Shown here in pieces: positions 1 to 64,000 of a stretch of DNA of 64,000 nt. The stretch is taken from the NCBI GenBank assembly GCA_026995935.1, contig JALWNK010000008.1, positions 1-64,000 on the forward strand, in the 5' to 3' direction. Origin of the DNA: Deltaproteobacteria bacterium. Lineage in GTDB: Bacteria; Desulfobacterota; Dissulfuribacteria; Dissulfuribacterales; QOAL01. How positions within the stretch are numbered: the first letter of the stretch is position 1; each line of letters starts with the position of its first letter. The notes beneath the pieces were generated by a model. That model had not been told where the DNA came from. It was given only the letters and a program-made list of their open reading frames with translations, and searched no databases. The translations under genes and the position numbers were made by a program.

Positions 1-121
1 AGAGCTATGCAGCCTGGTAACAGACATTGTAGTGAAATCCATTATCCACTTACTGCACCCAGCCACACCACTATGGCAAACAATTCAGGAAGTTAGATGA
101 GGGCCAATACAAGTCCGAAAG
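1..121. other. Non-coding or degraded sequence upstream of a truncated kinase
   Basis: All three forward frames are closed here. The frame of the downstream kinase has a TGA at 98-100, the other two carry TAG or TAA stops. The downstream protein opens inside the last helix of a receiver domain, so the first part of that domain would be expected in this stretch, but none of the frames reads like one. I see no RNA gene or repeat. Confidence 0.5.
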
Positions 122-1852
122 TTGAGTTATATAGTCAAACCATTTCAGCAAGCAGAGGTGCTTGCAAGGGTAAATACCCATGTTTGCCTGTCCCGGATGT
201 GCAACAAGCTTGAGCAATTGGTTGAGGAACGCACAAGGGAACTTGAAAAGATAAATCGTCAGCTCCAGGAAGAGATAGCAAGCCGGAAACAGGCGGAAGC
301 AGAAAAACAGCTCCTCTTTGAGGCCATAAACCAGTCCAGTGAGACAGTGGTAATCACGGACCCTGATGGCAATATCGTCTTTGTTAATCCCGCCTTTGAA
401 AGACGGACAGGTTATTCCAAAGAGGAGGTAATAGGCAGAAATCCCCGGTTGCTTAAGAGCGGCCATCATGATCAGGAATTTTATGAACAACTGTGGAGTA
501 CCATACTTGGGGGCGAGACCTGGCAAGGCGAGTTTATTAACAAGAAAAAAGACGGGAGCCTTTTTATCGAAAAGGCATCCATTTCTCCGGTATTTGACCC
601 ATCAGGAAAGATTTCAAATTTTATAGCTGTAAAACTTGACATCACTGAGCAGCGTCAGCTTGAAGAGCAGCTCAGGTATGCCCAAAAGATGGAAAGTGTG
701 GGGCGGCTGGCTGGTGGTGTGGCACACGATTACAACAATACCCTTCAGATCATTTTGGGCTACCTTCAGCTCCTGCTTTTAAGAGACGATTTGCCAGGCG
801 ACGTAAGCCATCATCTTAAACAGATACAAACGGCTGCGGAACATGCCTCCAAGATTACCGGGCAGTTACTTGCCTTCTCACGCAGACAGACAGTTTGTCC
901 CAAGGTCTTGGATCTCAATGATCTCTTGTCCAGGGGAATTCTCCCCATGCTGGAGCAGCTTATCGGTGAGGATATAGAGCTTGCTTTTCTTCCTAAAGCA
1001 AACCCTGCCACCATAGAAATTGATCCTGGGCAGGTGCAACAACTTGTCAGCAATCTTGTAATAAACGCCAGGGACGCCATGCCCCAAGGCGGAAAGTTGA
1101 CCATTCAAACGGCAAATGCCGTGCTGGATGAACAATATTGTAAAGAGCACCCCGGAGCCCGACCGGGAGAGTATGTTGTAATGACGGTAACCGACACTGG
1201 ATGCGGAATAGATCCAGAGATTATGCCTCATATATTCGAACCTTTTTTTACCACAAAGGACAGGCACAAGGGAACCGGGCTGGGCCTTCCATCCGTTTAC
1301 GGCATTGTCAAACAAGGTGGCGGATACATCACGGTCAAGAGTGAACCGGGTACGGGAACCACGTTTAAAATCTATTTTCCACTCCATGAAGAATCAGATG
1401 ATTTCTGTCTTGCTTCAGAAGAGCAGGACATGGTCAAGGGTGATATCTCGAGTCTGAGAATACTCCTAGTAGAAGATAATGAGATGGTCCGAGACCTTAC
1501 AAAAGAGACGTTAGAGTTATTGGGGCACCATGTCATGGCTGCAGATGATTCGGCCAATGCGTTGGATATGGCAAGGCAAATGGATCATATAGATCTGTTG
1601 CTTACAGACATCGTAATGCCTGGCATGAGTGGAAAACAGCTCTTTGAGAAGATCAGAGACATTTTTCCCCATGTAAAAGTGCTCTTCATGTCTGGTTATA
1701 CGTGTGACGTGATAGCAAGACATGGTGTGGTGGAAAAGGGCGTAAACTTCATTCAAAAACCGTTCAGCATGAAAAAACTTGCTGAAAAAATCAAGATAAC
1801 AATGGCTGGAAAGGGCGGAAGCACAAAACCGGAGCCCTCTTGGGGGCATTAG
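122..1852 (+). CDS. Hybrid sensor histidine kinase, N-terminally truncated (REC remnant-PAS-HisKA-HATPase-REC)
   Basis: Residues 4-20 (YIVKPFQQAEVLARV) are the C-terminal end of a receiver domain with its conserved Lys-Pro. A short coiled coil (25-60) and a PAS domain (about 65-180) follow. The HisKA helix has the phospho-acceptor His202 in GGVAHDYNN. The ATPase has an N box (NLVINARDAM, about 311-320), a G1 box (DTGCGID) and a G2 box (GTGLGL). A complete C-terminal receiver starts near 445 with acidic pair E451/D452, phospho-acceptor Asp496 and Lys546. There is no membrane segment, so the kinase should be cytosolic. The start is a TTG with no convincing ribosome site, and an in-frame TGA lies just upstream. 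The natural protein probably began with a full receiver. The stop overlaps the convergent HD-GYP gene by 4 nt. Confidence 0.8.
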   Translation: MSYIVKPFQQAEVLARVNTHVCLSRMCNKLEQLVEERTRELEKINRQLQEEIASRKQAEAEKQLLFEAINQSSETVVITDPDGNIVFVNPAFERRTGYSKEEVIGRNPRLLKSGHHDQEFYEQLWSTILGGETWQGEFINKKKDGSLFIEKASISPVFDPSGKISNFIAVKLDITEQRQLEEQLRYAQKMESVGRLAGGVAHDYNNTLQIILGYLQLLLLRDDLPGDVSHHLKQIQTAAEHASKITGQLLAFSRRQTVCPKVLDLNDLLSRGILPMLEQLIGEDIELAFLPKANPATIEIDPGQVQQLVSNLVINARDAMPQGGKLTIQTANAVLDEQYCKEHPGARPGEYVVMTVTDTGCGIDPEIMPHIFEPFFTTKDRHKGTGLGLPSVYGIVKQGGGYITVKSEPGTGTTFKIYFPLHEESDDFCLASEEQDMVKGDISSLRILLVEDNEMVRDLTKETLELLGHHVMAADDSANALDMARQMDHIDLLLTDIVMPGMSGKQLFEKIRDIFPHVKVLFMSGYTCDVIARHGVVEKGVNFIQKPFSMKKLAEKIKITMAGKGGSTKPEPSWGH

Positions 1853-2520
1853 ACAACAAAATTGGGGACATCCATTTCTCCCCTTTCAAAGGCCATGAGG
1901 AATGCCTTTACAACCCGTGGGTCAAAGTCCTTGCCAGCACCTTTGACTATGATCTCCTTGGCCTCAATGGGTGCCATTGCCTTACGGTATGGCCTGTCAC
2001 TTGTAAGGGCATCATATACATCTGCCACTGCCAGTATCCTTGCCCCCAATGGAATGGCCTCTCCCTTGTTGGGGCGGTATCCATTGCCATCGTACTTGTC
2101 ATGATGGGCAAGAATAATGGGAATGATCCTTCCCAGGGGGCCCTTGATAGGCTCAAGTATTTCTGCCCCGTTTGATACGTGTTTTTGGATCTGCTTGTAT
2201 TCATCATCAGACAGTCTCGCCGCTTTATAGAGGAGCTCTCTGCTCACCTTTAGCTTTCCTATGTCGTGAAGAAGTGCGGCAGAACGTATGTCTTCGATGG
2301 CATCGTCGTCAAGGCCGAGGTATGCGGCTATCTTTGAGGCGTAGACCGAGACCCTGTAACAGTGGTTTTCCGTGTATTGGTCCTTTGATATGAAATGGCG
2401 TAGTATGACTATCAGCCCCTGGTATGTCTTCCTGAGCTCCTTGACCTTCTCCATGTGTCGTTCATAGAGGGTCCCCATGGCATAGGCGGTGCATATCAGC
2501 ACACTCCCCCATGCCATCAT
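1849..2520 (-). CDS. HD-GYP domain protein, c-di-GMP phosphodiesterase type (downstream half of a split reading frame)
   Basis: HD-GYP proteins hydrolyse cyclic di-GMP. Metal-binding residues are visible: His53 in the ENH motif, His85-Asp86 (LLHDIGK), His114, His139-His140 and Asp167 (VADVYDALTSDRPYR). The signature reads HHDKYDGNGYRPN, so Tyr is followed by Arg and then Pro instead of the usual GYP. The first 20 residues look like the end of a membrane segment followed by the usual linker to the HD domain. The frame is the same as that of the upstream gene (2533-3294) and only a TGA plus four codons lie between them. I read the pair as one membrane HD-GYP protein broken by a nonsense codon. 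Independent translation from the ATG at 2520 is possible but its ribosome site is weak. Confidence 0.75.
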   Translation of the reverse strand: MMAWGSVLICTAYAMGTLYERHMEKVKELRKTYQGLIVILRHFISKDQYTENHCYRVSVYASKIAAYLGLDDDAIEDIRSAALLHDIGKLKVSRELLYKAARLSDDEYKQIQKHVSNGAEILEPIKGPLGRIIPIILAHHDKYDGNGYRPNKGEAIPLGARILAVADVYDALTSDRPYRKAMAPIEAKEIIVKGAGKDFDPRVVKAFLMAFERGEMDVPNFVV

Positions 2521-2532
2521 GTGATACCACTT

Positions 2533-3294
2533 TCAGGTGGCAATTTGCATCTTGCCTCCGCCTGTAAAGATCACATCGTTAAACTGAACCATGACGCCAA
2601 CAATGATTATGGTAAGCACCGCTGTCATAACAGCGTGGCGCCTGCCATAAAAATAAGCAGACATGATGGTCGGGAAGGAGTAAAGGCCAAGAATCATGTA
2701 TTGAGAGGTCACAAGATAGTTCATGAGGCCGGCAACGGCCACCATGGTCAGGATGATCCAAAGCTCCTTGTTAACCTCTGCTACCTGGTCGGCTATACGG
2801 TAGCGAAGGGGCCTGTGTTTGTGTAAAGAATGATCAAGGAAGATATTCGCTTCAGCGTCTGCGACCTCTTTTAATGACAGTTCATGGTGAATGTTCCCAG
2901 AGGAAGCCTTCTCCTGAATCGTAGGGGCACCTCTATTGCTTTTTTCACCAAGAGGTCTCTCGATTTCTTTGCTGACAAGCTCTTTATGGCCTGCAGAATC
3001 AATGGAGGCACGCCCTGCATGTTTTGGGCTGACTTTTCTTTGAGGGCCAATTGAGGAGAAACGTTTTTCTATAAAAACGGTATTTGCCCCAAGCTTTGAC
3101 AGACTCTGGGCCAATTTTATTCCGGTGTCTTTAGGTATGCGCCCACCAAGTGTGACAGGAGGCCTGTCAAGAAGTGAGTCAATCTTATCCTTGTCGCAGT
3201 TTCTGACAGACCTTAAAAGGAGTTCCCTGACCTTTTCTTTACAGGCCGTATCAGGAACGTCCTTTATTATTAGAACACCGTTTGCTTCATTCAT
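2533..3294 (-). CDS. Membrane protein with N-terminal L7/L12-like fold; upstream half of a split HD-GYP protein
   Basis: Residues 1-75 resemble the small alpha/beta fold of the ribosomal L7/L12 C-terminal domain (VLIIKDVPDT...LGANTVFIEK). A charged, low-complexity linker follows (about 80-135). Two or three hydrophobic segments occupy about 178-245 (WIILTMVAVAGLMNYL, ILGLYSFPTIMSAYF, AVMTAVLTIIIVGVMV). The reading frame stops at TGA 2533-2535, and the same frame then runs on through the HD-GYP gene. Membrane HD-GYP proteins commonly have a hydrophobic block of this kind just before the linker, which supports one interrupted gene. No catalytic residues are seen in this half. Confidence 0.6.
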   Translation of the reverse strand: MNEANGVLIIKDVPDTACKEKVRELLLRSVRNCDKDKIDSLLDRPPVTLGGRIPKDTGIKLAQSLSKLGANTVFIEKRFSSIGPQRKVSPKHAGRASIDSAGHKELVSKEIERPLGEKSNRGAPTIQEKASSGNIHHELSLKEVADAEANIFLDHSLHKHRPLRYRIADQVAEVNKELWIILTMVAVAGLMNYLVTSQYMILGLYSFPTIMSAYFYGRRHAVMTAVLTIIIVGVMVQFNDVIFTGGGKMQIAT

Positions 3295-3477
3295 AGGTTT
3301 TTTGGGAAATTAACCATCCTTCCCTCAGCAAATAAATCGGCAATTGCAGAGCCTGGCTTGAATTTTGATGGTTTTCAAATAATTCTATAAAGTTTCTTGA
3401 TTATTTTGGTGTGCTCTATTTTTCTGGACAGGGTCAAAAAAAAGATTTTTGGTTTTTTTTAATATCAGGAAATTGAG
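3295..3477. promoter_or_regulatory. Divergent intergenic region, AT-rich
   Basis: This gap separates the minus-strand membrane protein from pgeF on the plus strand, so it must hold both promoters. It is AT-rich with long T and A tracts near 3435-3460. I could not identify a convincing -35/-10 pair or operator. Confidence 0.35.
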
Positions 3478-4296
3478 ATGACCCAAAACGTTGATCTTCG
3501 CGGAAAAGACCTTAGAGCCACTGATTTACTTGCCCACGTCCCTTCAAGCCTCAGGCAGGGTCTCAAATGTATGAGCTTTGACCGCTGGGGCGGGGTAAGT
3601 AAGCCCCCCTTTCATGAACTTAACGTGGGCGAGCTCACCGGAGATGAGCCTGCCAATGTAAAGGCCAACTCAGAAATGGTTCGAAATGTACTTGGAGCAA
3701 GTCATGTTGTTTCCGTCAGACAGGTACATGGAACGGATTTTCTCCATGTTAAAAATGTGGCCTGCAATCACGTTGGGGGAGGTCCTGTAAGGGCAGACGG
3801 GATTTTCACTGCGGAAAGGGACGTGGGGCTCATGATAAAACACGCTGACTGCCAGGCGGTGGCGATGTTTGATCCTGAAAGGTGCGTGATTGCAAATATC
3901 CACTGCGGCTGGCGGGGAAGCGTTGGGAACATACTTAAAAAGGCAGTGGATGAATTCGTGGCAGTCTATGGCTCAAGGGCCCATGATATCTGGGTGGGAA
4001 TAAGCCCGAGTCTTGGCCCTTGTTGCGCAGAGTTCAGACAGTGGAAAGAGACCTTCCCCGCCTGGTTGCATGGGTTTCGTAAGGGCAGGGACCATTTTGA
4101 TTTCTGGAAGGTGTCAAAGAAACAGCTTGAGGAGGCAGGTGTGCCGCCTGGCCAGATATTTTGTCCAGAAATCTGCACGGTGTGCAGCAAGGATTATTTT
4201 TCCTACAGGAGGGAGAAGACCACAGGCAGGCTGGCAACCGTTATTGCCATTGAAAGCGGTTGTAACCTGGGCAGATTCCCTCCTGCAGGAAATTGA
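3478..4296 (+). CDS. pgeF: Laccase-domain purine nucleoside phosphorylase, PgeF/YfiH family (DUF152)
   Basis: The protein has the metal-binding and catalytic motifs of the YfiH/PgeF family: KHADCQAVAMFD with the catalytic Cys, the following HCGWRG with a His and Cys, and GISPSLGPCCAEF. The C-terminal CTVCSKDYFSYRREK motif is also typical. Family members were first called multicopper polyphenol oxidases. They are now known to act as purine nucleoside phosphorylases and deaminases, and one E. coli member edits peptidoglycan precursors. At 272 residues it is full length. A weak AGGAAA precedes the ATG. It is convergent with the next gene, with a gap of only 9 nt. Confidence 0.9.
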   Translation: MTQNVDLRGKDLRATDLLAHVPSSLRQGLKCMSFDRWGGVSKPPFHELNVGELTGDEPANVKANSEMVRNVLGASHVVSVRQVHGTDFLHVKNVACNHVGGGPVRADGIFTAERDVGLMIKHADCQAVAMFDPERCVIANIHCGWRGSVGNILKKAVDEFVAVYGSRAHDIWVGISPSLGPCCAEFRQWKETFPAWLHGFRKGRDHFDFWKVSKKQLEEAGVPPGQIFCPEICTVCSKDYFSYRREKTTGRLATVIAIESGCNLGRFPPAGN

Positions 4297-4305
4297 TTCA
4301 AGTTT

Positions 4306-4917
4306 TTATTTGAAGGGCACAGGATTTACCTTTTCAGGATGAAGGTCACTTTTAGTCCCAATCCCCCCTGTACTTGGCATGGTCGGTACCTTGGGAACCT
4401 GATTTTGGCCTGTGTTTGACTTGTGGCCGCTATCTTTTCTTGCTCGACTTTTGACGGACTGGGCGCTTGGTCTTTCACTAGATTTGGAGCCAGGGGCATT
4501 TCTCGTCTCTGGCGGGTTCCACCTCGGGGCAAGTCCCTTTCCATGGGCGTTTCTCATGCCAGTGATGGGGTTGTGCGCTTGGACGCCCCGTCCAAAAGCA
4601 CCATGTTTTGCACGTCTTATCATGTCTCGCATCTCGTCAGGGGTAGGTTTTTTCACGTCCCTGCCCTCTCCAGAACCTCTGCCCACCTCGTAACCCTCAA
4701 GTCTTCCGTCGTTGTGTTTCCACCAGAGCCACAGGGTTCCGTCATCTGCTTCCCAGAACTCGATAACGCCATCTCCCTGGTCTCCTGGAATACTTCCAAT
4801 GTATTTGGCCGCAAGACAGGTGGATACTCCGAAGCCTGGTACAAAGGCGAGTAATAAAATAGTGCACAGGCACACGAAAACGGGTGGCAACAGGTGAAAC
4901 AGGTCTGGTTCTTTCAT
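4306..4917 (-). CDS. Secreted or membrane-anchored hypothetical protein
   Basis: I do not recognise this protein. It has a hydrophobic N-terminal segment (about 8-35, LLPPVFVCLCTILLLAFVPGFG) that could be a signal peptide ending near CLAA, or an anchor. A compact Trp-rich motif follows (IEFWEADDGTLWLWWKHNDG), a repeat-like beta-hairpin pattern. The C-terminal half (about 90-203) is low complexity, rich in Ser, Lys, Pro, Gly and Asn, and probably disordered. The ATG is preceded by a good ribosome site (AAAGGAGAAGAAC). It stands alone between pgeF (convergent) and valS (divergent). Confidence 0.6.
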   Translation of the reverse strand: MKEPDLFHLLPPVFVCLCTILLLAFVPGFGVSTCLAAKYIGSIPGDQGDGVIEFWEADDGTLWLWWKHNDGRLEGYEVGRGSGEGRDVKKPTPDEMRDMIRRAKHGAFGRGVQAHNPITGMRNAHGKGLAPRWNPPETRNAPGSKSSERPSAQSVKSRARKDSGHKSNTGQNQVPKVPTMPSTGGIGTKSDLHPEKVNPVPFK

Positions 4918-5128
4918 TGTTCTTCTCCTTTCATGGTTGGATTTGGATGGAGCTTGTTATTATGTTGTCCTTTTGTATAAAAGGTTCAAAAGAATACCAA
5001 ATTAAATTCAGGCCACTCTGGTCTTTGCCATTGTCCAATTTTTGCACTATGTTAGCCTGACCTTACCTGGCCTGATTGGAAACATAAACCGGGTCACATT
5101 TTTTTCATTATTTCAAGGAGCTGCAATT

Positions 5129-7819
5129 ATGTCGGAAAAGGCTGAAGAAAAGCTACTTCCAAAGGCCTACGATTTTAAAGACGTTGAAACAAAGTGGTAT
5201 GAAAAGTGGATGGACGAGGGGCTTTTCACTGCCACCATGGACGAGAATAAGCCAAGTTTCTCCATGGTCATCCCGCCTCCAAATGTTACGGGCGTCCTCC
5301 ACATAGGTCATGCCCTCAACAACACGCTTCAGGACATCCTGGTGCGTTACAAACGCATGGACGGCTTTAATGCCCTCTGGGTGCCAGGCACTGATCACGC
5401 AGGCATTGCCACCCAGAACGTGGTGGAACGCCAGCTGGCCCAGGAGGGTCTTACACGCTACGACCTTGGAAGGGAAAAGTTCATAGAAAGGGTCTGGGAG
5501 TGGAAGGCAAAAAGCGGCGGAAGAATCATCGAGCAGCTAAAGCGCCTTGGCTGCTCCTGTGACTGGTCAAGGGAGCGCTTTACCATGGACGAAGGCCTTT
5601 CAAGGGCAGTACGCGAGGTCTTTGTGCAGCTTTATGAGGAAGGGCTCATCTACAGGGGAGATTACATCATAAACTGGTGCCCAAGGTGCCACACGGCCCT
5701 TGCAGACATCGAAGTGGAGCATGATCTGACCGAAGGCAGGATCTGGTACATAAGATACCCCCTGATAGACAACGCCACCGGAAAGCCATCTTCCGACGAA
5801 TACATAGTGGTTGCAACCACGCGCCCTGAGACAATGCTTGGGGATACGGCCGTTGCGGTCAACCCTGAGGATGAACGTTACAGGAATCTCGTGGATAGAT
5901 ACGTGCTTCTTCCCCTTTTAAACAGAAAGATTCCAATAATAGCAGACGAACACGTGGACCCTGAATTTGGAACAGGTGCGGTAAAGGTGACCCCTGCCCA
6001 CGATTTCAACGACTTTGAGATAGCAAGACGTCACGATCTTGAGCGTGTAAACATATTCGACAAGGATGCCCGCCTTACAGAAGAAACAGGCCCTTATCAG
6101 GGTCTGGACAGGTTTGAGGCGAGAAAGAAGGTACTTGAGGACTTAGAGAGGGAGGGGCTTCTTGAAAAGGAAGAGCCACATAGTCTAGCGGCAGGCACCT
6201 GTTACAGGTGCAAGACAGTGGTTGAGCCACGCCTTTCAAAGCAGTGGTTCGTGCGGATAGAGCCCCTTGCAGGGCCTGCCCTTGATGCGGTCAGAAAGGA
6301 GAAGACAAGGATTGTTCCTCCAAACTGGATACGCACCTATGAGGAGTGGATGACAAACATCCGTGACTGGTGCATCTCAAGGCAGATATGGTGGGGGCAC
6401 AGGATTCCTGCCTGGACCTGCAAGGCCTGCGGGCATCTAGTGGTCTCCCGAAAGGATCCAGAAAGGTGCCCCAAGTGCGGCTCAGGTGAGCTCGAGCAGG
6501 AGACAGACGTTCTTGACACCTGGTTCAGCTCGGCACTTTGGCCCTTTTCCACCCTTGGCTGGCCTGAAAAGACAAAGGAGCTCGAATTTTTCTACCCCAC
6601 ATCGGTTCTCATAACGAGCTTTGACATCCTCTTTTTCTGGGTGGCAAGAATGATGATGATGGGGCTTCACTTCATGAAGGATGTTCCATTCTACTATGTC
6701 TATCTCCATGCCCTTGTCCGTGATGCCCAGGGCCAGAAGATGAGCAAGTCTAAGGGAAATGTAATCGATCCCCTGACTATCATGGAGAAATATGGAACCG
6801 ATGCGGTGCGCTTTACCCTGGCAGCCTTTGCCGCACAGGGCAGGGATATAAAGCTTTCCGAGGACCGGATAGAGGGCTACCGTCACTTTGTAAACAAGAT
6901 ATGGAACGCAGCCCGCCTGGTGCTCATGCACGCATCAAACGTGGATGACTACCTTGAGACTGTAAATCCAGAGGATCTGAACACAGTGGAAAGGTGGATA
7001 CTGACCAGGCTCAACGAGACCACTGAAACCGTTAGGGGCGCCCTTGATTCCTTTGACTTTGACGTTGCATCAAAGGAGCTTTACAGGTTTTTCTGGCGAG
7101 AATACTGCGACTGGTACCTTGAATTTTCTAAGTCTGACCTTTCTGGCGGCCCTGGAAGGCGTGGGCAGGTTTCCAGAAAGGTCGCCCTGACAGTGCTTGA
7201 CAACATGCTAAGGCTACTTCATCCATTCATGCCCTTTGTGACAGAAGAGCTCTGGCATCACCTGCCCGGTGACAGGGGTTACATCATGGTCTCTGAGTTC
7301 CCCAAGGTGAACGAAAGCTTTAGGTTTGAAGACGCCCTTACGGAAATAGAGCTTCTAAAGACCATGATAAGCGGCATAAGAAACATCAGGGCAGAGCTTG
7401 GAATACATCCTGGAAAGGAGCTAAAGGTGGTCTTTTTCCCGCACTCGGACCTTGCTTCAAGGGTCATCTCCGAACACAAAAACGAGATAATGGCCCTTGC
7501 CAGGGTCTCCAACATGAAGACAATAAACCAAGCAGAGGACAAGCCAAAGGGGGCTGCCTCCTTTATCCATGAGCAGGTGGAGATATTCGTTCCCCTGGAA
7601 GGGGTTGTGGATATTGCCCAGGAACTGAAGAAGCTTGAAAAGGAAAGGGCAAAGGCAGAGAAGGAACTGAAGAAGATAGAGGCCAAGTTTTCTAACGAGA
7701 ACTTTCTTAAAAAGGCCCCAAAGGATATAGTCAACAAGGAGAGGGAAAAGAGGGAGAACCTGCTTGCAAGGCTTGCCAAGCTTGACAGCCATGAAAGGAT
7801 GCTCAGGGAAATTGGATAA
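5129..7819 (+). CDS. valS: Valyl-tRNA synthetase
   Basis: This class I enzyme charges tRNA-Val with valine. The HIGH motif is visible in PPPNVTGVLHIGHALNNTL and the KMSKS motif in GQKMSKSKGNVID. The editing domain lies between them (VVATTRPETMLGDTAVAV), as do Zn-binding-like Cys pairs (CKACGH, CPKCGSG). The C-terminus is the family's tRNA-binding coiled coil (about 820-896), rich in Lys and Glu. The frame is open from an ATG at 5042. I place the start at 5129, because AAGGAG sits 8 nt before that ATG and the protein then begins MSEKAEEKLLPKAYDF like its homologues, giving 896 residues. The stop overlaps nadC. Confidence 0.96.
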   Translation: MSEKAEEKLLPKAYDFKDVETKWYEKWMDEGLFTATMDENKPSFSMVIPPPNVTGVLHIGHALNNTLQDILVRYKRMDGFNALWVPGTDHAGIATQNVVERQLAQEGLTRYDLGREKFIERVWEWKAKSGGRIIEQLKRLGCSCDWSRERFTMDEGLSRAVREVFVQLYEEGLIYRGDYIINWCPRCHTALADIEVEHDLTEGRIWYIRYPLIDNATGKPSSDEYIVVATTRPETMLGDTAVAVNPEDERYRNLVDRYVLLPLLNRKIPIIADEHVDPEFGTGAVKVTPAHDFNDFEIARRHDLERVNIFDKDARLTEETGPYQGLDRFEARKKVLEDLEREGLLEKEEPHSLAAGTCYRCKTVVEPRLSKQWFVRIEPLAGPALDAVRKEKTRIVPPNWIRTYEEWMTNIRDWCISRQIWWGHRIPAWTCKACGHLVVSRKDPERCPKCGSGELEQETDVLDTWFSSALWPFSTLGWPEKTKELEFFYPTSVLITSFDILFFWVARMMMMGLHFMKDVPFYYVYLHALVRDAQGQKMSKSKGNVIDPLTIMEKYGTDAVRFTLAAFAAQGRDIKLSEDRIEGYRHFVNKIWNAARLVLMHASNVDDYLETVNPEDLNTVERWILTRLNETTETVRGALDSFDFDVASKELYRFFWREYCDWYLEFSKSDLSGGPGRRGQVSRKVALTVLDNMLRLLHPFMPFVTEELWHHLPGDRGYIMVSEFPKVNESFRFEDALTEIELLKTMISGIRNIRAELGIHPGKELKVVFFPHSDLASRVISEHKNEIMALARVSNMKTINQAEDKPKGAASFIHEQVEIFVPLEGVVDIAQELKKLEKERAKAEKELKKIEAKFSNENFLKKAPKDIVNKEREKRENLLARLAKLDSHERMLREIG

Positions 7820-8672
7820 TCCTCCTGTCCCAAGGATTCTTTTTGAGGAGATCGTAAGAAGGGCACTCCTTGAGGACCTTGGAGAGGGAGACGTAACGAC
7901 CCGCTCATGCGTTTCGCCAGAAGTTTCCGCTCGGGCAAGGATTGTTGCCAAGGAAGAGGGGCTTCTTGCAGGGCTTTTCGTGGCTGAAGAGGTATTTCGT
8001 CAGCTTGATCCCGGCCTCGTTCTTACAAAAAGATACAGGGAGGGAGAGTATTTCAGCCCTGGCGACATTCTATTGAACATTGAGGGGTGCGCCTGGTCCA
8101 TACTTCAGGGGGAAAGGGTGGCCCTTAATTTCCTCCAAAGGATGTGCGGAATAGCAACCCTTGCAAGGAGATACGTTGACAGGATAAAAGGGAAAAATTG
8201 CCGCATCGTAGGCACAAGAAAGACCACTCCGGGGCTTAGATGCCTTGAAAAGTATGCGGTAAGGGTTGGAGGTGGCTTCAATCACAGGTTTTGCCTGTCA
8301 GATGGCGTTCTCATAAAGGATAACCACATTTCTGCCTGCGGTTCCGTTCAGGAGGCAATTGAAAGGGCAAGGGCAAACGCCCCTCACACCCTGAGGATAG
8401 AGGTGGAGGTGACTGACGAGAAAGAGCTTCGAGAGGCCATCTCCGCCGGGGCGGACGTGATCATGCTGGATAACATGTCCATTTCCAATATGGTCGAATG
8501 CGTAAAGATTACAAAAAAACTTGCCCCCCACGTAATCCTTGAGGCATCAGGCGGTGTTACCCTTGATAACGTGACCGAGATTTCTGAAACAGGAGTGGAT
8601 GTAATATCAAGCGGGGCACTTACCCATTCCTACAAATCCATTGACTTGAGCCTTAAACTCAATATACTTTGA
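7791..8672 (+). CDS. nadC: Nicotinate-nucleotide pyrophosphorylase (carboxylating), quinolinate phosphoribosyltransferase
   Basis: It converts quinolinate and PRPP to nicotinate mononucleotide in de novo NAD synthesis. Family motifs are present: LLEDLGEGDVTTR near the N-terminus, LNFLQRMCGIAT, GTRKTTPGLRCLEKYAV with the active-site Arg/Lys residues, GGGFNHRFCLSDGVLIKDNH, IEVEVTDEKEL, and VIMLDNM. The start is uncertain. The ATG at 7791 overlaps the end of valS by 29 nt. A TTG at 7812 is an alternative, and neither has a strong ribosome site. The overlap suggests coupling to valS. No nadA or nadB lies in the window. Confidence 0.93.
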   Translation: MKGCSGKLDNPPVPRILFEEIVRRALLEDLGEGDVTTRSCVSPEVSARARIVAKEEGLLAGLFVAEEVFRQLDPGLVLTKRYREGEYFSPGDILLNIEGCAWSILQGERVALNFLQRMCGIATLARRYVDRIKGKNCRIVGTRKTTPGLRCLEKYAVRVGGGFNHRFCLSDGVLIKDNHISACGSVQEAIERARANAPHTLRIEVEVTDEKELREAISAGADVIMLDNMSISNMVECVKITKKLAPHVILEASGGVTLDNVTEISETGVDVISSGALTHSYKSIDLSLKLNIL

Positions 8673-8675
8673 TAT

Positions 8676-9419
8676 ATGTTCCCCATCCAGGATAGCATTC
8701 CAAGGCGTTGCCCGCCTCTTATGAACTGGGCCATAATGGCCATCTGTATCATAATCTTTCTTTTTGAGATATCCCTTCCCCCGCACGTTCTTGAAAGGCT
8801 TTTCTATTTGTTTGGGGTGGTCCCGGCCAGATACACACATCCTGACTGGGCTGCAAGTGTTGGCCTTGTGCCAAAGGCCATACTTCCACTTTTCACCTGC
8901 ATGTTTCTGCACGGAAGTTGGGTTCACATCATTGGAAACATGTGGACTCTCTGGATATTTGGTGACAATGTGGAAGATGAGATGGGTCCCTTGAGGTACC
9001 TGCTTTTTTATCTCTTTTGTGGCATAGTCGCCTCCCTTGTTCAGATATACACCAACCCCAACTCTACCATTCCCACTATTGGAGCCTCCGGTGCCATAGC
9101 AGGCGTCATGGGCGCCTATTATGTGCTTTTTCCCCGGGCGCGGATAATAATCATGGTCCCAATTTTGTTTTTCCCCTTTTTTTTCGACGTGCCTGCCGTG
9201 TTCTTTCTTGCCTTCTGGTTCCTGGAGCAGGTGTTCAGCGGGGCCTTTTCCCTGCTTTCTCCCCAGCAGGCAGGAGGTATTGCATGGTGGGCACATGCAG
9301 GTGGCTTTCTATGCGGTATGATTTCCTACAGGTTTTTCCTCCACAAGGGCGTTTGCAGAAGGCGCTATCCAGATCAGATGAGGCCCTGGGGACTGCTTGA
9401 TTCAAGAGAAAGATTTTGA
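8676..9419 (+). CDS. Rhomboid family intramembrane serine protease
   Basis: Rhomboids cut substrates within the membrane. Six or seven hydrophobic segments are present. The catalytic Ser lies in GASGAIAGVMGAYYVLFP and the catalytic His in WWAHAGGFLCG. The oxyanion/L1 region motif is HIIGNMWTLWIFGDNVEDEMG. The C-terminus (about 225-247) is short and basic. The gene starts 3 nt after nadC, so it is probably co-transcribed. A second membrane-linked protease follows after about 60 nt. Substrates cannot be predicted. Confidence 0.93.
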   Translation: MFPIQDSIPRRCPPLMNWAIMAICIIIFLFEISLPPHVLERLFYLFGVVPARYTHPDWAASVGLVPKAILPLFTCMFLHGSWVHIIGNMWTLWIFGDNVEDEMGPLRYLLFYLFCGIVASLVQIYTNPNSTIPTIGASGAIAGVMGAYYVLFPRARIIIMVPILFFPFFFDVPAVFFLAFWFLEQVFSGAFSLLSPQQAGGIAWWAHAGGFLCGMISYRFFLHKGVCRRRYPDQMRPWGLLDSRERF

Positions 9420-9479
9420 CAAAGGCGTGTCCAATGAAAATAGTCTTTAAAAGGAACTTTTAAAAAGGAGAGCTTTAAA

Positions 9480-10319
9480 ATGACACCCATGGATATCTTC
9501 TGGATATTCTTCATGCTGACTGCCCTTCAGCCTGTTCTCAGGCAGAAGATGTTAGAGGCGGCAAGGCAGCGTACCATTGCAAAGATAGAGAAGGAGAGGG
9601 GCTCAAGGGTGATCCTTCTAGTGCACCGTCAGGAGACCATGAGCCTTCTTGGCTTTCCAGTGATGCGTTACATAGACATCAATGACTCCGAACAGGTAAT
9701 CAGGGCCATACAGATGACAGACCCTAACGTGCCTGTTGACATTGTGCTTCACACCCCTGGAGGGCTTGTTCTTGCAGCACTACAGATTGCAAGGGCCGTA
9801 AAGGACCATAAGGGAAAGGTAACTGCCTTTGTGCCACACTACGCCATGAGCGGCGGCACACTCATTGCCCTTGCTGCCGATGAGATCGTCATGGACAGGC
9901 ATGCCGTTCTTGGGCCAGTTGACCCCCAGATGGGTACGAGCCCTGCCGCTTCTCTAATAAAGGTGGTCAAGTCAAAGCCCATTGAAAAGGTGGAGGACAA
10001 GTCCATTGTCATGGCAGATATTGCCGAAAAGGCCTTAAGACAGATGAAAAAGAATGTTACCGAGCTCCTTGAGGACAATATGGGCCGGGAAAAGGCCGCG
10101 GAGCTTGCAGAGCTTCTGTCTCAAGGAACCTGGACCCATGACCATCCCATAAGCTGGAACGAGGCAAAGGAGATGGGGCTTCCAATCCGTACCGACATGC
10201 CCCGGGAGTTCTACGAGCTCATGGCCCTTTTCCCTCAGCCTGTAAGACGTGAGCCATCTGTGGAATACCTGCCCATTCCGCGAAGGGGCACAGGCGGAGA
10301 CAACGTGAAGCCTGTCTGA
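9480..10319 (+). CDS. SDH-type Clp-fold serine protease (DUF114 family)
   Basis: The protein has one N-terminal hydrophobic segment (about 5-20) and a ClpP/crotonase-like domain. Family motifs are VLHTPGGLVLAA (about 90-100), the nucleophile Ser124 in HYAMSGGTLIAL, and MDRHAVLGPVDPQ with Asp139 and His141, which give the Ser-Asp-His set after which the SDH family is named. It is related to SppA/NfeD-type membrane proteases and probably acts on membrane proteins or signal peptide remnants. The ribosome site AAAAGGAG precedes the ATG. It follows the rhomboid gene on the same strand and converges on folE2, leaving about 15 nt. Confidence 0.88.
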   Translation: MTPMDIFWIFFMLTALQPVLRQKMLEAARQRTIAKIEKERGSRVILLVHRQETMSLLGFPVMRYIDINDSEQVIRAIQMTDPNVPVDIVLHTPGGLVLAALQIARAVKDHKGKVTAFVPHYAMSGGTLIALAADEIVMDRHAVLGPVDPQMGTSPAASLIKVVKSKPIEKVEDKSIVMADIAEKALRQMKKNVTELLEDNMGREKAAELAELLSQGTWTHDHPISWNEAKEMGLPIRTDMPREFYELMALFPQPVRREPSVEYLPIPRRGTGGDNVKPV

Positions 10320-10334
10320 AAATCCCGGGTTCAT

Positions 10335-11120
10335 TTAGTGCATCTCTGCATAGGCATATGCAGAGTGGTTGTGGATGGACTCAAAATTTTCTGCCTCTAT
10401 GGCAAACCAGGTGACCTCTGGCAGGGCCATAAGGCCCTGGTAGACTCCTCTAACAATGTCTTCAACAAACATGGGGTGGTTGTAAGCGTATTCAGTGACA
10501 AACTTCTCATCAGGCCTTTTAAGTACGGAATAGACCTCTGAGGAGCCACAGCTTTCAACCACCTCTATTACGTCTTCAAGCCAAAGGAATTTGTTAAATC
10601 GTATCCAGACCCTCACCTCGCCACGCTGGTTGTGGGCACCGTAGTCCGAAATCTCCCTTGAGCAGGGGCACACAGTGGTTATTGGCACCTTTACCACAAG
10701 CATCATGTCGAGTTCTTTCTTCATAGTGCCGTGGAGGCCGCACTGGTACTCCATGAGGCCTCTGGTGCCTGTTATGGGAGCGCTTTTTTCAATGAAGTAG
10801 GGAAAGTCGATCTCAAGATGGGCCTCTTCCGAATTGAGGCGCTCCTTCATGGCGCTAAGTATGTTTTCAAAGTTCTCAATAGTTACCTCACGCCGGTATT
10901 CGTTCAGTATTTCAATGAACCTGCTCATGTGGGTTCCCTTGAACTGGTGAGGCAGGTTCACGTACATGTTAATGTTGGCAACAGTGTGTTGGGTGCCGTT
11001 TGCCTTGTCCAAGACGGTTATGGGGTAACGGATGTTTTTGATGCCTACGCGGTCAAGGGGAATGTTCCTGTCGTCCCGCATGCTCTGGACATCTGTCAGA
11101 CCCTGGTATTTCTGGTTCAT
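10335..11120 (-). CDS. folE2: GTP cyclohydrolase FolE2 (type IB)
   Basis: FolE2 makes 7,8-dihydroneopterin triphosphate from GTP, the first step to tetrahydrofolate, and often replaces zinc-dependent FolE. Signature motifs are NLPHQFKGTHMSRF near residue 60, the catalytic Cys in TTVCPCSREI, GAHNQRGEVRV, and ENFESIHNHSAYA at the C-terminus. At 261 residues it is the normal length. The start codon overlaps the stop of the CooC-like gene as ATGA, so the two are translationally coupled. A second, more archaeal-like member of the family lies at 26183-27127. Confidence 0.95.
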   Translation of the reverse strand: MNQKYQGLTDVQSMRDDRNIPLDRVGIKNIRYPITVLDKANGTQHTVANINMYVNLPHQFKGTHMSRFIEILNEYRREVTIENFENILSAMKERLNSEEAHLEIDFPYFIEKSAPITGTRGLMEYQCGLHGTMKKELDMMLVVKVPITTVCPCSREISDYGAHNQRGEVRVWIRFNKFLWLEDVIEVVESCGSSEVYSVLKRPDEKFVTEYAYNHPMFVEDIVRGVYQGLMALPEVTWFAIEAENFESIHNHSAYAYAEMH

Positions 11121-11866
11121 GTGGCCTTCTCCAGGCTGGATATGATCTTTTCTGCAGAAGCTAGCATTTCTGAAGAGGCCCCGGTTATGGGCATGCCTTC
11201 CCTTTCTGCCCTTCTCGCCTTAGAAGAGAAATAAAAGACCCCAATTGGCCTTCTGCCACACATCTTTTCTATGAATTTTACGTCCTCCTCGTCCTGGCAG
11301 TTGTTTGCCACAATGTGTAAGGACCTGATCTTGAGGTCCTTTGCAAGCCTGTCAATCTTTTCCGCCGTCTCTATGCTTCCCCGGTAGGGCTGAACCACTA
11401 TTAGTATGTGGTCAACTCCGGAGATTGTGCCCCTTCCAAGGTGTTCCACCCCTGCCTCCATATCAAGGACTATGTCCTCGTTTTCTGAAAGAAGAAGCCT
11501 GTTGAGAAGGTTTCTAAGGACCGCATTATCTGCACAAGCACATCCTGCGCCTCCCTGCTTAATGGCGCCAAGGACCATTAGACTCAGGTTGCCCTTTCTT
11601 TTCATGAACCTTTCCGGAAGATCGTCCACCCTGGGGTTCAGGTTGTAAAAGGGGCCATCACGCCCGGAGCGTTCGTTTAGAAGATCCTTCATCTCGGCAA
11701 TGGGCGTGATATCAGAGTCATCAAAGCCGAGTAGGCGGGCAAGGTGAGGGCTTGGATCCGCATCTATTGCAAGGACCTGTCTTCCTCTGTTCAAAAGCGC
11801 CTGAATGAGATATGCGCTAACCGTGCTTTTTCCCACACCACCCTTGCCGCACACTGCAATCTTCAT
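11117..11866 (-). CDS. CooC-like P-loop ATPase (MinD/ParA superfamily)
   Basis: The deviant Walker A KGGVGKST is at residues 8-15, followed by AIDADPSPHLARLLG and a Walker B-like region (IVLDMEAGVEHLGRGT). This matches CooC, the ATPase that inserts nickel into carbon monoxide dehydrogenase. The CooC metal-binding Cys pair may correspond to GAGCACADN (about 108-116). No CO dehydrogenase or acetyl-CoA synthase gene lies in the window, so its client is unknown here. It overlaps folE2 by 4 nt and follows gamma-glutamyltransferase on the same strand after 13 nt. Maturation of another metalloenzyme is an alternative. Confidence 0.85.
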   Translation of the reverse strand: MKIAVCGKGGVGKSTVSAYLIQALLNRGRQVLAIDADPSPHLARLLGFDDSDITPIAEMKDLLNERSGRDGPFYNLNPRVDDLPERFMKRKGNLSLMVLGAIKQGGAGCACADNAVLRNLLNRLLLSENEDIVLDMEAGVEHLGRGTISGVDHILIVVQPYRGSIETAEKIDRLAKDLKIRSLHIVANNCQDEEDVKFIEKMCGRRPIGVFYFSSKARRAEREGMPITGASSEMLASAEKIISSLEKAT

Positions 11867-11879
11867 TTTGACCTCGCCT

Positions 11880-13415
11880 CTAATCTTTCCCTAACACGGT
11901 GGCTGCTCCGCCGCGCCTTGGATCTCCTTGGGCATCCCCACCGTATGGATCTACGCCGTGTACACCCCCAAAATAGACGTCTATGTCTTTCCAGAGGTTC
12001 ACCTTGAAAAGTTTCGTCAGTCCTTCGGTAACCTCTTGAGGAAAGCCAGGTTCCACTTGCAAGACCCCGTCTTCAAGGTGAATCCTTGGGCTGCAGATTG
12101 CGTCTTTGAGTCCCATGCCGAGAAAACAGGTGTTTATCACCACCTGGGTTATGGCTGATCTTATCCTCTTGCTTCCTCCGCTTCCAAGGACCAGGCGGAC
12201 ATGGCCATCCTCCATGAGTATGGATGGTGACATCATGGAAGCCACCCTTATCCCAGGAGGAGAGGAGTGAAAGCCCTCGGGGTGAAGGTCATCTTCTCCC
12301 ATCATGTTGTTCAGCATGATGCCCGTTCCAGGTACGAAGTAGCCTGAGCCTTCTCCGTTGGAGGTGGTCATGCTTGCAAGGTTTCCCTGGCTGTCGCATA
12401 CGCTTATGTGCGTGGTCCCCCTTGAAAAAAGCCTGTGGAGACGCTCCAATGTCCTGTCAAACCACATCTTATCAGGCCACTTGAGACTGCTCGATGTTTC
12501 CTTCCGGTAGCCATCTATCTCGTCCATGGCCGCTGCCAGTGTGGAAAGGTGTTCCAGGGAGCCGAATTTTACGTTTTTTTTGAAAATCTCTGAGATCAGT
12601 TCAAGGGCAAGGGCAATGTAAAAGCCGCCAAAGGACGGGGGAGGGTTGGTCAGAAGCTCAAATTGGGAAAACCTTGCACTAAGAGGCTGTCTTTCGATGA
12701 TGTCGTATTCGGAAAGGTCCTGGAGGGTCAAAAGCCCGCCCCGTTTTTTCATGTCAGATACTGTCTTTGCCGCAATCTCTCCTTTGTAGAAGGAATGGAG
12801 CACTCTTTCAGGGTCATTTGCAAGGCCCGTCAGGAAATTTGCAAGCTCGGGGTTTTTGAATGTCTCGCCCTCTTTTATGAACCTTCCATCTTTAAGAAAT
12901 ATATTCTTTCCATACTGGTCAAAGAGCATAATGGGTTCAAGAAGCGAAAGGAAATAGGCCTGGTGATGGTTAAGTTTCACGCCTTCGCTGGCGTACCTGA
13001 TTGCAGGCTCAAGTACCCTTGAAAGGGGAAGCCTTCCAAGGCGGGCCTGCAGCTCAACAAGGCCCTTTAAGTTTCCTGGCACTGCAGCCGCACCTGGGCC
13101 AATGTTGAATATCTGTTTGCAGCCTGGAAATTCAACGGTCACTGGGAAAAAGTGCGGCTCCATCTCCTTCCCTTCAAGGCCCTTTCCAGGAGTGTCCACA
13201 AAGAAGTCATAAAGGATGGCACGGGTACCTGCAGGCCTTGCAAGGAGGAAGCCGCCGCCTCCAAGTGAGGTGAGAGAAGGCTCCACCACTGAGGAGGCAA
13301 AACCTGCGCCGATTATGGCATCAAAGGCGTTGCCTCCCGAGCTAAGTATTGAGGCCGCCGCCTCTGTAACAAGTGGATGCCCGGATGCTATGGCAGAAAA
13401 CATGTTTTCTGGCAA
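11880..13415 (-). CDS. ggt: Gamma-glutamyltransferase
   Basis: It belongs to the N-terminal nucleophile family and cleaves gamma-glutamyl bonds such as that of glutathione. The autoprocessing Thr lies in RGTTHISVCDSQGN, followed by SMTTSNGEGSGYFVPGTGIMLNN and GGSKRIRSAITQ, all typical. The N-terminal block (AIASGHPLVTEAAASILSSGGNAFDAI) also fits. There is no signal peptide and the chain is short (511 residues), so it may be cytosolic. The start is a TTG at 13415. AAGGAG lies 6 nt before it, while the in-frame ATG four codons later is too far from that site. Next on the strand is the CooC-like gene. Confidence 0.92.
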   Translation of the reverse strand: MPENMFSAIASGHPLVTEAAASILSSGGNAFDAIIGAGFASSVVEPSLTSLGGGGFLLARPAGTRAILYDFFVDTPGKGLEGKEMEPHFFPVTVEFPGCKQIFNIGPGAAAVPGNLKGLVELQARLGRLPLSRVLEPAIRYASEGVKLNHHQAYFLSLLEPIMLFDQYGKNIFLKDGRFIKEGETFKNPELANFLTGLANDPERVLHSFYKGEIAAKTVSDMKKRGGLLTLQDLSEYDIIERQPLSARFSQFELLTNPPPSFGGFYIALALELISEIFKKNVKFGSLEHLSTLAAAMDEIDGYRKETSSSLKWPDKMWFDRTLERLHRLFSRGTTHISVCDSQGNLASMTTSNGEGSGYFVPGTGIMLNNMMGEDDLHPEGFHSSPPGIRVASMMSPSILMEDGHVRLVLGSGGSKRIRSAITQVVINTCFLGMGLKDAICSPRIHLEDGVLQVEPGFPQEVTEGLTKLFKVNLWKDIDVYFGGVHGVDPYGGDAQGDPRRGGAATVLGKD

Positions 13416-13552
13416 ATGTTACTCCTTGGATGATTTTGGGATATACAACCTATCCTGACTGGTGCTTTTTAGCAAGGCAGCTTGATTTAAGTCATTTTAC
13501 TAACAGACTGAAATTATGTATTCTTTAAAAAAAAGCAAAACAGGTAAAACCA

Positions 13553-14245
13553 ATGAAATGTCCAGGACAAGATAGCAGGTACTGGAGGCCAGGGGCCATT
13601 TTTGATGTGAAATGCCCAGGCTGCGGCCACATGATAGAATTTTTCAAGGATGATACCAGGAGGCGTTGTCCCAACTGTGGCAAGGAGGTTCCAAATCCGG
13701 AGATGGATTTTGGCTGCGCTGCCTACTGCCCCTATGCAGAGCACTGTCTCGGGGCATTGCCAGAAGGAGTAGTGGCAGACGGAAAACTCAAGGTGCTAAA
13801 GGCAAAGATGCTAAAGGCATTAAAGGAACAGGCAGTGAAGCAAGGTAAAAGCGCTGCCTTCTCCTCAAGGGTCATGGAGCTTGTTGAAGAAATTGGGAAA
13901 AAGGAGTCCGCACCCCTTGGCCCAACACTCCTTGCCGCCTTTTGTTTCCTGGAAAGGGAGGCCCGTCAAGAAGACCTTAACAGTGAGCAGTTTGAATCGG
14001 AAGAACCAGGGTTTTTGAAAGACATGGAAGGGGCAGGTGCCGAAGAAGATGTGGCCTCTGAGGCGCTTTCCATACTTGATGGCCTTTATGCCAAAGAAAA
14101 GGAATATGGCCCTTCCCAAAAGGTCATCCTCGATGCCCTCAAGATTGCAAGGGCCGAGTATGGAAGCCTCAAGGAATTTGACTCAGAAGGCCTTTTTACA
14201 GATGCGGCCAAACAGATGCTCCAGGCCATGAAGGCAGGCGGCTAA
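13553..14245 (+). CDS. Zinc-ribbon protein with a degenerate HD-like domain
   Basis: Residues 1-70 hold a Cys-rich module: CPGQDSRYWRPGAIF, then CPGCGH and CPNCGK as a four-Cys zinc ribbon, then MDFGCAAYCPYAEHCLG with three more Cys. From memory, this N-terminus is found in Desulfobacterota proteins where it is followed by an HD phosphohydrolase domain. Here the matching region (about 100-215) keeps the helical pattern (FSSRVMELVEEIG, LLAAFCFLEREARQ) but lacks the His-Asp pair and the other His residues. It therefore looks catalytically dead. An acidic insert lies near 140-160. Function unknown. The ATG at 13553 has AGGTAAAACC before it. It is divergent from ggt. Confidence 0.6.
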   Translation: MKCPGQDSRYWRPGAIFDVKCPGCGHMIEFFKDDTRRRCPNCGKEVPNPEMDFGCAAYCPYAEHCLGALPEGVVADGKLKVLKAKMLKALKEQAVKQGKSAAFSSRVMELVEEIGKKESAPLGPTLLAAFCFLEREARQEDLNSEQFESEEPGFLKDMEGAGAEEDVASEALSILDGLYAKEKEYGPSQKVILDALKIARAEYGSLKEFDSEGLFTDAAKQMLQAMKAGG

Positions 14246-14271
14246 GGCCCGAAAGGCTCTTGCCTTAAGGA

Positions 14272-15432
14272 TTAGACGGACAGGAAGGCGTCTGGAAAGA
14301 GGCTTACTGCAAGCATTACCCGGTTTATGTCAAGGTGCTCAAGCCACGTTGGAGAAAGCCTGTTCTCCTCCTTTAACCAGAAGTTTTCTATCCCTTCCTT
14401 GATATCCCAAAATTTCAGGCCCTCCTCTATGACCTTTGAAAGCCCTGAATGGGAAAAGCGGTTGCTGCCTCCTTTTTCCAAATTTTTTTGCATTCTTGAA
14501 AGCCCTGAAAGGCCAATGGAAAGGCCAAGTTCCCTGAATGCAAGCCTTTGCCAGGCTGGGAGGCTTAGGCATGAGGAGGCAGCAAATAATTTAAGACCTT
14601 GAACCCCTCCACTTAGAAGCCAAGGGGTAAGCTCGCCCATTTCTTTTAAAAGGTCCCTCTTCTCAATCTGAAAAGTCCTTGTTGCATCAAAGAGAAGTCC
14701 GCCTATTCCCAGAGGGTCTTCTGTGACAAGTTGAACCTGGTTGCACATTTGTGCCATCTCGGAAATCTCTTTGGATAGATCCGTGTCTAATCCGGCCTTT
14801 TGGGCAGACGAATCAAGCTCCATAAAGGTTACCAGTCCGTCCACTGGGTCGTGCTGGCCCATTGAGGTGACAAGGGGCCTTGAAAGGTCTATGCTCATTT
14901 TCCAGTACATGAGCCTTGTTCCTGCAACTTCATGGGTGAAGGCCCGGTGGGCGGTCTTAGCAAGCTCCACGGCCCAGATGAGGAAGTGATCCATTTTGGT
15001 CTTTGACCAGGTGACGTTTAGCGCATGCATCCACTTGGTGAGATAGTGAAAGTACTGACCGTCCCTTTCCCATTCAATGTCAGGATTATACTGGTCGTTT
15101 GGACCCCTTTCCGGAAGCCTTTTTCCTATTCTTAGACCGCCAACTGTGGGGTGAAGCCTGCCTTCATCTTCTGAAAGACCGCTGATCCATCCGCTTCTTT
15201 CATCATCCTCCCTGTGTCTTCCAAGAATGTTGTGGGCCTGGTCCACCAGACCAAGTGCAAATTCCTTAAAGAGGGGGTTCCCTGTTTTTTCAAAAAGCTC
15301 CCAAAATTCACACACTGCAAAGGCGTCCGTCCAAAGGTACCTTTTGGGCCTTTTACTCGGTGGGTCAAGGCCTGTGTCCCTGGCAAAATCGATCATTATC
15401 TTTTGTGCAAGCCTTAGCCAGTATTCATTCAT
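14272..15432 (-). CDS. Conserved hypothetical protein, alpha-helical toroid-like
   Basis: I cannot name this 386-residue protein. It is almost all helix, with regularly spaced amphipathic helices and aromatic-rich loops (YLWTDAFAVCEFWELF, WERDGQYFHYLTKWMHAL, GTRLMYWKMSID). These are reminiscent of (alpha/alpha)6-barrel glycosidase or epimerase folds. There is no signal peptide, so it should be cytosolic. GPNDQYNPDIEWERDGQYFHY and DPLGIGGLLFDATRTFQ are likely conserved core motifs. The ATG is preceded by AAAAGGAGGGGC. It is convergent with the zinc-ribbon gene and divergent from plsC. Confidence 0.6.
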   Translation of the reverse strand: MNEYWLRLAQKIMIDFARDTGLDPPSKRPKRYLWTDAFAVCEFWELFEKTGNPLFKEFALGLVDQAHNILGRHREDDERSGWISGLSEDEGRLHPTVGGLRIGKRLPERGPNDQYNPDIEWERDGQYFHYLTKWMHALNVTWSKTKMDHFLIWAVELAKTAHRAFTHEVAGTRLMYWKMSIDLSRPLVTSMGQHDPVDGLVTFMELDSSAQKAGLDTDLSKEISEMAQMCNQVQLVTEDPLGIGGLLFDATRTFQIEKRDLLKEMGELTPWLLSGGVQGLKLFAASSCLSLPAWQRLAFRELGLSIGLSGLSRMQKNLEKGGSNRFSHSGLSKVIEEGLKFWDIKEGIENFWLKEENRLSPTWLEHLDINRVMLAVSLFPDAFLSV

Positions 15433-15536
15433 CTTCTAAGCCCCTCCTTTTAAGAAAAGATAGGGAGAGAAAAGTATTTTTTTAAGGGGCAGCGCGGAAA
15501 AAGGTGTTCTCCAAAAGACTTCGTGTTCAAAGTGCT

Positions 15537-15542
15537 TATAAT
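15537..15542 (+). promoter_or_regulatory. Candidate -10 element upstream of plsC
   Basis: A perfect TATAAT lies 52 nt before the plsC start. No good -35 hexamer sits at 16-18 nt, so this is only a candidate. Confidence 0.3.
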
Positions 15543-15594
15543 ATGTTAAGTTCTTGATCCGGTTTAATCCTGCTATACAAAGGAAAGAGACTCC

Positions 15595-16329
15595 ATGAGA
15601 AGATTTCTTACAGCCCTTATTTTTCCGTGGTTCTTCCCGCTTTCCTACATTGTCTGCGCCCCAATTGCCATAGCAGGGGTGATGCTTATTGGAAACCAGG
15701 ACTTTGCCCACAAGGTGGGCAGGTTCTGGTCTGGACTTGTCTTATCAGTATGCGGAATAAGGGTGAAAACACGTTTTCTTGGCCCCAAAAACTTTGACAG
15801 GCCTGTCATATTCGCCTGTAACCATGCCAGCCAGATGGACATCCTGGTTCTATACAGGGCCCTGCCTGTGCCCTTTAGATTTCTTGTGAAAAAGGAGCTT
15901 TTCAAAGTGCCACTCCTTGGCTTTGCCATGAAAAAGGCCGGCTACATACCCATAGACAGGAAAAACAGCAGGGCTGCGATAAAGAGCATAAAAAGGGCGG
16001 CAGAGCGGCTCAGGAAGGGGGCATCAATTGTGATTTTCCCAGAAGGCACCAGGAGCGTTGACGGAAGGCTTCAGCCTTTTAAGGAAGGGGGCTTTATGCT
16101 TGCAGTAAAAGCTGGGTGCCAGGTGGTGCCAGTGGCAATAAAGGGCAGCCACAAGGTGCTTCCCAAGGGGGCGTTCATTGCAAGGCCAGGCACCATTTAC
16201 GTAACAGTTGGAAGGCCCATTGACGTACAGCTTGAGGATAAGAAACTTTCAAGGAGCGAGATAACAAGGTTGGCCCACCAGGAGCTTTTTCACATGCTTG
16301 AGGGGCCGAAACAGTTAAAGGAGGCATGA
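15595..16329 (+). CDS. plsC: 1-acyl-sn-glycerol-3-phosphate acyltransferase (lysophosphatidate acyltransferase)
   Basis: PlsC adds the second acyl chain to make phosphatidic acid for membrane lipids. The HX4D catalytic motif is NHASQMD (about residues 77-83), and the acceptor-binding motif is FPEGTRS (about 149-155). GYIPIDRKN and VPVAIKGSHKVLPKG are also family blocks. A hydrophobic N-terminus (about 5-30) anchors it to the inner membrane. It is followed directly by the M17 aminopeptidase gene, whose ATG begins one base after this stop, so the two share a transcript. Confidence 0.94.
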   Translation: MRRFLTALIFPWFFPLSYIVCAPIAIAGVMLIGNQDFAHKVGRFWSGLVLSVCGIRVKTRFLGPKNFDRPVIFACNHASQMDILVLYRALPVPFRFLVKKELFKVPLLGFAMKKAGYIPIDRKNSRAAIKSIKRAAERLRKGASIVIFPEGTRSVDGRLQPFKEGGFMLAVKAGCQVVPVAIKGSHKVLPKGAFIARPGTIYVTVGRPIDVQLEDKKLSRSEITRLAHQELFHMLEGPKQLKEA

Positions 16330-16330
16330 T

Positions 16331-17785
16331 ATGGCCGTTTGTAGATTCAGTGTAAGCAAAAAGTACACTCCAGATCATGGGGATCTTCTGGTTTTTCCCT
16401 TTCTTGATGAAAAAACACCCTTTTTCCCAGAAGGGTTGCTCCCGGATTTTGCCCAGGGTGTCAAGGCGCCTGAAGAGCAGGGTAAATCACTGACGGTCCT
16501 TGCCGGGGAGCATCAGGGAAAACGCTTTGTTTGCCGCTCCATCAGGCTTGATGACAAGACCCTTTCACCGGGTCTTGTGCTCAAGAGGCATCTTTCCTCC
16601 TTTATTGGTTCTTCTTCTGATGAAAAGATAAAAAAGGTCAATGTCTTTTTGTCAAAAGAGCGTTTTGACCTCGTTAAGGATTGCCAGGAGGCAGCACTTC
16701 TTGGGGGGTACAAGTTTGATAAGTACCTTGAGAAGAAACCAGAGCTTCCAGAGGTGAAGGCCGTTTTTGAAAAGGCGCTCTCCAAGAACGAAAAGAAGGA
16801 GATTTCAGACAGGGAAGGGCTCTTTTCATGGGTAAATTTTGCCAGGGACATCCTTAATGAGCCACCCAATGAGATCCACCCGGAAAGCCTTGCAGGCCTT
16901 TTCCAGAAGATGGGCAAAAAGGCGGGCCTCAAGGTGAGTGTGTGGGATGAAAAGAGGCTTGAAAAGGAAAAGTGCGGGGGAATCCTTGCCGTTGGAAAGG
17001 GCGCATCCTCCCGGCCAAGGCTTGTCATAGGCCAGTATAAGCCCAGGAAACCAAAGGCCTTTATAGCATTTGTGGGAAAGGGAGTGACCATGGATACTGG
17101 TGGCTACTGCTTGAAACCCGCAAAGAGTCAGATGGGAATGAAGTATGACATGGGCGGGGCCGCCATGACCTTTGCGGCAGCGTGCGCCCTTGCAAGCCTG
17201 AAAGTTCCCGTGCACATTGTGGTTATCACTCCGTTAGTGGAAAATGATATCTCTTCCCGGGCCTTTCACACCCAGGACATTATCACCATGAGAAACGGAA
17301 AGACTGTGCAGGTGGATAATACTGATGCAGAGGGAAGGCTCATCCTGGCAGATGCCCTTTGTATTGCCTCTGAGATGAAGCCGGATTGCATAATAGATGC
17401 CGCCACCCTTACCGGGGCGTGCGTTGTCGCCCTGGGTGAGGACATTGCAGGGGTATTTGGCCCGGACAGGGATTTTAACAACAGGCTTATAGATGCGGGA
17501 AAAAGTGTTGATGAAAACCTTTGGGAGATGCCACTCTTCATGCCCTATATGGAGCAGCTAAAGGCAGAGATTGCCGACATGAAAAACATTGGAAGCCGCT
17601 GGGGTGGGGCAATAACCGCGGCCCTTTTTCTGAAACAGTTCGTGGATGATGACATAACCTGGAGCCACATAGATATTGCCGGGCCCTGTGTAAAGGAGGA
17701 GCCCCTTGGATATCTTGGAAAAGGGGCGAAGGGATTTGGCGTAAAGACGCTCTACGAGTTTGCCTTGAATTTTAAAAAGGGCTAA
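16331..17785 (+). CDS. pepA: Leucyl aminopeptidase, M17 family
   Basis: This two-metal cytosolic aminopeptidase removes N-terminal residues. The diagnostic M17 motif NTDAEGRLILADAL is present, as is GKGVTMDTGGYCLKP with the metal-binding Lys and Asp. The usual FDSGG is MDTGG here. The C-terminal block (WSHIDIAGPCV) also fits. The N-terminal domain is variable, as in the family, and length (484) is normal. M17 proteins sometimes bind DNA at recombination sites, which cannot be judged here. A stem-loop terminator follows at 17835. Confidence 0.93.
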   Translation: MAVCRFSVSKKYTPDHGDLLVFPFLDEKTPFFPEGLLPDFAQGVKAPEEQGKSLTVLAGEHQGKRFVCRSIRLDDKTLSPGLVLKRHLSSFIGSSSDEKIKKVNVFLSKERFDLVKDCQEAALLGGYKFDKYLEKKPELPEVKAVFEKALSKNEKKEISDREGLFSWVNFARDILNEPPNEIHPESLAGLFQKMGKKAGLKVSVWDEKRLEKEKCGGILAVGKGASSRPRLVIGQYKPRKPKAFIAFVGKGVTMDTGGYCLKPAKSQMGMKYDMGGAAMTFAAACALASLKVPVHIVVITPLVENDISSRAFHTQDIITMRNGKTVQVDNTDAEGRLILADALCIASEMKPDCIIDAATLTGACVVALGEDIAGVFGPDRDFNNRLIDAGKSVDENLWEMPLFMPYMEQLKAEIADMKNIGSRWGGAITAALFLKQFVDDDITWSHIDIAGPCVKEEPLGYLGKGAKGFGVKTLYEFALNFKKG

Positions 17786-17834
17786 AACCACATAAGTATA
17801 GGCCGTCTTGGTCTTCAGGGGCCTTGATTAAGTG

Positions 17835-17861
17835 AAGGGGCATTTTTTGCCCCTTTTCCTT
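17835..17861 (+). terminator. Intrinsic terminator after pepA
   Basis: An 8-bp stem (AAGGGGCA paired with TGCCCCTT) has a 5-nt T loop and runs into a T-rich tail. It closes the plsC-pepA unit. Confidence 0.7.
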
Positions 17862-18050
17862 TTCCTGATCGCGTCTTATTTCGTTTTTTCCCAAAAAAGT
17901 CCGTTGCCCCTCTGCCTTGTTCTCCAAGAAAACCATTATTAAGAAATGGCCCGCTTTTGCCGATGAATGCATTGAAAACAGGACTGTTTTGCACGGTAAG
18001 TTTATGAATGCTTTTTTAAAAAAGGGCCAATCGAGTCTTAATGAACCCAT

Positions 18051-19787
18051 ATGCCAGAAGAATTTCTCAAAGACCAGATAGTCATTGCCGAAGATGACCC
18101 AATAACCCAGTTACTTTTAAAGTCCACCCTCAAGAAATGGGGTTTTGACCCCACTAATATAGAGGATGGTAAAGAGGCACTGGAGTTGATCAAGGCCTCA
18201 GAAGAGCCAAGGATTGTCCTTCTCGATTGGCTCATGCCTGGCATGGATGGCATAGACATAGTGAGGCGACTAAGAAGGGAAAGAAAGGATATCCCGCACT
18301 ATGTCATTATGCTCACGTCAAAAAACGAAAAGAAGGATGTTATCTATGCCTTGGAGGCAGGAGCGGACGATTTTCTTTCCAAACCCTTTGATACCGAGGA
18401 GCTCAAGGCCCGAATCAAGGTGGGTCTCAGGCTTGTTGGCCTGCACTTGCAACTCAAAAAGGCCATAAAAAGTGCCAAGAGGCTTGCTGACTTTATTGCC
18501 CACTACGATCAGACAACAGGTCTTCCCAACAGGGTCCTATTTACAGAAAACATAGAAAAGCTCGTTAATGAGGGACGTTCTGCGGCCCTGATGCAGGTAA
18601 ACATAGACAGGTTCAAGCGTATAAACCAGGCCAAGGGCCTTGAAATGGGAGACCTGCTGCTGAACTATTTTGGCGCAAGACTGCAGGGATGTTTCGAAGA
18701 GGAGGAGGCTGTGGTGGCGCGGATTGCTGCCGATGAGTTTGGCATACTCATACCCTTTGATGATAGTTCTGCCTATGCCACTGACGAAATTATAAATTTT
18801 TTATACACTAAGGCACAAAGGATTCATGCCAGAATGGCCGAACCCTTTCCCATCGACAAGGGGGTTACTGTGACGGTGAGTATAGGTGCTGCTCCAGTGA
18901 CCTGTGAAATGGCCCTTGAGCCTGAAGAATTTCTGAGAAGGGTGGATCTGGCCCTCAGGAAGGCCAAGGCCTTTGGTGGAAACCAGACAGTTATACATGA
19001 CCGCAAGATGGAGGAGGAGGTCCGGCAGAGATACCAGATTGAAAAGGATCTGGCCGGGGCAGTTGCCAAGGGGGAACTCAGGCTTTTTTTGCAGGCTCAG
19101 GTTGATTGCAAAGGCAGGTTTCATGGCGCCGAGGCCCTTGTAAGATGGTTCCATCCTGAACATGGGCTAATAAGTCCCGGGCTCTTCATACCGGTTGCAG
19201 AAGAAAGCGGCCTGATAATTCAGATAGGCACGTGGGTGCTGGAAGAGGTGTGTGACCTGCTAAGTAGGCGTCCTCATGAAGATTTTTCCATATCAGTTAA
19301 TATCAGCCCAATGCAGTTTGCGCGAGAGGATTTTGTTGAGCATGTCTTATCAGTGGTTTCGGACAGGTCGGTAAGCCCTGACAGGATTATTTTGGAGGTG
19401 ACAGAAGGTCTTCTCATTAACGACATGACAGATGTGGCAAGGAAGATGAATACCCTGTCTGAGGCGGGTTTCAGGTTTTCCATAGACGATTTTGGCACTG
19501 GCTACTCATCTCTTTCATACCTCAAAAGCCTTCCAATAAGTGAAATAAAAGTGGACAGGACCTTTATCAAGGGTCTGCCAGGGGACGAGGACAGCGGAGC
19601 CATTGTCAGGGCGATTTTCCTGATGGCACAGACCCTGGGGCTGAAAGTAGTTGCAGAAGGTGTTGAGACCACGGATCAGGCAGAGTTTCTCAATAAATCA
19701 GGAAAGGTAATACATCAGGGCTTCCTGTTTTCAAAACCTGCTCCTGCAGATGAAGTCATTGAGTACTGGTTAGGCAGGATTCCATGA
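18051..19787 (+). CDS. Response regulator with degenerate GGDEF and EAL domains
   Basis: Domains in order are an N-terminal receiver (1-125, phospho-acceptor Asp59 in LLDWLMPGMDG, Lys in SKPFD), a GGDEF domain (about 155-310) and an EAL domain (about 330-570). The GGDEF signature reads AADEF, so cyclase activity is doubtful. The EAL part looks active, with EALVRW, the metal and catalytic blocks EVTEGLLINDM, IDDFGTGYSS, KVDRTFIKGL and AEGVET. It is most likely a phosphorylation-controlled c-di-GMP phosphodiesterase. Its stop overlaps the start of the hybrid kinase by 4 nt (ATGA), and that kinase is the obvious phosphate donor. The ribosome site before ATG 18051 is weak. Confidence 0.92.
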   Translation: MPEEFLKDQIVIAEDDPITQLLLKSTLKKWGFDPTNIEDGKEALELIKASEEPRIVLLDWLMPGMDGIDIVRRLRRERKDIPHYVIMLTSKNEKKDVIYALEAGADDFLSKPFDTEELKARIKVGLRLVGLHLQLKKAIKSAKRLADFIAHYDQTTGLPNRVLFTENIEKLVNEGRSAALMQVNIDRFKRINQAKGLEMGDLLLNYFGARLQGCFEEEEAVVARIAADEFGILIPFDDSSAYATDEIINFLYTKAQRIHARMAEPFPIDKGVTVTVSIGAAPVTCEMALEPEEFLRRVDLALRKAKAFGGNQTVIHDRKMEEEVRQRYQIEKDLAGAVAKGELRLFLQAQVDCKGRFHGAEALVRWFHPEHGLISPGLFIPVAEESGLIIQIGTWVLEEVCDLLSRRPHEDFSISVNISPMQFAREDFVEHVLSVVSDRSVSPDRIILEVTEGLLINDMTDVARKMNTLSEAGFRFSIDDFGTGYSSLSYLKSLPISEIKVDRTFIKGLPGDEDSGAIVRAIFLMAQTLGLKVVAEGVETTDQAEFLNKSGKVIHQGFLFSKPAPADEVIEYWLGRIP

Positions 19788-22700
19788 AAAAGTCTATTCC
19801 CGTTTGTTATATTTCCATCTTGGCCTTTGTCCTCCTGGGGGCCGGTGTAGTTTTGACCTATACCAACTATGAGCAGTTTAAGAAGTTTTCAAGGCAGGAA
19901 ATAGAACAACAGTTAAGGGATAAGGAGAAGACAGTGCAGGAGCGCCTGGACGCCAGACGTTTTTCCCTGGAACTCTTATCCTTCAATCCCTACATCGTTG
20001 ACAGCCTTTCAGAGGAGAATTCACCCCAGGTCAAGGCAAAAATCAGGGCCTATCTTTCAAGGATAAATCAAAAGATCGGTTTTTTGACCATTTTTTTGAT
20101 GGATGACAGGGGGAACTGCATCCTATCCACTGACAGGCGTTTTGAGGGCAAAAATTACGGTTTCAGGCCATATTTCAAGCAGGCCCTGAAAAAAGGCTCA
20201 GGGGCCTACGTAGCCCTGGGGGTCACCAGTAAGAAGCTTGGTCTTTACCTGTCAAGACGGGTAGCGGGCTATTTTGGAAGATATGGGGTACTGGTTGCCA
20301 AACTTGATCCCCGCACACTCCTGCGTTCTCTTGCACCCCTTAACGGCCATGGGTTGTCGGTATGGGGTGCCACATATAACGGAATCCTCTTCAGTGCAGA
20401 CAGGGACGGGTTTTACAGCTTTGAAAAGGAAAATCCTGACCAGCTCAAAAGGATACTGCGCAACAGGCAGTTTGAAGGTGTTGAAATCAAGAGTCTTGGT
20501 TTTCCGCGGGGTTCCTGGGCAGCGCTTACTACCAAAGGAAATATCTGCGCAAACAGTGGGGAGAAATCCTACCAGGTAGAATACCTCTCCATTATCCCAG
20601 GGGTTTTTGCCATTGTAAGTGTCATTTCCACGGATTTTCTGCCACTTTCCCTCCAGATGCTTAGAAAGGCCTTTTTGCTTACCAATGGGGCCTTCATTCT
20701 CGCCCTTATTCCGCTGATTGTCGGGGTGTTCTTTTTCAGACGGCAATATGAGGACCTGTTAAAGGAACGCCAGGAGAAAAGCAGGAGTCAGTACCGTTAT
20801 CAGGCAGTCTTACAGGGTAACAAGGACGGTTTCGTGGTTATGAGTCCTGACAACCTCGTGATTGAAGATGCAAATGACAGGCTCTATGAGATTCTAGGTA
20901 TTGATAAAGATAAGGGTATTCTAAATGGCAAGCCCTTTTGCGAGCTTTTGGCAGAAGAGGACAAGGACAGGTTTAAAAACAGGCTTACAGGTGATGCATT
21001 TCAGAATTTTGAGTTACAGGCCTGTATGGTTAACTGTAATGGAGAAAAGGTGCCGGTAATAATCGATTTTACAAGGCACGAGTCCAGCGATTCAATAGTA
21101 TCGTTTTGTTATGCCTTTATCCAGGATATGAGAAAGGGGCTTAAGGATGCCCAGAAAATAAGGCTCCTTCAGACTGCAGTAGAGCAAAGCGGAAGCAGTA
21201 TAGTCATCACGGACAAAAACGGGGTCATCCAGTATGTAAATCCCGCCTTTACCAGGATAACAGGTTTTTCCGCAGAGGAAGCCCTGGGCAAAAACCCAAA
21301 GATTTTAAAGTCAGGCAGGCATGACAAGGCCTTTTACCAGGAGATGTGGCAGACCATAAAGTCTGGTCGTTTGTGGCACGGAAGGGTGTGCAATAAAAAT
21401 AAAAAGGGAGAATTTTTCTGGGAGGATACCACTATTGCTCCAGTGCAGGATGAAAAAGGGCAATTGACGCATTTCATAGCCATAAAAAATGACGTTACCA
21501 GGCTTGTAGAACTTGAAGATAAACTCAATCAGAAGGTCAAAGAACTTGAAGGGATAATGGAACATGCGGGAGTAGGAATAGCCCTTATCAGAAACAGGAC
21601 ATTTTTGACGGTTAATGAGACCTTGGCAAAGATTATAAATATGCCCAAGGAGGAGTTTCCGGGAAAAAGCACCCGAATTCTTTTTGCATCTGAGGCGGAA
21701 TATGAGGAATTTGCTAAGATTTTTTATCCATCCCTGATGAAAGGAGAAAGTGTTTCCTATGAGTTAGAGAGGCTAATGCCCAACGGGGAAAAGCGATGGT
21801 TCCAGATTACGGCCACGGCCATAAATCCAGGTCCTTTAGAGGAAATGAATACCGTTTGGATTGGAAATGACATAACAGAGCTTAAACACCTGCAGCTTGA
21901 GCTTGAAGAACAGAAAATCAAGGCTGAGGAGGCAAGCCGGGCAAAGAGCGCCTTTCTGGCCAACATGAGTCACGAAATCAGGACTCCATTAAATGGGGTT
22001 ATAGGAATGCTTTCACTCCTTGGCGCAACGAGGCTGGACGAAAAGCAGAAGGAATACATTCAGGTGGCTCATGCAAGTGCAGAGGCCCTCTTATTTCTGA
22101 TCAACGACATCCTAGACATATCAAAGATCGAGGCAGGGAAGATGGAGTTTGATAATGTAGATTTCAACCTGCCAGATATGTTGACAGAATTTTCAAAGAG
22201 TTTTGCCCTGGCTGCAGAAAAGAAGGGTTTAAAGTATGAGGTCCATGTGGCAAAGAATGTCCCAAGTGTTCTCAGGGGAGATCCTGGAAGGTTGAGGCAG
22301 GTGCTCATAAACCTTACAGGAAATGCCCTTAAGTTTACGGAAAGGGGAAAGATTGAGCTTTCCGTAGAACTTGTAAGGGATTTGGGCCAGGAGGCCATAA
22401 TAAAGTTTTCCGTAAGGGATACGGGGATTGGCATTCCCAAGGACAAGCTGGATATACTCTTTCAGAAGTTTTCCCAGGTTGACATATCAATTTCCAGGAA
22501 ATTTGGTGGTACAGGTCTTGGCCTGGCTATTTCCAAGAAGATTGTTGAGCTCATGGACGGGCAGATCGGTGTTGAAAGTGAGGAAGGAAAGGGCTCCATT
22601 TTCTGGTTTACTGTGAAGTTGCCCAAGGGAAAACAAAGCGAATCTTTTCCTGAGGCCGCGAAGAAAGAGGATGGCCAAAAGGTACCTGCCAGGGATATCA

Positions 22701-23506
22701 GGTTGAAGGGAAGGGTATTGGTGGTGGAGGATAATCCTGTCAACCAAAAGGTGGTGATGGGCTTTTTGAAAAGGCTTGGTGTCAGGGCAGAGGCTGTAAA
22801 CAATGGGAAAGAGGCAGTAGAGGTTCTAGAGATGATACCATACGATCTCGTCCTCATGGATATACAAATGCCGGTAATGGACGGGTTTTCAGCTACCCGG
22901 GCAATAAGGAGCAGGGATTCAAGGGTCCTGAACAGACAGATACCAATAATTGCGGTTACAGCCCATGCATTCAAGGAAGAGGTATCAAAATGTATTGATG
23001 CAGGCATGAATGACTATCTGTCAAAGCCCATAGAATCCCAACGATTAAAGGAGGTTCTGGTAAAGTGGCTGCCTGTCTGCTCTGAGGATGAATTGGCAAG
23101 GCAAGATAGTGACAGGGAGAAAGAGGTGTCTTCTGTGCAAAGGATGTCTGCAGACAAGACGGACCTGCCAATTTTTGACAAAGACGACTTTCTTGAAAGG
23201 ACCATGAACGATCTTGAACTCGGCAGGCAAGTCCTGGAGATGTTTCTCGAAAGCGGTTCCCAGCTTTTAGACAGCCTTGAAGAGGCAATAAAAAATGAAA
23301 ACAGCCAAGAAGTAATGAGGATTGCCCACAGTCTCAAGGGCTCTTCTGGGAATGTTGGGGCGAAGAGGCTTTCAGAATTCGCATTACTCCTTGAAAGGAT
23401 GTCTAAAGAGGGGAACCTGTCGGAAATCATGGAAAGATTCCACCAGCTCAAAAAGGAGTTTGAGAATTTTCAGCAGGAAGAAGAGGTGAAAAAGATACTG
23501 GGCTAA
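19784..23506 (+). CDS. Membrane hybrid sensor histidine kinase with receiver and HPt domains
   Basis: A first membrane helix (about 7-25) leads into a periplasmic sensor of about 260 residues, probably a Cache-type double domain (GFLTIFLMDDRGNCILSTD, YFKQALK). A second helix lies near 300-320. Three PAS segments follow; the second resembles the PAS of the kinase at the window start. HisKA has His730 in FLANMSHEIRTPLNG. The ATPase shows the N box and G boxes (RDTGIGIP, GTGLGLAIS). A receiver has Asp1026 (LVLMDIQMPVMDG). The C-terminal HPt has His1182 (AHSLKGSSGNVG). This is a complete BarA-like phosphorelay in one chain, probably signalling to the overlapping GGDEF-EAL regulator. Confidence 0.93.
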   Translation: MKKSIPVCYISILAFVLLGAGVVLTYTNYEQFKKFSRQEIEQQLRDKEKTVQERLDARRFSLELLSFNPYIVDSLSEENSPQVKAKIRAYLSRINQKIGFLTIFLMDDRGNCILSTDRRFEGKNYGFRPYFKQALKKGSGAYVALGVTSKKLGLYLSRRVAGYFGRYGVLVAKLDPRTLLRSLAPLNGHGLSVWGATYNGILFSADRDGFYSFEKENPDQLKRILRNRQFEGVEIKSLGFPRGSWAALTTKGNICANSGEKSYQVEYLSIIPGVFAIVSVISTDFLPLSLQMLRKAFLLTNGAFILALIPLIVGVFFFRRQYEDLLKERQEKSRSQYRYQAVLQGNKDGFVVMSPDNLVIEDANDRLYEILGIDKDKGILNGKPFCELLAEEDKDRFKNRLTGDAFQNFELQACMVNCNGEKVPVIIDFTRHESSDSIVSFCYAFIQDMRKGLKDAQKIRLLQTAVEQSGSSIVITDKNGVIQYVNPAFTRITGFSAEEALGKNPKILKSGRHDKAFYQEMWQTIKSGRLWHGRVCNKNKKGEFFWEDTTIAPVQDEKGQLTHFIAIKNDVTRLVELEDKLNQKVKELEGIMEHAGVGIALIRNRTFLTVNETLAKIINMPKEEFPGKSTRILFASEAEYEEFAKIFYPSLMKGESVSYELERLMPNGEKRWFQITATAINPGPLEEMNTVWIGNDITELKHLQLELEEQKIKAEEASRAKSAFLANMSHEIRTPLNGVIGMLSLLGATRLDEKQKEYIQVAHASAEALLFLINDILDISKIEAGKMEFDNVDFNLPDMLTEFSKSFALAAEKKGLKYEVHVAKNVPSVLRGDPGRLRQVLINLTGNALKFTERGKIELSVELVRDLGQEAIIKFSVRDTGIGIPKDKLDILFQKFSQVDISISRKFGGTGLGLAISKKIVELMDGQIGVESEEGKGSIFWFTVKLPKGKQSESFPEAAKKEDGQKVPARDIRLKGRVLVVEDNPVNQKVVMGFLKRLGVRAEAVNNGKEAVEVLEMIPYDLVLMDIQMPVMDGFSATRAIRSRDSRVLNRQIPIIAVTAHAFKEEVSKCIDAGMNDYLSKPIESQRLKEVLVKWLPVCSEDELARQDSDREKEVSSVQRMSADKTDLPIFDKDDFLERTMNDLELGRQVLEMFLESGSQLLDSLEEAIKNENSQEVMRIAHSLKGSSGNVGAKRLSEFALLLERMSKEGNLSEIMERFHQLKKEFENFQQEEEVKKILG

Positions 23507-23717
23507 TTCTTGCAATTTTTTTTCTGTACGAAATTTAGAAGTTTGATTATAAGAGATTTGGAAAATTGCTATGGTGACGAGGCTGTTACTTTAGTGAAAT
23601 CAAGTACAGTCTTGGGGTCGTTTTTATTAACGTTTGTTAAAAATATTTCATTCATTTTATATTTGACCTGCAGGAAAGATAATATTATTTTACCACTGAA
23701 TCTCTATTCATTGCCGC

Positions 23718-23738
23718 ATTGACCGGCGAAAGGTCAAT
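23718..23738. promoter_or_regulatory. Inverted repeat upstream of the coiled-coil gene pair
   Basis: ATTGACC and GGTCAAT form a perfect 7-bp inverted repeat around a 7-nt spacer, 33 nt before the ATG at 23772. There is no T-tract after it. It could be an operator or a 5' leader hairpin. The rest of the 265-nt gap is AT-rich with no clear promoter. Confidence 0.35.
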
Positions 23739-23771
23739 CATAATCAGCGAGATTTTTGAAAGGAGAGAAAA

Positions 23772-24518
23772 ATGGACGTTACCTCGATTCAACAAGTGCT
23801 GTCTAATTTATATATCTACGGTTGGGCGGGAACCGTAATCTTTTTCATCCTCTTTGTGTTGCTGCTAAAGCAGAATAGCGGCAACTCGGCAGCCTTAAGA
23901 AAGCTGGAAAAGGAGAAGTCAGATCTTGACTCCCAACTCTCTGAGTGCAGAGAGGAGGTTACAGAGCTACAGTCCAAGGTGGACAGCCTAGTTGAGGATA
24001 ACGAGCAGAAGGCCGAGGCCATCAGTCGTCTAGAATCCCAGGTCTCCTCTTTAGAGAAAGATATTAAGGATAAAGAGGCCAAGGTGAAGGAGCTGGAATT
24101 CCAGATTAAGAATCTCAAGAATGAGAACATCCAGCTCGGCGACAATGTTAAGGAGCTTCAGGGCAAGCTTTCTAGCGAAGAAAGCAAGTCCAGGGATCTT
24201 GAGGCACAGTTGAAGCAGAAGGAGAATTTGCTGACGCAGCTGCAGGAAGAAATTGCCAGGGTGGAAAAGGAGCTTGAGCAGGTCAAGACGGACTACAAGC
24301 TTGCGGAGCTTTACATCCACTTGAGTAAGCTCCACGATGAGTACGGTAGCGAGTTTACTCAAAACATTCTCAAGGGTCTTGCAACAATGAATATTGCAGA
24401 GATTGACCTCAAGACAGCCCAGAAAATCTTTGAGCAGGCCAAGGCCTCCTTTCAGAACGTCTCATCATCTCAGGGTGAAAAAGAACCTGAAGAAGTCGTT
24501 GAGGATGAAGAGAATTAA
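23772..24518 (+). CDS. Membrane-anchored coiled-coil protein of unknown function
   Basis: A short N-terminus is followed by one membrane helix (about 18-36, GWAGTVIFFILFVLLL). A continuous coiled coil runs from about 40 to 190 with heptads rich in Leu, Glu, Lys, Ser and Gln. A less regular helical part follows (LAELYIHLSKLHDEYGSEFTQNILKGL, about 175-205), then a very acidic tail ending EDEEN. A strong GAAAGGAGAG ribosome site precedes the ATG. I know no named family for it. A second membrane coiled-coil gene follows 66 nt later on the same strand. They may form a joint scaffold, but that is inference. Confidence 0.7.
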   Translation: MDVTSIQQVLSNLYIYGWAGTVIFFILFVLLLKQNSGNSAALRKLEKEKSDLDSQLSECREEVTELQSKVDSLVEDNEQKAEAISRLESQVSSLEKDIKDKEAKVKELEFQIKNLKNENIQLGDNVKELQGKLSSEESKSRDLEAQLKQKENLLTQLQEEIARVEKELEQVKTDYKLAELYIHLSKLHDEYGSEFTQNILKGLATMNIAEIDLKTAQKIFEQAKASFQNVSSSQGEKEPEEVVEDEEN

Positions 24519-24584
24519 ATCACAAGTCGGCATGGCCTAATCTCAAAAAGGTCACTATTTTTACCATTCCAGGGAGGATTTAAA

Positions 24585-26072
24585 ATGGATACAGCTGTAT
24601 ATGCATTTTATGCCACTTTTTCGTTCGTATGTTCTTGTATTTTCTTGATTGCCTGTGGATTGGGACTGTATTCCCTTTATTTGACCAGACAGGGCGGCGA
24701 GATCCCCGAAGAAGCCAAGAAAAAGAATCTTTCATTTTTGTATAACAGAACCATAGGAATTGCATTTCTTATCGGTGGTATAATATTTGGCATAGCCGGT
24801 TACAGGATGTCTCCCAGTGCTGTGGCTGAAAGGATGGGTATCAGCCTGGAGGCGGAACATCATCCTGAAGAGGCAGTCCATAAAAAGGGACATCATGTGG
24901 TAAAGGCCGGGGAAGAAGTCAAGAAGGCAGAGGCCAAGAAGGAAGAAAAGGCACCTGCCAGGGTCGAGGAGAAAGAGGCCAAGAAAGAAGTAGCCCAGGT
25001 GGCCAAGGAAGAAAAGGCAGCAAAAGAGAAACAGCCAGGAGTTGAAGAGGTTGTAATGAGAAAGGCCGCTGGCTGGACCAAGACCGAGCTTGCTCTTAAA
25101 AAGACAATTTCTGTTTTGCAGGAACAACTCAAGTCCCTTAAGAAACAGGTGGAAGAGAAAACTGCCGCTGTTTCCAGCATGGGTGGTGAACTGGCCAAAT
25201 TGAAGGCGGAGGTTGAGAGTCTCAGAAAAGAGAATCAGGAACTCAAGGCTGTGGCCGGACAAGGAGGGGAGTTTAAGAAGGAGCTTGATGCACTCAAGAA
25301 GGAAAACCAGCAACTCAAACAGCAGATAGCCAAGCTTGAAGAGGCAAAGGCCGCCCTGGAAAAGGAGCTATCCGGAACAAAGGTTGGCTCTACAGCACTT
25401 AAAAATGCCCTTGAGGAGAATAAGGCGCTTAAGGCAAAGATTTCTGCCATGGATGCAGAGCTTGCCAAAAATGCCAAGATGATCGAAGAAACCAGGAATA
25501 AAATAAGTGAGCTAAGCGCCAAGTTGGCAGATGCCAAATCCAAGCTTATGGTCCTAGAAAGGGAAAGGGACCAACTGAGGGCTCAATTGGCAAGGGCCAG
25601 CAGCCCTGAGCTTCGAATAAAGTATCAGCAGGCTATTCAGGAAATTGAGGCACTCAAGGAAAAGAATCGCAGCCTTGAGCAAAGTCTCAAATCCCTGACA
25701 GATTCCCTGGATATGAAGATTATAGATCTTACAGAGCTCCAGTCCAAGTACGGTCTGCTCAAAGACCAGGCAAAATTCAGGGAAGAAAAGATCAACAAGC
25801 TTATGGAAGCCAACAAGGCTATGCAGGAGAGGCTTTCCCTGTACAATACCAGGATTCGCACCCTTGAGGCAGAGCTTAAGGCCAAGGACGATCTTATAAA
25901 GAAGCTACAGGAAAGGTTTGGTAACCAGGGAGGTGTCACTTCTGCTCCTGTTGCCCCCCAGGTCCAAAAGACCACTGTGATAAAAAAGATGGCTCCTGCA
26001 AAAAAGCAGGTAGCCAATGAGGCAGAAAAGGAAACGCCCAAGGAGGCAAAAACAACTGCTACCGGCAAATAA
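24585..26072 (+). CDS. Two-helix membrane protein with long cytoplasmic coiled coil
   Basis: Two membrane helices lie at about 8-32 and 53-75, joined by a short loop. A linker of Ala, Lys and Glu repeats (about 90-150) leads into a long coiled coil (about 165-455). The C-terminal tail is rich in Lys, Ala, Thr and Pro and probably disordered. The ribosome site AGGGAGGATTT lies before the ATG. The low-complexity linker resembles neither a signal nor an enzyme domain. It is probably co-transcribed with the upstream single-helix coiled-coil gene. Function unknown; a structural or spacing role at the membrane is possible. A strong terminator follows. Confidence 0.7.
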   Translation: MDTAVYAFYATFSFVCSCIFLIACGLGLYSLYLTRQGGEIPEEAKKKNLSFLYNRTIGIAFLIGGIIFGIAGYRMSPSAVAERMGISLEAEHHPEEAVHKKGHHVVKAGEEVKKAEAKKEEKAPARVEEKEAKKEVAQVAKEEKAAKEKQPGVEEVVMRKAAGWTKTELALKKTISVLQEQLKSLKKQVEEKTAAVSSMGGELAKLKAEVESLRKENQELKAVAGQGGEFKKELDALKKENQQLKQQIAKLEEAKAALEKELSGTKVGSTALKNALEENKALKAKISAMDAELAKNAKMIEETRNKISELSAKLADAKSKLMVLERERDQLRAQLARASSPELRIKYQQAIQEIEALKEKNRSLEQSLKSLTDSLDMKIIDLTELQSKYGLLKDQAKFREEKINKLMEANKAMQERLSLYNTRIRTLEAELKAKDDLIKKLQERFGNQGGVTSAPVAPQVQKTTVIKKMAPAKKQVANEAEKETPKEAKTTATGK

Positions 26073-26091
26073 CAACTGAATCCTTAGTCAT

Positions 26092-26137
26092 AAAGTAAAA
26101 GGGCCGTAACGAAAAGCCGTTACGGCCCTTTTACTTT
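26092..26137. terminator. Strong bidirectional intrinsic terminator
   Basis: A 20-bp perfect stem (26092-26111 with 26118-26137) surrounds a 6-nt loop and ends in A and T tracts on its two sides. It separates the plus-strand coiled-coil operon from the minus-strand MptA-like operon and can serve both. Confidence 0.92.
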
Positions 26138-26182
26138 TATGGGATGTTAGTTCACTGGTAAGAAGAGGAAACTAAAAGGGCC

Positions 26183-27127
26183 TTACAACTTCATTATATC
26201 TCCAAGAGGGCATTCAAGGGTACAGGATACGTTGTGATTGTGAATGCTTTCAAGGCTCGTTGTATGTATCCTGATAACGCTTTCAGGTGCCATTCTGCCA
26301 CCGAAACGTTTCCCAGCCTCAAAGGCCACTTCTCTGACGACGTCTTCAGCGAACTGTGGCTCACGGTGTGATTTCAGAACAAGCTCGGCCTCATCCGGCC
26401 TCTTCAAGAGGTCCTGGCTCATGTGCAGACAAGTGCAGAGGCACTGAACAAGCTCTTGGTGGGAAGGTGATTCATTGAAACTCGTCTCAATTTCCAGCCA
26501 CGTGATACAGCGTTGCGAGTGGGTAGGATAGGGGAATGAGACACCCTGGTTATTAAAAAGTTCCCTGTTATAGACCTGCGTACAGGGACACGCTGTAATA
26601 TGGGTAAGTCCAATGCCCGACAACTGCCTTGTGGAAACGCTATCCCCGCATTTCCTGACAACGGATTTTGAGGAAACCTGGAAAGAATCCAGGGAAATCT
26701 TGTTACTCACAGAAGTCCTAAGGATGAGGGGAATCTTTCCTGTCACCTTGACTTCAGCCACAGAGCCCTGCTGGTTCGTGAGAATGCTTTTCGCAAGACA
26801 GCTGGTGTAGGATCTTATATCATCGAAGGTGGTTTCAAACAGTTCGCTCATGGACTGTTCCATGCGTGACATGTGTATCCCCTTATATTGGGGAGGAAGG
26901 TCAACAAATATTTGTGCTTCAAAGGGTATCAGGCCCTGGGGCAGCCTTATCCAAACAGTCTTCTCAGTTATTCCAACCCTGTTTATGGCCAAAGGAAATC
27001 TGGGAGGGGCCTCTGGCACATCCTGACAACGGTCAACCACGGCCATATGCTGTGAATGAGAAAACCGGGGTCTTAAAGCAGTCCGTATTTTATTAGGGCC
27101 ATGTACCATTCTTGTACGCTTTTCCAT
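26183..27127 (-). CDS. MptA-like GTP cyclohydrolase (FolE2/GTP cyclohydrolase IV family)
   Basis: This is a divergent FolE2-superfamily protein. It has FVDLPPQYKGIHMSRMEQ (about 75-92), the catalytic-type Cys180 and Cys182 in LTHITACPCTQVYNREL, PTHSQR (201-206) and ESIHNHNVSC near the end. PTHSQR is close to the PTHNQR pattern I associate with archaeal MptA, which makes a cyclic phosphate of dihydroneopterin for methanopterin. Bacterial FolE2 has AHNQR, as does the copy at 10335. A Cys-rich insert (about 145-170) is unusual. The ATG at 27127 has AAAGGTGAC before it and overlaps the glycosyltransferase gene by 55 nt. It is the last gene of the operon. Confidence 0.8.
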   Translation of the reverse strand: MEKRTRMVHGPNKIRTALRPRFSHSQHMAVVDRCQDVPEAPPRFPLAINRVGITEKTVWIRLPQGLIPFEAQIFVDLPPQYKGIHMSRMEQSMSELFETTFDDIRSYTSCLAKSILTNQQGSVAEVKVTGKIPLILRTSVSNKISLDSFQVSSKSVVRKCGDSVSTRQLSGIGLTHITACPCTQVYNRELFNNQGVSFPYPTHSQRCITWLEIETSFNESPSHQELVQCLCTCLHMSQDLLKRPDEAELVLKSHREPQFAEDVVREVAFEAGKRFGGRMAPESVIRIHTTSLESIHNHNVSCTLECPLGDIMKL

Positions 27128-27882
27128 TTGTCACCTTTGTCCAATATCAGGTTTCTTGTTTTGTTAAGGTGCGTAAGGTAATCACATTTTCCTGCATTAC
27201 GGGCCATCTCTGTCAGTCTGTCCACAACGGTAATGGCCAGTTTCTGGGAAAATACTTTCCAGCAAAGGTTTCCCGAATGGATTTTCCGAACCGTTAACAC
27301 CGTGGGCTCAAAGCCAAACTCGTAACTAAGGGAAAGCCTGGCAAAAAAAAGCCAGTCTTCACCCAAGGGGACATTGGGGAAACCTCCAGCATGTAAAAAG
27401 GCCTCTTTCCGTACCGCCACGGAAGAAGGAACCAGACTGCACCACCTGAAAAGGTTCCATTCCATTGGCCTGTGCCTTTGAAATTCCCGGCCAGGAATAG
27501 TGAATGCGCTGTCAAGACATTGCCCCTGGTTAAGCGTAATGCCAAAGGAGCAGGCCTTCTTGCCATCCATGGCCTTAATGAGTTTTTCAACGTGGTCATC
27601 CCTCCAGGTGTCATCCGAATCAAGAAACATCAAGACTTCTGCCTCTGCAGCCATGGCACCAAGATTTCTTGCCCCGCCGGGCCCAAGGCTCCGGCCCTTT
27701 AAGAATTTTACCATGGGGAAGCGCTTCTGCACCAGTTCTCCGGTTCCGTCTGTTGAGCCGTCATCAACAACGATGACCTCATCTGGCAGACGCCCTTGGG
27801 CAAGGGCAGATTCTATGGCCTCTGATACCATGTGTCTCCTGTTCTTGACGGGGATAATGCAGGCTATTTTGTTATCTGGCAT
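27073..27882 (-). CDS. Family 2 glycosyltransferase
   Basis: A GT-A fold is clear from IACIIPVKNR at the N-terminus, VIVVDDGSTDGT, ARNLGAMAAEAEVLMFLDSDD with the metal-binding DSDD, and GEDWLFFARLS as the catalytic-base region. At 269 residues it is a single soluble domain with no membrane helix. The gene overlaps the PP-loop gene by 19 nt and the MptA-like gene by 55 nt, so it belongs to the same transcript. The acceptor is unknown. A small molecule made by the neighbouring enzymes is possible, as is an unrelated surface glycan. Confidence 0.88.
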   Translation of the reverse strand: MPDNKIACIIPVKNRRHMVSEAIESALAQGRLPDEVIVVDDGSTDGTGELVQKRFPMVKFLKGRSLGPGGARNLGAMAAEAEVLMFLDSDDTWRDDHVEKLIKAMDGKKACSFGITLNQGQCLDSAFTIPGREFQRHRPMEWNLFRWCSLVPSSVAVRKEAFLHAGGFPNVPLGEDWLFFARLSLSYEFGFEPTVLTVRKIHSGNLCWKVFSQKLAITVVDRLTEMARNAGKCDYLTHLNKTRNLILDKGDKWKSVQEWYMALIKYGLL

Positions 27883-28625
27883 CTGTTACCTGGAGGAAAG
27901 ATTTCGGCAGCCTCCTTGACCTGTCCATTTAAAGACAACTCAATAAAACGCTCAACCTTGGGTATCATTTCATCAAGATAGGCAAGTATGTGCTGTTCCT
28001 TTGCTGTGGTAAGTGTCTGGCAAAACATACACTTTCTCTCTCCTCCTCCGGTGGACGGAAGGCCAAAGTCTTCAAGGAGATGGCGCGCTATGTCTTCCTC
28101 AGTGAAGTCGTGGTAAAGGGGGTACCTGGTGGTTATTCCAAAACGTTCAGACACCTGCTGAAGGCGCTCCATAAAGGCGGGTGTCTGCTCCGGATAGTGG
28201 GACTGGCGGCTTGCATACCCGGCAAGAAGCAGGGGCACGTAGTTGGTTACGCAATAAATTATGGCCTTTGTGTGCATGGCAAGCTTACAGGCCACGCATA
28301 CAAGGTTTTTGCCCTGAAATTTTGGCATCAATATCTCGTAGGTATCGAGCCACAGCCCTTGGAAAAGCCTGCCCATGTCAAGTTCCACGAAAATTGAGGC
28401 TGGGCACTCATTAGAGGCTGGGTTCTGCCTTTCAAGTATGGCCTTTGCCACCTTAAAGCGGTTTTCTGGAAACTCGGGAAACCGCGCCATGCCGTTTAGC
28501 ATGTGAAGCAGGTGTACGTTTCTGGGCCTTGGAATTTCGCTGTGTCTTCCCCCCATTGAAAGGGCGTAGAGGGCAAGGCTATCACGCCCGCCAGAAAAAA
28601 GGATTGCAACGTCCTGTTTAACCAC
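27864..28625 (-). CDS. PP-loop ATPase with two CxxC motifs, unassigned subfamily
   Basis: The adenylating PP-loop SGGRDS is at residues 11-16. Two Cys pairs follow, CVAC (110-113) and CMFC (199-202), plus a Cys at 74. PP-loop enzymes activate a carbonyl with ATP for sulfur or nitrogen transfer. TtcA/TtuA-type tRNA thiolases carry paired Cys ligands for an iron-sulfur cluster, and QueC carries a Cys set at its end. The spacing here fits neither exactly. The gene overlaps the RibD-like gene by 8 nt and the glycosyltransferase by 19 nt. Its substrate may be a nucleotide or pterin made by these neighbours, which is inference. QueC seems less likely. Confidence 0.7.
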   Translation of the reverse strand: MVKQDVAILFSGGRDSLALYALSMGGRHSEIPRPRNVHLLHMLNGMARFPEFPENRFKVAKAILERQNPASNECPASIFVELDMGRLFQGLWLDTYEILMPKFQGKNLVCVACKLAMHTKAIIYCVTNYVPLLLAGYASRQSHYPEQTPAFMERLQQVSERFGITTRYPLYHDFTEEDIARHLLEDFGLPSTGGGERKCMFCQTLTTAKEQHILAYLDEMIPKVERFIELSLNGQVKEAAEIFPPGNRCQITK

Positions 28626-29271
28626 TGTTTTTCCCCTTTAGCACTTTGTATCTTAAAAAGAGTTCTCCTGTCCTTAGGTGACATTTGCAGGAGATAAGTT
28701 CAAGGTCAAGAAAGGGAGCACCCAGGTTTCTCTCGCCGTCAACCAGGGGGGTCTCCCTGTTTGATGTCAACAGCTTTGGGGCAACGGTTACAAGCATTTC
28801 ATCAACTATTCCCTGCTTTAGACAAAAGTAGTTGAGCCTACCGCCTCCCTCCACAAGGAGCCGGCTTACACCCTTATCCTTTAAAATTTCGCGGACCTGG
28901 CAAAGGTCAAGCTCATTTTCCTCCCTTTTCCTTACTGCCACAACCTCTGCCCTTCCTCCCAGGTGTCTTCTCAAGGAATTAGAGACATCCTGCCCACAAA
29001 AGACAATGGGGGACGGGCCACGGTTAAAGATGTTTTTTTCAAGGGGAAGCCTTCCAGACATGGTAATTATAGCCCTGATCCTTTTTTCTGGTATCCTTCC
29101 AGAGGTGTCACGAAATTCAGGGTCTCCTGCCCTAAGAGACCCTGCACCAAGTAGGGTTGCATGGGTAAGCTCACGCCACCTTTCAAGGAAACGGCGATCC
29201 TCTTTGCTGCCAAAGCCCGCTGGGGTTATTTTACCACAAAGTGTCTGGATACAGATGATGAATGTCTTCAA
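28618..29271 (-). CDS. RibD C-terminal/RIB7-like pyrimidine or pterin reductase
   Basis: This single-domain dihydrofolate-reductase-fold protein belongs to the RibD_C family. THATLLGAGSLRAGDPEFRD matches the substrate and cofactor loop, and the NADPH-binding block is VSRLLVEGGGRLNYF. DEMLVTVAPKLL is also typical. Bacterial RibD usually has an N-terminal deaminase domain, and this one does not. That layout matches archaeal RIB7-type diaminopyrimidine reductases, or the DHFR-like reductases of methanopterin synthesis. It begins 3 nt after ackA and overlaps the PP-loop gene. With an MptA-like enzyme in the same operon, a pterin or flavin-like product is plausible. Confidence 0.8.
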   Translation of the reverse strand: MKTFIICIQTLCGKITPAGFGSKEDRRFLERWRELTHATLLGAGSLRAGDPEFRDTSGRIPEKRIRAIITMSGRLPLEKNIFNRGPSPIVFCGQDVSNSLRRHLGGRAEVVAVRKREENELDLCQVREILKDKGVSRLLVEGGGRLNYFCLKQGIVDEMLVTVAPKLLTSNRETPLVDGERNLGAPFLDLELISCKCHLRTGELFLRYKVLKGKNSG

Positions 29272-29274
29272 TGT

Positions 29275-30498
29275 CTAGTCCGCAATCGTTTTCTGGCCTT
29301 TTTCCACCACCTTTATGGTCTGTCTTGCTATTTCAAGTTCCTCATTGGTGGGAATTACAAGGATTTTTATTGTGCTTTCAGGGGCGCTTAGATCAACCGG
29401 TTCGGAAGGCCCCGATCCTGCATTTTGATTTTTCTCTTTATCAAGCCTTATGCCCATGTGATCAAGGCCGTTTATCACCTTTTCCCTCACGATGCTTGAA
29501 TGTTCTCCTATACCCCCGGTAAAGACGATACAGTCGGTCCGGCCAATGGCGGCCAAATAGGCGCCAATGTATTTCCTTATGCGATAGCAGAATAGTTCCA
29601 GGGCCATGGCCGCATCCTGGTTCCCATCCTTTGCCATCTTTTCGATGGCCCTCATGTCCCTTGTCCCGCATAGGCCCTTTAGCCCACTATTGTTGTTCAA
29701 TAGCGTATCGATCTCGTAAACGGGCATGCCCAGGGTCCTGTGAAGATAAAAAATGATGGCAGGATCAATGTCCCCGCACCTTGTGCCCATGACAAGGCCT
29801 TCAAGGGGTGTAAGTCCCATTGATGTGTCAATGCATTTGCCGTTTTTGACGGCAGCCGCACTTGCCCCATTTCCCAGATGAAGACATATGGTTGAAAGTA
29901 TTGAAGGTTCTGTTCCAAGAAACCTTGCCGCCTGTCTGGTTACGTAACTGTAAGAGGTGCCGTGAAAGCCGTAACGCCGCACCTTGTGGTTGATGTAAAG
30001 CTCCTTGGGAATGGCATAGACAAAGGCGCAAGGAGGCATGCTCTGGTGAAAGGCCGTATCAAATACCGCCACCTGGGGAACATTTGGTGCATGTTCCATT
30101 GCAACCTTTATTCCGAGGAGATTTGATGGATTGTGCAAAGGTGCAAGGGGTATGAGTTCCTCTATGGCTTTTAACACCTGTTTATCCGCCAACACTGCCC
30201 CTGTGAAGTATTCGCCGCCATGCACCACCCTGTGGCCAACTGCGTAGAGATGAGACGTGCTTTCAACGATTTTTTCAGCCTTTAAAAGGGATGACATGAC
30301 CTCAAGGGCCTCGATGTGGGTTGGGGCACGGGCCGCGCCCTCTTTTATGTGTCCTTTGCCCATGACCTTAAAGGTATAGGATGAACACGGGGTTCCTATC
30401 TCCTGGATACTTCCCTCTGCCAGTACTTGCAGGCCATTTTTCGTAAAAACCTTGAATTTTAACGAAGAACTTCCTGAATTAAGTACGAGTATCTTCAT
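29275..30498 (-). CDS. ackA: Acetate kinase
   Basis: It interconverts acetyl phosphate and acetate with ATP. N-terminal LVLNSGSSSLKFKVF, the acetate-binding GHRVVHGGE, VFDTAFHQSMP, the GTSYSYVTRQAA region, and CLHLGNGASAAAVKNGK are all signature motifs. The length (407) is normal. No phosphotransacetylase gene is nearby. It is the first gene of the operon that continues with the RibD-like, PP-loop, glycosyltransferase and MptA-like genes. A terminator at 30555-30590 separates it from tkt, so a promoter must lie in 30499-30554, though none is clear. Confidence 0.96.
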   Translation of the reverse strand: MKILVLNSGSSSLKFKVFTKNGLQVLAEGSIQEIGTPCSSYTFKVMGKGHIKEGAARAPTHIEALEVMSSLLKAEKIVESTSHLYAVGHRVVHGGEYFTGAVLADKQVLKAIEELIPLAPLHNPSNLLGIKVAMEHAPNVPQVAVFDTAFHQSMPPCAFVYAIPKELYINHKVRRYGFHGTSYSYVTRQAARFLGTEPSILSTICLHLGNGASAAAVKNGKCIDTSMGLTPLEGLVMGTRCGDIDPAIIFYLHRTLGMPVYEIDTLLNNNSGLKGLCGTRDMRAIEKMAKDGNQDAAMALELFCYRIRKYIGAYLAAIGRTDCIVFTGGIGEHSSIVREKVINGLDHMGIRLDKEKNQNAGSGPSEPVDLSAPESTIKILVIPTNEELEIARQTIKVVEKGQKTIAD

Positions 30499-30554
30499 CT
30501 GTTTTCATTAAATAAGCCAATATTGCTCACAAGTTGGTTTCTGGAAATAAGAAG

Positions 30555-30590
30555 AATAAAAAAAGGCCGAGAAATTCCTTCCCGGCCTTT
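30555..30590 (-). terminator. Intrinsic terminator after transketolase
   Basis: Read on the minus strand, AAAGGCCG pairs with CGGCCTTT around a 13-nt loop and runs into seven Ts. It ends the pal-ompH-tkt unit. Confidence 0.85.
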
Positions 30591-30638
30591 ATGAATTCGA
30601 TGTTTTGATTTTTCCCTTAAAATCAGGCCTTAAACCTC

Positions 30639-32594
30639 TTACAGTGCCTTTACAGCCTGGACAATTGACTCTGAATCCATGCCGTTCATTTTGTAAAGGT
30701 CTGCGGGTTTGCCAGAACAGCCGTATTGGCGTACTCCGAGACATTTTATGCGCTGGCTTATGCCCCTTCCGGCAAGGGTTCTTGCCACAATGGAGCCGAT
30801 TCCCGTTGTTACTACATGGTCTTCCACTGTGAGTATGGGGCCCTGTCCTGCCGCTTCAACTATTGCCTCTTCATCAACCGGTTTTATGGAGGCCATGTTG
30901 AGTACACCCACTTCCATGCCTGCTTTTTTGAGCTCCTGCCATGCATTCATTACGTAGGGGATGGTTGCTCCGTAAGAGATTATGGTGCAGCTGCCCGGTT
31001 TTCCGCGCCGTAGCCAGTCTGCCTTTCCTGGCATGAATTCGTAGTCCTTTCCGAAAAAGGGTTCACCGTTGAGGTCCAGCACCATAGGCATCTTGGACCT
31101 TCCCATGCCCACGAAGCAGTTGCCTCTGTGGCATGCCACGTAACGTACAATGCGGTCTGTCTGGTTGGGATCTGCAGGCATGAATATGGAAAAGCCAAAG
31201 AGGTTCTGCATGAGGCCTATATAGTCTATGCACTGGTGGGTGGGGCCGTCCTCGCCCACATCGAGCCCGTTATGGGTGGAGACTATCTTCAGGTTGGTCT
31301 CGTTCTGGTCACTTAGCCTGTGTTGGTTGTATGTTTCACACACCGCAAATACACCAAAGGTGCTGAAGAAGCTTATAAAGCCGTCCCTTGTGGTCACTGC
31401 CGAACAGACGGCGGCGTGGTGTTCCTGGATTCCAACTTCAAAGAAGGCCTCTGGTGAAACCGAATGAAAGCCCTGCATTTTAACTGAGCCTTCAAGATCG
31501 CAGCTGAATCCGAGAATCTTGGGTGTCTGCTCTCCCTTGTTGTTTGCCTCGGCAAGGGATTTGAGGGCGTTTCCGTAGGCCGAGCGACAGTCTGTGACGG
31601 TTTGCGCATCGTAGAGGATGGGTTCTCCGGGCTCTATTTTTGTATCTGGCATGCGCCTGAAGGAGTGGGAAGATGAGGTGATGGGGTGATTTTCCCTTTT
31701 CTTCTTCCACTCATCAAGAAGATCAGGAGAAAGACCTATTTCAGAAAGTGCGTCCCTTGCCATTTCTTCAGGAAGGGGTGAGCCGTGGTATTTCTCCTTG
31801 TTTTCCATGAAGGAGACGCCCTTTCCCATTACGGTACGGTTAACTATCACCACGGGTCTTTCTGGATCAAGGTTTTCGTGAAGGTATGCCCTCCTCAAGC
31901 CCTTGTAGACCTGCTGAAAGTCATTTCCATCGGCAACGTAGATGACATTCCAGCCCGCGGCCTTGTATTCGTCTCTTACCCTTACCGGCATGACCTTTTC
32001 GGTGTCTCCCCCTATCTGGAGGTGATTGCGGTCTATTATGCAGATAAGATCCTTGAGCCCATACTTGGTGGCAAAGCGCCTGGCCTCAGCCACCTGCCCC
32101 TTTTGTTGCTCCCCGTCTCCCATAAGGCAGTAGGTCTTTTTGCCCTGATTTCCGCGAAGCCTTTCAGAAAGGGCAAAACCATCGGCTGCAGACAGGCCCT
32201 GGCCAAGGTTTCCGGTGTTCCATTCCACGCCTGGAACCCCCTGTTCAACATGACCTCCAAAGGCAGAGCCGGCCCTTCTGAATTCTGTGAGGAAGTCCTC
32301 TTCGGGGAAGTAGCCGTATTCACTAAGGACTGCATACACCCCTGGGGAGATGTGTCCTATGCTCATCACCAGCTTTTCCCTATCCTCCCAGTCAGGGTTT
32401 CTCGGGTCGTGCCTCATTATTGCGTAAAGGAGCAAAAGGGTATGAAGACTTGAAAGTGAGCCGCCTGGGTGTCCGCTTTTGGCAAGGGTTGTGGAAAGGA
32501 TGATGCGGCCAGCACACCTTTGCCACATCTGTGAAAGGGTTTCGATCTGCTCTTCAGATAGCTTTTCCGTCTTGGTAACGTCTATTTGAAACAT
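30639..32594 (-). CDS. tkt: Transketolase
   Basis: This thiamine diphosphate enzyme of the pentose phosphate pathway moves two-carbon units between sugar phosphates. The full chain (651 residues) carries the ThDP site in the first half (LMGDGEQQKGQVAEARRFA), the pyrimidine-binding region (FFEVGIQEHHAAVCSAV) and the C-terminal domain. TLAKSGHPGGSLSSLHTLLLL at the N-terminus is typical. The sequence resembles the thermophile-type transketolases more than the E. coli type. The gene lies 21 nt after ompH on the same strand and is followed by a terminator. Confidence 0.95.
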   Translation of the reverse strand: MFQIDVTKTEKLSEEQIETLSQMWQRCAGRIILSTTLAKSGHPGGSLSSLHTLLLLYAIMRHDPRNPDWEDREKLVMSIGHISPGVYAVLSEYGYFPEEDFLTEFRRAGSAFGGHVEQGVPGVEWNTGNLGQGLSAADGFALSERLRGNQGKKTYCLMGDGEQQKGQVAEARRFATKYGLKDLICIIDRNHLQIGGDTEKVMPVRVRDEYKAAGWNVIYVADGNDFQQVYKGLRRAYLHENLDPERPVVIVNRTVMGKGVSFMENKEKYHGSPLPEEMARDALSEIGLSPDLLDEWKKKRENHPITSSSHSFRRMPDTKIEPGEPILYDAQTVTDCRSAYGNALKSLAEANNKGEQTPKILGFSCDLEGSVKMQGFHSVSPEAFFEVGIQEHHAAVCSAVTTRDGFISFFSTFGVFAVCETYNQHRLSDQNETNLKIVSTHNGLDVGEDGPTHQCIDYIGLMQNLFGFSIFMPADPNQTDRIVRYVACHRGNCFVGMGRSKMPMVLDLNGEPFFGKDYEFMPGKADWLRRGKPGSCTIISYGATIPYVMNAWQELKKAGMEVGVLNMASIKPVDEEAIVEAAGQGPILTVEDHVVTTGIGSIVARTLAGRGISQRIKCLGVRQYGCSGKPADLYKMNGMDSESIVQAVKAL

Positions 32595-32615
32595 TTTCAG
32601 GTCCTTAAAACACAG

Positions 32616-33152
32616 TTAGCTTTGGCTGTCGAAAATCTTTATGACCTCTTTAGTGATATCTGCTCCTGGGGCCACATAGTAGAGTCCAGGCATGTTCTTC
32701 TCAAGGATAATCAGGTAATGTCTCTCTTTGCCTATCTTGGTTACAACCTTCTCCAGCTTTTTCAGGATGGGTTCCATTTTCTTGGCCTCTGCCTGACGCA
32801 TCTCATACTGGGCATCATCACTCTTGTCCTTGAATTCCCTGAGCATTTTCTTGTACTGGCGCTCCTTTTCTGCCCTTGCCTCCTCGCTCATGAGAGGGGC
32901 CTTCTTGTCAAAATCAGCCTTGAATGCCTTGATCTCTTTCTGTTTTGCCTGAAGCTGTTTTTTAAGGGTTTCGAACTTCTTGTTAAGTTCCTTGACCGCC
33001 TTTTTTCCGGCCTTGCAGCCTCTTACGACCTTCTGCATGTCAATTACTGCTATGGTCTTGTTCTGGGCCAGGGAGTTGGTTGAAAATAAAAAGAATACTA
33101 CAAGTCCGATGATAGGGATGATCCTCAAGGTCGTGCCGTTTTTTTTGTGCAT
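32616..33152 (-). CDS. skp: OmpH/Skp-family periplasmic chaperone
   Basis: Skp holds unfolded outer-membrane proteins in the periplasm. A signal peptide is clear (IIPIIGLVVFFLFSTNSLAQ), cut after SLA. Mature NKTIAVIDMQKVVRGCKAGKKAVKEL is the family start, followed by the two-helix coiled-coil tentacle (about 50-120), rich in Lys, Glu and Ala. The frame is open from 33185. I choose the ATG at 33152, because GGAGG lies 11 nt before it and the signal peptide then starts normally. It sits between pal and tkt on one transcript. Confidence 0.9.
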   Translation of the reverse strand: MHKKNGTTLRIIPIIGLVVFFLFSTNSLAQNKTIAVIDMQKVVRGCKAGKKAVKELNKKFETLKKQLQAKQKEIKAFKADFDKKAPLMSEEARAEKERQYKKMLREFKDKSDDAQYEMRQAEAKKMEPILKKLEKVVTKIGKERHYLIILEKNMPGLYYVAPGADITKEVIKIFDSQS

Positions 33153-33232
33153 GTGTAGTTTTTCCTCCACTAAAAATGGCCACACCTTTTCCAGTATGGC
33201 CTGTTAATTACAAAAAATTAGCTCTTTCTTTA

Positions 33233-33811
33233 TTAACGGTAGACAATAAAATCGTCACGCCTGTTCTTGGCCCAGGCCTTTTCATTGTGGCCTGGATCAA
33301 GGGGTTTTTCTTCTCCCAGGCTGACTATTGTGATTCGTCCCGGGTCAACTCCCATGTTTACCATATAGTCCCTGGCAGCTTTTGCCCTCTTTTCGCCCAG
33401 GGCAAGGTTGTACTCGTTGGTGCCTCTTTCATCACAGTTGCCCTGGATTTCAACCTTTATGTCTGGATGGTCCAGCATGACCTTGGCATTGTGCTCCATG
33501 CGACTGATCATATCCGGCCTTATTGTATATCTGTCAAAGTCAAAATAAATGGGTAGAAAGGGGGCGCTTGTTCTGCCCTCGCTAATGGCGGCCTGGCTGC
33601 CCGGCTCCCTGATGCCCTCGCCTCCGACAACTCCTTCCTGTATGTTTCCCCCGCCAGCACCGGCCTGTTTTTGGCCCTGGACTTGTTCAAGGGGTACGCC
33701 AGTTCCTGCCCCGGTTTCACCTGTGGTTGCTGCCTTCCTGGCACAGCCATTGAATATTAACAAGATAAATGTGGCAATACAAAGAAAAATCATGGATGCG
33801 CTGTTTTTCAT
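33233..33811 (-). CDS. pal: Peptidoglycan-associated lipoprotein Pal (OmpA family)
   Basis: A lipoprotein signal ends in the lipobox LIFNGC (Cys near residue 23). A Gly/Gln-rich linker (about 30-80) leads to the OmpA-like domain that grips peptidoglycan: YFDFDRYTIRP, VEIQGNCDERGTNEYNLALGEKRAKAARDYMVNMGV and the conserved Arg/Asp pocket. Pal joins the outer membrane to the wall and works with Tol proteins, none of which is in the window. The ATG has GGAGGAGAG before it. Downstream are ompH and tkt. Confidence 0.95.
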   Translation of the reverse strand: MKNSASMIFLCIATFILLIFNGCARKAATTGETGAGTGVPLEQVQGQKQAGAGGGNIQEGVVGGEGIREPGSQAAISEGRTSAPFLPIYFDFDRYTIRPDMISRMEHNAKVMLDHPDIKVEIQGNCDERGTNEYNLALGEKRAKAARDYMVNMGVDPGRITIVSLGEEKPLDPGHNEKAWAKNRRDDFIVYR

Positions 33812-34241
33812 CTCTCCTCCAAATGTTGTCTCTATTTTTTTGTTGGGCGTCTATGGAGCAGCAAATGTTATGCCAGTCAATGACAATGTAAAAGGCAACG
33901 AATTTTAGAGGCAGTTTATCAAAGGTGACTCAAAATTCAACTCGAAATATTCGTTGGTTGAGATGGCTTTTAAGGGGATTTTCAGCATAAATACACTAAT
34001 TCTGCAGTGCATGGTTTTGGGGCAGGCGACCTGGTGAAAAGAGAGGCAGGAACATTTTGAGGTATCAAATGGCCGCATGTCTTCTGATATGTTTTCTGGG
34101 AAAGACAAGGCAGACATGAACCTTTAAAAATCATTGTTTGAAATCAGGCCATTTTTCAGCCTGAATCAATTGTCGAGCCGGTTTTTGCTCCGGGGTTAAT
34201 GGTTCAATGCCCTGTCTTTTTAGGGGCCAAAAAAGTGGTTA
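33812..34241. other. 430-nt intergenic region
   Basis: AT-rich sequence between pal (starting at its left) and the QseG-like lipoprotein gene (ending at its right), both on the minus strand. It must hold the pal promoter. A 70-codon minus-strand frame at 33905-34117 has an ATG and a weak AAAGG, but its composition is not convincing as protein. I see no tRNA, repeat or clear terminator. Confidence 0.4.
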
Positions 34242-34781
34242 TTATTTTTTTAATCTGAGTCTCTCTGTTTCTCTCCTTATCTGTTCAAGCTTTTTGAGCT
34301 CAAAGGAAACCTTTTCCTTTTCCTTTTTTATTTTTTCCTTTTCAAGGGCACACTTTTTCCTTTGCCTTTTCAAAATCGTGGCAATGTGTCTGCACTTCTT
34401 ATATCTTTCTTTTTCCCGGTCATAGGCCTTCAGTATTCTTTGATTGTAAAAGTAGCGTGACTGGCAGCTTTGTTCATCGAGGATGCTCCTGTACTGCTTT
34501 TTATCCCCGTCAAGAAAAACCAAGTAGAAGGCAGCCTGGCATCTGTGACCGTCAGCATTGAGAGCCGCCTTAAGGGTTGCTACAGCATCTTCAACCTTGT
34601 TTTCCGCCAGGAGAAATTCCGCCTCCTTTATGGGAGAAATGGCAACGGCTTGCTGGGTATTCAGGTTGTTGAGACAGCATCCACTCAGGAGCATGCCGCT
34701 CAGAGCGGCAACAATATGAAGACCGCTGTACCTTTTTGAGTGGTGACTGCTAACTCCTCTGGTGGTGGACTTTCTATCCAA
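34242..34781 (-). CDS. QseG-like lipoprotein linked to the sensor kinase
   Basis: The N-terminus reads SKRYSGLHIVAALSGMLLSGCC, a lipoprotein signal with lipobox LLSGC (Cys at about 35). The mature part has a short TPR-like region (EAEFLLAENKVEDAVATLKAAL), then a highly basic coiled coil (about 120-179). The start is a TTG at 34781 with GGAGG exactly 6 nt upstream. The only later ATG would destroy the signal peptide. The gene therefore begins inside the last 82 nt of the kinase gene. Kinase-lipoprotein-sigma54 regulator is the layout of the QseE-QseG-QseF (GlrKR) locus, where the lipoprotein modulates the kinase. Sequence similarity to QseG itself is not obvious. Confidence 0.7.
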   Translation of the reverse strand: MDRKSTTRGVSSHHSKRYSGLHIVAALSGMLLSGCCLNNLNTQQAVAISPIKEAEFLLAENKVEDAVATLKAALNADGHRCQAAFYLVFLDGDKKQYRSILDEQSCQSRYFYNQRILKAYDREKERYKKCRHIATILKRQRKKCALEKEKIKKEKEKVSFELKKLEQIRRETERLRLKK

Positions 34782-36202
34782 ATCTTACCTCCATGGGCGG
34801 AAATTATTTGTCGGGCAATGGTAAGCCCAAGACCACTGCCGCTTTGTCTTGGCGCAGTTTTGGCCTGATAAAATTTTTCAAAGACCCTGGTCTGCTCATG
34901 AGACTCAAGGCCTGGACCTGAATCAACCACTGCTATCTGGACAAAGGAGCGTTTCTTATCAGCTTTTTCCCTTATGTCAATTTTGATGATTCCATTTTCC
35001 GGACTGAAGGTAATGGCATTATCCAGGAGGTTCAACAGGACCCTTTCCATTCTTTTGGGATCTACATCAACGCTTATATCCTTATCGGAATTTTCCACCA
35101 AAAGCTTTAAATTTTTCGCAGACAGCAGGGTGGCAACGTTTTCTCTCACTGTTTGTACAAGTTCTTCCACAGGGACGGTCTTTTTGTTCAGATTGAGCAG
35201 GCCAGCCTGCATCTTCGAAAGGTCCAGGAGTTCTTCTATCAATGCCTTGAACCGTTCCATGCTGGTATTGAGCACCTCCACCAGCTTGGTCTGTCTTTCA
35301 TTAAGCTCTCCAATGTCTGGCTCACGAAGAAGCCTGGTTGCCTCAAGCATGGCTGCAAGTGGCGTCTTTAGTTCGTGACTTGCAACAGCAATAAAGTCGG
35401 ATTTGAGTGTATCCAGTTCCTTCAGGCTTTTTGCCATGTTGTTAAAGGATCTTGCCAGTTCACCAAGTTCGTCATTGGATATGACTGGAATCTTGTGGTC
35501 GAAATTTCCTCCACCAATTGCCTCTGTTCCCTTTTGTAGATATCTTATGGGCTTCTTAATGTAAATGTACAGGGCCCACGGAACAAAAAGGGCCACCACA
35601 AAGGCCACAAGCATCAATAAAATGGTTCCATCCTTTACCTGGCTTATTACCCTGGATGTCTGTTGGGAACGGCTCTTCAGGCTGGCTTTCTGGATGAATT
35701 CGGCCTTTTTAAGAAGCTCCATAAGATGAAATGCCAGCCCTTTAACCTCCTGCTCCCGGGCCTCGTCAGAAAGGTTAGGTCCCTTATCTGTTTGATAATT
35801 CAAATCAACTTTATTTTCATATGTAATTATGATTTTTCTAAGTAATTCTAGTGTATTTTGGAAATCAGTCAAATCCTTTCTGAGGGGCTTTGAATCCCAG
35901 GCTATGTCAGGAGAAAGTTTGGTTTTCAGATTCTCTAAAATCTTCTTGACCTGTTTGAGGGAATCCCCCTTGTGGAGTATTACCAGCCTACGTGCCTCTG
36001 CCTCAAGGGAGGGTACCAGGTTTTTGGCATATTCTATGGATGAGGATATTTCGAGACTTCTCTTAAAATATGTAGAAATGGTATCTTCAATCTTGTAAAT
36101 GGAATAGAGTGAAAAAATGCAAGGAACTATTAATATGAACAACAGGAATAGGTACCCGGCTAGTAGTTTTTGATATAGGCCAAAGGGAGAAAAAATTTTC
36201 AT
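34700..36202 (-). CDS. Membrane sensor histidine kinase (QseE/GlrK-like)
   Basis: Two membrane helices (about 13-35 and 193-215) enclose a helical periplasmic domain of about 155 residues, like a four-helix-bundle sensor. A HAMP domain follows (about 216-265, IKKPIRYLQKGTEAIGGGNFDHKIPV). His276 in SDFIAVASHELKTPL is the phospho-acceptor. The ATPase shows the N box (LLNLLDNAITFSP), DSGPGL and GSGLGLTIARQI. It is divergent from the NtrC-type regulator with only 65 nt between them, which strongly suggests a pair. Its 3' end contains the start of the lipoprotein gene. Confidence 0.92.
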   Translation of the reverse strand: MKIFSPFGLYQKLLAGYLFLLFILIVPCIFSLYSIYKIEDTISTYFKRSLEISSSIEYAKNLVPSLEAEARRLVILHKGDSLKQVKKILENLKTKLSPDIAWDSKPLRKDLTDFQNTLELLRKIIITYENKVDLNYQTDKGPNLSDEAREQEVKGLAFHLMELLKKAEFIQKASLKSRSQQTSRVISQVKDGTILLMLVAFVVALFVPWALYIYIKKPIRYLQKGTEAIGGGNFDHKIPVISNDELGELARSFNNMAKSLKELDTLKSDFIAVASHELKTPLAAMLEATRLLREPDIGELNERQTKLVEVLNTSMERFKALIEELLDLSKMQAGLLNLNKKTVPVEELVQTVRENVATLLSAKNLKLLVENSDKDISVDVDPKRMERVLLNLLDNAITFSPENGIIKIDIREKADKKRSFVQIAVVDSGPGLESHEQTRVFEKFYQAKTAPRQSGSGLGLTIARQIISAHGGKIWIESPPPEELAVTTQKGTAVFILLPL

Positions 36203-36267
36203 GTCATCTTTTTCTTTTTCAATTTAGAAAACAGACGAATTTTAGGAAATAACACAAGGCTGCAAAT

Positions 36268-37716
36268 ATGACAAAGGAAAACCCTCCTAAAAAGAATGTA
36301 ATAAGCAAGACAAAGGCCAGAATTCTTTTGGTTGACGATGAGGAAAATATTCTGGAGGTCATGAAGATCAGGCTCGAGTTGCTCGGTTACGAGGTGCTTG
36401 CCACCTCAGATCCACAAAATGCCCTTGAGATATTTTCAGAAAATCCTGACATAGAGATCCTTCTTACGGACCAGCGAATGGAAAACCTTACCGGTCAGGA
36501 GCTCATGACAAGGTGTCTCGAAATAAACCCCTATGTCCAGACCATTATTTTTACCGCCTATGCCACCATTGAACAGGCGGTAGAGGCCATGAGGGCAGGG
36601 GCCTTTTCCTATGTGACAAAACCAGTGGATCACAAGGAGCTTGAGATAAAGCTTGAGCAGGCCCTGGAAAAAAGATCCCTTCTGCGGAAGGTGCACGACT
36701 TTGAGGGGCTGATTGACGGAAAGAGCGAATTCTGCGGCATTATTGGTAAAAGCTCTAACATGAAATCCATATTTAAGCAGATACTCCAGGTGGCTCCTAC
36801 TGACATTACCGTAAGTATCTTTGGTGAGTCCGGCACTGGCAAGGAACTGGTTGCCAGGGCAATCCACCTTCACAGCTCCAGGGCCAAGGGCCCTTTTATT
36901 GCGGTTAACTGTGCGGCAATTCCGGAATCCCTGATGGAAGACGAATTCTTCGGCCATGTTCGTGGTGCATTCACCTCTGCTGTTGGCTCCAAAAATGGTG
37001 TATTTGTCTCTGCCGATTCCGGCACCCTGTTTCTCGACGAAGTGGGAGAGATGGCAGAGTCCATGCAGGCAAAGCTGCTCCGGGTGCTTGAAACTGGAGA
37101 GGTAAAGCCCCTGGGAAGCGACAGGGTACGAAAGGTTGACGTAAGACTAATAGTTGCTACAAAGCGGGATCTGAAGAAAATGGTTGCCGAAGGAAAGTTC
37201 AGGGAGGATCTATTTTACAGGATTCATGTGGTGCCCATACATTTGCCTCCCCTTAGAGAAAGAAAAAAGGACATTCCACTCCTTTTTGGCCATTTTCTGA
37301 AAAAGGCAATGAAAAAGACAAATAAACAGATCAATTGGATAGATGAGGACATATTGGAGGCCTTCAGGCTATATGGCTGGCCTGGAAATGTCAGGGAATT
37401 GGAAAACATGGTGGACTTTCTGGTTGCCATCTCTCAGGAGGAGATGCTTGGCGCGGATCTCTTGGCCTCCACTCCTCTTGCAGAATTTTCTTCAAAGGCC
37501 CCTGTTAAGCCCCTTAAGGATGCGAGGTTTGAGTTCACGAAAAAATATCTGGAAAATCTTCTCAAGATAACCAGGGGAAATATAAGTCTTGCCGCAAAGC
37601 ATGCAGGTTACTACAGGGCTGATTTTTATAAACTTCTTGAAAGACACAATCTTAAGGCAGAGGACTTCAGGAAAAAGGCAAGAAAAATCAGTACTGCGGA
37701 GCTTTCGGCCATGTAG
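36268..37716 (+). CDS. Sigma54-dependent response regulator (NtrC/QseF-like)
   Basis: The receiver (about 18-130) has acidic residues at VDDEEN, phospho-acceptor Asp68 (LLTDQRMEN) and Lys (VTKPVD). The AAA+ domain shows Walker A GESGTGKE, the sigma54 contact loop GAFTSA at residues 233-238, Walker B GTLFLDEVGEM and the arginine finger region (FREDLFYRIHVVPIHLPPLRERK). The sixth residue pattern GAFTGA is altered to Ser. A Fis-type HTH ends the protein (NISLAAKHAGYYRADFYKLLERHNL). It should activate sigma54 promoters when phosphorylated by the divergent kinase. Confidence 0.94.
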   Translation: MTKENPPKKNVISKTKARILLVDDEENILEVMKIRLELLGYEVLATSDPQNALEIFSENPDIEILLTDQRMENLTGQELMTRCLEINPYVQTIIFTAYATIEQAVEAMRAGAFSYVTKPVDHKELEIKLEQALEKRSLLRKVHDFEGLIDGKSEFCGIIGKSSNMKSIFKQILQVAPTDITVSIFGESGTGKELVARAIHLHSSRAKGPFIAVNCAAIPESLMEDEFFGHVRGAFTSAVGSKNGVFVSADSGTLFLDEVGEMAESMQAKLLRVLETGEVKPLGSDRVRKVDVRLIVATKRDLKKMVAEGKFREDLFYRIHVVPIHLPPLRERKKDIPLLFGHFLKKAMKKTNKQINWIDEDILEAFRLYGWPGNVRELENMVDFLVAISQEEMLGADLLASTPLAEFSSKAPVKPLKDARFEFTKKYLENLLKITRGNISLAAKHAGYYRADFYKLLERHNLKAEDFRKKARKISTAELSAM

Positions 37717-38039
37717 GGTACCAGGCCCATCAATTTTGTCCAGCAGGTTACACCAGTTGTTGCCAAAATGGAAAAAGATTGATAGTTTGAAATGAACTCC
37801 TATTCATAATGAGGTGAACCTAAAAAGGACAGGATTTTAGAGGACATTAAGTGGAATTAGCAGCCAGGTATTGTTCCTTATGCGTCAAGGAGGGCGAAGC
37901 CGAGGGGGAATTGCCCAAACAGGCAGTGATTTTCGTAAATTGCCTGAAGGAGGGGTTTGAACAGGCCGTTCAAGTCGGACAGAGAGCGATTTGAACGGCC
38001 TTTTAATTTTTAACAGATAAACTAAGGAGGTTGTCGGTG
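37717..38039 (+). promoter_or_regulatory. Structured leader upstream of ppsA
   Basis: This 323-nt gap holds several stems. CAGGCA (37920-37925) pairs with TGCCTG (37941-37946). GGCCGTTCAA (37964-37973) pairs perfectly with TTGAACGGCC (37991-38000) and is followed by TTTTAATTTTT, a terminator just before the ppsA ribosome site. TTGAAC at 37957-37962 can pair instead with GTTCAA 37968-37973, which would break the terminator. This is the layout of an attenuator or riboswitch, but I match it to no known class. An alternative is a terminator for an upstream small RNA. Confidence 0.55.
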
Positions 38040-40475
38040 ATGAGTGATAAACCATTTATCCTGTGGTTTAAGGAAATTGGAATTAATGATGTTCCCTTGG
38101 TGGGAGGAAAGAACGCGTCATTGGGGGAGATGTATCAGCACCTTTCCTCCAAAGGAATCAAGGTGCCAAATGGCTTTGCTATTACCGCCGAGGCCTATAA
38201 GCACCTGCTTAAGGAGGCCGGGATTGAGGATGCCATAAGGAAGACCTTGGCGGACCTTGATACCAGTGACATCAACAACCTCAGGGAAAGGGGCAAAAAG
38301 GTCAGGGAGATAATCCTGAATGCAAAGTTTCCTGAGGATCTGGAAGAGGAGATAAAGAAGGCCTATGCCAAGATGGAGGAGGAGTATTATCCCAACGTGG
38401 ACGTGGCGGTCCGCTCCTCTGCCACTGCAGAAGACCTTCCTGATGCATCCTTTGCAGGCCAGCAGGAGACCTTCCTGAACATCACCGGCACCGATGCCCT
38501 GATAGAGGCATGTCACAAGTGTTTTGCAAGCCTTTTTACGGACAGGGCCATATCATACAGGCATGACAAGGGCTTTGGACATTTTGACGTATATCTTTCC
38601 ATTGCAGTGCAGAAGATGGTGAGAAGCGACAGTGCAAGCTCTGGTGTCATGTTTACAATCGATACTGAAAGCGGTTTTGAGGACGTGGTTTACATTACCG
38701 GGGCCTGGGGCCTTGGTGAAAACGTGGTTCAGGGTGCGGTAAATCCCGATGAATTCTACGTTTTTAAGCCCACCCTTAAGAAGGGGTTCAGGCCAATTGT
38801 GAGCAAGCGCCTTGGTCTTAAGCAGTTCAAGATGATCTACACGGATGATCCCAAGGAGCCGGTCAAGAACATAGAGACTACTCCTGAGGAGCGCCATACC
38901 TACGTGCTTACTGATGATGAGATACTAAAACTTGCCAACTGGGCATGCATCATAGAGGAGCACTATGGCAAGGCAATGGATATCGAATGGGCCAAGGACG
39001 GTGACGGAGAAAAGGTTGGGACAGGAGAGCTTTTCATCGTCCAGGCAAGGCCTGAGACGGTACACTCCCAGCGCGCCACCAACTACATGGAGACCTACAA
39101 GCTCCTTGAAAAGGGAGAGGTGCTGGCCACTGGAAAGGCCGTTGGAGAAAAGATTGGCCAGGGTAAGGCCCACGTTATCGAGGATGTCAGCCAGATAACA
39201 TCCTTCAACGAGGGTGAGGTCCTGGTGACCGACATGACAGATCCGGACTGGGAACCCATCATGAAGGTGGCCTCGGCCATTGTCACCAACAGGGGTGGAA
39301 GGACGTGTCATGCAGCCATTATTTCAAGGGAGCTTGGCATCCCCTGTGTGGTGGGTACGGAAAATGGTACAGAGACCATCCCCACTGGTGAAGACGTAAC
39401 GGTTTCCTGCGCCGAGGGTGAGGAAGGGAAGGTTTATAAGGGCCTTTTGAAGTACGAAGTGGAAAGGATAGATTTTGCCAACGTTCCAAAGACAAAGACC
39501 ATGATAATGATGAATGTTGGTATTCCCGAGCAGGCATTTTCCCAGGGAAGGATACCAAATGACGGTGTTGGCCTTGCAAGGATCGAGTTTGTCATTAACT
39601 CCCACATAGGTATCCATCCTCTTGCGCTTATAAACTATGAAGAGCTGAAGAAGAAGGCCGAATCTGATGAAGAGATCAGACAGGTGGTTGAGGAAATAGA
39701 CAAAAAGACCGCAGCCTACCAGGACAAGTCACAGTTCTTTGTTGATACCCTTGCCCAGGGAATAGCAACCATTGCAGCAGGTTTTTATCCAAAGGACGTC
39801 ATAGTCCGCATGTCTGATTTCAAGAGTAATGAGTATGCAAACCTTATTGGCGGCCAGCTTTATGAGCCTGAAGAGCACAACCCAATGATAGGCTGGCGCG
39901 GCGCATCTCGTTACTATTCTCCTTCCTTTGAGCCGGCATTTGCCCTTGAGTGCCAGGCCTTCAAGAAGGCAAGGGATGAAATGGGCCTTACAAATGTAAA
40001 GAGTATGATCCCATTCTGCCGCACTGTTGAAGAGGGCAAGAAGGTCATCGGGGTCATGGAGAAGTACGGGCTTAAGCAGGGGGAAAACGGCCTAGAGATC
40101 TACGTCATGTGCGAGATTCCAAGTAACGTTGTGCTGGCAGACCAGTTCTCCGAGATCTTTGACGGTTTCTCAATAGGCTCAAACGATCTGACCCAGCTTA
40201 CCCTTGGCCTTGACAGGGATTCGGAGCTTGTGGCCCATATCTATGATGAGAGAAACGAGGCAGTTAAACGCCTTATCCGCCAGGTAATTAATACGGCAAA
40301 GGAGAAAAAGAGAAAGATCGGCATTTGCGGCCAGGCGCCAAGTGATTTTCCCGATTTTGCAGCCTTTCTGGTTGAATGCGGCATAGACTCCATGAGCCTT
40401 ACCCCTGATACTGCAGTAAAGACAAGGCTGCTTGTTGCAGAAAAGGAAAAGGAGCTTGGAATTAGCCCTGAGTAA
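38040..40475 (+). CDS. ppsA: Phosphoenolpyruvate synthase (pyruvate, water dikinase)
   Basis: PpsA makes PEP from pyruvate and ATP for gluconeogenesis. The ATP-grasp N-domain begins LVGGKNASLGEM and includes VAVRSSATAEDLPDASFAGQQETFLN. The swivelling domain carries the phospho-His in GGRTCHAAIISRELGIPCVVG. The TIM-barrel domain has the catalytic Cys in GICGQAPSD. I start at the ATG 38040, because AAGGAGG is 9 nt before it; TTG 38031 and GTG 38037 are in frame but too close to that site. The upstream leader with a terminator suggests attenuation control. Confidence 0.95.
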   Translation: MSDKPFILWFKEIGINDVPLVGGKNASLGEMYQHLSSKGIKVPNGFAITAEAYKHLLKEAGIEDAIRKTLADLDTSDINNLRERGKKVREIILNAKFPEDLEEEIKKAYAKMEEEYYPNVDVAVRSSATAEDLPDASFAGQQETFLNITGTDALIEACHKCFASLFTDRAISYRHDKGFGHFDVYLSIAVQKMVRSDSASSGVMFTIDTESGFEDVVYITGAWGLGENVVQGAVNPDEFYVFKPTLKKGFRPIVSKRLGLKQFKMIYTDDPKEPVKNIETTPEERHTYVLTDDEILKLANWACIIEEHYGKAMDIEWAKDGDGEKVGTGELFIVQARPETVHSQRATNYMETYKLLEKGEVLATGKAVGEKIGQGKAHVIEDVSQITSFNEGEVLVTDMTDPDWEPIMKVASAIVTNRGGRTCHAAIISRELGIPCVVGTENGTETIPTGEDVTVSCAEGEEGKVYKGLLKYEVERIDFANVPKTKTMIMMNVGIPEQAFSQGRIPNDGVGLARIEFVINSHIGIHPLALINYEELKKKAESDEEIRQVVEEIDKKTAAYQDKSQFFVDTLAQGIATIAAGFYPKDVIVRMSDFKSNEYANLIGGQLYEPEEHNPMIGWRGASRYYSPSFEPAFALECQAFKKARDEMGLTNVKSMIPFCRTVEEGKKVIGVMEKYGLKQGENGLEIYVMCEIPSNVVLADQFSEIFDGFSIGSNDLTQLTLGLDRDSELVAHIYDERNEAVKRLIRQVINTAKEKKRKIGICGQAPSDFPDFAAFLVECGIDSMSLTPDTAVKTRLLVAEKEKELGISPE

Positions 40476-40501
40476 CCCCAGGTAACAGTGAATAGAGCAA
40501 C

Positions 40502-40532
40502 AAAAAAGGGCGGCCATGAGCCGCCCTTTTTT
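40502..40532. terminator. Bidirectional intrinsic terminator between ppsA and the bd-like operon
   Basis: AAAAAAGGGCGGC pairs with GCCGCCCTTTTTT around a 5-nt loop, giving T tracts in both directions for the convergent genes. Confidence 0.92.
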
Positions 40533-40552
40533 GTTTCCAAAGCCTGTCTTTC

Positions 40553-41776
40553 CTAAAACAACACCCCGTTCTTGAGAGATACTATTATTCCTAGGCCAGC
40601 AACTATCACAAACCAGGCGATCATGGCAGAGACCGCCTTTCTTCCTATGGATGGATCAAGGGTTGCAATCTGGCCAGACCTTACCTTGCCAGCCTCAAAG
40701 GCTGCCACTGCCGGAAAGTAGAGCACGAAAAGTCCCATGATAAAGGTTGCAAAAAAGAGTATGGTGCTCGGCCAGTCTGCATTTACGGGATAGTTGTAAA
40801 TGGAATAACCTGCCTGAGACATGTGTTTCATTCTCAGTGCCTCCCTGGCACAACACATGACGAACACGGTCAGAAACATTAGAAGTGCGGATGGAATTGC
40901 CCTTTCCTGAGGCCTGTACACCGAAGCCCCAATGTAGGCGGTGGTTGCCACTCCAAGTATGGCCCCGGCAAGGAAGAAGGGGTTTCTGGCAAAGTGAAAT
41001 TCCTGCGGTATGAGGCCCAGCCACCAAAATCCTGCGCCAATTGCAAGGGCCGATGCCCAAAAGGCCATCCATGCACCCTTTTGGCCCACATACTCCAGGT
41101 ATTCAGGGTCATAGTCCCCCCTGTCCTTGAAATAGGCAGCATAAAGCATGAGAAATACCCCTGTTACCGCAAAGGATGGAATGAGTATGTGAAGGAGCCT
41201 CCCAAACTCCACTCCGTGGAACTCGCCGCCTGAATAGGAAACTGCACCGTTTGCAGAGACGATCCATTCCTTCCAGTGCTGGGGCATCAGTTGTTCCATG
41301 GAGAGCATGTGTATGAAAAGGGCGGTGAAGAGGAGGAGTCCTGCAGCCACCAATGCCCAGCCGGTTTTGGCAGTGTCCACTTCTGCCCTTCTGTTCCCGA
41401 GGTAAAATCCATAGCCTGCATAAAATGCCAGGGTGATAACCACAAGGAAAAGCAGTGCCCAGAATGCACTGAGTGTTGTGGCCGTGTACCAAAAGGGGTC
41501 GTAAATGACCTGGACGAAAAGCAATGGGGCAACTCCAAGGACAATGGCTATAGACATGCCAACAGTGATTACCCTTCCAAGGGCCTTAGAGAGCCTGAGG
41601 CCAAAGCTGTCCCTTTTCCATATCTCCCATATGGCCAAAAAGGTGCTTCCCACCACAAGGTTTACCATTATTATGTGAAGGGCAAAGGTCAGGACCAGTA
41701 GAAACTGGAACACTATGGGGTAAAAGGGAAGCCCGGCAGGGTCCCTCATGCTGTTTACGTAGGTTGCAATATCCAT
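40553..41776 (-). CDS. Cytochrome bd-like second membrane subunit (CydA'-like)
   Basis: This 407-residue protein has about nine membrane helices. The first helix (FQFLLVLTFALHIIMVNLVVGSTFLAIWE) aligns by eye with the first helix of its partner and of CydA, with a His near residue 18. The glutamate pair of CydA helix III is missing here (YTATTLSAFWALLFLVVITLAFYAG). It does not look like CydB. Bd-family enzymes with two CydA-type subunits have been described (CydAA' in the OR-N groups), in which the second subunit has lost heme ligands. I read it as that kind of partner. The gene lies 3 nt after the heme c-bearing subunit. Confidence 0.65.
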   Translation of the reverse strand: MDIATYVNSMRDPAGLPFYPIVFQFLLVLTFALHIIMVNLVVGSTFLAIWEIWKRDSFGLRLSKALGRVITVGMSIAIVLGVAPLLFVQVIYDPFWYTATTLSAFWALLFLVVITLAFYAGYGFYLGNRRAEVDTAKTGWALVAAGLLLFTALFIHMLSMEQLMPQHWKEWIVSANGAVSYSGGEFHGVEFGRLLHILIPSFAVTGVFLMLYAAYFKDRGDYDPEYLEYVGQKGAWMAFWASALAIGAGFWWLGLIPQEFHFARNPFFLAGAILGVATTAYIGASVYRPQERAIPSALLMFLTVFVMCCAREALRMKHMSQAGYSIYNYPVNADWPSTILFFATFIMGLFVLYFPAVAAFEAGKVRSGQIATLDPSIGRKAVSAMIAWFVIVAGLGIIVSLKNGVLF

Positions 41777-41779
41777 GTC

Positions 41780-43111
41780 TTACCTCCTAACTACTACGGA
41801 AAAGAGATATTCAGATGCGGCCTTCCTGTCCAGCTCGTTTCCTGCAAAAGGCGGCATGTAGGGATAGTCGCCAAGGGAATCGAGAAAACCCTCTATGTCT
41901 TCTGGAGACTCAGGTTCAAGGTTGGCAAGGAGCCTTTTAAGCGGTCTCATCTTGCCGAATCTGTCCAGGGCGTGGCAGTTTCCGCACTGGTAATGGACCA
42001 CTACGCTTCCTGCCCTGATAAGTTGGTTCTTGTTGTCTGGGTTGATCTTGTCTGGCCTGAAAAAGAGATGGCTCAGGAACCCTTCCTTGTTGAACTTCGG
42101 GACCTCGGCCTTTATGTGTTTGGCGGGAATGTCCCTGGCAACAATCTGGTTCCCATACATATACTGATCGATAATGTAGGGCCTTCTGGCGCCCTCCCTG
42201 AATCCTTCTCCGGCTCCAATGCCCAAAAAGAGTACAATGAGAATGATTATGCCGCTAACCGGGCCGGCAAGTTTAGGCCTTATGAGGCAGCATACCACGA
42301 ACCAGAGCAGAACAATGGCGTAGGAAATACCAGCCACGTTCAGGAGGTGTCCAAGGTATGGAAGGCTCTGGTCGAGCCAGAGTTCCTTGGCGTGAGCGGG
42401 AAGCCTGTGCAGATACCAGGCGGTAAAGGCAAGGCCTGCAAGCATGCCCAGGACACCCCAAAGGCCTGCTGCCCTCACAAGCTCCTTCCTTACCGCCTTG
42501 TTTCTGAGGGTGCTTGCCACAATGGCTGCATAAACGCCGGCGATACAGAACATAAGGGCAGTCCTTGTAAGAAGCTGGGGCCAATAGGTCTGGTTGAAGA
42601 AGCCGTCAAAGAAGCCCCCAGTCTCCACCCATTTGCCAGAGGAGAGCATGAATGCCAGGATACCCGTAATGATTATCATGCTTATCCATGCAGCCCAGGC
42701 ATAGAGCCAACCCATCATGAGGTGGCTCTTTGGGTCTATCTTACCCAAGGTGTAGTAGTAGACGTATATGGATGCGATCTCTATGATGAAAAACACCCAT
42801 TCAGTGGCCCAGCCCCATACATAGTTGTGAATAAGTCCGGAAATACCCCTTGGACTGGCCACGGTTGCCGCATACCAGATACCAACCCCTGAAAGGGAAC
42901 CTATTACAAAACAGAATATCAGAATGAGAAGGGTGTATTTCTTAATAAATTCCAGAAGCTCCGGCCTGTTTTCCTTGTATGCCTTCCTTTCCACAAACAC
43001 CGTGAACCAGAAGGCACCTGTGGCCAGGTGGCACGGCAGGATGTGAAAGGTGGCAATCAACGCGATTACCATGCCAGAGGTAAAAAAGGGTACTTCCCAA
43101 AACGGATACAT
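41780..43111 (-). CDS. Cytochrome bd-like subunit I with C-terminal heme c domain
   Basis: The N-terminus resembles CydA: FHILPCHLATGAFWFTVFVE has the heme-ligand-type His. ATEWVFFIIE carries two Glu seven residues apart, as in the proton/heme pathway of CydA helix III. About eight membrane helices follow. The C-terminal part (about 330-443) is soluble and holds one CxxCH motif, CGNCHALDRFG, with a distal Met in YPYMPPFAG, a class I heme c signature. No CydB gene is present. Fusion to cytochrome c means electrons may come from a cytochrome rather than quinol. The ATG has AAAGGAGG before it. Its function as oxygen reductase is inferred. Confidence 0.75.
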   Translation of the reverse strand: MYPFWEVPFFTSGMVIALIATFHILPCHLATGAFWFTVFVERKAYKENRPELLEFIKKYTLLILIFCFVIGSLSGVGIWYAATVASPRGISGLIHNYVWGWATEWVFFIIEIASIYVYYYTLGKIDPKSHLMMGWLYAWAAWISMIIITGILAFMLSSGKWVETGGFFDGFFNQTYWPQLLTRTALMFCIAGVYAAIVASTLRNKAVRKELVRAAGLWGVLGMLAGLAFTAWYLHRLPAHAKELWLDQSLPYLGHLLNVAGISYAIVLLWFVVCCLIRPKLAGPVSGIIILIVLFLGIGAGEGFREGARRPYIIDQYMYGNQIVARDIPAKHIKAEVPKFNKEGFLSHLFFRPDKINPDNKNQLIRAGSVVVHYQCGNCHALDRFGKMRPLKRLLANLEPESPEDIEGFLDSLGDYPYMPPFAGNELDRKAASEYLFSVVVRR

Positions 43112-43294
43112 GGATTTGACCTCCTTTGGTTAAGACCTGTTATGCATTGGCGAAATACCAATGGCCAACAAGACGTTAAAAAGAGAGACTATGCCTCTTT
43201 GCCATTATTCTCTTTTATCGAACAGGATAAAATTTTTGTTAAGGCCTACCCCGATAACACGGGGAGGCCCTGGAACCATCTCCCAGCAAAAACA

Positions 43295-43855
43295 TCAAAA
43301 CAAAAAGGTTATTACACCAAGGTGCTCATCCCTTCCATCGTTGTTGTCATGGATATCGGCATTGGACAGATGCATGTACCTGTAGCCGATCTCAACGCCA
43401 CTTTTAAAGGACAAACCGAGGCCAGCAATAAGGGAAAATTGCTGGGCAGCCCCAAGTTGCCTGCCGTTAATGTTGGCCCTTGAGAGAAAGTTTACTCCCG
43501 CACCAAGATCAAGGTATGGTGAAAAGGACGAAAATCTGCGGCACTCGTATCTGAATACAGGCTGAAGTCCAATGTCAAAGGCGCTGTCAGTTGTATCAAG
43601 CACTCCTGTGTCGAGCTCGATCCTTAAGTAGCCAGCGCCATGTTCCCACAGCTTAAGGCAGGAAGGCAGCCAGTAAGCGCCTATTAAGCGGAACGAGGCC
43701 GAACCATTAAAGGTAGAACCAACTGCCACGGAACCGGACCATTTTCTTTGGCCCTTTTCCCATTCCATGGCAGAGGCTGATGATGCCACAAGCAGAGTTG
43801 CCACAACAATAATTGTCACTGAGGCAAAGATGGAATCTCTCCCGGTCTGTTTCAT
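43295..43855 (-). CDS. PagL-like lipid A 3-O-deacylase (acyloxyacyl hydrolase family)
   Basis: PagL is an outer-membrane beta-barrel that removes the 3-O-acyl chain of lipid A. The signal peptide (SIFASVTIIVVATLLVASSASA) precedes an all-beta chain with alternating hydrophobic residues. The C-terminal block GYRYMHLSNADIHDNNDGRDEH carries the His-Ser pair of the PagL active site. The chain ends in Phe, as barrel proteins do. I start at ATG 43855 (GGGAGGAGAAC just before); an upstream extension to 43894 would spoil the signal. It lies between glgP and the bd-like genes on the same strand. Confidence 0.8.
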   Translation of the reverse strand: MKQTGRDSIFASVTIIVVATLLVASSASAMEWEKGQRKWSGSVAVGSTFNGSASFRLIGAYWLPSCLKLWEHGAGYLRIELDTGVLDTTDSAFDIGLQPVFRYECRRFSSFSPYLDLGAGVNFLSRANINGRQLGAAQQFSLIAGLGLSFKSGVEIGYRYMHLSNADIHDNNDGRDEHLGVITFLF

Positions 43856-43893
43856 GATGTTCTCCTCCCTGCATTTTAGCGCCCACTCCAACA

Positions 43894-46416
43894 TTATTTA
43901 AGCCACAAGATTTTTTTGTTTTCAAGTGGGACCATTGCCTCCTGGCATCTGGGAATTATCCGTGGTGTATAGTCTGAAAATGGACGGTCAGAGATAAATT
44001 TCGCATGGTAGAGATAGCCATTTATAGCGCCCTTTAAGGGCTCCTTGGGCTCCATTTTATGTATTTCAGGTCCATCTCCATCCTCCTTGGGTTCTGCGTA
44101 ACACTGAACGTCGACCACGTCAGGGGAAAGACCATCCAGGTAGACTTGGACCCTTACGACATAGGAATTTTCCTGTCTGCTGTACTCAAGGTTCCCAAAG
44201 TAGATGTTTTTCCAGTGCCGTTCCAGGGACTTTTGCCACTGGAATATCTTTTCCCCTATCTCACCGTTGTTTTTGGACCTTTTTACAAAGGAGTTTGCAG
44301 CGGGAATGTAGTACTTTTCAACATAGTTTCTGAGCATTCGGTTTGAGGAAAACTCAGGCGTAAGCCTTGACATGGACGCCTTCATCATGGCCACCCACGA
44401 CCTTGGAATACCCGTTTCGTCCCGCTGGTAAAAGGTAGGTATCACCTCATTTTCCAGCCTGTCATAGAGTTCAAAGGCCTCCGTCTTGTCCCATTCAGGG
44501 TCGGTATCGTGTTCTTTGCCATCACCGATCGCCCATCCAACCTCGGGGCCGTATGCCTCTGCCCACCAGCCATCGAGCTCTGAAAGATTGAGCCCGCCGT
44601 TTACCAGGAGCTTCATGCCGCTTGTGCCACTTGCCTCCCAGGGGCGTCTCGGGTTGTTTATCCATAGGTCAACCCCCTGCACAAGCTTCTTGGCAACCAT
44701 CATATCGTAGTCCTGGATGAATACCACCTTTCCGAATACGTCTGGCCTCTTCAGAAAGGCAAACCATTTCCTTATCATCTCCTTACCGATGTAGTCGTTG
44801 GGATGAGCCTTACCAGCTATTATAAGCTGGACTGGTCTGCCTTCGAGATTAAGGATTCTGGCAAGCCTGTCAGGATCAGTGAGAAGGAGGGTTGGCCTCT
44901 TGTATTCGGTAAAACGCCTTGCAAAGCCCAGAGTCAGTGCGTTTGGGTCAAGGATTTCGTCATAGGAGTCCTCCCTTGTTTCAAGACCAGAGGCTGCAGC
45001 CTGCCATTTCAAGCGCTTTCTTACAAATTCTATGAGTTCCAGCCTGCTTTTTGCCCTCAGCTCCCACAGTTGCTCATCCGAGACCGCTTCGATCCTCTCC
45101 CTGATCCGCTCCAGGGTTCCAAGCCACCTGTCCCTGCCGCATACCCCGGACCAGAGTGTGTCAGAGTGTCTCGATTCCCAGGAAGGGACATGAACCGCAT
45201 TTGTGACATGGCCTATGGGGATTTCTCTTGTTGGCCACCTGGGGAAAAGCGTCTGAAAGATGTGGCGGCTCACCTTTCCATGTAGCCTGCTTACTCCGTT
45301 TATGTATAGGGAGCAGTTCATTGCAAGATATGCCATGTTAAATGGCTCGGAATCGTCATCCGGGTTTTTTCTCCCAAGTCCGTAAAGTTCCTTTTCGCTT
45401 AGCCCTATCTGTCTTGAATAAAGCCTTGCATAGGGTGCCAGCATGCTTGCAGGATAGCGGTCAAAGGCGGCATCCACTGGCGTGTGGGTGGTAAAGATGT
45501 TTCCTGCCCTTATGCAGTTAAGGGCAACAGAAAAGGAACAACCGGTAAGATTCATGAAGCCCCTTATGCGCTCAAGGGCAGCGAAGGCCGCATGCCCCTC
45601 GTTCAGGTGGCAGACGTTGCAGTTTATGCCCAATGCCTCAAGGAGTCTCCAGCCACCAATTCCCAGGACAATCTCCTGCTGAAGCCTCATCTCCTCGCCG
45701 CCACCGTAGAGCTTGCTGGTGATACCCCTGTCCTGGGGGGTGTTCCTGGGGTCGTTGCTGTCCAGAAGAAAGAGTCTTGTCCTGCCTATTCTTACCTCCC
45801 AGGTCTTTAGAGTAAGGATCCTGCCTGGAAGCCCAACCTTTATAAGTAGCCAGTTCCCCTTGTTGTCCAAAAGGGGCATGACCGGAAGCATGACCGGGTC
45901 GTTGTAGGGGTAGAATTCGAGCTGGTTTCCAAAGGCGTCGACTGCCTGGCGGAAGTAGCCCTGCTGGTACAAGAGTCCTATGCCATAAAGGGGAATTCCA
46001 AGGTCATTGCATGTCTTAAGGTGATCTCCTGCGAGGATTCCAAGGCCCCCTGAGTAGATTGGAAGTGCCTCGCTAAGGCCAAATTCCATGCTGAAATATG
46101 AAACGGCTGAAAGCTCAGAATCACCATGGGTCCTTTGAAACCAGGCTGGTTCCTCCCAGGCCTTTTTCATTATATGGAGCTGCTCCTGGATCAGGTCCAG
46201 AAATGCTTGGTCCTGTGAGAGCTGATCCAGCCTTTCCTGGCTTACGCTTTCAAGGATGAACCACGGATTTCCGGTTGCATCCCACATCTCCGCATCTATC
46301 TTTCGCCAAAGACCCTCGGCCTGGCGGTCCCAACTCCAGCGCATGTCAACGGCAAGTTCTGCAAGACCGGTCAGTTTTTCAGGAAGTTTTCTTGGCAGGT
46401 ACCTGCTGGGATGCAT
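43894..46416 (-). CDS. glgP: Alpha-glucan (glycogen) phosphorylase, thermophile type
   Basis: It releases glucose 1-phosphate from alpha-1,4-glucans. The PLP-linked motif EASGTSGMKLLVNGGLNLS is present near residue 640, along with AEFGLSEALPIYSGGLGILAGDHLK-type substrate blocks, FTTHTPVDAAFDRY and RFTEYKRPTLLLTD. N-terminal RYLPRKLPEKLTGLAELA matches the TIGR02094 form found in thermophiles and archaea rather than E. coli GlgP. I start at ATG 46416, where AAGGAGGGAGG sits just upstream; the open frame to 46500 lacks a site. No glycogen synthase or branching enzyme is nearby. Confidence 0.93.
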   Translation of the reverse strand: MHPSRYLPRKLPEKLTGLAELAVDMRWSWDRQAEGLWRKIDAEMWDATGNPWFILESVSQERLDQLSQDQAFLDLIQEQLHIMKKAWEEPAWFQRTHGDSELSAVSYFSMEFGLSEALPIYSGGLGILAGDHLKTCNDLGIPLYGIGLLYQQGYFRQAVDAFGNQLEFYPYNDPVMLPVMPLLDNKGNWLLIKVGLPGRILTLKTWEVRIGRTRLFLLDSNDPRNTPQDRGITSKLYGGGEEMRLQQEIVLGIGGWRLLEALGINCNVCHLNEGHAAFAALERIRGFMNLTGCSFSVALNCIRAGNIFTTHTPVDAAFDRYPASMLAPYARLYSRQIGLSEKELYGLGRKNPDDDSEPFNMAYLAMNCSLYINGVSRLHGKVSRHIFQTLFPRWPTREIPIGHVTNAVHVPSWESRHSDTLWSGVCGRDRWLGTLERIRERIEAVSDEQLWELRAKSRLELIEFVRKRLKWQAAASGLETREDSYDEILDPNALTLGFARRFTEYKRPTLLLTDPDRLARILNLEGRPVQLIIAGKAHPNDYIGKEMIRKWFAFLKRPDVFGKVVFIQDYDMMVAKKLVQGVDLWINNPRRPWEASGTSGMKLLVNGGLNLSELDGWWAEAYGPEVGWAIGDGKEHDTDPEWDKTEAFELYDRLENEVIPTFYQRDETGIPRSWVAMMKASMSRLTPEFSSNRMLRNYVEKYYIPAANSFVKRSKNNGEIGEKIFQWQKSLERHWKNIYFGNLEYSRQENSYVVRVQVYLDGLSPDVVDVQCYAEPKEDGDGPEIHKMEPKEPLKGAINGYLYHAKFISDRPFSDYTPRIIPRCQEAMVPLENKKILWLK

Positions 46417-46554
46417 ACCTCCCTCCTTTTTTAAAGAAAAGCTAATGCCGTATGTCTCAAAGGCAATAGAGGACCAATTAAAAATCAGCAGAAAACCCAT
46501 CCACCCCAGGGCTATCTGCTTGCAGCTAAACCAATCCTGGTTAATATTTTAGAC

Positions 46555-47139
46555 ATGGATATTTTCCTGCACATCTGCTGCGGTCCGTGCGCCCTGTATC
46601 CCATTGGGGTACTTAAGGCCCAGGGAATGCATATAACAGGCTTTTTTTATAACCCCAATATTCACCCCTTCAGGGAGTATGAAAGGCGTGTTGAGGCCTT
46701 GGAAGAAGTGGCAAGGGTTAAGGACCTGCCCATTGTCTGGGATGGATCCGGTTACGGACTGAAAGATTGGCTATCTAGTTTGGACGGTGCAACTGCTCAG
46801 AAGGAGCGCTGCCCGCTTTGTTACGAAATGAGGCTTGAAAGGAGCGCAAAAGAGGCAAGAGATAGGGGCTTTAAATACTACTCCTCCACCCTTCTTTACA
46901 GCAAATATCAAAGGCATGGCCTCATCAGGGAGATAGGCCAGGAAAAGGCCCGGAAATTTGGAATAGAGTTTTACTACCAGGACTTTCGAAGGGGCTGGAT
47001 AGAGGGAATAGAGGAGGCAGTGGCCCTTGGAATATACAGGCAGCCTTACTGCGGCTGCATCTTTAGCGAATCAGAACGCTACGCAAAAAGGATAAAGAGG
47101 CTTTCTGATAGGTTAAAAGAAAGGCGAGAGGTCTTGTGA
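46555..47139 (+). CDS. queH: Epoxyqueuosine reductase QueH
   Basis: QueH catalyses the last step of queuosine synthesis and replaces cobalamin-dependent QueG. It is a small iron-sulfur protein with the Cys motifs seen here: HICCGPCALYP at residues 7-15, CPLCYEMRL near 86 and YCGCIFSE near 164. YYSSTLLYSKYQ is also typical. The length (194) is normal. The ATG follows at once on a promoter region shared with glgP. DUF2905 begins one base after its stop. Confidence 0.94.
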   Translation: MDIFLHICCGPCALYPIGVLKAQGMHITGFFYNPNIHPFREYERRVEALEEVARVKDLPIVWDGSGYGLKDWLSSLDGATAQKERCPLCYEMRLERSAKEARDRGFKYYSSTLLYSKYQRHGLIREIGQEKARKFGIEFYYQDFRRGWIEGIEEAVALGIYRQPYCGCIFSESERYAKRIKRLSDRLKERREVL

Positions 47140-47140
47140 C

Positions 47141-47362
47141 ATGAGTCCAATGCATGAGCTGGGAAAAGTGTTACTTATATTCGGTATTTTTATGGTGGTG
47201 GTTGGGCTTTTTCTTATCTTTGCTCCAAAGATTCCCTTTATTGGCAGGCTTCCTGGAGACATAGTCATAAGACGTGGAAATTTCACCTTCTACTTTCCCC
47301 TGGCCACCTCCATACTCCTTAGTGTGCTTTTGACCATCCTTTTTTCAATTTTTCGAAAGTGA
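47141..47362 (+). CDS. DUF2905 small membrane protein
   Basis: At 73 residues it has two membrane helices (about 8-28 and 49-70) separated by the conserved loop IPFIGRLPGDIVIRRGNFTFYFPLA, the hallmark of DUF2905. Function unknown. It starts 1 nt after queH and is probably translated with it. Confidence 0.9.
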   Translation: MSPMHELGKVLLIFGIFMVVVGLFLIFAPKIPFIGRLPGDIVIRRGNFTFYFPLATSILLSVLLTILFSIFRK

Positions 47363-47478
47363 ATTGAATGGATTTTCCCTCATCCTTAAAATTTGATCTC
47401 CTGGACAATACTGCACAACGCTATTAAATCTTTCTTGCATCAAATAAAACAGAGTGCTCAGGAGATATTTTAACAGCC

Positions 47479-47874
47479 TTGACTAGAAGGTCTCTTTTCA
47501 GAAACTGGTTTGCGGCACTTGTTTCCGTTCTTACCGCCTATCCGCTTTTTTCCTTTTTGAATAGCCAGAGGTTTCGGCCGCCCATTGAAAGGCGCATATC
47601 AAGGGTGCTTAAACCGGGCCAGTTTCTTGTAGAGCCTGAGTTCGTGCTGTTTCAGACAAAATCTGGCCCCTATGCCGTCTCCCGTACCTGCACCCACCTT
47701 GGATGCAGAATAAATTTCCTTGAGGAAAAATCCATTTTCTTGTGTCCCTGCCATCAAAGCCGCTTTAAGAAGAGTGGCGCCTACATTTCAGGCCCTGCAA
47801 AAAAGGACCTGCCACTCTTTCAGGTCAAGGCCCTTGAAAACGGGCAGGGATACGTGGTGTATATCCCGCGATGA
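47479..47874 (+). CDS. Rieske [2Fe-2S] protein
   Basis: One N-terminal membrane anchor (about 8-28, NWFAALVSVLTAYPLFSFL) is preceded by an Arg pair (TRRSLFRNW) that could be a Tat signal, although the twin-Arg is only partly like the consensus. The cluster motifs are CTHLGC and CPCHQSRF, with Cys and His ligands intact. The final Gly of the usual CPCHGS is Gln here. The start is a TTG with a distant GGAG, so it may be shifted. It overlaps the cytochrome b gene by 4 nt (ATGA), which supports a common complex. A tatC gene lies at 51709. Confidence 0.9.
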   Translation: MTRRSLFRNWFAALVSVLTAYPLFSFLNSQRFRPPIERRISRVLKPGQFLVEPEFVLFQTKSGPYAVSRTCTHLGCRINFLEEKSIFLCPCHQSRFKKSGAYISGPAKKDLPLFQVKALENGQGYVVYIPR

Positions 47875-48704
47875 AGACTCTGTCCTACGGCTATCTCACC
47901 GGCGCCTTTTTGCTGCTGTCCATCCTTAGCGGATTTGTTGTGGCCTATCAGTATGAGCCTGCCACCCCTTTCGTATCCTCCGTGGCCATTGAGACCATCC
48001 TGCCCTTTGGCCCCTTCTGGCGTTCTGTCCATTTCTGGACCAGCCAGGCCTTTGTCATGCTTCTTATGCTCCACGTCTTTGATCTAAGAGACAGGGTGAG
48101 CCAGGGGCGCGCACCCTTCCGGTTGCGGTTTCATTGGACAGTGATATCCATTTCCGTTCCAGTTGGAATCTATGCCCTCTTTTCAGGTTACGTTCTTCGC
48201 TACGATGCAACAGGTCAGGCCGCAGGGGCAATAGCCGAGCATCTATTCCTAAGGATTCCCATGGTTGGATCCCTTGTAAACAAGGTCCTTCTTAATATCT
48301 CCGGAGACGGACTCAACAGGATTTACGCGGTTCACATCCTGGCAGGCTTTGTCTGCTGGCTCATGGGAACCTGGTATCATCTTAAAAGGGTACGTATTAC
48401 TTTTGATGCCTTTGCCTCTGCAGGGGTTTTTAGTGCTTTTTTCTGTTTTATGGTTAAGGCGCCAATAGACCTTGCCGTCCAAAATACGCACCTAATCAAG
48501 GGCCCTTGGTTTTTTTTGGGCATCCAGGAGCTCTTGAGATACTTTGATCCCGTCTTGGCTGGCATAGTGGTGCCGGCCATACCACTTGCTGTTCTTTTCC
48601 TGTTCCCCTGGGTAAAAAAGACCCGCATGCTTTACCTGATTATTCTCCTGTGGACTTTTGGATACTCAGGGGTTACCCTGATCACACTTTTAAGGACAGG
48701 TTGA
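47871..48704 (+). CDS. Cytochrome b, compact fused b6/subunit IV type
   Basis: Heme-ligand pairs are visible. HFWTSQAFVMLLMLH has His-x13-His in one helix and HILAGFVCWLMGTWYH has His-x14-His in another, the spacing of b6-type cytochromes. After the four heme-bundle helices come KGPWFFLGIQELLRYFDP and three more helices, resembling subunit IV. With the overlapping Rieske gene it makes a two-gene quinol-oxidising complex. No cytochrome c1/f gene follows. The acceptor could be the heme c domain of the bd-like protein at 41780, which is inference. Confidence 0.88.
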   Translation: MKTLSYGYLTGAFLLLSILSGFVVAYQYEPATPFVSSVAIETILPFGPFWRSVHFWTSQAFVMLLMLHVFDLRDRVSQGRAPFRLRFHWTVISISVPVGIYALFSGYVLRYDATGQAAGAIAEHLFLRIPMVGSLVNKVLLNISGDGLNRIYAVHILAGFVCWLMGTWYHLKRVRITFDAFASAGVFSAFFCFMVKAPIDLAVQNTHLIKGPWFFLGIQELLRYFDPVLAGIVVPAIPLAVLFLFPWVKKTRMLYLIILLWTFGYSGVTLITLLRTG

Positions 48705-48705
48705 T

Positions 48706-49215
48706 ATGGATCAGGTCGCACTTGCCTCTTTAATCTCCTTTGCCCTCATTCTCACCGGGGTAGCCGGGCTCCTTCTTCCAGCCCTGCCTGGGGCGCTCAT
48801 GATATGGCTTGGCATAGTGGCCTTTGGGTTTCTTGATCCGGCAGTCAACTGGCCAATAAGTTTTTATGTGGCAGAGGGTCTTCTTGCACTTTCCACCTAT
48901 GTAATAGATTATCTTGCCACCATTTGGGGTGTTAAGAAGTTTAAGGGCACAAGGGCCGGTGCCATAGGAGCCGTACTCGGTATGCTGCTTGTCTTTGTTG
49001 CAGGGCCTCCGGGCATCGTTATAGGCCCCTTTATTGGTGCAATAACTGGTGAGCTCATAGCAGGCGGGGAGCTCAGACAGGCCCTCACCTCCGGCTTTGG
49101 TTCCTTTGTTGGCTTTATTGTGGCAACCTTTCTTCGTCTTTTCATATGCGGCATAATGATTAGCTGGTTCCTGTATAAGGTCATATCCACCGCGCAGGTT
49201 CCTTTGCCATTTTAG
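48706..49215 (+). CDS. DUF456 membrane protein
   Basis: It has about four or five membrane helices with glycine-rich turns. Motifs are LILTGVAGLLLPALPGALMIWLG and GAIGAVLGMLLVFVAGPPGIVIGPFIGAITGEL, which identify DUF456 (Pfam PF04306). The repeated glycine pattern resembles glycine-zipper proteins. Function unknown. It begins 1 nt after the cytochrome b gene and so belongs to that operon. Confidence 0.85.
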   Translation: MDQVALASLISFALILTGVAGLLLPALPGALMIWLGIVAFGFLDPAVNWPISFYVAEGLLALSTYVIDYLATIWGVKKFKGTRAGAIGAVLGMLLVFVAGPPGIVIGPFIGAITGELIAGGELRQALTSGFGSFVGFIVATFLRLFICGIMISWFLYKVISTAQVPLPF

Positions 49216-49358
49216 GCCTTTTGATTTTGACAATGTGCCCTGTGCTGGAGATTCTTCCAACACCTGATTTTCTCCCGGTCCGTTAATGGATGGCGAATAA
49301 GTACCGATAAAAAAATTGAATCCCATTTTCTAACAGTTTTTACGAAAGGAGAACCCTT

Positions 49359-49820
49359 GTGGATGCCAAGATCATAAATCCCTTCCTTGAGGCTGCCATA
49401 AATGTATTAAAGACCATGGCCATGGTAGAGGCAAAGCCTGGGAAGCCCTTCCTGAAAAAAGATTCCACTGCAATGGGAGACGTCTCTGGCATAATAGGAA
49501 TTACAGGAGACGCCCAGGGCTCCATGTCCCTTTCATTTGAATCCCCGTGCATCTGCGCCATAGTGACCAATCTTTTTGGCATGCCGGTAAACGAGCTAAA
49601 TGATGAGGTAAAGGACGCGGTTGGCGAGATGACAAACATGATCTGCGGAGACGCAAGAAGGCGTCTTGAGGGGATAGGAGTTACCCTTCAGGCAGGAACA
49701 CCCACTGTTGTAGCTGGCCACAAGCATTCAATAAGGCACATTCATACAGGACCATGTCTTGCCGTGCCCTTTGAGACCCAGAACGGAAAGTTCGTGGTAG
49801 AGGTCGCCTTTAACGATTAG
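49359..49820 (+). CDS. CheX-type chemotaxis phosphatase-like protein
   Basis: CheX/CheC proteins remove phosphate from CheY-type receivers using a conserved Glu-x2-Asn, visible here as GEMTNMICGDARRRLE (about 88-103). The N-terminal NPFLEAAINVLKTMAMVE and C-terminal HFPFETQNG-like strand fit the family. The start is GTG 49359 with AAAGGAGA ahead. No other chemotaxis gene is near, so the partner may be one of the receiver proteins in the window or elsewhere. It ends overlapping pyrF by 4 nt on the opposite strand. Confidence 0.88.
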   Translation: MDAKIINPFLEAAINVLKTMAMVEAKPGKPFLKKDSTAMGDVSGIIGITGDAQGSMSLSFESPCICAIVTNLFGMPVNELNDEVKDAVGEMTNMICGDARRRLEGIGVTLQAGTPTVVAGHKHSIRHIHTGPCLAVPFETQNGKFVVEVAFND

Positions 49821-50545
49821 TTTTTGGCCTTTTTCTCTGAAAGGGCCCTTGCTACCTCTTTCCTGACAGAATTAACGGTTTCTTCCGGCCTCTTACTCAT
49901 ACTTATTGGACGGCCCATGACAAGAAAGTCTGCCCCGTCTTTTATGGCCTTGTAAGGGGTCTGGATCCTTTTTTGATCATCATCCGCCCCGAAAAGGCCT
50001 GAAGGCCTTATGCCGGGCGTTACTATGAACATGTCATCTCCAATCACCCTTCTTACGGCCCTGGCCTCCAAGGCGGAACATACAACCCCCTGGCAACCGG
50101 CAGCCCTGGCAAATTCTGCCCTTTTCGAAACGAGTTCTTCCATGCTCAAAGGGGAGTCCATTTCCCTTAGCTCATCCTTTCCGAGGCTGGTAAGTACGGT
50201 CACAGCAAGGACCGAGTAGTCCCTCGCCCCTTTGACTGCCGCTTCAAGAATGCTTCTGTGTCCATGGACCGTGGCAAAGGTGATGTTTTTGCCGTTTAAC
50301 TGCTCACAGGCTAGCTCAACGGTTCTTGGTATATCGTAGAACTTGAGATCAAGCATGACCCTGTGGCCGCGCTCCTCTATCCATTCAACCAGGGGAAAGC
50401 CCGCTGCAAGAAAGAGCTGCAGGCCCACCTTGAAAAAGCGTATTTCCCCTTCGAGTCTCTTTACGAGGTCTTTTGCAGACTCTTGCCCAGGTACATCAAG
50501 GGCAAATATTATTCTTTCATCAAGGCTTATGCTTTGTCTGTCCAT
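49817..50545 (-). CDS. pyrF: Orotidine 5'-phosphate decarboxylase
   Basis: It makes UMP from OMP, the last step of de novo pyrimidine synthesis. IIFALDVPGQESAKDLV at the start, the catalytic Lys-Asp set in MLDLKFYDIPRTV, and VTPGIRP near the end are all present. Length is normal. The frame stays open to a TTG at 50566, but ATG 50545 has AGAGG 6 nt ahead and is the better start. It stands alone on this strand. Confidence 0.94.
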   Translation of the reverse strand: MDRQSISLDERIIFALDVPGQESAKDLVKRLEGEIRFFKVGLQLFLAAGFPLVEWIEERGHRVMLDLKFYDIPRTVELACEQLNGKNITFATVHGHRSILEAAVKGARDYSVLAVTVLTSLGKDELREMDSPLSMEELVSKRAEFARAAGCQGVVCSALEARAVRRVIGDDMFIVTPGIRPSGLFGADDDQKRIQTPYKAIKDGADFLVMGRPISMSKRPEETVNSVRKEVARALSEKKAKN

Positions 50546-50624
50546 TTTTGGCCTCTTTTTTTGCAAAGGGAATAGGGGTAGATTGTTTCAGCCGTCTTAA
50601 GTGGAAAATAGCAGGAAGGAGCCA

Positions 50625-51725
50625 ATGAAAAAAGTATTTAGTAAAAGGCTTTCAAGGCTTAGGCGGTCCCTTTCGGCAAGGGACCTCGACGCTGTGCTCA
50701 TAACATGCCCTGAAAACAGGTTCTATCTGAGCGGCTTTCAGGCAGAGGACCTGTCCCTTAGCGAGTCAAGCGGGTCTCTTCTCATAACAAGGAACGAGAA
50801 CCTGCTCCTTACGGATGGCCGCTACAAGGAGCAGGCCCAAAGGGAGGCACCCCTTTTTCGAACTCTTTTGTACAAAAGGGGAATGCCTCTTCTTGTTGCA
50901 AAGCTCTTTCGTGAACTTGACATCAAAAGGTGCGGATACGAGCCTGGCTTTATCTCGTGTCAGACCCTTAAAAGGCTGAAGGAGGCCGTTTACCCAAGGA
51001 CTTTTACGGATTTTGGTGATCTCCTCTTCAGAATGAGGGCGCAAAAGGACAGGCCTGAAACAGAAAGGATCAAGGAGGCCCAAAAGGTGGCAGAAGAGGT
51101 CTTTGAAGATGCCATTTCCATTTTAAGGCCAGGCGTCACTGAAAAAGAGATTGCATTTGAAATACTAAAGGGCCTTTATCTCAAGGCCAATGGCCCATCC
51201 TTTCCACCCATTGTGGCCTCTGGGCCAAACAGCGCCCTTCCACACGCTGTCCCTGGAAAAAGGCGCATCCGGCAGGGCGAGCCGATAATCATAGACATGG
51301 GAGCAAGGCTTGATGGTTACTGTTCGGACATGACAAGGACTATGTTCATTGGTGAGCCAGATGATTTCATGAAGGAGATATACTCTGTTGTCAGGAAGGC
51401 GCAGGAGGCGGCCCAGGACTTTATAAGGCCAGGTGTCAGGGCGAGGGATGCAGACAGGGCAGCGCGGGATGTCATAAGAAGATATGGATACGAAAGGTAC
51501 TTTTGCCATGGCCTTGGCCACGGAGTAGGGGTTGCCATTCACGAGGCACCGGCCCTTTCCTTCAGAAACAGGAAACATCTAAAGGCAGGCATGGTGGTGA
51601 CAGTTGAGCCTGGCATCTATATTCCTGGAAGGGGAGGGGTAAGGCTTGAAAACATGGGCATTATCCGGGAAGACGGCATTGAAATAATCACATCCAAAAA
51701 GTGGTACCATGACTTCAGACCATGA
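50625..51725 (+). CDS. pepP: Xaa-Pro aminopeptidase (M24 family)
   Basis: The creatinase-type N-domain (about 1-125) leads to the pita-bread metallopeptidase. Metal ligands are in PIIIDMGARLDGYCSDMTRT (Asp, Asp), FCHGLGHGVGVAIHE (His), VVTVEPGIYIPGRGG (Glu) and RLENMG (Glu). It cuts peptides before proline and is cytosolic. A GTG at 50601 is in frame, but ATG 50625 has GGAAGGAG just before it. The stop overlaps tatC by 17 nt. It could also be a general dipeptidase PepQ. Confidence 0.9.
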   Translation: MKKVFSKRLSRLRRSLSARDLDAVLITCPENRFYLSGFQAEDLSLSESSGSLLITRNENLLLTDGRYKEQAQREAPLFRTLLYKRGMPLLVAKLFRELDIKRCGYEPGFISCQTLKRLKEAVYPRTFTDFGDLLFRMRAQKDRPETERIKEAQKVAEEVFEDAISILRPGVTEKEIAFEILKGLYLKANGPSFPPIVASGPNSALPHAVPGKRRIRQGEPIIIDMGARLDGYCSDMTRTMFIGEPDDFMKEIYSVVRKAQEAAQDFIRPGVRARDADRAARDVIRRYGYERYFCHGLGHGVGVAIHEAPALSFRNRKHLKAGMVVTVEPGIYIPGRGGVRLENMGIIREDGIEIITSKKWYHDFRP

Positions 51726-52455
51726 TCCCCAGAAAGAGCTAAGCCTCACAGAGCACCTGGCAGAGCTAAGAACAAGGCTCATTCGCTCAATAGCCGCCGT
51801 GGCAGTGGGTTTTTGCATCTCTTACGCCTTTATTGAGCCGATCTTTGCCATGCTTTCAAGGCCCCTTGAAAAGGTGCTCCCCCCTGGTACAAGCCTGATA
51901 TTTACGTCCTATCCAGAGGCCTTTTTCACATATCTAAAGCTTGCCCTTGTCTGCGGGATATTCATTGCCAGCCCCTTCATCCTTTATGAAATATGGGCCT
52001 TTGTCGCCCCCGGGCTCTATGAACACGAAAAGAAATGGGCCCTTCCCTTTGTGGTCTTTTCAAGCATCTTTTTTGTTGGCGGCGCACTCTTTGGATACAT
52101 TGTGGTCTTTCCGGCAGCCTTCAACTTTCTTGCAGGCTATGCAGGCCGGGATCTCAAGCTGCTGCCAAGTGTTAGCGAATACTTTAGCCTTACAATAAAG
52201 CTTCTCCTTGGTTTTGGGGCGGCCTTTGAGCTTCCAATATTCATGGTGTTCATGGCACTCATAGGGCTAATAGATGCAAGGATGCTCAGGAAAAACAGAA
52301 AGTATGCCCTTCTTATAATCTTTATCCTTGCAGCAGTGCTTACCCCTACACCTGATGTGGTAAATCAGTGTCTCCTTGCAGCCCCCCTTCTGATCCTCTA
52401 CGAGATAAGCATCTTCCTTGTGGCCCTTATTGGCAAAAGGAGAGGATCTCCTTGA
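51709..52455 (+). CDS. tatC: Sec-independent protein translocase TatC
   Basis: TatC is the receptor for twin-arginine signals. Six membrane helices are present, with the N-terminal LTEHLAELRTRLIRS, which is the family signature, and FEP-like YAFIEPIFAML. FAPGLY is VAPGLYEHEKKWALPF here, as usual. No tatA or tatB gene is adjacent. The end overlaps the convergent alcohol dehydrogenase gene by 29 nt. The start overlaps the upstream peptidase gene, so coupling is likely. Confidence 0.95.
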   Translation: MTSDHDPQKELSLTEHLAELRTRLIRSIAAVAVGFCISYAFIEPIFAMLSRPLEKVLPPGTSLIFTSYPEAFFTYLKLALVCGIFIASPFILYEIWAFVAPGLYEHEKKWALPFVVFSSIFFVGGALFGYIVVFPAAFNFLAGYAGRDLKLLPSVSEYFSLTIKLLLGFGAAFELPIFMVFMALIGLIDARMLRKNRKYALLIIFILAAVLTPTPDVVNQCLLAAPLLILYEISIFLVALIGKRRGSP

Positions 52456-53599
52456 TGACGTTTTCGTTGTAATCATTCTCTATTCCCCAGATTCTTGACT
52501 GAAAGAGGGCGTTTTGGGCGATTTTTTCATGGTCTTTCTCTGGTATGTCAAGCTCAGAGAGACTTCTTGGGCATTCCACCTTTGAAAGCCACCTGCCAAA
52601 GGCATCAGCCGCTTCAAGGGCAGTGTCCTTCTCGTTGCCCTTGTCCGTGCAGCCAAGACACCTTATGCCAAACCAGGCCACCTTTTTTGCGCCTTTCAAG
52701 GTGGCCTTCCATTTCATCCATCCTGGAAGCAGTGCCGCCAGGCCTGCACCGTGAGGGATACCGTAGATTGCGCTCAGGGAGTGTTCTATCAGGTGAACCG
52801 GGAAGGGATGATCACCAACCCCGGCCCTTGTAAGCCCGTTTAGGGCAAGGGTTGCAGCCCACATGAGGGCCGCCCTTTGCTGGTAGTTTTCCGGTTCCTC
52901 CATGCACCTTTTTGTGGCAGGCATGAGGGTCCTTATTAAGCCCTCAGCTATCTCGTCCTGGACTGGGGTAAATGGGTCAGGGCCGTTGAAATAGGGCTCA
53001 AGCACATGGCAGATGGCGTCAACACCGCCATAGGCCGTATAATCTCTGGGAACGGTAAAGGTAAGCTCCGGGGCCAGAAAGGATATCCTGGGATAGGTAT
53101 GTGGCGAGCCAGCTGCAAGCTTATACCCGCTTTCTTCATTGGTTATCACCATAAATCCGTTCATTTCAGAACCAGAGGCTGCAAGGGTAGGGATGCATAC
53201 AACAGGAAGAGCCCCTGTTATCTCTCCTTTTCCCTCAAATACCTCCCATATGTCTCCGTCATATAAAGCGCCTGCGGCAACGGCCTTTGCCGTATCCATT
53301 ACGCTTCCACCCCCAAGGGCGACCAGAAAAGAGACTCCTTCCTTTCTTGCCATGCCTATTCCTTCATGCACCTTTGAAAGAACAGGGTTTGACTGCACCC
53401 CTGAAAGGTCGAGCACCTCTATGCCAGCCTCTTTCAGCTTGCTCTTCACCTGGTTATAAACGCCTGTTTCCCTGGCGCTTTTTTTCCCGGTTACAAGAAT
53501 GCATTTTTCTCCAAGGGCTCTGACCTCGTCTCCAAGCCTGTCAAGTATTCCTTTCCCAAATATGATCTTGGTGGGGTTACAAAATTCAAAGTTCTCCAT
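52427..53599 (-). CDS. Iron-containing alcohol dehydrogenase
   Basis: A group III dehydrogenase. The NAD-binding domain has KIIFGKGILDRLGDEV and VALGGGSVMDTAKAVA. The metal-binding domain carries AICHVLEPYFNG, HLIEHSLSAIYGIPHGAGLAALLPGW, with His and Asp ligands (AICHVLE, IEHSLS, GIPHG). It most resembles the butanol dehydrogenase/BDH branch that reduces aldehydes with NAD(P)H. The ATG has AAAAGGGAGGTG ahead. It is a single gene, convergent with tatC. Confidence 0.92.
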   Translation of the reverse strand: MENFEFCNPTKIIFGKGILDRLGDEVRALGEKCILVTGKKSARETGVYNQVKSKLKEAGIEVLDLSGVQSNPVLSKVHEGIGMARKEGVSFLVALGGGSVMDTAKAVAAGALYDGDIWEVFEGKGEITGALPVVCIPTLAASGSEMNGFMVITNEESGYKLAAGSPHTYPRISFLAPELTFTVPRDYTAYGGVDAICHVLEPYFNGPDPFTPVQDEIAEGLIRTLMPATKRCMEEPENYQQRAALMWAATLALNGLTRAGVGDHPFPVHLIEHSLSAIYGIPHGAGLAALLPGWMKWKATLKGAKKVAWFGIRCLGCTDKGNEKDTALEAADAFGRWLSKVECPRSLSELDIPEKDHEKIAQNALFQSRIWGIENDYNENVIKEILSFCQ

Positions 53600-53852
53600 C
53601 TCTCTAACACCTCCCTTTTAAGGCTTACTGGAAAAACTTACATCTATCATAATTATACCAAAGCCCTAGGAACAAAAGAAACAAAACAGGAATGCCAATT
53701 TTCTCTGGAAATTTTCCAAAAATTTTCAATGGGTTCTTGCATGAGCCATCATCGAGCTTAGATTTTTAGCTGGAGATTTCAATAGAGAATTTTTGGCTAT
53801 GGATCTCTTTCGAAACCGGACCAGATAAAAAATATCAAAAGGAGGAAGTTAG
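53600..53852. promoter_or_regulatory. Divergent intergenic region
   Basis: This 253-nt AT-rich gap lies between the alcohol dehydrogenase (minus) and the histone-fold gene (plus). It must contain both promoters. I found no clear consensus boxes. AAAAGGAGG precedes the histone-fold ATG. Confidence 0.35.
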
Positions 53853-54302
53853 ATGGCAGTAACTGGTGCTCACAAGATTGAGGCCCTTTATAAAAAGGCG
53901 GCAGGTCTCAGGATAGACAAGAACAAGGTGAAGAAGATAAGTGACGTGGTGGACCAGAAGCTTTACGACCTTTTGGTGGTGGCAGAAGGGAATGCCCGTT
54001 ATAATGGGCGAGACATCATCTGGATGTGTGATGTTCCCCTTACCAAGGCCATGAAGGAATCCATGCAGAAGTTCAAGGAGCTTGAGGAGGCGCTGGAACT
54101 TCAGCCAATACTCGATCATCTGGCAAAGCTTCCGCCCCTCAAATACGGCCTTGAGGAAGAGCTTGAGAAAAAATTGCCAGACCTTGTTGGCACGCTCATT
54201 TATGTAATGGCAAATATCACCAAGGAGTTTTCACCAAAGGACAGGACCATCTCTGCCGAGGAGATGGAAAAGGCCGAAAGAATCCTCAATCTGATGATAT
54301 AG
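53853..54302 (+). CDS. DUF1931 doublet histone-fold protein
   Basis: The 149-residue protein matches DUF1931, a family whose Aquifex member was solved as two histone folds in one chain. The first fold runs about 1-75 (HKIEALYKKAAGLRIDKNKVKKISDVVDQKLYDLLVVAEGNARYNGRDIIWMCDVPLTKAM) with helix-loop-helix-loop-helix and a DIIW/DVPLT loop strand. The second runs about 80-149 (IYVMANITKEFSPKDRTISAEEMEKAERIL). It may bind DNA or another partner; the family's role is not settled. The gene is monocistronic with a terminator. Confidence 0.88.
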   Translation: MAVTGAHKIEALYKKAAGLRIDKNKVKKISDVVDQKLYDLLVVAEGNARYNGRDIIWMCDVPLTKAMKESMQKFKELEEALELQPILDHLAKLPPLKYGLEEELEKKLPDLVGTLIYVMANITKEFSPKDRTISAEEMEKAERILNLMI

Positions 54303-54334
54303 TTTCTGATTTGAGGGTTTTTTCAGAACTGTAG

Positions 54335-54361
54335 GGCCGGCCAAAAAGAGCCGGCCTTTTT
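54335..54361. terminator. Intrinsic terminator after the histone-fold gene
   Basis: GGCCGGC (54335-54341) pairs with GCCGGCC (54350-54356) and is followed by TTTTTG. It lies between convergent genes and could act for both. Confidence 0.8.
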
Positions 54362-54384
54362 GTTTTTGAATTTTAATGGATTTT

Positions 54385-54846
54385 TTAGCAATTTCTGTCA
54401 GTTACGCAAAGCACTGGACACGTTGAAAACTCAAGGACCCTTTCTGCAACGCTTCCAAGAAGGATTCTTTTTATCCCGCGGCGGCCAAGCTTGCCCATGA
54501 CAATGAGGTCTGTTTCCTTTTTTGAGGCAATATCAAGTATGATTTCATGGGGTGTACCCCTTAAAACCATGGTTTCCGCATTTACCCCAAGCTCCAAAAG
54601 CTCCCTTTTCATGTCTCGAACAAGGCCCTCTGCCTCCTCCTGCATGTTACGCCTGATTGTTTCACACTCTCCTTTCTTTAGTCTGCAAAGCTGTTCCTCC
54701 ACCTGGGTGTCTATCACGTGAATAAGGGTGATCCTGGATGAATGAATGCGTGAAAGCCTGCCTGCAAGGCGGACTGCCGCAAGACTGTAGCGGGAGCCGT
54801 CAACGGGGATGAGGATTTCCTTAAAGAGGGCTTCTGAGTTGGTCAT
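54385..54846 (-). CDS. Universal stress protein (UspA family)
   Basis: The fold begins EILIPVDGSRYSLAAVRLAGRL and ends with the ATP-binding type motif VMGKLGRRGIKRILLGSVAERVLEFSTCPVLCV, in which G-x2-G-x(9)-GS is intact. It should bind ATP. It follows the ATPase subunit D gene on the same strand after 24 nt and may be the last gene of the A/V-ATPase transcript, which would be an unusual addition. Confidence 0.92.
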   Translation of the reverse strand: MTNSEALFKEILIPVDGSRYSLAAVRLAGRLSRIHSSRITLIHVIDTQVEEQLCRLKKGECETIRRNMQEEAEGLVRDMKRELLELGVNAETMVLRGTPHEIILDIASKKETDLIVMGKLGRRGIKRILLGSVAERVLEFSTCPVLCVTDRNC

Positions 54847-54870
54847 GGTAAGGTTCCTCCTGTCTGTTTT

Positions 54871-55491
54871 TCATGACCTTGTCATGGCCTTTATCCTTTT
54901 AAGCTGGAAAAGGCCCTCCCTTTCCTTCTCTTCAAGGCTCTGCTCGATGAACTTTGCCGTTGCCTCGTAGAGGGGAATGTAGATGTAGGAAAGGGCATTT
55001 ATGCGTTTAAGGGTCCTTTTTGTCTCGCGCATGAGCCTTTGAAGTCCAATCTCCACCTCGGCTATCTCTGCAATGAGGTCCGAGGCAGATAGTATTATCT
55101 TTCTCACCTCATCCATGGTTGCAGTTGAGCCGCCTAGACCAAATTCGGGCCTGATAACGGGTTTTTTAATGGAGACAAGGGGAAGAACCACTCCCATGAG
55201 GCTCCTTTCCCTCACGGTGATCTCCATGCCCGCCTCCACTGAAAGCCCGGCTGCCTCGACGCTTGCCCTGCCCGATTCCAGGATTGCCTGTTCCAGCTTT
55301 TCATAGGCCCTGGAAAGTACCTCATCAAGCCTCTTGCGCGCCTGGTCCGCCCGGTCAGAAAGCAGGTTTATGTGGCCTATGAGTATGTCCTTTTTCTGCT
55401 CAAGAAGGTCCTTGCCATCCTTTGCTATGGCAAGTTCCTCCTTGATGCGTATTTCGTTACTCTTGGTTGCCGGAATGGGAAGTCTTTCCAT
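54871..55491 (-). CDS. atpD: A/V-type ATP synthase subunit D
   Basis: Subunit D is the central rotor shaft. It starts [34 protein letters not shown], typical of the family, and has two long helices (N-terminal about 10-65, C-terminal about 140-205) around a short middle part. The length (206) is normal. It overlaps the end of subunit B by 35 nt. Confidence 0.92.
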
Positions 55492-56875
55492 ATTTTTCTA
55501 TCTCTTCAGGGGTTACCCTGACAAGCTCGCTTTCAGGAAAGGTCATCACAAGCTCCCAGCCAAGGTCCAGGGTGTCGAAGATGCTCCTGTTCTCATCCCT
55601 TCCCTGGTTCACAAACTCCTGTTCAAATCGTTTGGAAAACTCAAAGTATTTCTTGTCAGTAACGCTAAGGTCCTCTTCGCCGATAATGGATGCCAGCCTC
55701 TCCACCTGTTTGGCCTTGGAATAGGCGGCGTACAACTGGCTTGAGATGTTTTTGTGGTCCTCCCTGGTCTTTCCCTCGCCAATCCCGTCACTCATTAGCC
55801 TTGATAGGGAGGGAAGGACGTTTACAGGCGGGTAGATGCCTTTACGGAACAGGGTCCTGTCCAGCACGATCTGTCCTTCGGTGATGTAGCCTGTAAGATC
55901 GGGAATGGGATGGGTAATGTCGTCGTCTGGCATGGTAAGTATGGGAATCTGGGTAACAGAGCCCTTTCGCCCGTGTATCCTCCCAGCACGTTCGTATATG
56001 GAGGCAAGGTCACTGTAGAGATAGCCTGGATAGCCCTTTCTGCTTGGCACCTCACCCTTTGATGTTGCAACTTCTCTTAGGGCCTCGCAGTAGTTTGTCA
56101 TGTCAGTAAGAATGACCAGGACGTGGAGCCCTTCCTCAAAGGCCAGGTACTCTGCTGCAGTAAGGGCAACCCGCGGGGCAATGAGCCTCTCAACCGCAGG
56201 GTCATCGGCAAGATTCAAAAACATGGCCACGTTGTTTAGTACCCCGCTTTCCTCAAAGCTCTTTCTGAAGGCCTCTGCCTCTTCATGGCGCACACCCATG
56301 GCTGCAAAGATCACGGCAAAGTTGCTCTCCTCTGTAAGGAGTCTTGCCTGTCTGACGATCTGCATGGCAAGGTCGTTGTGGGGAAGGCCGCTTCCAGAGA
56401 ATATTGGAAGTTTCTGCCCCCGTACCAGGGTGTTCATGCCGTCTATGGTGGAGATGCCTGTCTGGATGAAATCCTCCGGATAGGCCCTGGCAACGGGGTT
56501 TATGGGAAGGCCGTTTACGTTTCTGGCCTGGCCCTGAAAAGGAGGGGGGCCCCCGTCTATTGGTGCGCCAAGGCCGTTAAATATCCTGCCAAGGACCTCT
56601 TCTTTTGATACTACCATCTCAAAGGGCCTTCCAAGGAACCTGACCCTTGTCTTTTCCTGATCAAGGCCAGAGGTGCCATGGAAGACCTCAATAACTGCTG
56701 CCTCTCTGGAGATGGCAAGTACCCGGCCCTGCCTTGTCTCTCCAGAAGAGGTGACGATCTCCACCCTTTCCCCGTATCCAACGTCTTTTATCCCCTGTAT
56801 GACAACCAGGGGCCCCTGTATCTTGTCAAGGCCCATAAATTCAGGCCCTGGGGCCGTTACTGTTGTTGTATTCAT
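55457..56875 (-). CDS. atpB: A/V-type ATP synthase subunit B
   Basis: This is the regulatory, non-catalytic head subunit. It lacks a Walker A Lys; in its place [23 protein letters not shown]. Family blocks include [37 protein letters not shown] and [30 protein letters not shown] choose ATG 56875, 8 nt past the stop of subunit A with AAGG before it. The frame is open to 56932, but that start would overlap subunit A by 50 nt. Confidence 0.95.
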
Positions 56876-56882
56876 ATCTGTT

Positions 56883-58688
56883 TTACCTTGAAGACTCATG
56901 AGTCGGCTCCCTGCTCCTTTCCAAAAGGGCATCCATCTGCTGGTCTATTTCTGTCATGATTTCCAGAAAGGGTTCTGGTTCCTCCCCCTTTATGGTGTAC
57001 TTGGCCCTGTGTATCTTTTCCACAACAGGCAGCTCCATGGCCCTGAAAAGGGGAATCCGTGCAGAAACAATGTCATGGAGCCTCTTTATGAAGTGCATAA
57101 TGGTCTTTAACAGGTAAAACTGCTTAAGGGGCTGGCAGTAGGTATCAACCGGATCAAAGGCGCTTTGCTGCAGAAAGTCGTTCTTTATGAGCTTTGCCCC
57201 CTCGATGATCCGCCGCTGGTCATCTGGCAGTGCCTCCTCACCAAGAAGCTTGACGATGTTTTGAAGCTTGGCGTCCTCCTGGAGTATCTGAACCGCTCTT
57301 TCCCTGAGCTCCTGCCACTCAGGGCCTGTTTTTTCCGTCCACCAGTCTGACACTGCCGAGACATAGGCAGAGTAGCTTTCAAGATAGTTTATTGCAGGAA
57401 AGTAGCGTGCGCTTGCAAGTTCCTTGTCAAGGGCCCAGAAGCATTGGACAAAGCGCTTTGTGTGCATGGTGACAGGCTCGGAAAAGTCTCCTCCGGGTGG
57501 GGAGACAGCTCCGATGATGGAAACTGACCCCATCTCATCAGAAAGGGTCTGAACCCTGCCGGAGCGTTCGTAAAAGGCTGCAAGCCTGCTTGCAAGGTAG
57601 GCCGGAAAGCCTTCCTCTGCAGGCATCTCCTCAAGCCTTCCTGAGATTTCCCTAAGCGCCTCAGCCCATCTCGAGGTGGAGTCTGCCATGAGGGCAACAT
57701 CATAGCCCTGGTCCCTAAAGTACTCGGCCATGGTGATACCTGTGTAGATGCTTGCCTCACGGGCTGCAACGGGCATGTCTGACGTGTTTGCGATAAGTAC
57801 CGTCCTTTCAATGAGGGGTCTTTGGGTCCGTGGGTCAAGAAGCCTTGGGAAATCCGTCAAGACCCCTGTCATCTCGTTTCCGCGCTCGCCGCATCCTATG
57901 TAAATGATGATGTCCGCATCCGCCCACTTGGAAAGCTGGTGCTGGGTAACGGTCTTTCCCGTTCCAAAGCCCCCGGGTATGGCAGCAGTTCCACCCTTTG
58001 CAAGCGGAAAAAAGGTATCTATGACCCTTTGACCCGTAAGAAGGGGAACAGTGGGCATGAATCTTTTCCTGTATGGTCTGGGCATCCTGACTGGCCACTT
58101 ATGAAACATCCTGAGTGGCACTACAAGGCCGCTTTGGGTCTCAACCTCTGCAATCACCTCTTCAAGGGTGTAGTTGCCAGGGGGAACGATTCTTTTGACT
58201 TCCCCGGAGACATTGGGTGGCACCAGTATCTTGTGGGTGACCGCTTCTGTTTCTCTGACCTGGCCAAGTATCGTTCCGGCAGTTACCAGGCTTCCTGGCT
58301 GTATCTTTGGTTCAAAGCGCCATACCTTCTCTCGTGAAAGGGCAAAGGAGGTCTTTCCACGTTTAATGAAATCCCCCCATCTTTCCTTCAATACGTCAAG
58401 GGGCCTTTGTATCCCGTCAAATATCTGGCCAATGAGTCCAGGGCCAAGTTCCACGAAAAGGGGCATCTTCTGGCCTAAGACCTCTGTGCCAGGCTTAAGC
58501 CCGGTGGTGTCTTCATAGACCTGTATGGTGGCCGTATCCCCTTCAAGGCCTATGACCTCGCCAACAAGCCGTTGGGCGCCAACCTCCACCATCTCGTTCA
58601 TGGAAAGGAGATGGCCAGGGCTGGCCTTTACCACAGGTCCGCTAACAAAGGAGACAAGGGGTGTTTCCCTCTTTGGATTCTGCTTCAT
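56883..58688 (-). CDS. atpA: A/V-type ATP synthase subunit A (catalytic)
   Basis: The catalytic head subunit has the P-loop [11 protein letters not shown], the catalytic Glu-containing [10 protein letters not shown] block, the non-homologous insert region (about 115-185) that marks A/V-type A subunits, [33 protein letters not shown] and the C-terminal helical domain. It is 601 residues, full length. It overlaps the subunit E gene by 4 nt. Confidence 0.97.
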
Positions 58689-59317
58689 GATCCTTCACCG
58701 CTAAAGACCTTTTCTGCAACAAGGGCCCTTATCTCAGGCTCAAGCCTCTTTAAAAGGGCATCAAATGAAAAATCCACCATTCTTCTTCTATCAAGGCTGA
58801 AAACCAGGATACCTCCTTCTATTTCTGCCGGCTGCTCATCCACTTCAACCTCGATACCAAAGTCCTTTTCCGCCTCCCTGGCCGCCTCTTTTATCACCGG
58901 GATATCCCTTTGTGGTGCCTGAACCACCACCTTTCCTTCACCTTCACCGGCAACCACTGAAAGGGCGTTAACTATCATGGATTTGACCATGGCTTTGTAT
59001 GCCTCTGGTTTTTCTCTGGTCTCAAAGAGAAGGTCCCTTGCCTTATCCATCACCTTCTTGAATATCTCTTCCCGCGCTGCCATTATCATGCGCCTTGCTG
59101 CAAGCTCGGCCCCATCGGTTTTTCGTCGAGCGTCCTGGAAGGCCTGTCTCTTAAGCTCAAGCCTTTTTGCCTCAAGCTCCCTTTCTGCCTCTCTAAGCCC
59201 GCTAGAAAGGATGCGCTGGGCCTCCTTCTTTGCCTTCTCAAGTATCTTTTCCCCCTGGGAAGTGGCGCGTTTTTTGATTGCAAGGCAAAGAAGTTCTATG
59301 TTGTCAGGAAGTGGCAT
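58685..59317 (-). CDS. atpE: A/V-type ATP synthase subunit E
   Basis: This is a peripheral stalk subunit. The first 100 residues are a long charged helix (EKILEKAKKEAQRILSSGLREAERELEAKRLELKRQAFQDARR), and the C-terminal half is a compact domain ending in LLKRLEPEIRALVAEKVFSG. That layout is characteristic. It lies 2 nt from subunit F and overlaps subunit A. Confidence 0.88.
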   Translation of the reverse strand: MPLPDNIELLCLAIKKRATSQGEKILEKAKKEAQRILSSGLREAERELEAKRLELKRQAFQDARRKTDGAELAARRMIMAAREEIFKKVMDKARDLLFETREKPEAYKAMVKSMIVNALSVVAGEGEGKVVVQAPQRDIPVIKEAAREAEKDFGIEVEVDEQPAEIEGGILVFSLDRRRMVDFSFDALLKRLEPEIRALVAEKVFSGEGS

Positions 59318-59319
59318 TT

Positions 59320-59619
59320 TTACCTCCCAAGGATCGCTGCCATCTTTTCAACTGTTCTCTTTCTCTTCTTGGCAGGCCCTTTGGTGTCAGGAATTTCAAT
59401 GAAAAGGGGTATGTTCTTTTCCTCGGTGATCTGCTCAAAGACCTCTCCCGCCCTCTTTGCAAGCCTTTCTGTTACAAGGACAAGCCCTGTCTCAGCATCC
59501 CTTGAAAGGCCCTTTAAGATGGGGCCTGGGTCGTCATTTTCCTTCAAGGTATAAGTCTCTATGCCTGCAAGGCGGAAAGCTAGTGCCGTGTCAGGATCTG
59601 TTACGGCAACGATTTTCAT
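59320..59619 (-). CDS. atpF: A/V-type ATP synthase subunit F
   Basis: The 99-residue protein reads MKIVAVTDPDTALAFRLAGIETYTL at the start and LVLVTERLAKRAGEVF in the middle. It ends in a flexible helix (GPAKKRKRTVEKMAAILGR), as the central-stalk subunit F does. Its position between K and E is also as expected. Confidence 0.92.
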   Translation of the reverse strand: MKIVAVTDPDTALAFRLAGIETYTLKENDDPGPILKGLSRDAETGLVLVTERLAKRAGEVFEQITEEKNIPLFIEIPDTKGPAKKRKRTVEKMAAILGR

Positions 59620-59638
59620 GTCCCTTTCTCTCTAAGCT

Positions 59639-59971
59639 TTATATCTTTCCAAGGATCATTATGGCTATTATGAGCCCGTAGATGGCTATGCCCTCGGCAA
59701 GGCCTAGAAAAATGAGGGCGCGCCCCGTCACCTCTGGCCTTTCGCTTATGGCCCCAACTGCTGCTGCACCAACAAGGCCAACGGCAATGCCTGCGCCGAT
59801 GGTGGAGGCACCAACGGCAATGCCTGCGCCTATGTATCCCCAGTTGGCAGAGGTTCCAGAGACCTTCTGAGCCACCTCTGCACCTGCGGAAAGGACGGGA
59901 TAGGCCAGAGCCAAGAGGGAAAGAAGAAAGGGCCAGAGTAATTTTTTCTTTTGTTTTTTATGAAGAATCAT
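59639..59971 (-). CDS. atpK: A/V-type ATP synthase subunit K (membrane rotor ring)
   Basis: One hairpin of two helices: GYIGAGIAVGASTIGAGIAVGLVGAAAVG and ALIFLGLAEGIAIYGLIIAIMILG, joined by the ERPEVTG loop. The ion-binding Glu lies in LAEGIAIYG. Before the hairpin is an extra hydrophobic helix (LLWPFLLSLLALAYPVLSAGAE) that looks like a signal peptide. Sodium-type rings have extra Gln, Thr or Ser ligands next to this Glu, and these are absent, so H+ use is the simpler guess. It is 110 residues, a single-hairpin ring subunit. Confidence 0.9.
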   Translation of the reverse strand: MILHKKQKKKLLWPFLLSLLALAYPVLSAGAEVAQKVSGTSANWGYIGAGIAVGASTIGAGIAVGLVGAAAVGAISERPEVTGRALIFLGLAEGIAIYGLIIAIMILGKI

Positions 59972-59998
59972 GGCTCGCTTGTCCTCCTTGTAACGGGT

Positions 59999-62011
59999 TT
60001 ATTGCTTAAAGGCCCCTGTGGAAACGGCCTCTTTTTCAACCAGGGGCTTAAATTCCACTCCGCCGCCCCTGAAAAACTTGCTGAAAAATTCGTAGTACTC
60101 AAGACGTATGGTCTGAATGGATACAACCATGGCCTCAAGTACGATTATCACTATGTTTCCAATTATAAGGGTCAGGATGTAGCCAAGGCCCTTGTGGGTG
60201 CCATGGCTTACCATGTCTGCAATGGTAAAGACGCCAACAAAAAGCGCTGCATGGGTAAGGGCAAAGGCGGCAACACGGACAAAGGAGACTGTGTTTGCAA
60301 GGAACCTGAGCACACTGTCAAGGGCCTCGATGACAGACTCAAGTACCACCACAGACAGGGATGCCTGCTGGATGGCCTCTGTCCCAGGCCTTCCCTTCAT
60401 CCTCTTTCGTTTGATTATGGCCCTTAGAGGCCTTTCAACTATTATCACGAAAAGGAGTACTGCAGCCGTAACCACGGCAACGGTGCGTTCAACAGGGCCT
60501 GGTGGCCCCCAGGTGAGGTATCTAATGCCAATTCCGGCAAAGAGCCAGTAGAGCAAGGCACCGGCCAGTCCGCTTGCCGTAAAAAGCCTGTGGAATTCCC
60601 TTCTTTTGTAAATATTGATGAGATTTAGAATGAAACCCAGGCTTATCATGGCAACCCCCAGAACGATTGATACAAGCATGAATCTGTTTATGTCCTTCAT
60701 GGGATGAAGCCAAAGGGCTGGTATGAGGTCTTCCATTCCAAATACGCTTCCGTAGAGCACACCAAAAATCATGGAGGAGACACCGCACTCCATGAGTATG
60801 ATCCCGTAATCCATGTACTTGTAAAGCCTTTTGAACACGTAGAATCCGCCAAGGAAAAGGATGAGTCCGTGGCCAACATCGCCAAACATCATCCCAAAAA
60901 GGAGTACAAAGCTTATGGCCAGAAAAACGGTGGGTTCCACCTCCTCGTAAGTTGGGATTCCATACAAGGTGGTGAGCCTTTCAAAGGGCCTTATCAAAAG
61001 GGGATTGTTAAAGAGTATGGGAATCCTTATTATCCCCGATCTCACCTCCCTGATATCTTCAGGGTCTACACAGTCAACCAGGGCCTGGCCCCCCGTGGCC
61101 TTAAGGATTCTGTCTTTAAGTTTTTCGAAAAGATCAACCGGAACCCAACCCGTGAGCAGATATGTGTGGTCGATCTTCCCAAATTTGCTGGCTGCCTCAA
61201 GAAGGAGTCTTGCAAGGACCGCCTTTTCCCTGATTGCAAGGAGCCTTTGGCCGTAGCGTTTTCTTGCCTCCTCCTTTTTTTCTTCAGTTAGCCTTAATTT
61301 TTCCTCAAGGGGCTCAAGTTCGGCCTCGAGCCTTTCTATGATGGAAGATACCGTGCCCTTTAGATCTGAGGGGAATTCAAGCTCGTTAAAAAAGGCGCTT
61401 TTCAGGGAACGCTCAAGAACGGGCAGGTCTTCCTTGAGGCAAAAGGCAGCAAGTACCAGCTTTTCCCTTTGCTCTTGTATTCTTACAAGTGCGTGGTGAA
61501 TGTCAGAAAGGCTCTCCTCAAGCCTGTCAAGGTTTTCAGGTGGCATGATTCCGAAACGATAGGATGTGAAACGAAGGCCAAAAAGCCTGGAAAAGTCTAT
61601 TTCTGCAGGTACAAGGAGTCTCAGCCTCTCGATAAGCTCCTGTTTTTGGTTAAGTTGTCTTTCAAGGTGTCTACCTTCCTGGATGATTGGGTCAACTTTC
61701 CTGGTAATGTCAGAAAGTTCCTCTTCAAGGACGAAAATCTCCTTCTCAGGTCTCGGGGCCTTTTCAATTGGGGGAAGGGGGGCCTTTACAGAAAGCTCCT
61801 TTATGAGTTTATCTGCCTCCTGGGCCACCTTTTGATACCTGCCTATTAGATCGACCCTTGTGCCGGCGACGTAGCCGAGCCTGCCAAGATGTGTCTCGTT
61901 TATGTTTATCAGGTGAAGGAGTCTGAAATCTCCAAGTATTCCCAGCACATCGGACATGTACTTTTCTGGAACCTGTATGGTTATTCTGAAGAGCTTTGCT
62001 GGCCTGAACAA
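59999..62011 (-). CDS. atpI: A/V-type ATP synthase subunit I
   Basis: This stator subunit couples ion flow to rotation. The N-terminal half (1-330) is a soluble, helix-rich arm with long coiled coils (LEEELSDITRKVDPIIQEGRHLERQL). The C-terminal half has seven or eight membrane helices. The conserved essential Arg region appears as LRFLANTVSFVRVAAFALTHAALF near residue 600. Length (670) is normal. The C subunit gene precedes it by 4 nt. Confidence 0.93.
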   Translation of the reverse strand: MFRPAKLFRITIQVPEKYMSDVLGILGDFRLLHLININETHLGRLGYVAGTRVDLIGRYQKVAQEADKLIKELSVKAPLPPIEKAPRPEKEIFVLEEELSDITRKVDPIIQEGRHLERQLNQKQELIERLRLLVPAEIDFSRLFGLRFTSYRFGIMPPENLDRLEESLSDIHHALVRIQEQREKLVLAAFCLKEDLPVLERSLKSAFFNELEFPSDLKGTVSSIIERLEAELEPLEEKLRLTEEKKEEARKRYGQRLLAIREKAVLARLLLEAASKFGKIDHTYLLTGWVPVDLFEKLKDRILKATGGQALVDCVDPEDIREVRSGIIRIPILFNNPLLIRPFERLTTLYGIPTYEEVEPTVFLAISFVLLFGMMFGDVGHGLILFLGGFYVFKRLYKYMDYGIILMECGVSSMIFGVLYGSVFGMEDLIPALWLHPMKDINRFMLVSIVLGVAMISLGFILNLINIYKRREFHRLFTASGLAGALLYWLFAGIGIRYLTWGPPGPVERTVAVVTAAVLLFVIIVERPLRAIIKRKRMKGRPGTEAIQQASLSVVVLESVIEALDSVLRFLANTVSFVRVAAFALTHAALFVGVFTIADMVSHGTHKGLGYILTLIIGNIVIIVLEAMVVSIQTIRLEYYEFFSKFFRGGGVEFKPLVEKEAVSTGAFKQ

Positions 62012-62015
62012 GCCT

Positions 62016-63074
62016 CTATTCCTCCTGTATCAAGGTTTCAGGAACAAGTCTCACTTGCCCGGCCTTTACCTTGCGGCCTTTTGTTTCAAATATCCGTAAA
62101 ATGGCCTCAATCTCCATTTCCCTGTAAATTACCCAGGCGATCTCCACCCCCAGGTGGAAGGGAAGGGTCAGAAACACTCCTTTTATCCTTTTAAGCAGCC
62201 AGTCCTGAAGGACCATCCTCGTCTGGGAAAGGGAATCCGTGCCTTCAAGGATGGCCTTAAGGGGCTTAGGCAGGTAAGAGACAAGGGATTTCATATCTGT
62301 TGCCCTTGAGATGTCGTGAAGGCGTTTGAGGTTCAAAATGTAGCCGCCTGGGTAGGTGAAATTAAGGGTCTCCTCAGTACTAAGGGCGTAGATAAAGCGT
62401 AGGCGTGCAACGTGGTAGATGTTTAGCGCATCCACAAGCCCACCAATGAGCATCCTTGCCATCTGCTTGTCTTTCTTGCTTGATAAGGCAGAGACAACCT
62501 CCCATATCTGTCTGTATGATACTATTTCCATGGCCATCTCAATGGGGAAGAGTCTGCTATGGGCCTCGAACTGGGGCAGGGCGTGGGCCACTGAGGTTCC
62601 AAAGGGCGTATCTGAAAGAAGGTCAATGGCCTCAGCAAGACTCCCCGCCTTCCAGAGCCTGTGCCAGTTTATTTTGGAAAGGGTCTCAACCGGATAGAGA
62701 AGGTAAAGCACCTCCCTTTTTGGAAGGCCAGTCTTTTTTGCCCTTATGAGGGTTTTCAGGTTTTCTGCCTCAAACCTGGAAAAAAGCCCATAGAACACCT
62801 GCCCCTCAGGTGGCTTGAGTGCCCTTATAACCTTTTCGTAATCTGCAAAAAGTGCCCGATATATCTGTCTTTCAAGGAAGTGGAGGCCTTTTTCTGGGCC
62901 CTTTAAAATCTCGGCCAGATAGGCGCCATAGTATGTAGTTGAAAGATACTGGACAAAAGAGTTTTTATCGGCTGCGTCCCTTAAGATGGCCCAGTCCCTT
63001 TTTCTGAGCCGCTTTGAATAGATGGTCCGGACCTTTGCATTAATGTATGAATACTTAAAGGCCTGACCGAGCAA
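62016..63074 (-). CDS. atpC: A/V-type ATP synthase subunit C
   Basis: Subunit C (V0-d/AC39 family) is the socket joining the central stalk to the membrane ring. It is an all-helical 352-residue protein: FKYSYINAKVRTIYSKRL at the start, NLKTLIRAKKTGLPKREVLYLLYPVETLSK in the middle, and a C-terminal helix. The sequence is divergent as this subunit often is, but its length and operon position settle it. Confidence 0.85.
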   Translation of the reverse strand: MLGQAFKYSYINAKVRTIYSKRLRKRDWAILRDAADKNSFVQYLSTTYYGAYLAEILKGPEKGLHFLERQIYRALFADYEKVIRALKPPEGQVFYGLFSRFEAENLKTLIRAKKTGLPKREVLYLLYPVETLSKINWHRLWKAGSLAEAIDLLSDTPFGTSVAHALPQFEAHSRLFPIEMAMEIVSYRQIWEVVSALSSKKDKQMARMLIGGLVDALNIYHVARLRFIYALSTEETLNFTYPGGYILNLKRLHDISRATDMKSLVSYLPKPLKAILEGTDSLSQTRMVLQDWLLKRIKGVFLTLPFHLGVEIAWVIYREMEIEAILRIFETKGRKVKAGQVRLVPETLIQEE

Positions 63075-63129
63075 TTTAGACCTCCTATTAAGCTGTCTCT
63101 GCCTTGAAAGGGTCTATTTCAGATCTAAT

Positions 63130-63453
63130 CTACGAAAGGGTAATAGCCCTTTTCACAAGTTTTGAAAGCTCCTCTTCCATTGCCCTTTCGGTTTTGGAAT
63201 ACCTATTTTTGAGCTCGTTACAGTAATACTCTGCCTCTTTTTTGATCTTGGCAGCCCTTTCTTCAGCCTCTTTTATTATCTTGGCAACCTCGTCCTGTTT
63301 GAATTTTTCAAGCTCTTCTGAAAGGGACTCCTTGGCCTTTAAGACTTGCCTTTTTGCTTCCTTCAAAACCCTTTGCGATTCTTCCTGGGCCTTTAATAAA
63401 ATTTCCTGCCCAGCCATGTCACAGGCGCAAATTCTTTCCAGCTCTTCCTTCAT
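63130..63453 (-). CDS. A/V-type ATP synthase subunit H-like coiled-coil protein
   Basis: A 107-residue, almost entirely helical protein with heptads of Lys, Glu and Ala, matching the H (G-like) peripheral-stalk subunit that pairs with subunit E. It starts MKEELERICACDMAGQEILLKAQEESQRVLKEAKRQ, and ends RAITLS. The gene is first in the operon, 55 nt before subunit C, as in many A/V-ATPase loci. The ATG has AAAAAGGAGC before it. Confidence 0.82.
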   Translation of the reverse strand: MKEELERICACDMAGQEILLKAQEESQRVLKEAKRQVLKAKESLSEELEKFKQDEVAKIIKEAEERAAKIKKEAEYYCNELKNRYSKTERAMEEELSKLVKRAITLS

Positions 63454-63646
63454 GATAGCTCCTTTTTCTTAAGGCCTTATTTCAAATTAAGTACGTTTTT
63501 TTTTGCTGCAAGGCAGGAGGTTTCTTTATTGGCGGTTTCAAAATCCTCAAGGACTTGACAGAGCATTTGGACAAGATCGCCTTTTCATTGACATTTCTTA
63601 AGGCGTTACCATCTTAAAATAAAACTAGAAAAAAGGAGGTAGCACT
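63454..63646. promoter_or_regulatory. Divergent promoter region of the A/V-ATPase operon
   Basis: This 193-nt gap separates the minus-strand ATPase operon from a small plus-strand gene. TTGACA occurs at 63555 and at 63588 on the plus strand. Possible -10 boxes at proper spacing are poor, so neither is certain. AAAAAGGAGGTAGC precedes the plus-strand ATG. Confidence 0.35.
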
Positions 63647-63943
63647 ATGAATATAGTAGAAAGGCAGGAAAAACTAGTTGCAATCCAGAAAGATTACATA
63701 GAGGCACTAGAGGATGCCATTAAAACCCTGGAAGATGAGATTAGAGAGGCATCCGAAGTTGAACAGGCAGGCCGTGAGGATTGGGAAAAGTCAATAGAGG
63801 GTTACATCGATGAGCTTCATGGAATCATTTTTTCCCTTCCAGAACCCCGCTATGGTCACGAAGATTTGCACAAAAAGATCGTAGGACTAAGAAAGCGAAT
63901 AAAGGATCTCTATGCAGATTTCAAGAAAATGTTAAAAAAGTAA
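63647..63943 (+). CDS. Small coiled-coil protein of unknown function
   Basis: This 98-residue acidic protein is helical. The first half is a coiled coil (LVAIQKDYIEALEDAIKTLEDEIREASEVEQAG) and the second half has LPEPRYGHEDLHKKIVGLRKRIKDLYADFKKML. A strong ribosome site is present. I do not recognise a family. It is divergent from the ATPase operon and lies between that promoter region and the window end. Confidence 0.6.
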   Translation: MNIVERQEKLVAIQKDYIEALEDAIKTLEDEIREASEVEQAGREDWEKSIEGYIDELHGIIFSLPEPRYGHEDLHKKIVGLRKRIKDLYADFKKMLKK

Positions 63944-63952
63944 TTTTCTTTT

Positions 63953-63969
63953 GGGGGGCGATGCCCCCC
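63953..63969. terminator. GC-rich hairpin after the last gene
   Basis: GGGGGGC pairs with GCCCCCC around a 3-nt loop, 10 nt after the stop. The T tract lies before the stem rather than after it on the plus strand, so it is a weak intrinsic terminator. Confidence 0.4.
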
Positions 63970-64000
63970 GTTATGACGTTTCAAAATTTTTGTATTCCCA

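Follow-up and report, generated by a model that had tools for sequence, protein, structure and literature searches.

Sulfur-cycling bacteria co-inherit an undescribed four-gene set that probably turns GTP into a sulfur-containing, pterin-like molecule

The window, i.e. the whole 64,000-nucleotide stretch analysed here, carries four consecutive minus-strand genes behind the acetate kinase gene ackA, designated RIB7L, PPL, GT2, and FolE2L and hereafter called the module (Table 1). The sequence-only reading had described overlaps of 8, 19, and 55 nt between these genes, and the coordinates of the minus-strand open reading frames bear this out. The 55-nt overlap between GT2 and FolE2L is the least certain, because residues 1-10 of FolE2L are modelled with low confidence and relatives lacking GT2 start later. 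Purine-rich, Shine-Dalgarno-like stretches lie 5' of the PPL, GT2, and FolE2L starts, most clearly for PPL. One hairpin lies just past FolE2L, in the convergent gap to a plus-strand gene (24585-26072), and another upstream of ackA, and the likely transcript is therefore ackA-RIB7L-PPL-GT2-FolE2L. The flanks are not fixed: only in the genus of the window, plus L037 for ackA, do ackA and tkt lie next to the module.

Table 1. Genes and hairpins at the module locus, in window coordinates
Feature	Position	Strand	Details
20-bp perfect hairpin with T-tail, likely terminator	26092-26137		-33.5 kcal/mol, z = -9.7
FolE2L: divergent GCHY-1 (FolE2/MptA-family) cyclohydrolase, 314 aa	26183-27127	minus	ATG start; GCHY-1 4.3e-46
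GT2: family 2 glycosyltransferase, 269 aa	27073-27882	minus	ATG start; Glycos_transf_2 2.7e-28
PPL: PP-loop (adenine nucleotide alpha-hydrolase) protein, 253 aa	27864-28625	minus	GTG start; SGGRDS motif
RIB7L: RibD_C/RIB7-like reductase, 217 aa	28618-29271	minus	TTG start; RibD_C 1.7e-22
ackA (acetate kinase)	29275-30498	minus	first gene of the likely transcript
13-bp terminator-like hairpin in the tkt/ackA gap	30562-30590	minus	

Co-occurrence was assessed in three genome sets comprising more than 130 genomes from two orders of Desulfobacterota (Desulfobulbales and Dissulfuribacterales), as raw counts that ignore kinship. RIB7L was present in 71 of 74 genomes with an intact PPL and in none of the 58 without, and FolE2L in 72 of 74 and 2 of 58, respectively. 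Across an even sample of 395 Desulfobacterota genomes, FolE2L and intact PPL picked out the identical 19 genomes. The order RIB7L-PPL-GT2-FolE2L is kept across many genera of both orders while the flanks vary and, together with this co-occurrence, identifies the four genes as a conserved unit independent of ackA. Co-occurrence persists where the genes are unlinked, as on three contigs in genome G001, and in G234 the GT2, PPL, and FolE2L genes lie apart at 364, 884, and 1550 kb. Where the partners are gone, lone PPL copies lack the catalytic residues, and gene remnants were also seen; together these show joint loss of the module genes (an apparent RIB7L remnant in G032 sits at a contig end and was left out of the decay count). 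RIB7L, PPL, GT2, and FolE2L are thus a real functional unit, whose carriers include the cultured Desulfurivibrio alkaliphilus and Dissulfurimicrobium hydrothermale, both with complete genomes.

Several additional components or roles were considered and rejected. DUF166 (PF02593) adjoins FolE2L in several genomes and was tried as a fifth component, but it occurs in module-free genomes, and three complete genomes with the module lack it. A SYLF (Ysc84) lipoprotein, an iron alcohol dehydrogenase, a CCA-adding enzyme, a glycogen phosphorylase, and a ParB-like protein are recurrent neighbours only within lineages and were not retained as partners. Use of the module as a marker of sulfur disproportionation was likewise dropped: known carriers include disproportionators, but the distribution is patchy inside both orders, and genus g21 contains carriers as well as non-carriers. 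PADLOC returned no defence-family match, and a search of the open-access full-text literature found no paper linking these families and no thiopterin biosynthesis.

FolE2L belongs to the same GCHY-1 family as FolE2 and MptA (158 bits against a Pfam gathering score of 25), yet is only ~22-24% identical to them and falls below the curated NCBIfam equivalog cut-offs for both MptA (145 of 220 bits) and FolE2 (103 of 215 bits). Its model is closest to GTP cyclohydrolase IB, i.e. bacterial FolE2 structures (fold E 1.9e-17), with no MptA structure among the matches listed, so that the initial label of an archaeal-type MptA was too specific. FolE2L retains CPC, His203, Glu261, and ESIH, and its C180, H203, E261, E293, and H296 align with C147, H159, E216, E243, and H246, the metal and catalytic residues of the Neisseria gonorrhoeae enzyme; FolE2L thus retains a cyclohydrolase active site. 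RIB7L likewise matches its family profile, Pfam RibD_C (80.7 bits, gathering score 24.1), but not the NCBIfam archaeal RIB7 equivalog (94 bits, cut-off 186), with profile matches in the PDB to 2azn and 6p8c. It shares the fold family and the EGGGxLN motif with RIB7/ArfC and the C-terminal reductase domain of RibD, but differs in an altered “DDPxLT” region and in Cys12, found in 58 of 58 orthologues at the position of the Asp in the RIB7/RibD “DGK”. Both proteins score below every curated FolE2, MptA, RIB7, and RibD cut-off. The ordinary folate and riboflavin enzymes are encoded separately in this genome, by a canonical FolE2 gene at 10335, whose identity was confirmed, and a canonical full-length RibD gene elsewhere. 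Since nearly all module genomes also have an ordinary FolE2 and RibD, the module is additional to these functions. Neither a scattering of the four genes nor an ordinary placement of their products was observed.

GT2 matches Glycos_transf_2 well above threshold (99 bits against 23) and carries DSDD and GEDW motifs, the DSDD aspartates being present in 47 of 47 sequences. Its orthologues are confined to module-bearing lineages, and the specific orthologue occurs in 30 of 40 module genomes. The glycosyltransferase has its place in the conserved gene order but is optional, being missing from most of one family. Its absence from about a quarter of module genomes indicates that glycosylation is not essential to the core product.

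PPL gave no significant family match in Pfam or NCBIfam. S11, G12, G13, D15, S16, C110, C113, and C199 are each conserved in 60 of 60 sequences, whereas C202 is Cys in 56 and Ser in 4. The two CxxC motifs noted earlier are thus both real, but the invariant set is C110, C113, and C199, and the second motif amounts to one essential Cys. In a comparison of the AF2 model (pLDDT 88.7) with known structures, YcfA, the 6-thioguanine synthase of Erwinia, was nearest (9kq7; TM 0.76/0.88, Foldseek 5e-14); QueC, TtuA, and NcsA were weaker, and neither TtcA nor CtaC was among the matches listed. YcfA is also the sole PDB relative by sequence, and PPL is homologous to YcfA and TgsB at ~25% identity (phmmer 1.7e-9; tblastn 5e-12). 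Because this nearest homologue makes 6-thioguanine, the comparison favours thiolation over amidation as the probable activity of PPL, and PPL does not correspond to a known tRNA enzyme. A tRNA (or other RNA or protein) thiolase, with FolE2L, RIB7L, and GT2 as merely co-transcribed folate, riboflavin, and cell-wall paralogues, would fit the three-Cys pattern common to TtcA, TtuA, and NcsA and the presence of the latter two in the Foldseek list. We nevertheless consider it the least probable explanation, as all genes are co-inherited and decay jointly even when unlinked, a 253-aa PPL has scant space for an added RNA-binding or zinc-finger domain, and its closest relative is a small-molecule enzyme.

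Taken together, we lean towards a dedicated module, distinct from tRNA thiolation and from the folate, riboflavin, and queuosine pathways, in which a guanine nucleotide becomes a small molecule of the pterin or pyrimidine type that contains sulfur. The best reading is a new pathway from GTP to a product that we infer to be a reduced pterin or pyrimidine with a thioamide (4-thio) group, usually glycosylated. PPL, with ATP, would adenylate a ring oxo group, either C6=O of GTP or C4=O of a derived pterin, and sulfur would replace the oxygen, the sulfide being carried on a putative [4Fe-4S] cluster held by the three Cys. FolE2L, as a GTP cyclohydrolase, would both open and reclose the imidazole ring, RIB7L would use NAD(P)H to reduce the pyrimidine or pterin so formed, and GT2 would attach a sugar in most lineages. 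The substrate of RIB7L could also be an intermediate that FolE2L does not make. There is a small chance that the product is pterin- or pyrimidine-derived but that PPL acts otherwise (e.g. adenylation for ligation, or metal insertion), since PP-loop enzymes are diverse and the nucleophile is one that we infer; however, among the structural matches listed, no known three-Cys Fe-S PP-loop enzyme acts in this way.

A three-gene core kept or lost as one, with PPL decaying without its partners, points to one valued product that has no assigned place in the metabolism of folate, riboflavin, queuosine, or molybdopterin. Should this product be a thiolated pterin, it would represent a sulfur-containing cofactor of a new kind. 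It would then also tie the enzymes of an antimetabolite (6-thioguanine) to a function long inherited in anaerobes, and would offer a concrete way into the physiology of sulfur-disproportionating bacteria, which is poorly understood. More tentatively, we suggest a new cofactor class, a 4-thio (thioamide) tetrahydropterin, often glycosylated, whose synthesis from GTP would involve a divergent cyclohydrolase and a RIB7-like reductase alongside an Fe-S enzyme resembling thioguanine synthases. It would possibly serve some enzyme or metal centre in sulfur-cycling anaerobes of the Desulfobulbales and Dissulfuribacterales. With two cultured carriers and their complete genomes, the product is testable.

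The closest known systems are those for 6-thioguanine synthesis, with YcfA in Erwinia amylovora (structures with ATP and with GTP: PDB 9kq7, 9kq9, and 9kqd) and TgsB in Staphylococcus chromogenes. PPL shares with both the PP-loop fold, the K-x-A-x-H and the Q141/Q147 positions, and with YcfA a PEQ block. Yet YcfA and TgsB lack the three invariant Cys of PPL and have a PLP cysteine desulfurase-like protein as partner, and PPL may thus act on another substrate or with another nucleophile. The homology could also mean that the product is not a cofactor but an antimetabolite of the 6-thioguanine type, serving in competition. This seems very unlikely, as the PLP enzyme, NUDIX, HAD, and efflux genes of tgs operons are never conserved module neighbours, and neither FolE2L nor RIB7L is known to take part in making 6-thioguanine. 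The mode of inheritance differs as well: the only PPL relatives on plasmids are of the tgs type, including TgsB of the staphylococcal operon, whereas PPL evolves very slowly (mean column identity of 72% in the alignment) and its tree, which resolves families but not the deep branching between the two orders, indicates inheritance mostly within families. An IMG/VR search found no relative of PPL, and a single scan of GTDB contigs recovered close relatives only.

The queuosine/preQ0 pathway (FolE, QueD, QueE, QueC, QueF) likewise combines a cyclohydrolase, a PP-loop enzyme, and a reductase starting from GTP, as does preQ1 synthesis with its FolE-type, PP-loop, and reductase enzymes. PPL might accordingly install nitrogen (as an amide, amine, or nitrile; cf. 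QueC, GuaA, and NadE), yielding an amidated pterin or deazapurine in a queuosine-type side branch. PP-loop enzymes carry out both chemistries, and QueC is in the Foldseek list of PPL (3.7e-5). We regard nitrogen as unlikely, however, because the nearest relatives by both sequence and fold are 6-thioguanine synthases, with YcfA leading QueC by 8 to 9 orders of magnitude, and its three-Cys pattern matches that of sulfur-inserting Fe-S enzymes. In addition, PPL has no QueC match in Pfam at E<=1, no que genes adjoin the module by inspection, and QueD- and QueE-like genes are not among its conserved neighbours; a QueH-like gene is present in the window, separate from the module.

For the sulfur chemistry that we prefer, the relevant precedents are the Fe-S PP-loop sulfur inserters TtcA and TtuA and the thioamide synthetase CtaC, in which three Cys hold a [4Fe-4S] cluster (PMC6772006, PMC6225789). 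PPL has the SGGxDS and CxxC...C pattern of TtcA/TtuA/Ncs6 and of CtaC (closthioamide), but it differs from them in length and matches the fold of TtuA and NcsA weakly (TMq 0.41-0.47). PPL is partnered in the genome by a cyclohydrolase and a reductase rather than by tRNA or NRPS genes, with GT2 as a further partner in most module genomes, a set unlike that of the YcfA and TgsB operons.

The sequence-only reading had described four overlapping minus-strand genes directly behind ackA, and the open reading frames of the window bear this out, with successive overlaps of 8, 19 and 55 nt. Profile searches assigned three of the products, as a RibD_C reductase (RIB7L), a family 2 glycosyltransferase (GT2) and a GCHY-1 (FolE2/MptA) cyclohydrolase (FolE2L), and gave no significant Pfam or NCBIfam match for the fourth, a 253-aa PP-loop protein (PPL). 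Hairpins 3' of the last gene and 5' of ackA suggest a single transcript. The separate canonical FolE2 that had been claimed is likewise present, exceeding the FolE2 cut-off, and the canonical RibD of the same genome lies on another contig. Elsewhere in the window, an iron alcohol dehydrogenase 25 kb from the module resembles one adjoining FolE2L at four other loci (L038, L047, L049, L057), and a putative QueH-type protein suggests that queuosine synthesis is apart from the module. This bacterium also has, further along the window, a V/A-type ATP synthase cluster, identified from a below-cut-off profile match of subunit I and, for the other subunits, by eye.

Coordinates of the module genes and of other features in the window and at related loci
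Feature	Location	Strand	Description
RIB7L	window 28618-29271	-	RibD_C/RIB7-like reductase
PPL	window 27864-28625	-	PP-loop protein
GT2	window 27073-27882	-	family 2 glycosyltransferase
FolE2L	window 26183-27127	-	divergent FolE2/MptA-family cyclohydrolase
Canonical FolE2	window, from 10335
QueH-type look	window 46555-47139	+	CCGPC motif, by eye; no NCBIfam match
Iron alcohol dehydrogenase	window 52427-53599	-
V/A-type ATP synthase cluster	window 54871-63453	-	subunit I by profile below cut-off, others by eye
Split module	L085:9548-15255		genome G186
Remote PP-loop family	L091:7549-8460		also L092, L093 (G221, G228, G250)
TgsB-like run	L136:6001-8711		Alicyclobacillus acidoterrestris plasmid pDSM3922.1
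YcfA/TgsB-like PP-loop gene and three others	L137:6019-9768		Vibrio coralliilyticus pSNUTY1

That RIB7L, PPL, GT2 and FolE2L act together is well supported, and we regard it as very probable. PPL is present in 33/46 genomes of the window's class, and the order RIB7L-PPL-GT2-FolE2L is the same at the loci retrieved from that class; this conservation is independent of ackA, a point the earlier reading had proposed checking, as ackA and tkt adjoin the module solely near the window's genus. In an even sample of the phylum, the 19 of 395 genomes with intact PPL were the same 19 with FolE2L orthologues (>350 bits; next family, 94 bits). PPL was also found in 65/243 genomes of a second order, around Desulfurivibrio, and in a subset of these RIB7L and FolE2L orthologues each occurred in 34/40 genomes with PPL and 0/40 without. 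Pooled over three genome sets (counts compiled by hand, decayed PPL classed as "without"), RIB7L occurred in 71/74 genomes with intact PPL vs 0/58 without (Fisher 2.5e-34, ignoring phylogeny), and FolE2L 72/74 vs 2/58 (3e-32, likewise ignoring phylogeny), the two FolE2L exceptions (G030, G034) being metagenome-assembled genomes (MAGs) of 86-89% completeness. Relatives with an assigned name are MAGs from Deltaproteobacteria, Desulfobulbaceae and Desulfurivibrio, and carriers include Desulfurivibrio alkaliphilus AHT2 and Dissulfurimicrobium hydrothermale Sh68 (G031). No prior description of the module was found in open-access texts; our genome survey covered Desulfobacterota.

Co-occurrence is kept despite unlinking, for example in genomes with the genes on separate contigs or far apart (G001, G002, G003) and in D. 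alkaliphilus AHT2 (G234), with GT2 at 364 kb, PPL at 884 kb and FolE2L at 1550 kb. GT2 orthologues (>190 bits; background at most 136 bits) occur in 30/40 module genomes, several unlinked, and essentially nowhere else; the gene is missing from most of one family, and GT2 is a real yet dispensable fourth member. Decay also affects the genes together: in G039, RIB7L is interrupted by stops, PPL and GT2 are truncated and FolE2L is absent, and the module is reduced to fragments in G036, G037 and G424. Four genomes keep PPL after losing RIB7L and FolE2L, and here otherwise invariant residues are changed, including D15N, K114N, H118Y, the P145-E146-Q147 (PEQ) motif, or G13D. Three related copies (L141, L142, L143, from G488, G505, G570) differ at 10-11/73 invariant sites, with D15N in two, and the fourth (L139, G466) carries G13D in the PP-loop, vs 0-3/73 changes, mostly conservative, in PPL beside intact partners. 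PPL thus appears to be selected only jointly with its partners, and the lone copies are either degenerating genes or proteins of changed function. The module of G186 is split: between its PPL and FolE2L lie genes for a 758-aa DNA methylase, a 240-aa product and an 897-aa helicase-like protein, a set that looks like a restriction-modification system. In Dissulfuribacterales-type genomes, even with the module split, a SYLF (Ysc84) lipoprotein gene repeatedly lies immediately ahead of RIB7L or GT2, and DUF166 immediately behind FolE2L (L038, L046, L049, L100, L101, L105-L108, L118).

The fold of FolE2L is closest to GTP cyclohydrolase IB (1.9e-17), whose CPC, His, Glu and ESIH residues it retains, and its score falls far under the FolE2 and MptA cut-offs. 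The closest structures to RIB7L are archaeal RIB7; it too scores below cut-off, and the Asp of DGK is replaced by Cys in every orthologue. GT2 carries DSDD and GEDW motifs. Ordinary folate and riboflavin enzymes accompany FolE2L and RIB7L in nearly all genomes tested, so that neither can be accounted for as a genome's only enzyme of the folate or riboflavin route. Together, the products of the module would form a pathway that starts from GTP and yields a pterin- or pyrimidine-like compound, reduced, carrying a thioamide and in most cases glycosylated; derivation from a guanine nucleotide is likely, and installation of sulfur somewhat less so, though we favor it.

The AlphaFold model of PPL (pLDDT 88.7) best matches YcfA, the 6-thioguanine synthase of Erwinia amylovora solved with ATP and with GTP (Foldseek 5e-14, TM 0.76/0.88), followed by TrmU, TtuA, QueC, LarE and NcsA at ~1e-5 to 1e-4; YcfA was also the only significant relative in a sequence search of the PDB. 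Plasmid relatives are TgsB, at a staphylococcal locus with the gene order published for the 6-thioguanine operon (PMC7994395), and two similar genes. One of these, from a soil Bacillus relative (L136), runs with NUDIX, DMT transporter and HAD genes, probably a 6-thioguanine operon without the PLP enzyme. On the marine Vibrio plasmid (L137), the PP-loop gene precedes three "hypothetical" genes, possibly another thioguanine-type cluster. A remote family (275-304 aa, CLQCKIAMH; no Pfam match over cut-off, YcfA distant at phmmer 1e-4) keeps the CxxC and not the PEQ motif, and is another putative, uncharacterised Fe-S-type PP-loop enzyme.

In alignment, PPL shares the PP-loop, KxAxH, Q141 and Q147 positions with YcfA/TgsB, which however lack its cysteines. 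C110, C113 and C199 are present in 60/60 PPL sequences, C202 being dispensable, and form the CxxC-plus-one pattern of TtcA/TtuA and the thioamide synthetase CtaC, in which a [4Fe-4S] cluster, bound by three Cys, is believed to present sulfide (PMC6772006, PMC6225789). The simplest inference is that PPL would thiolate a guanine-like ring with cluster-bound sulfide, which suits sulfidic anaerobes, rather than via a PLP desulfurase-like partner.
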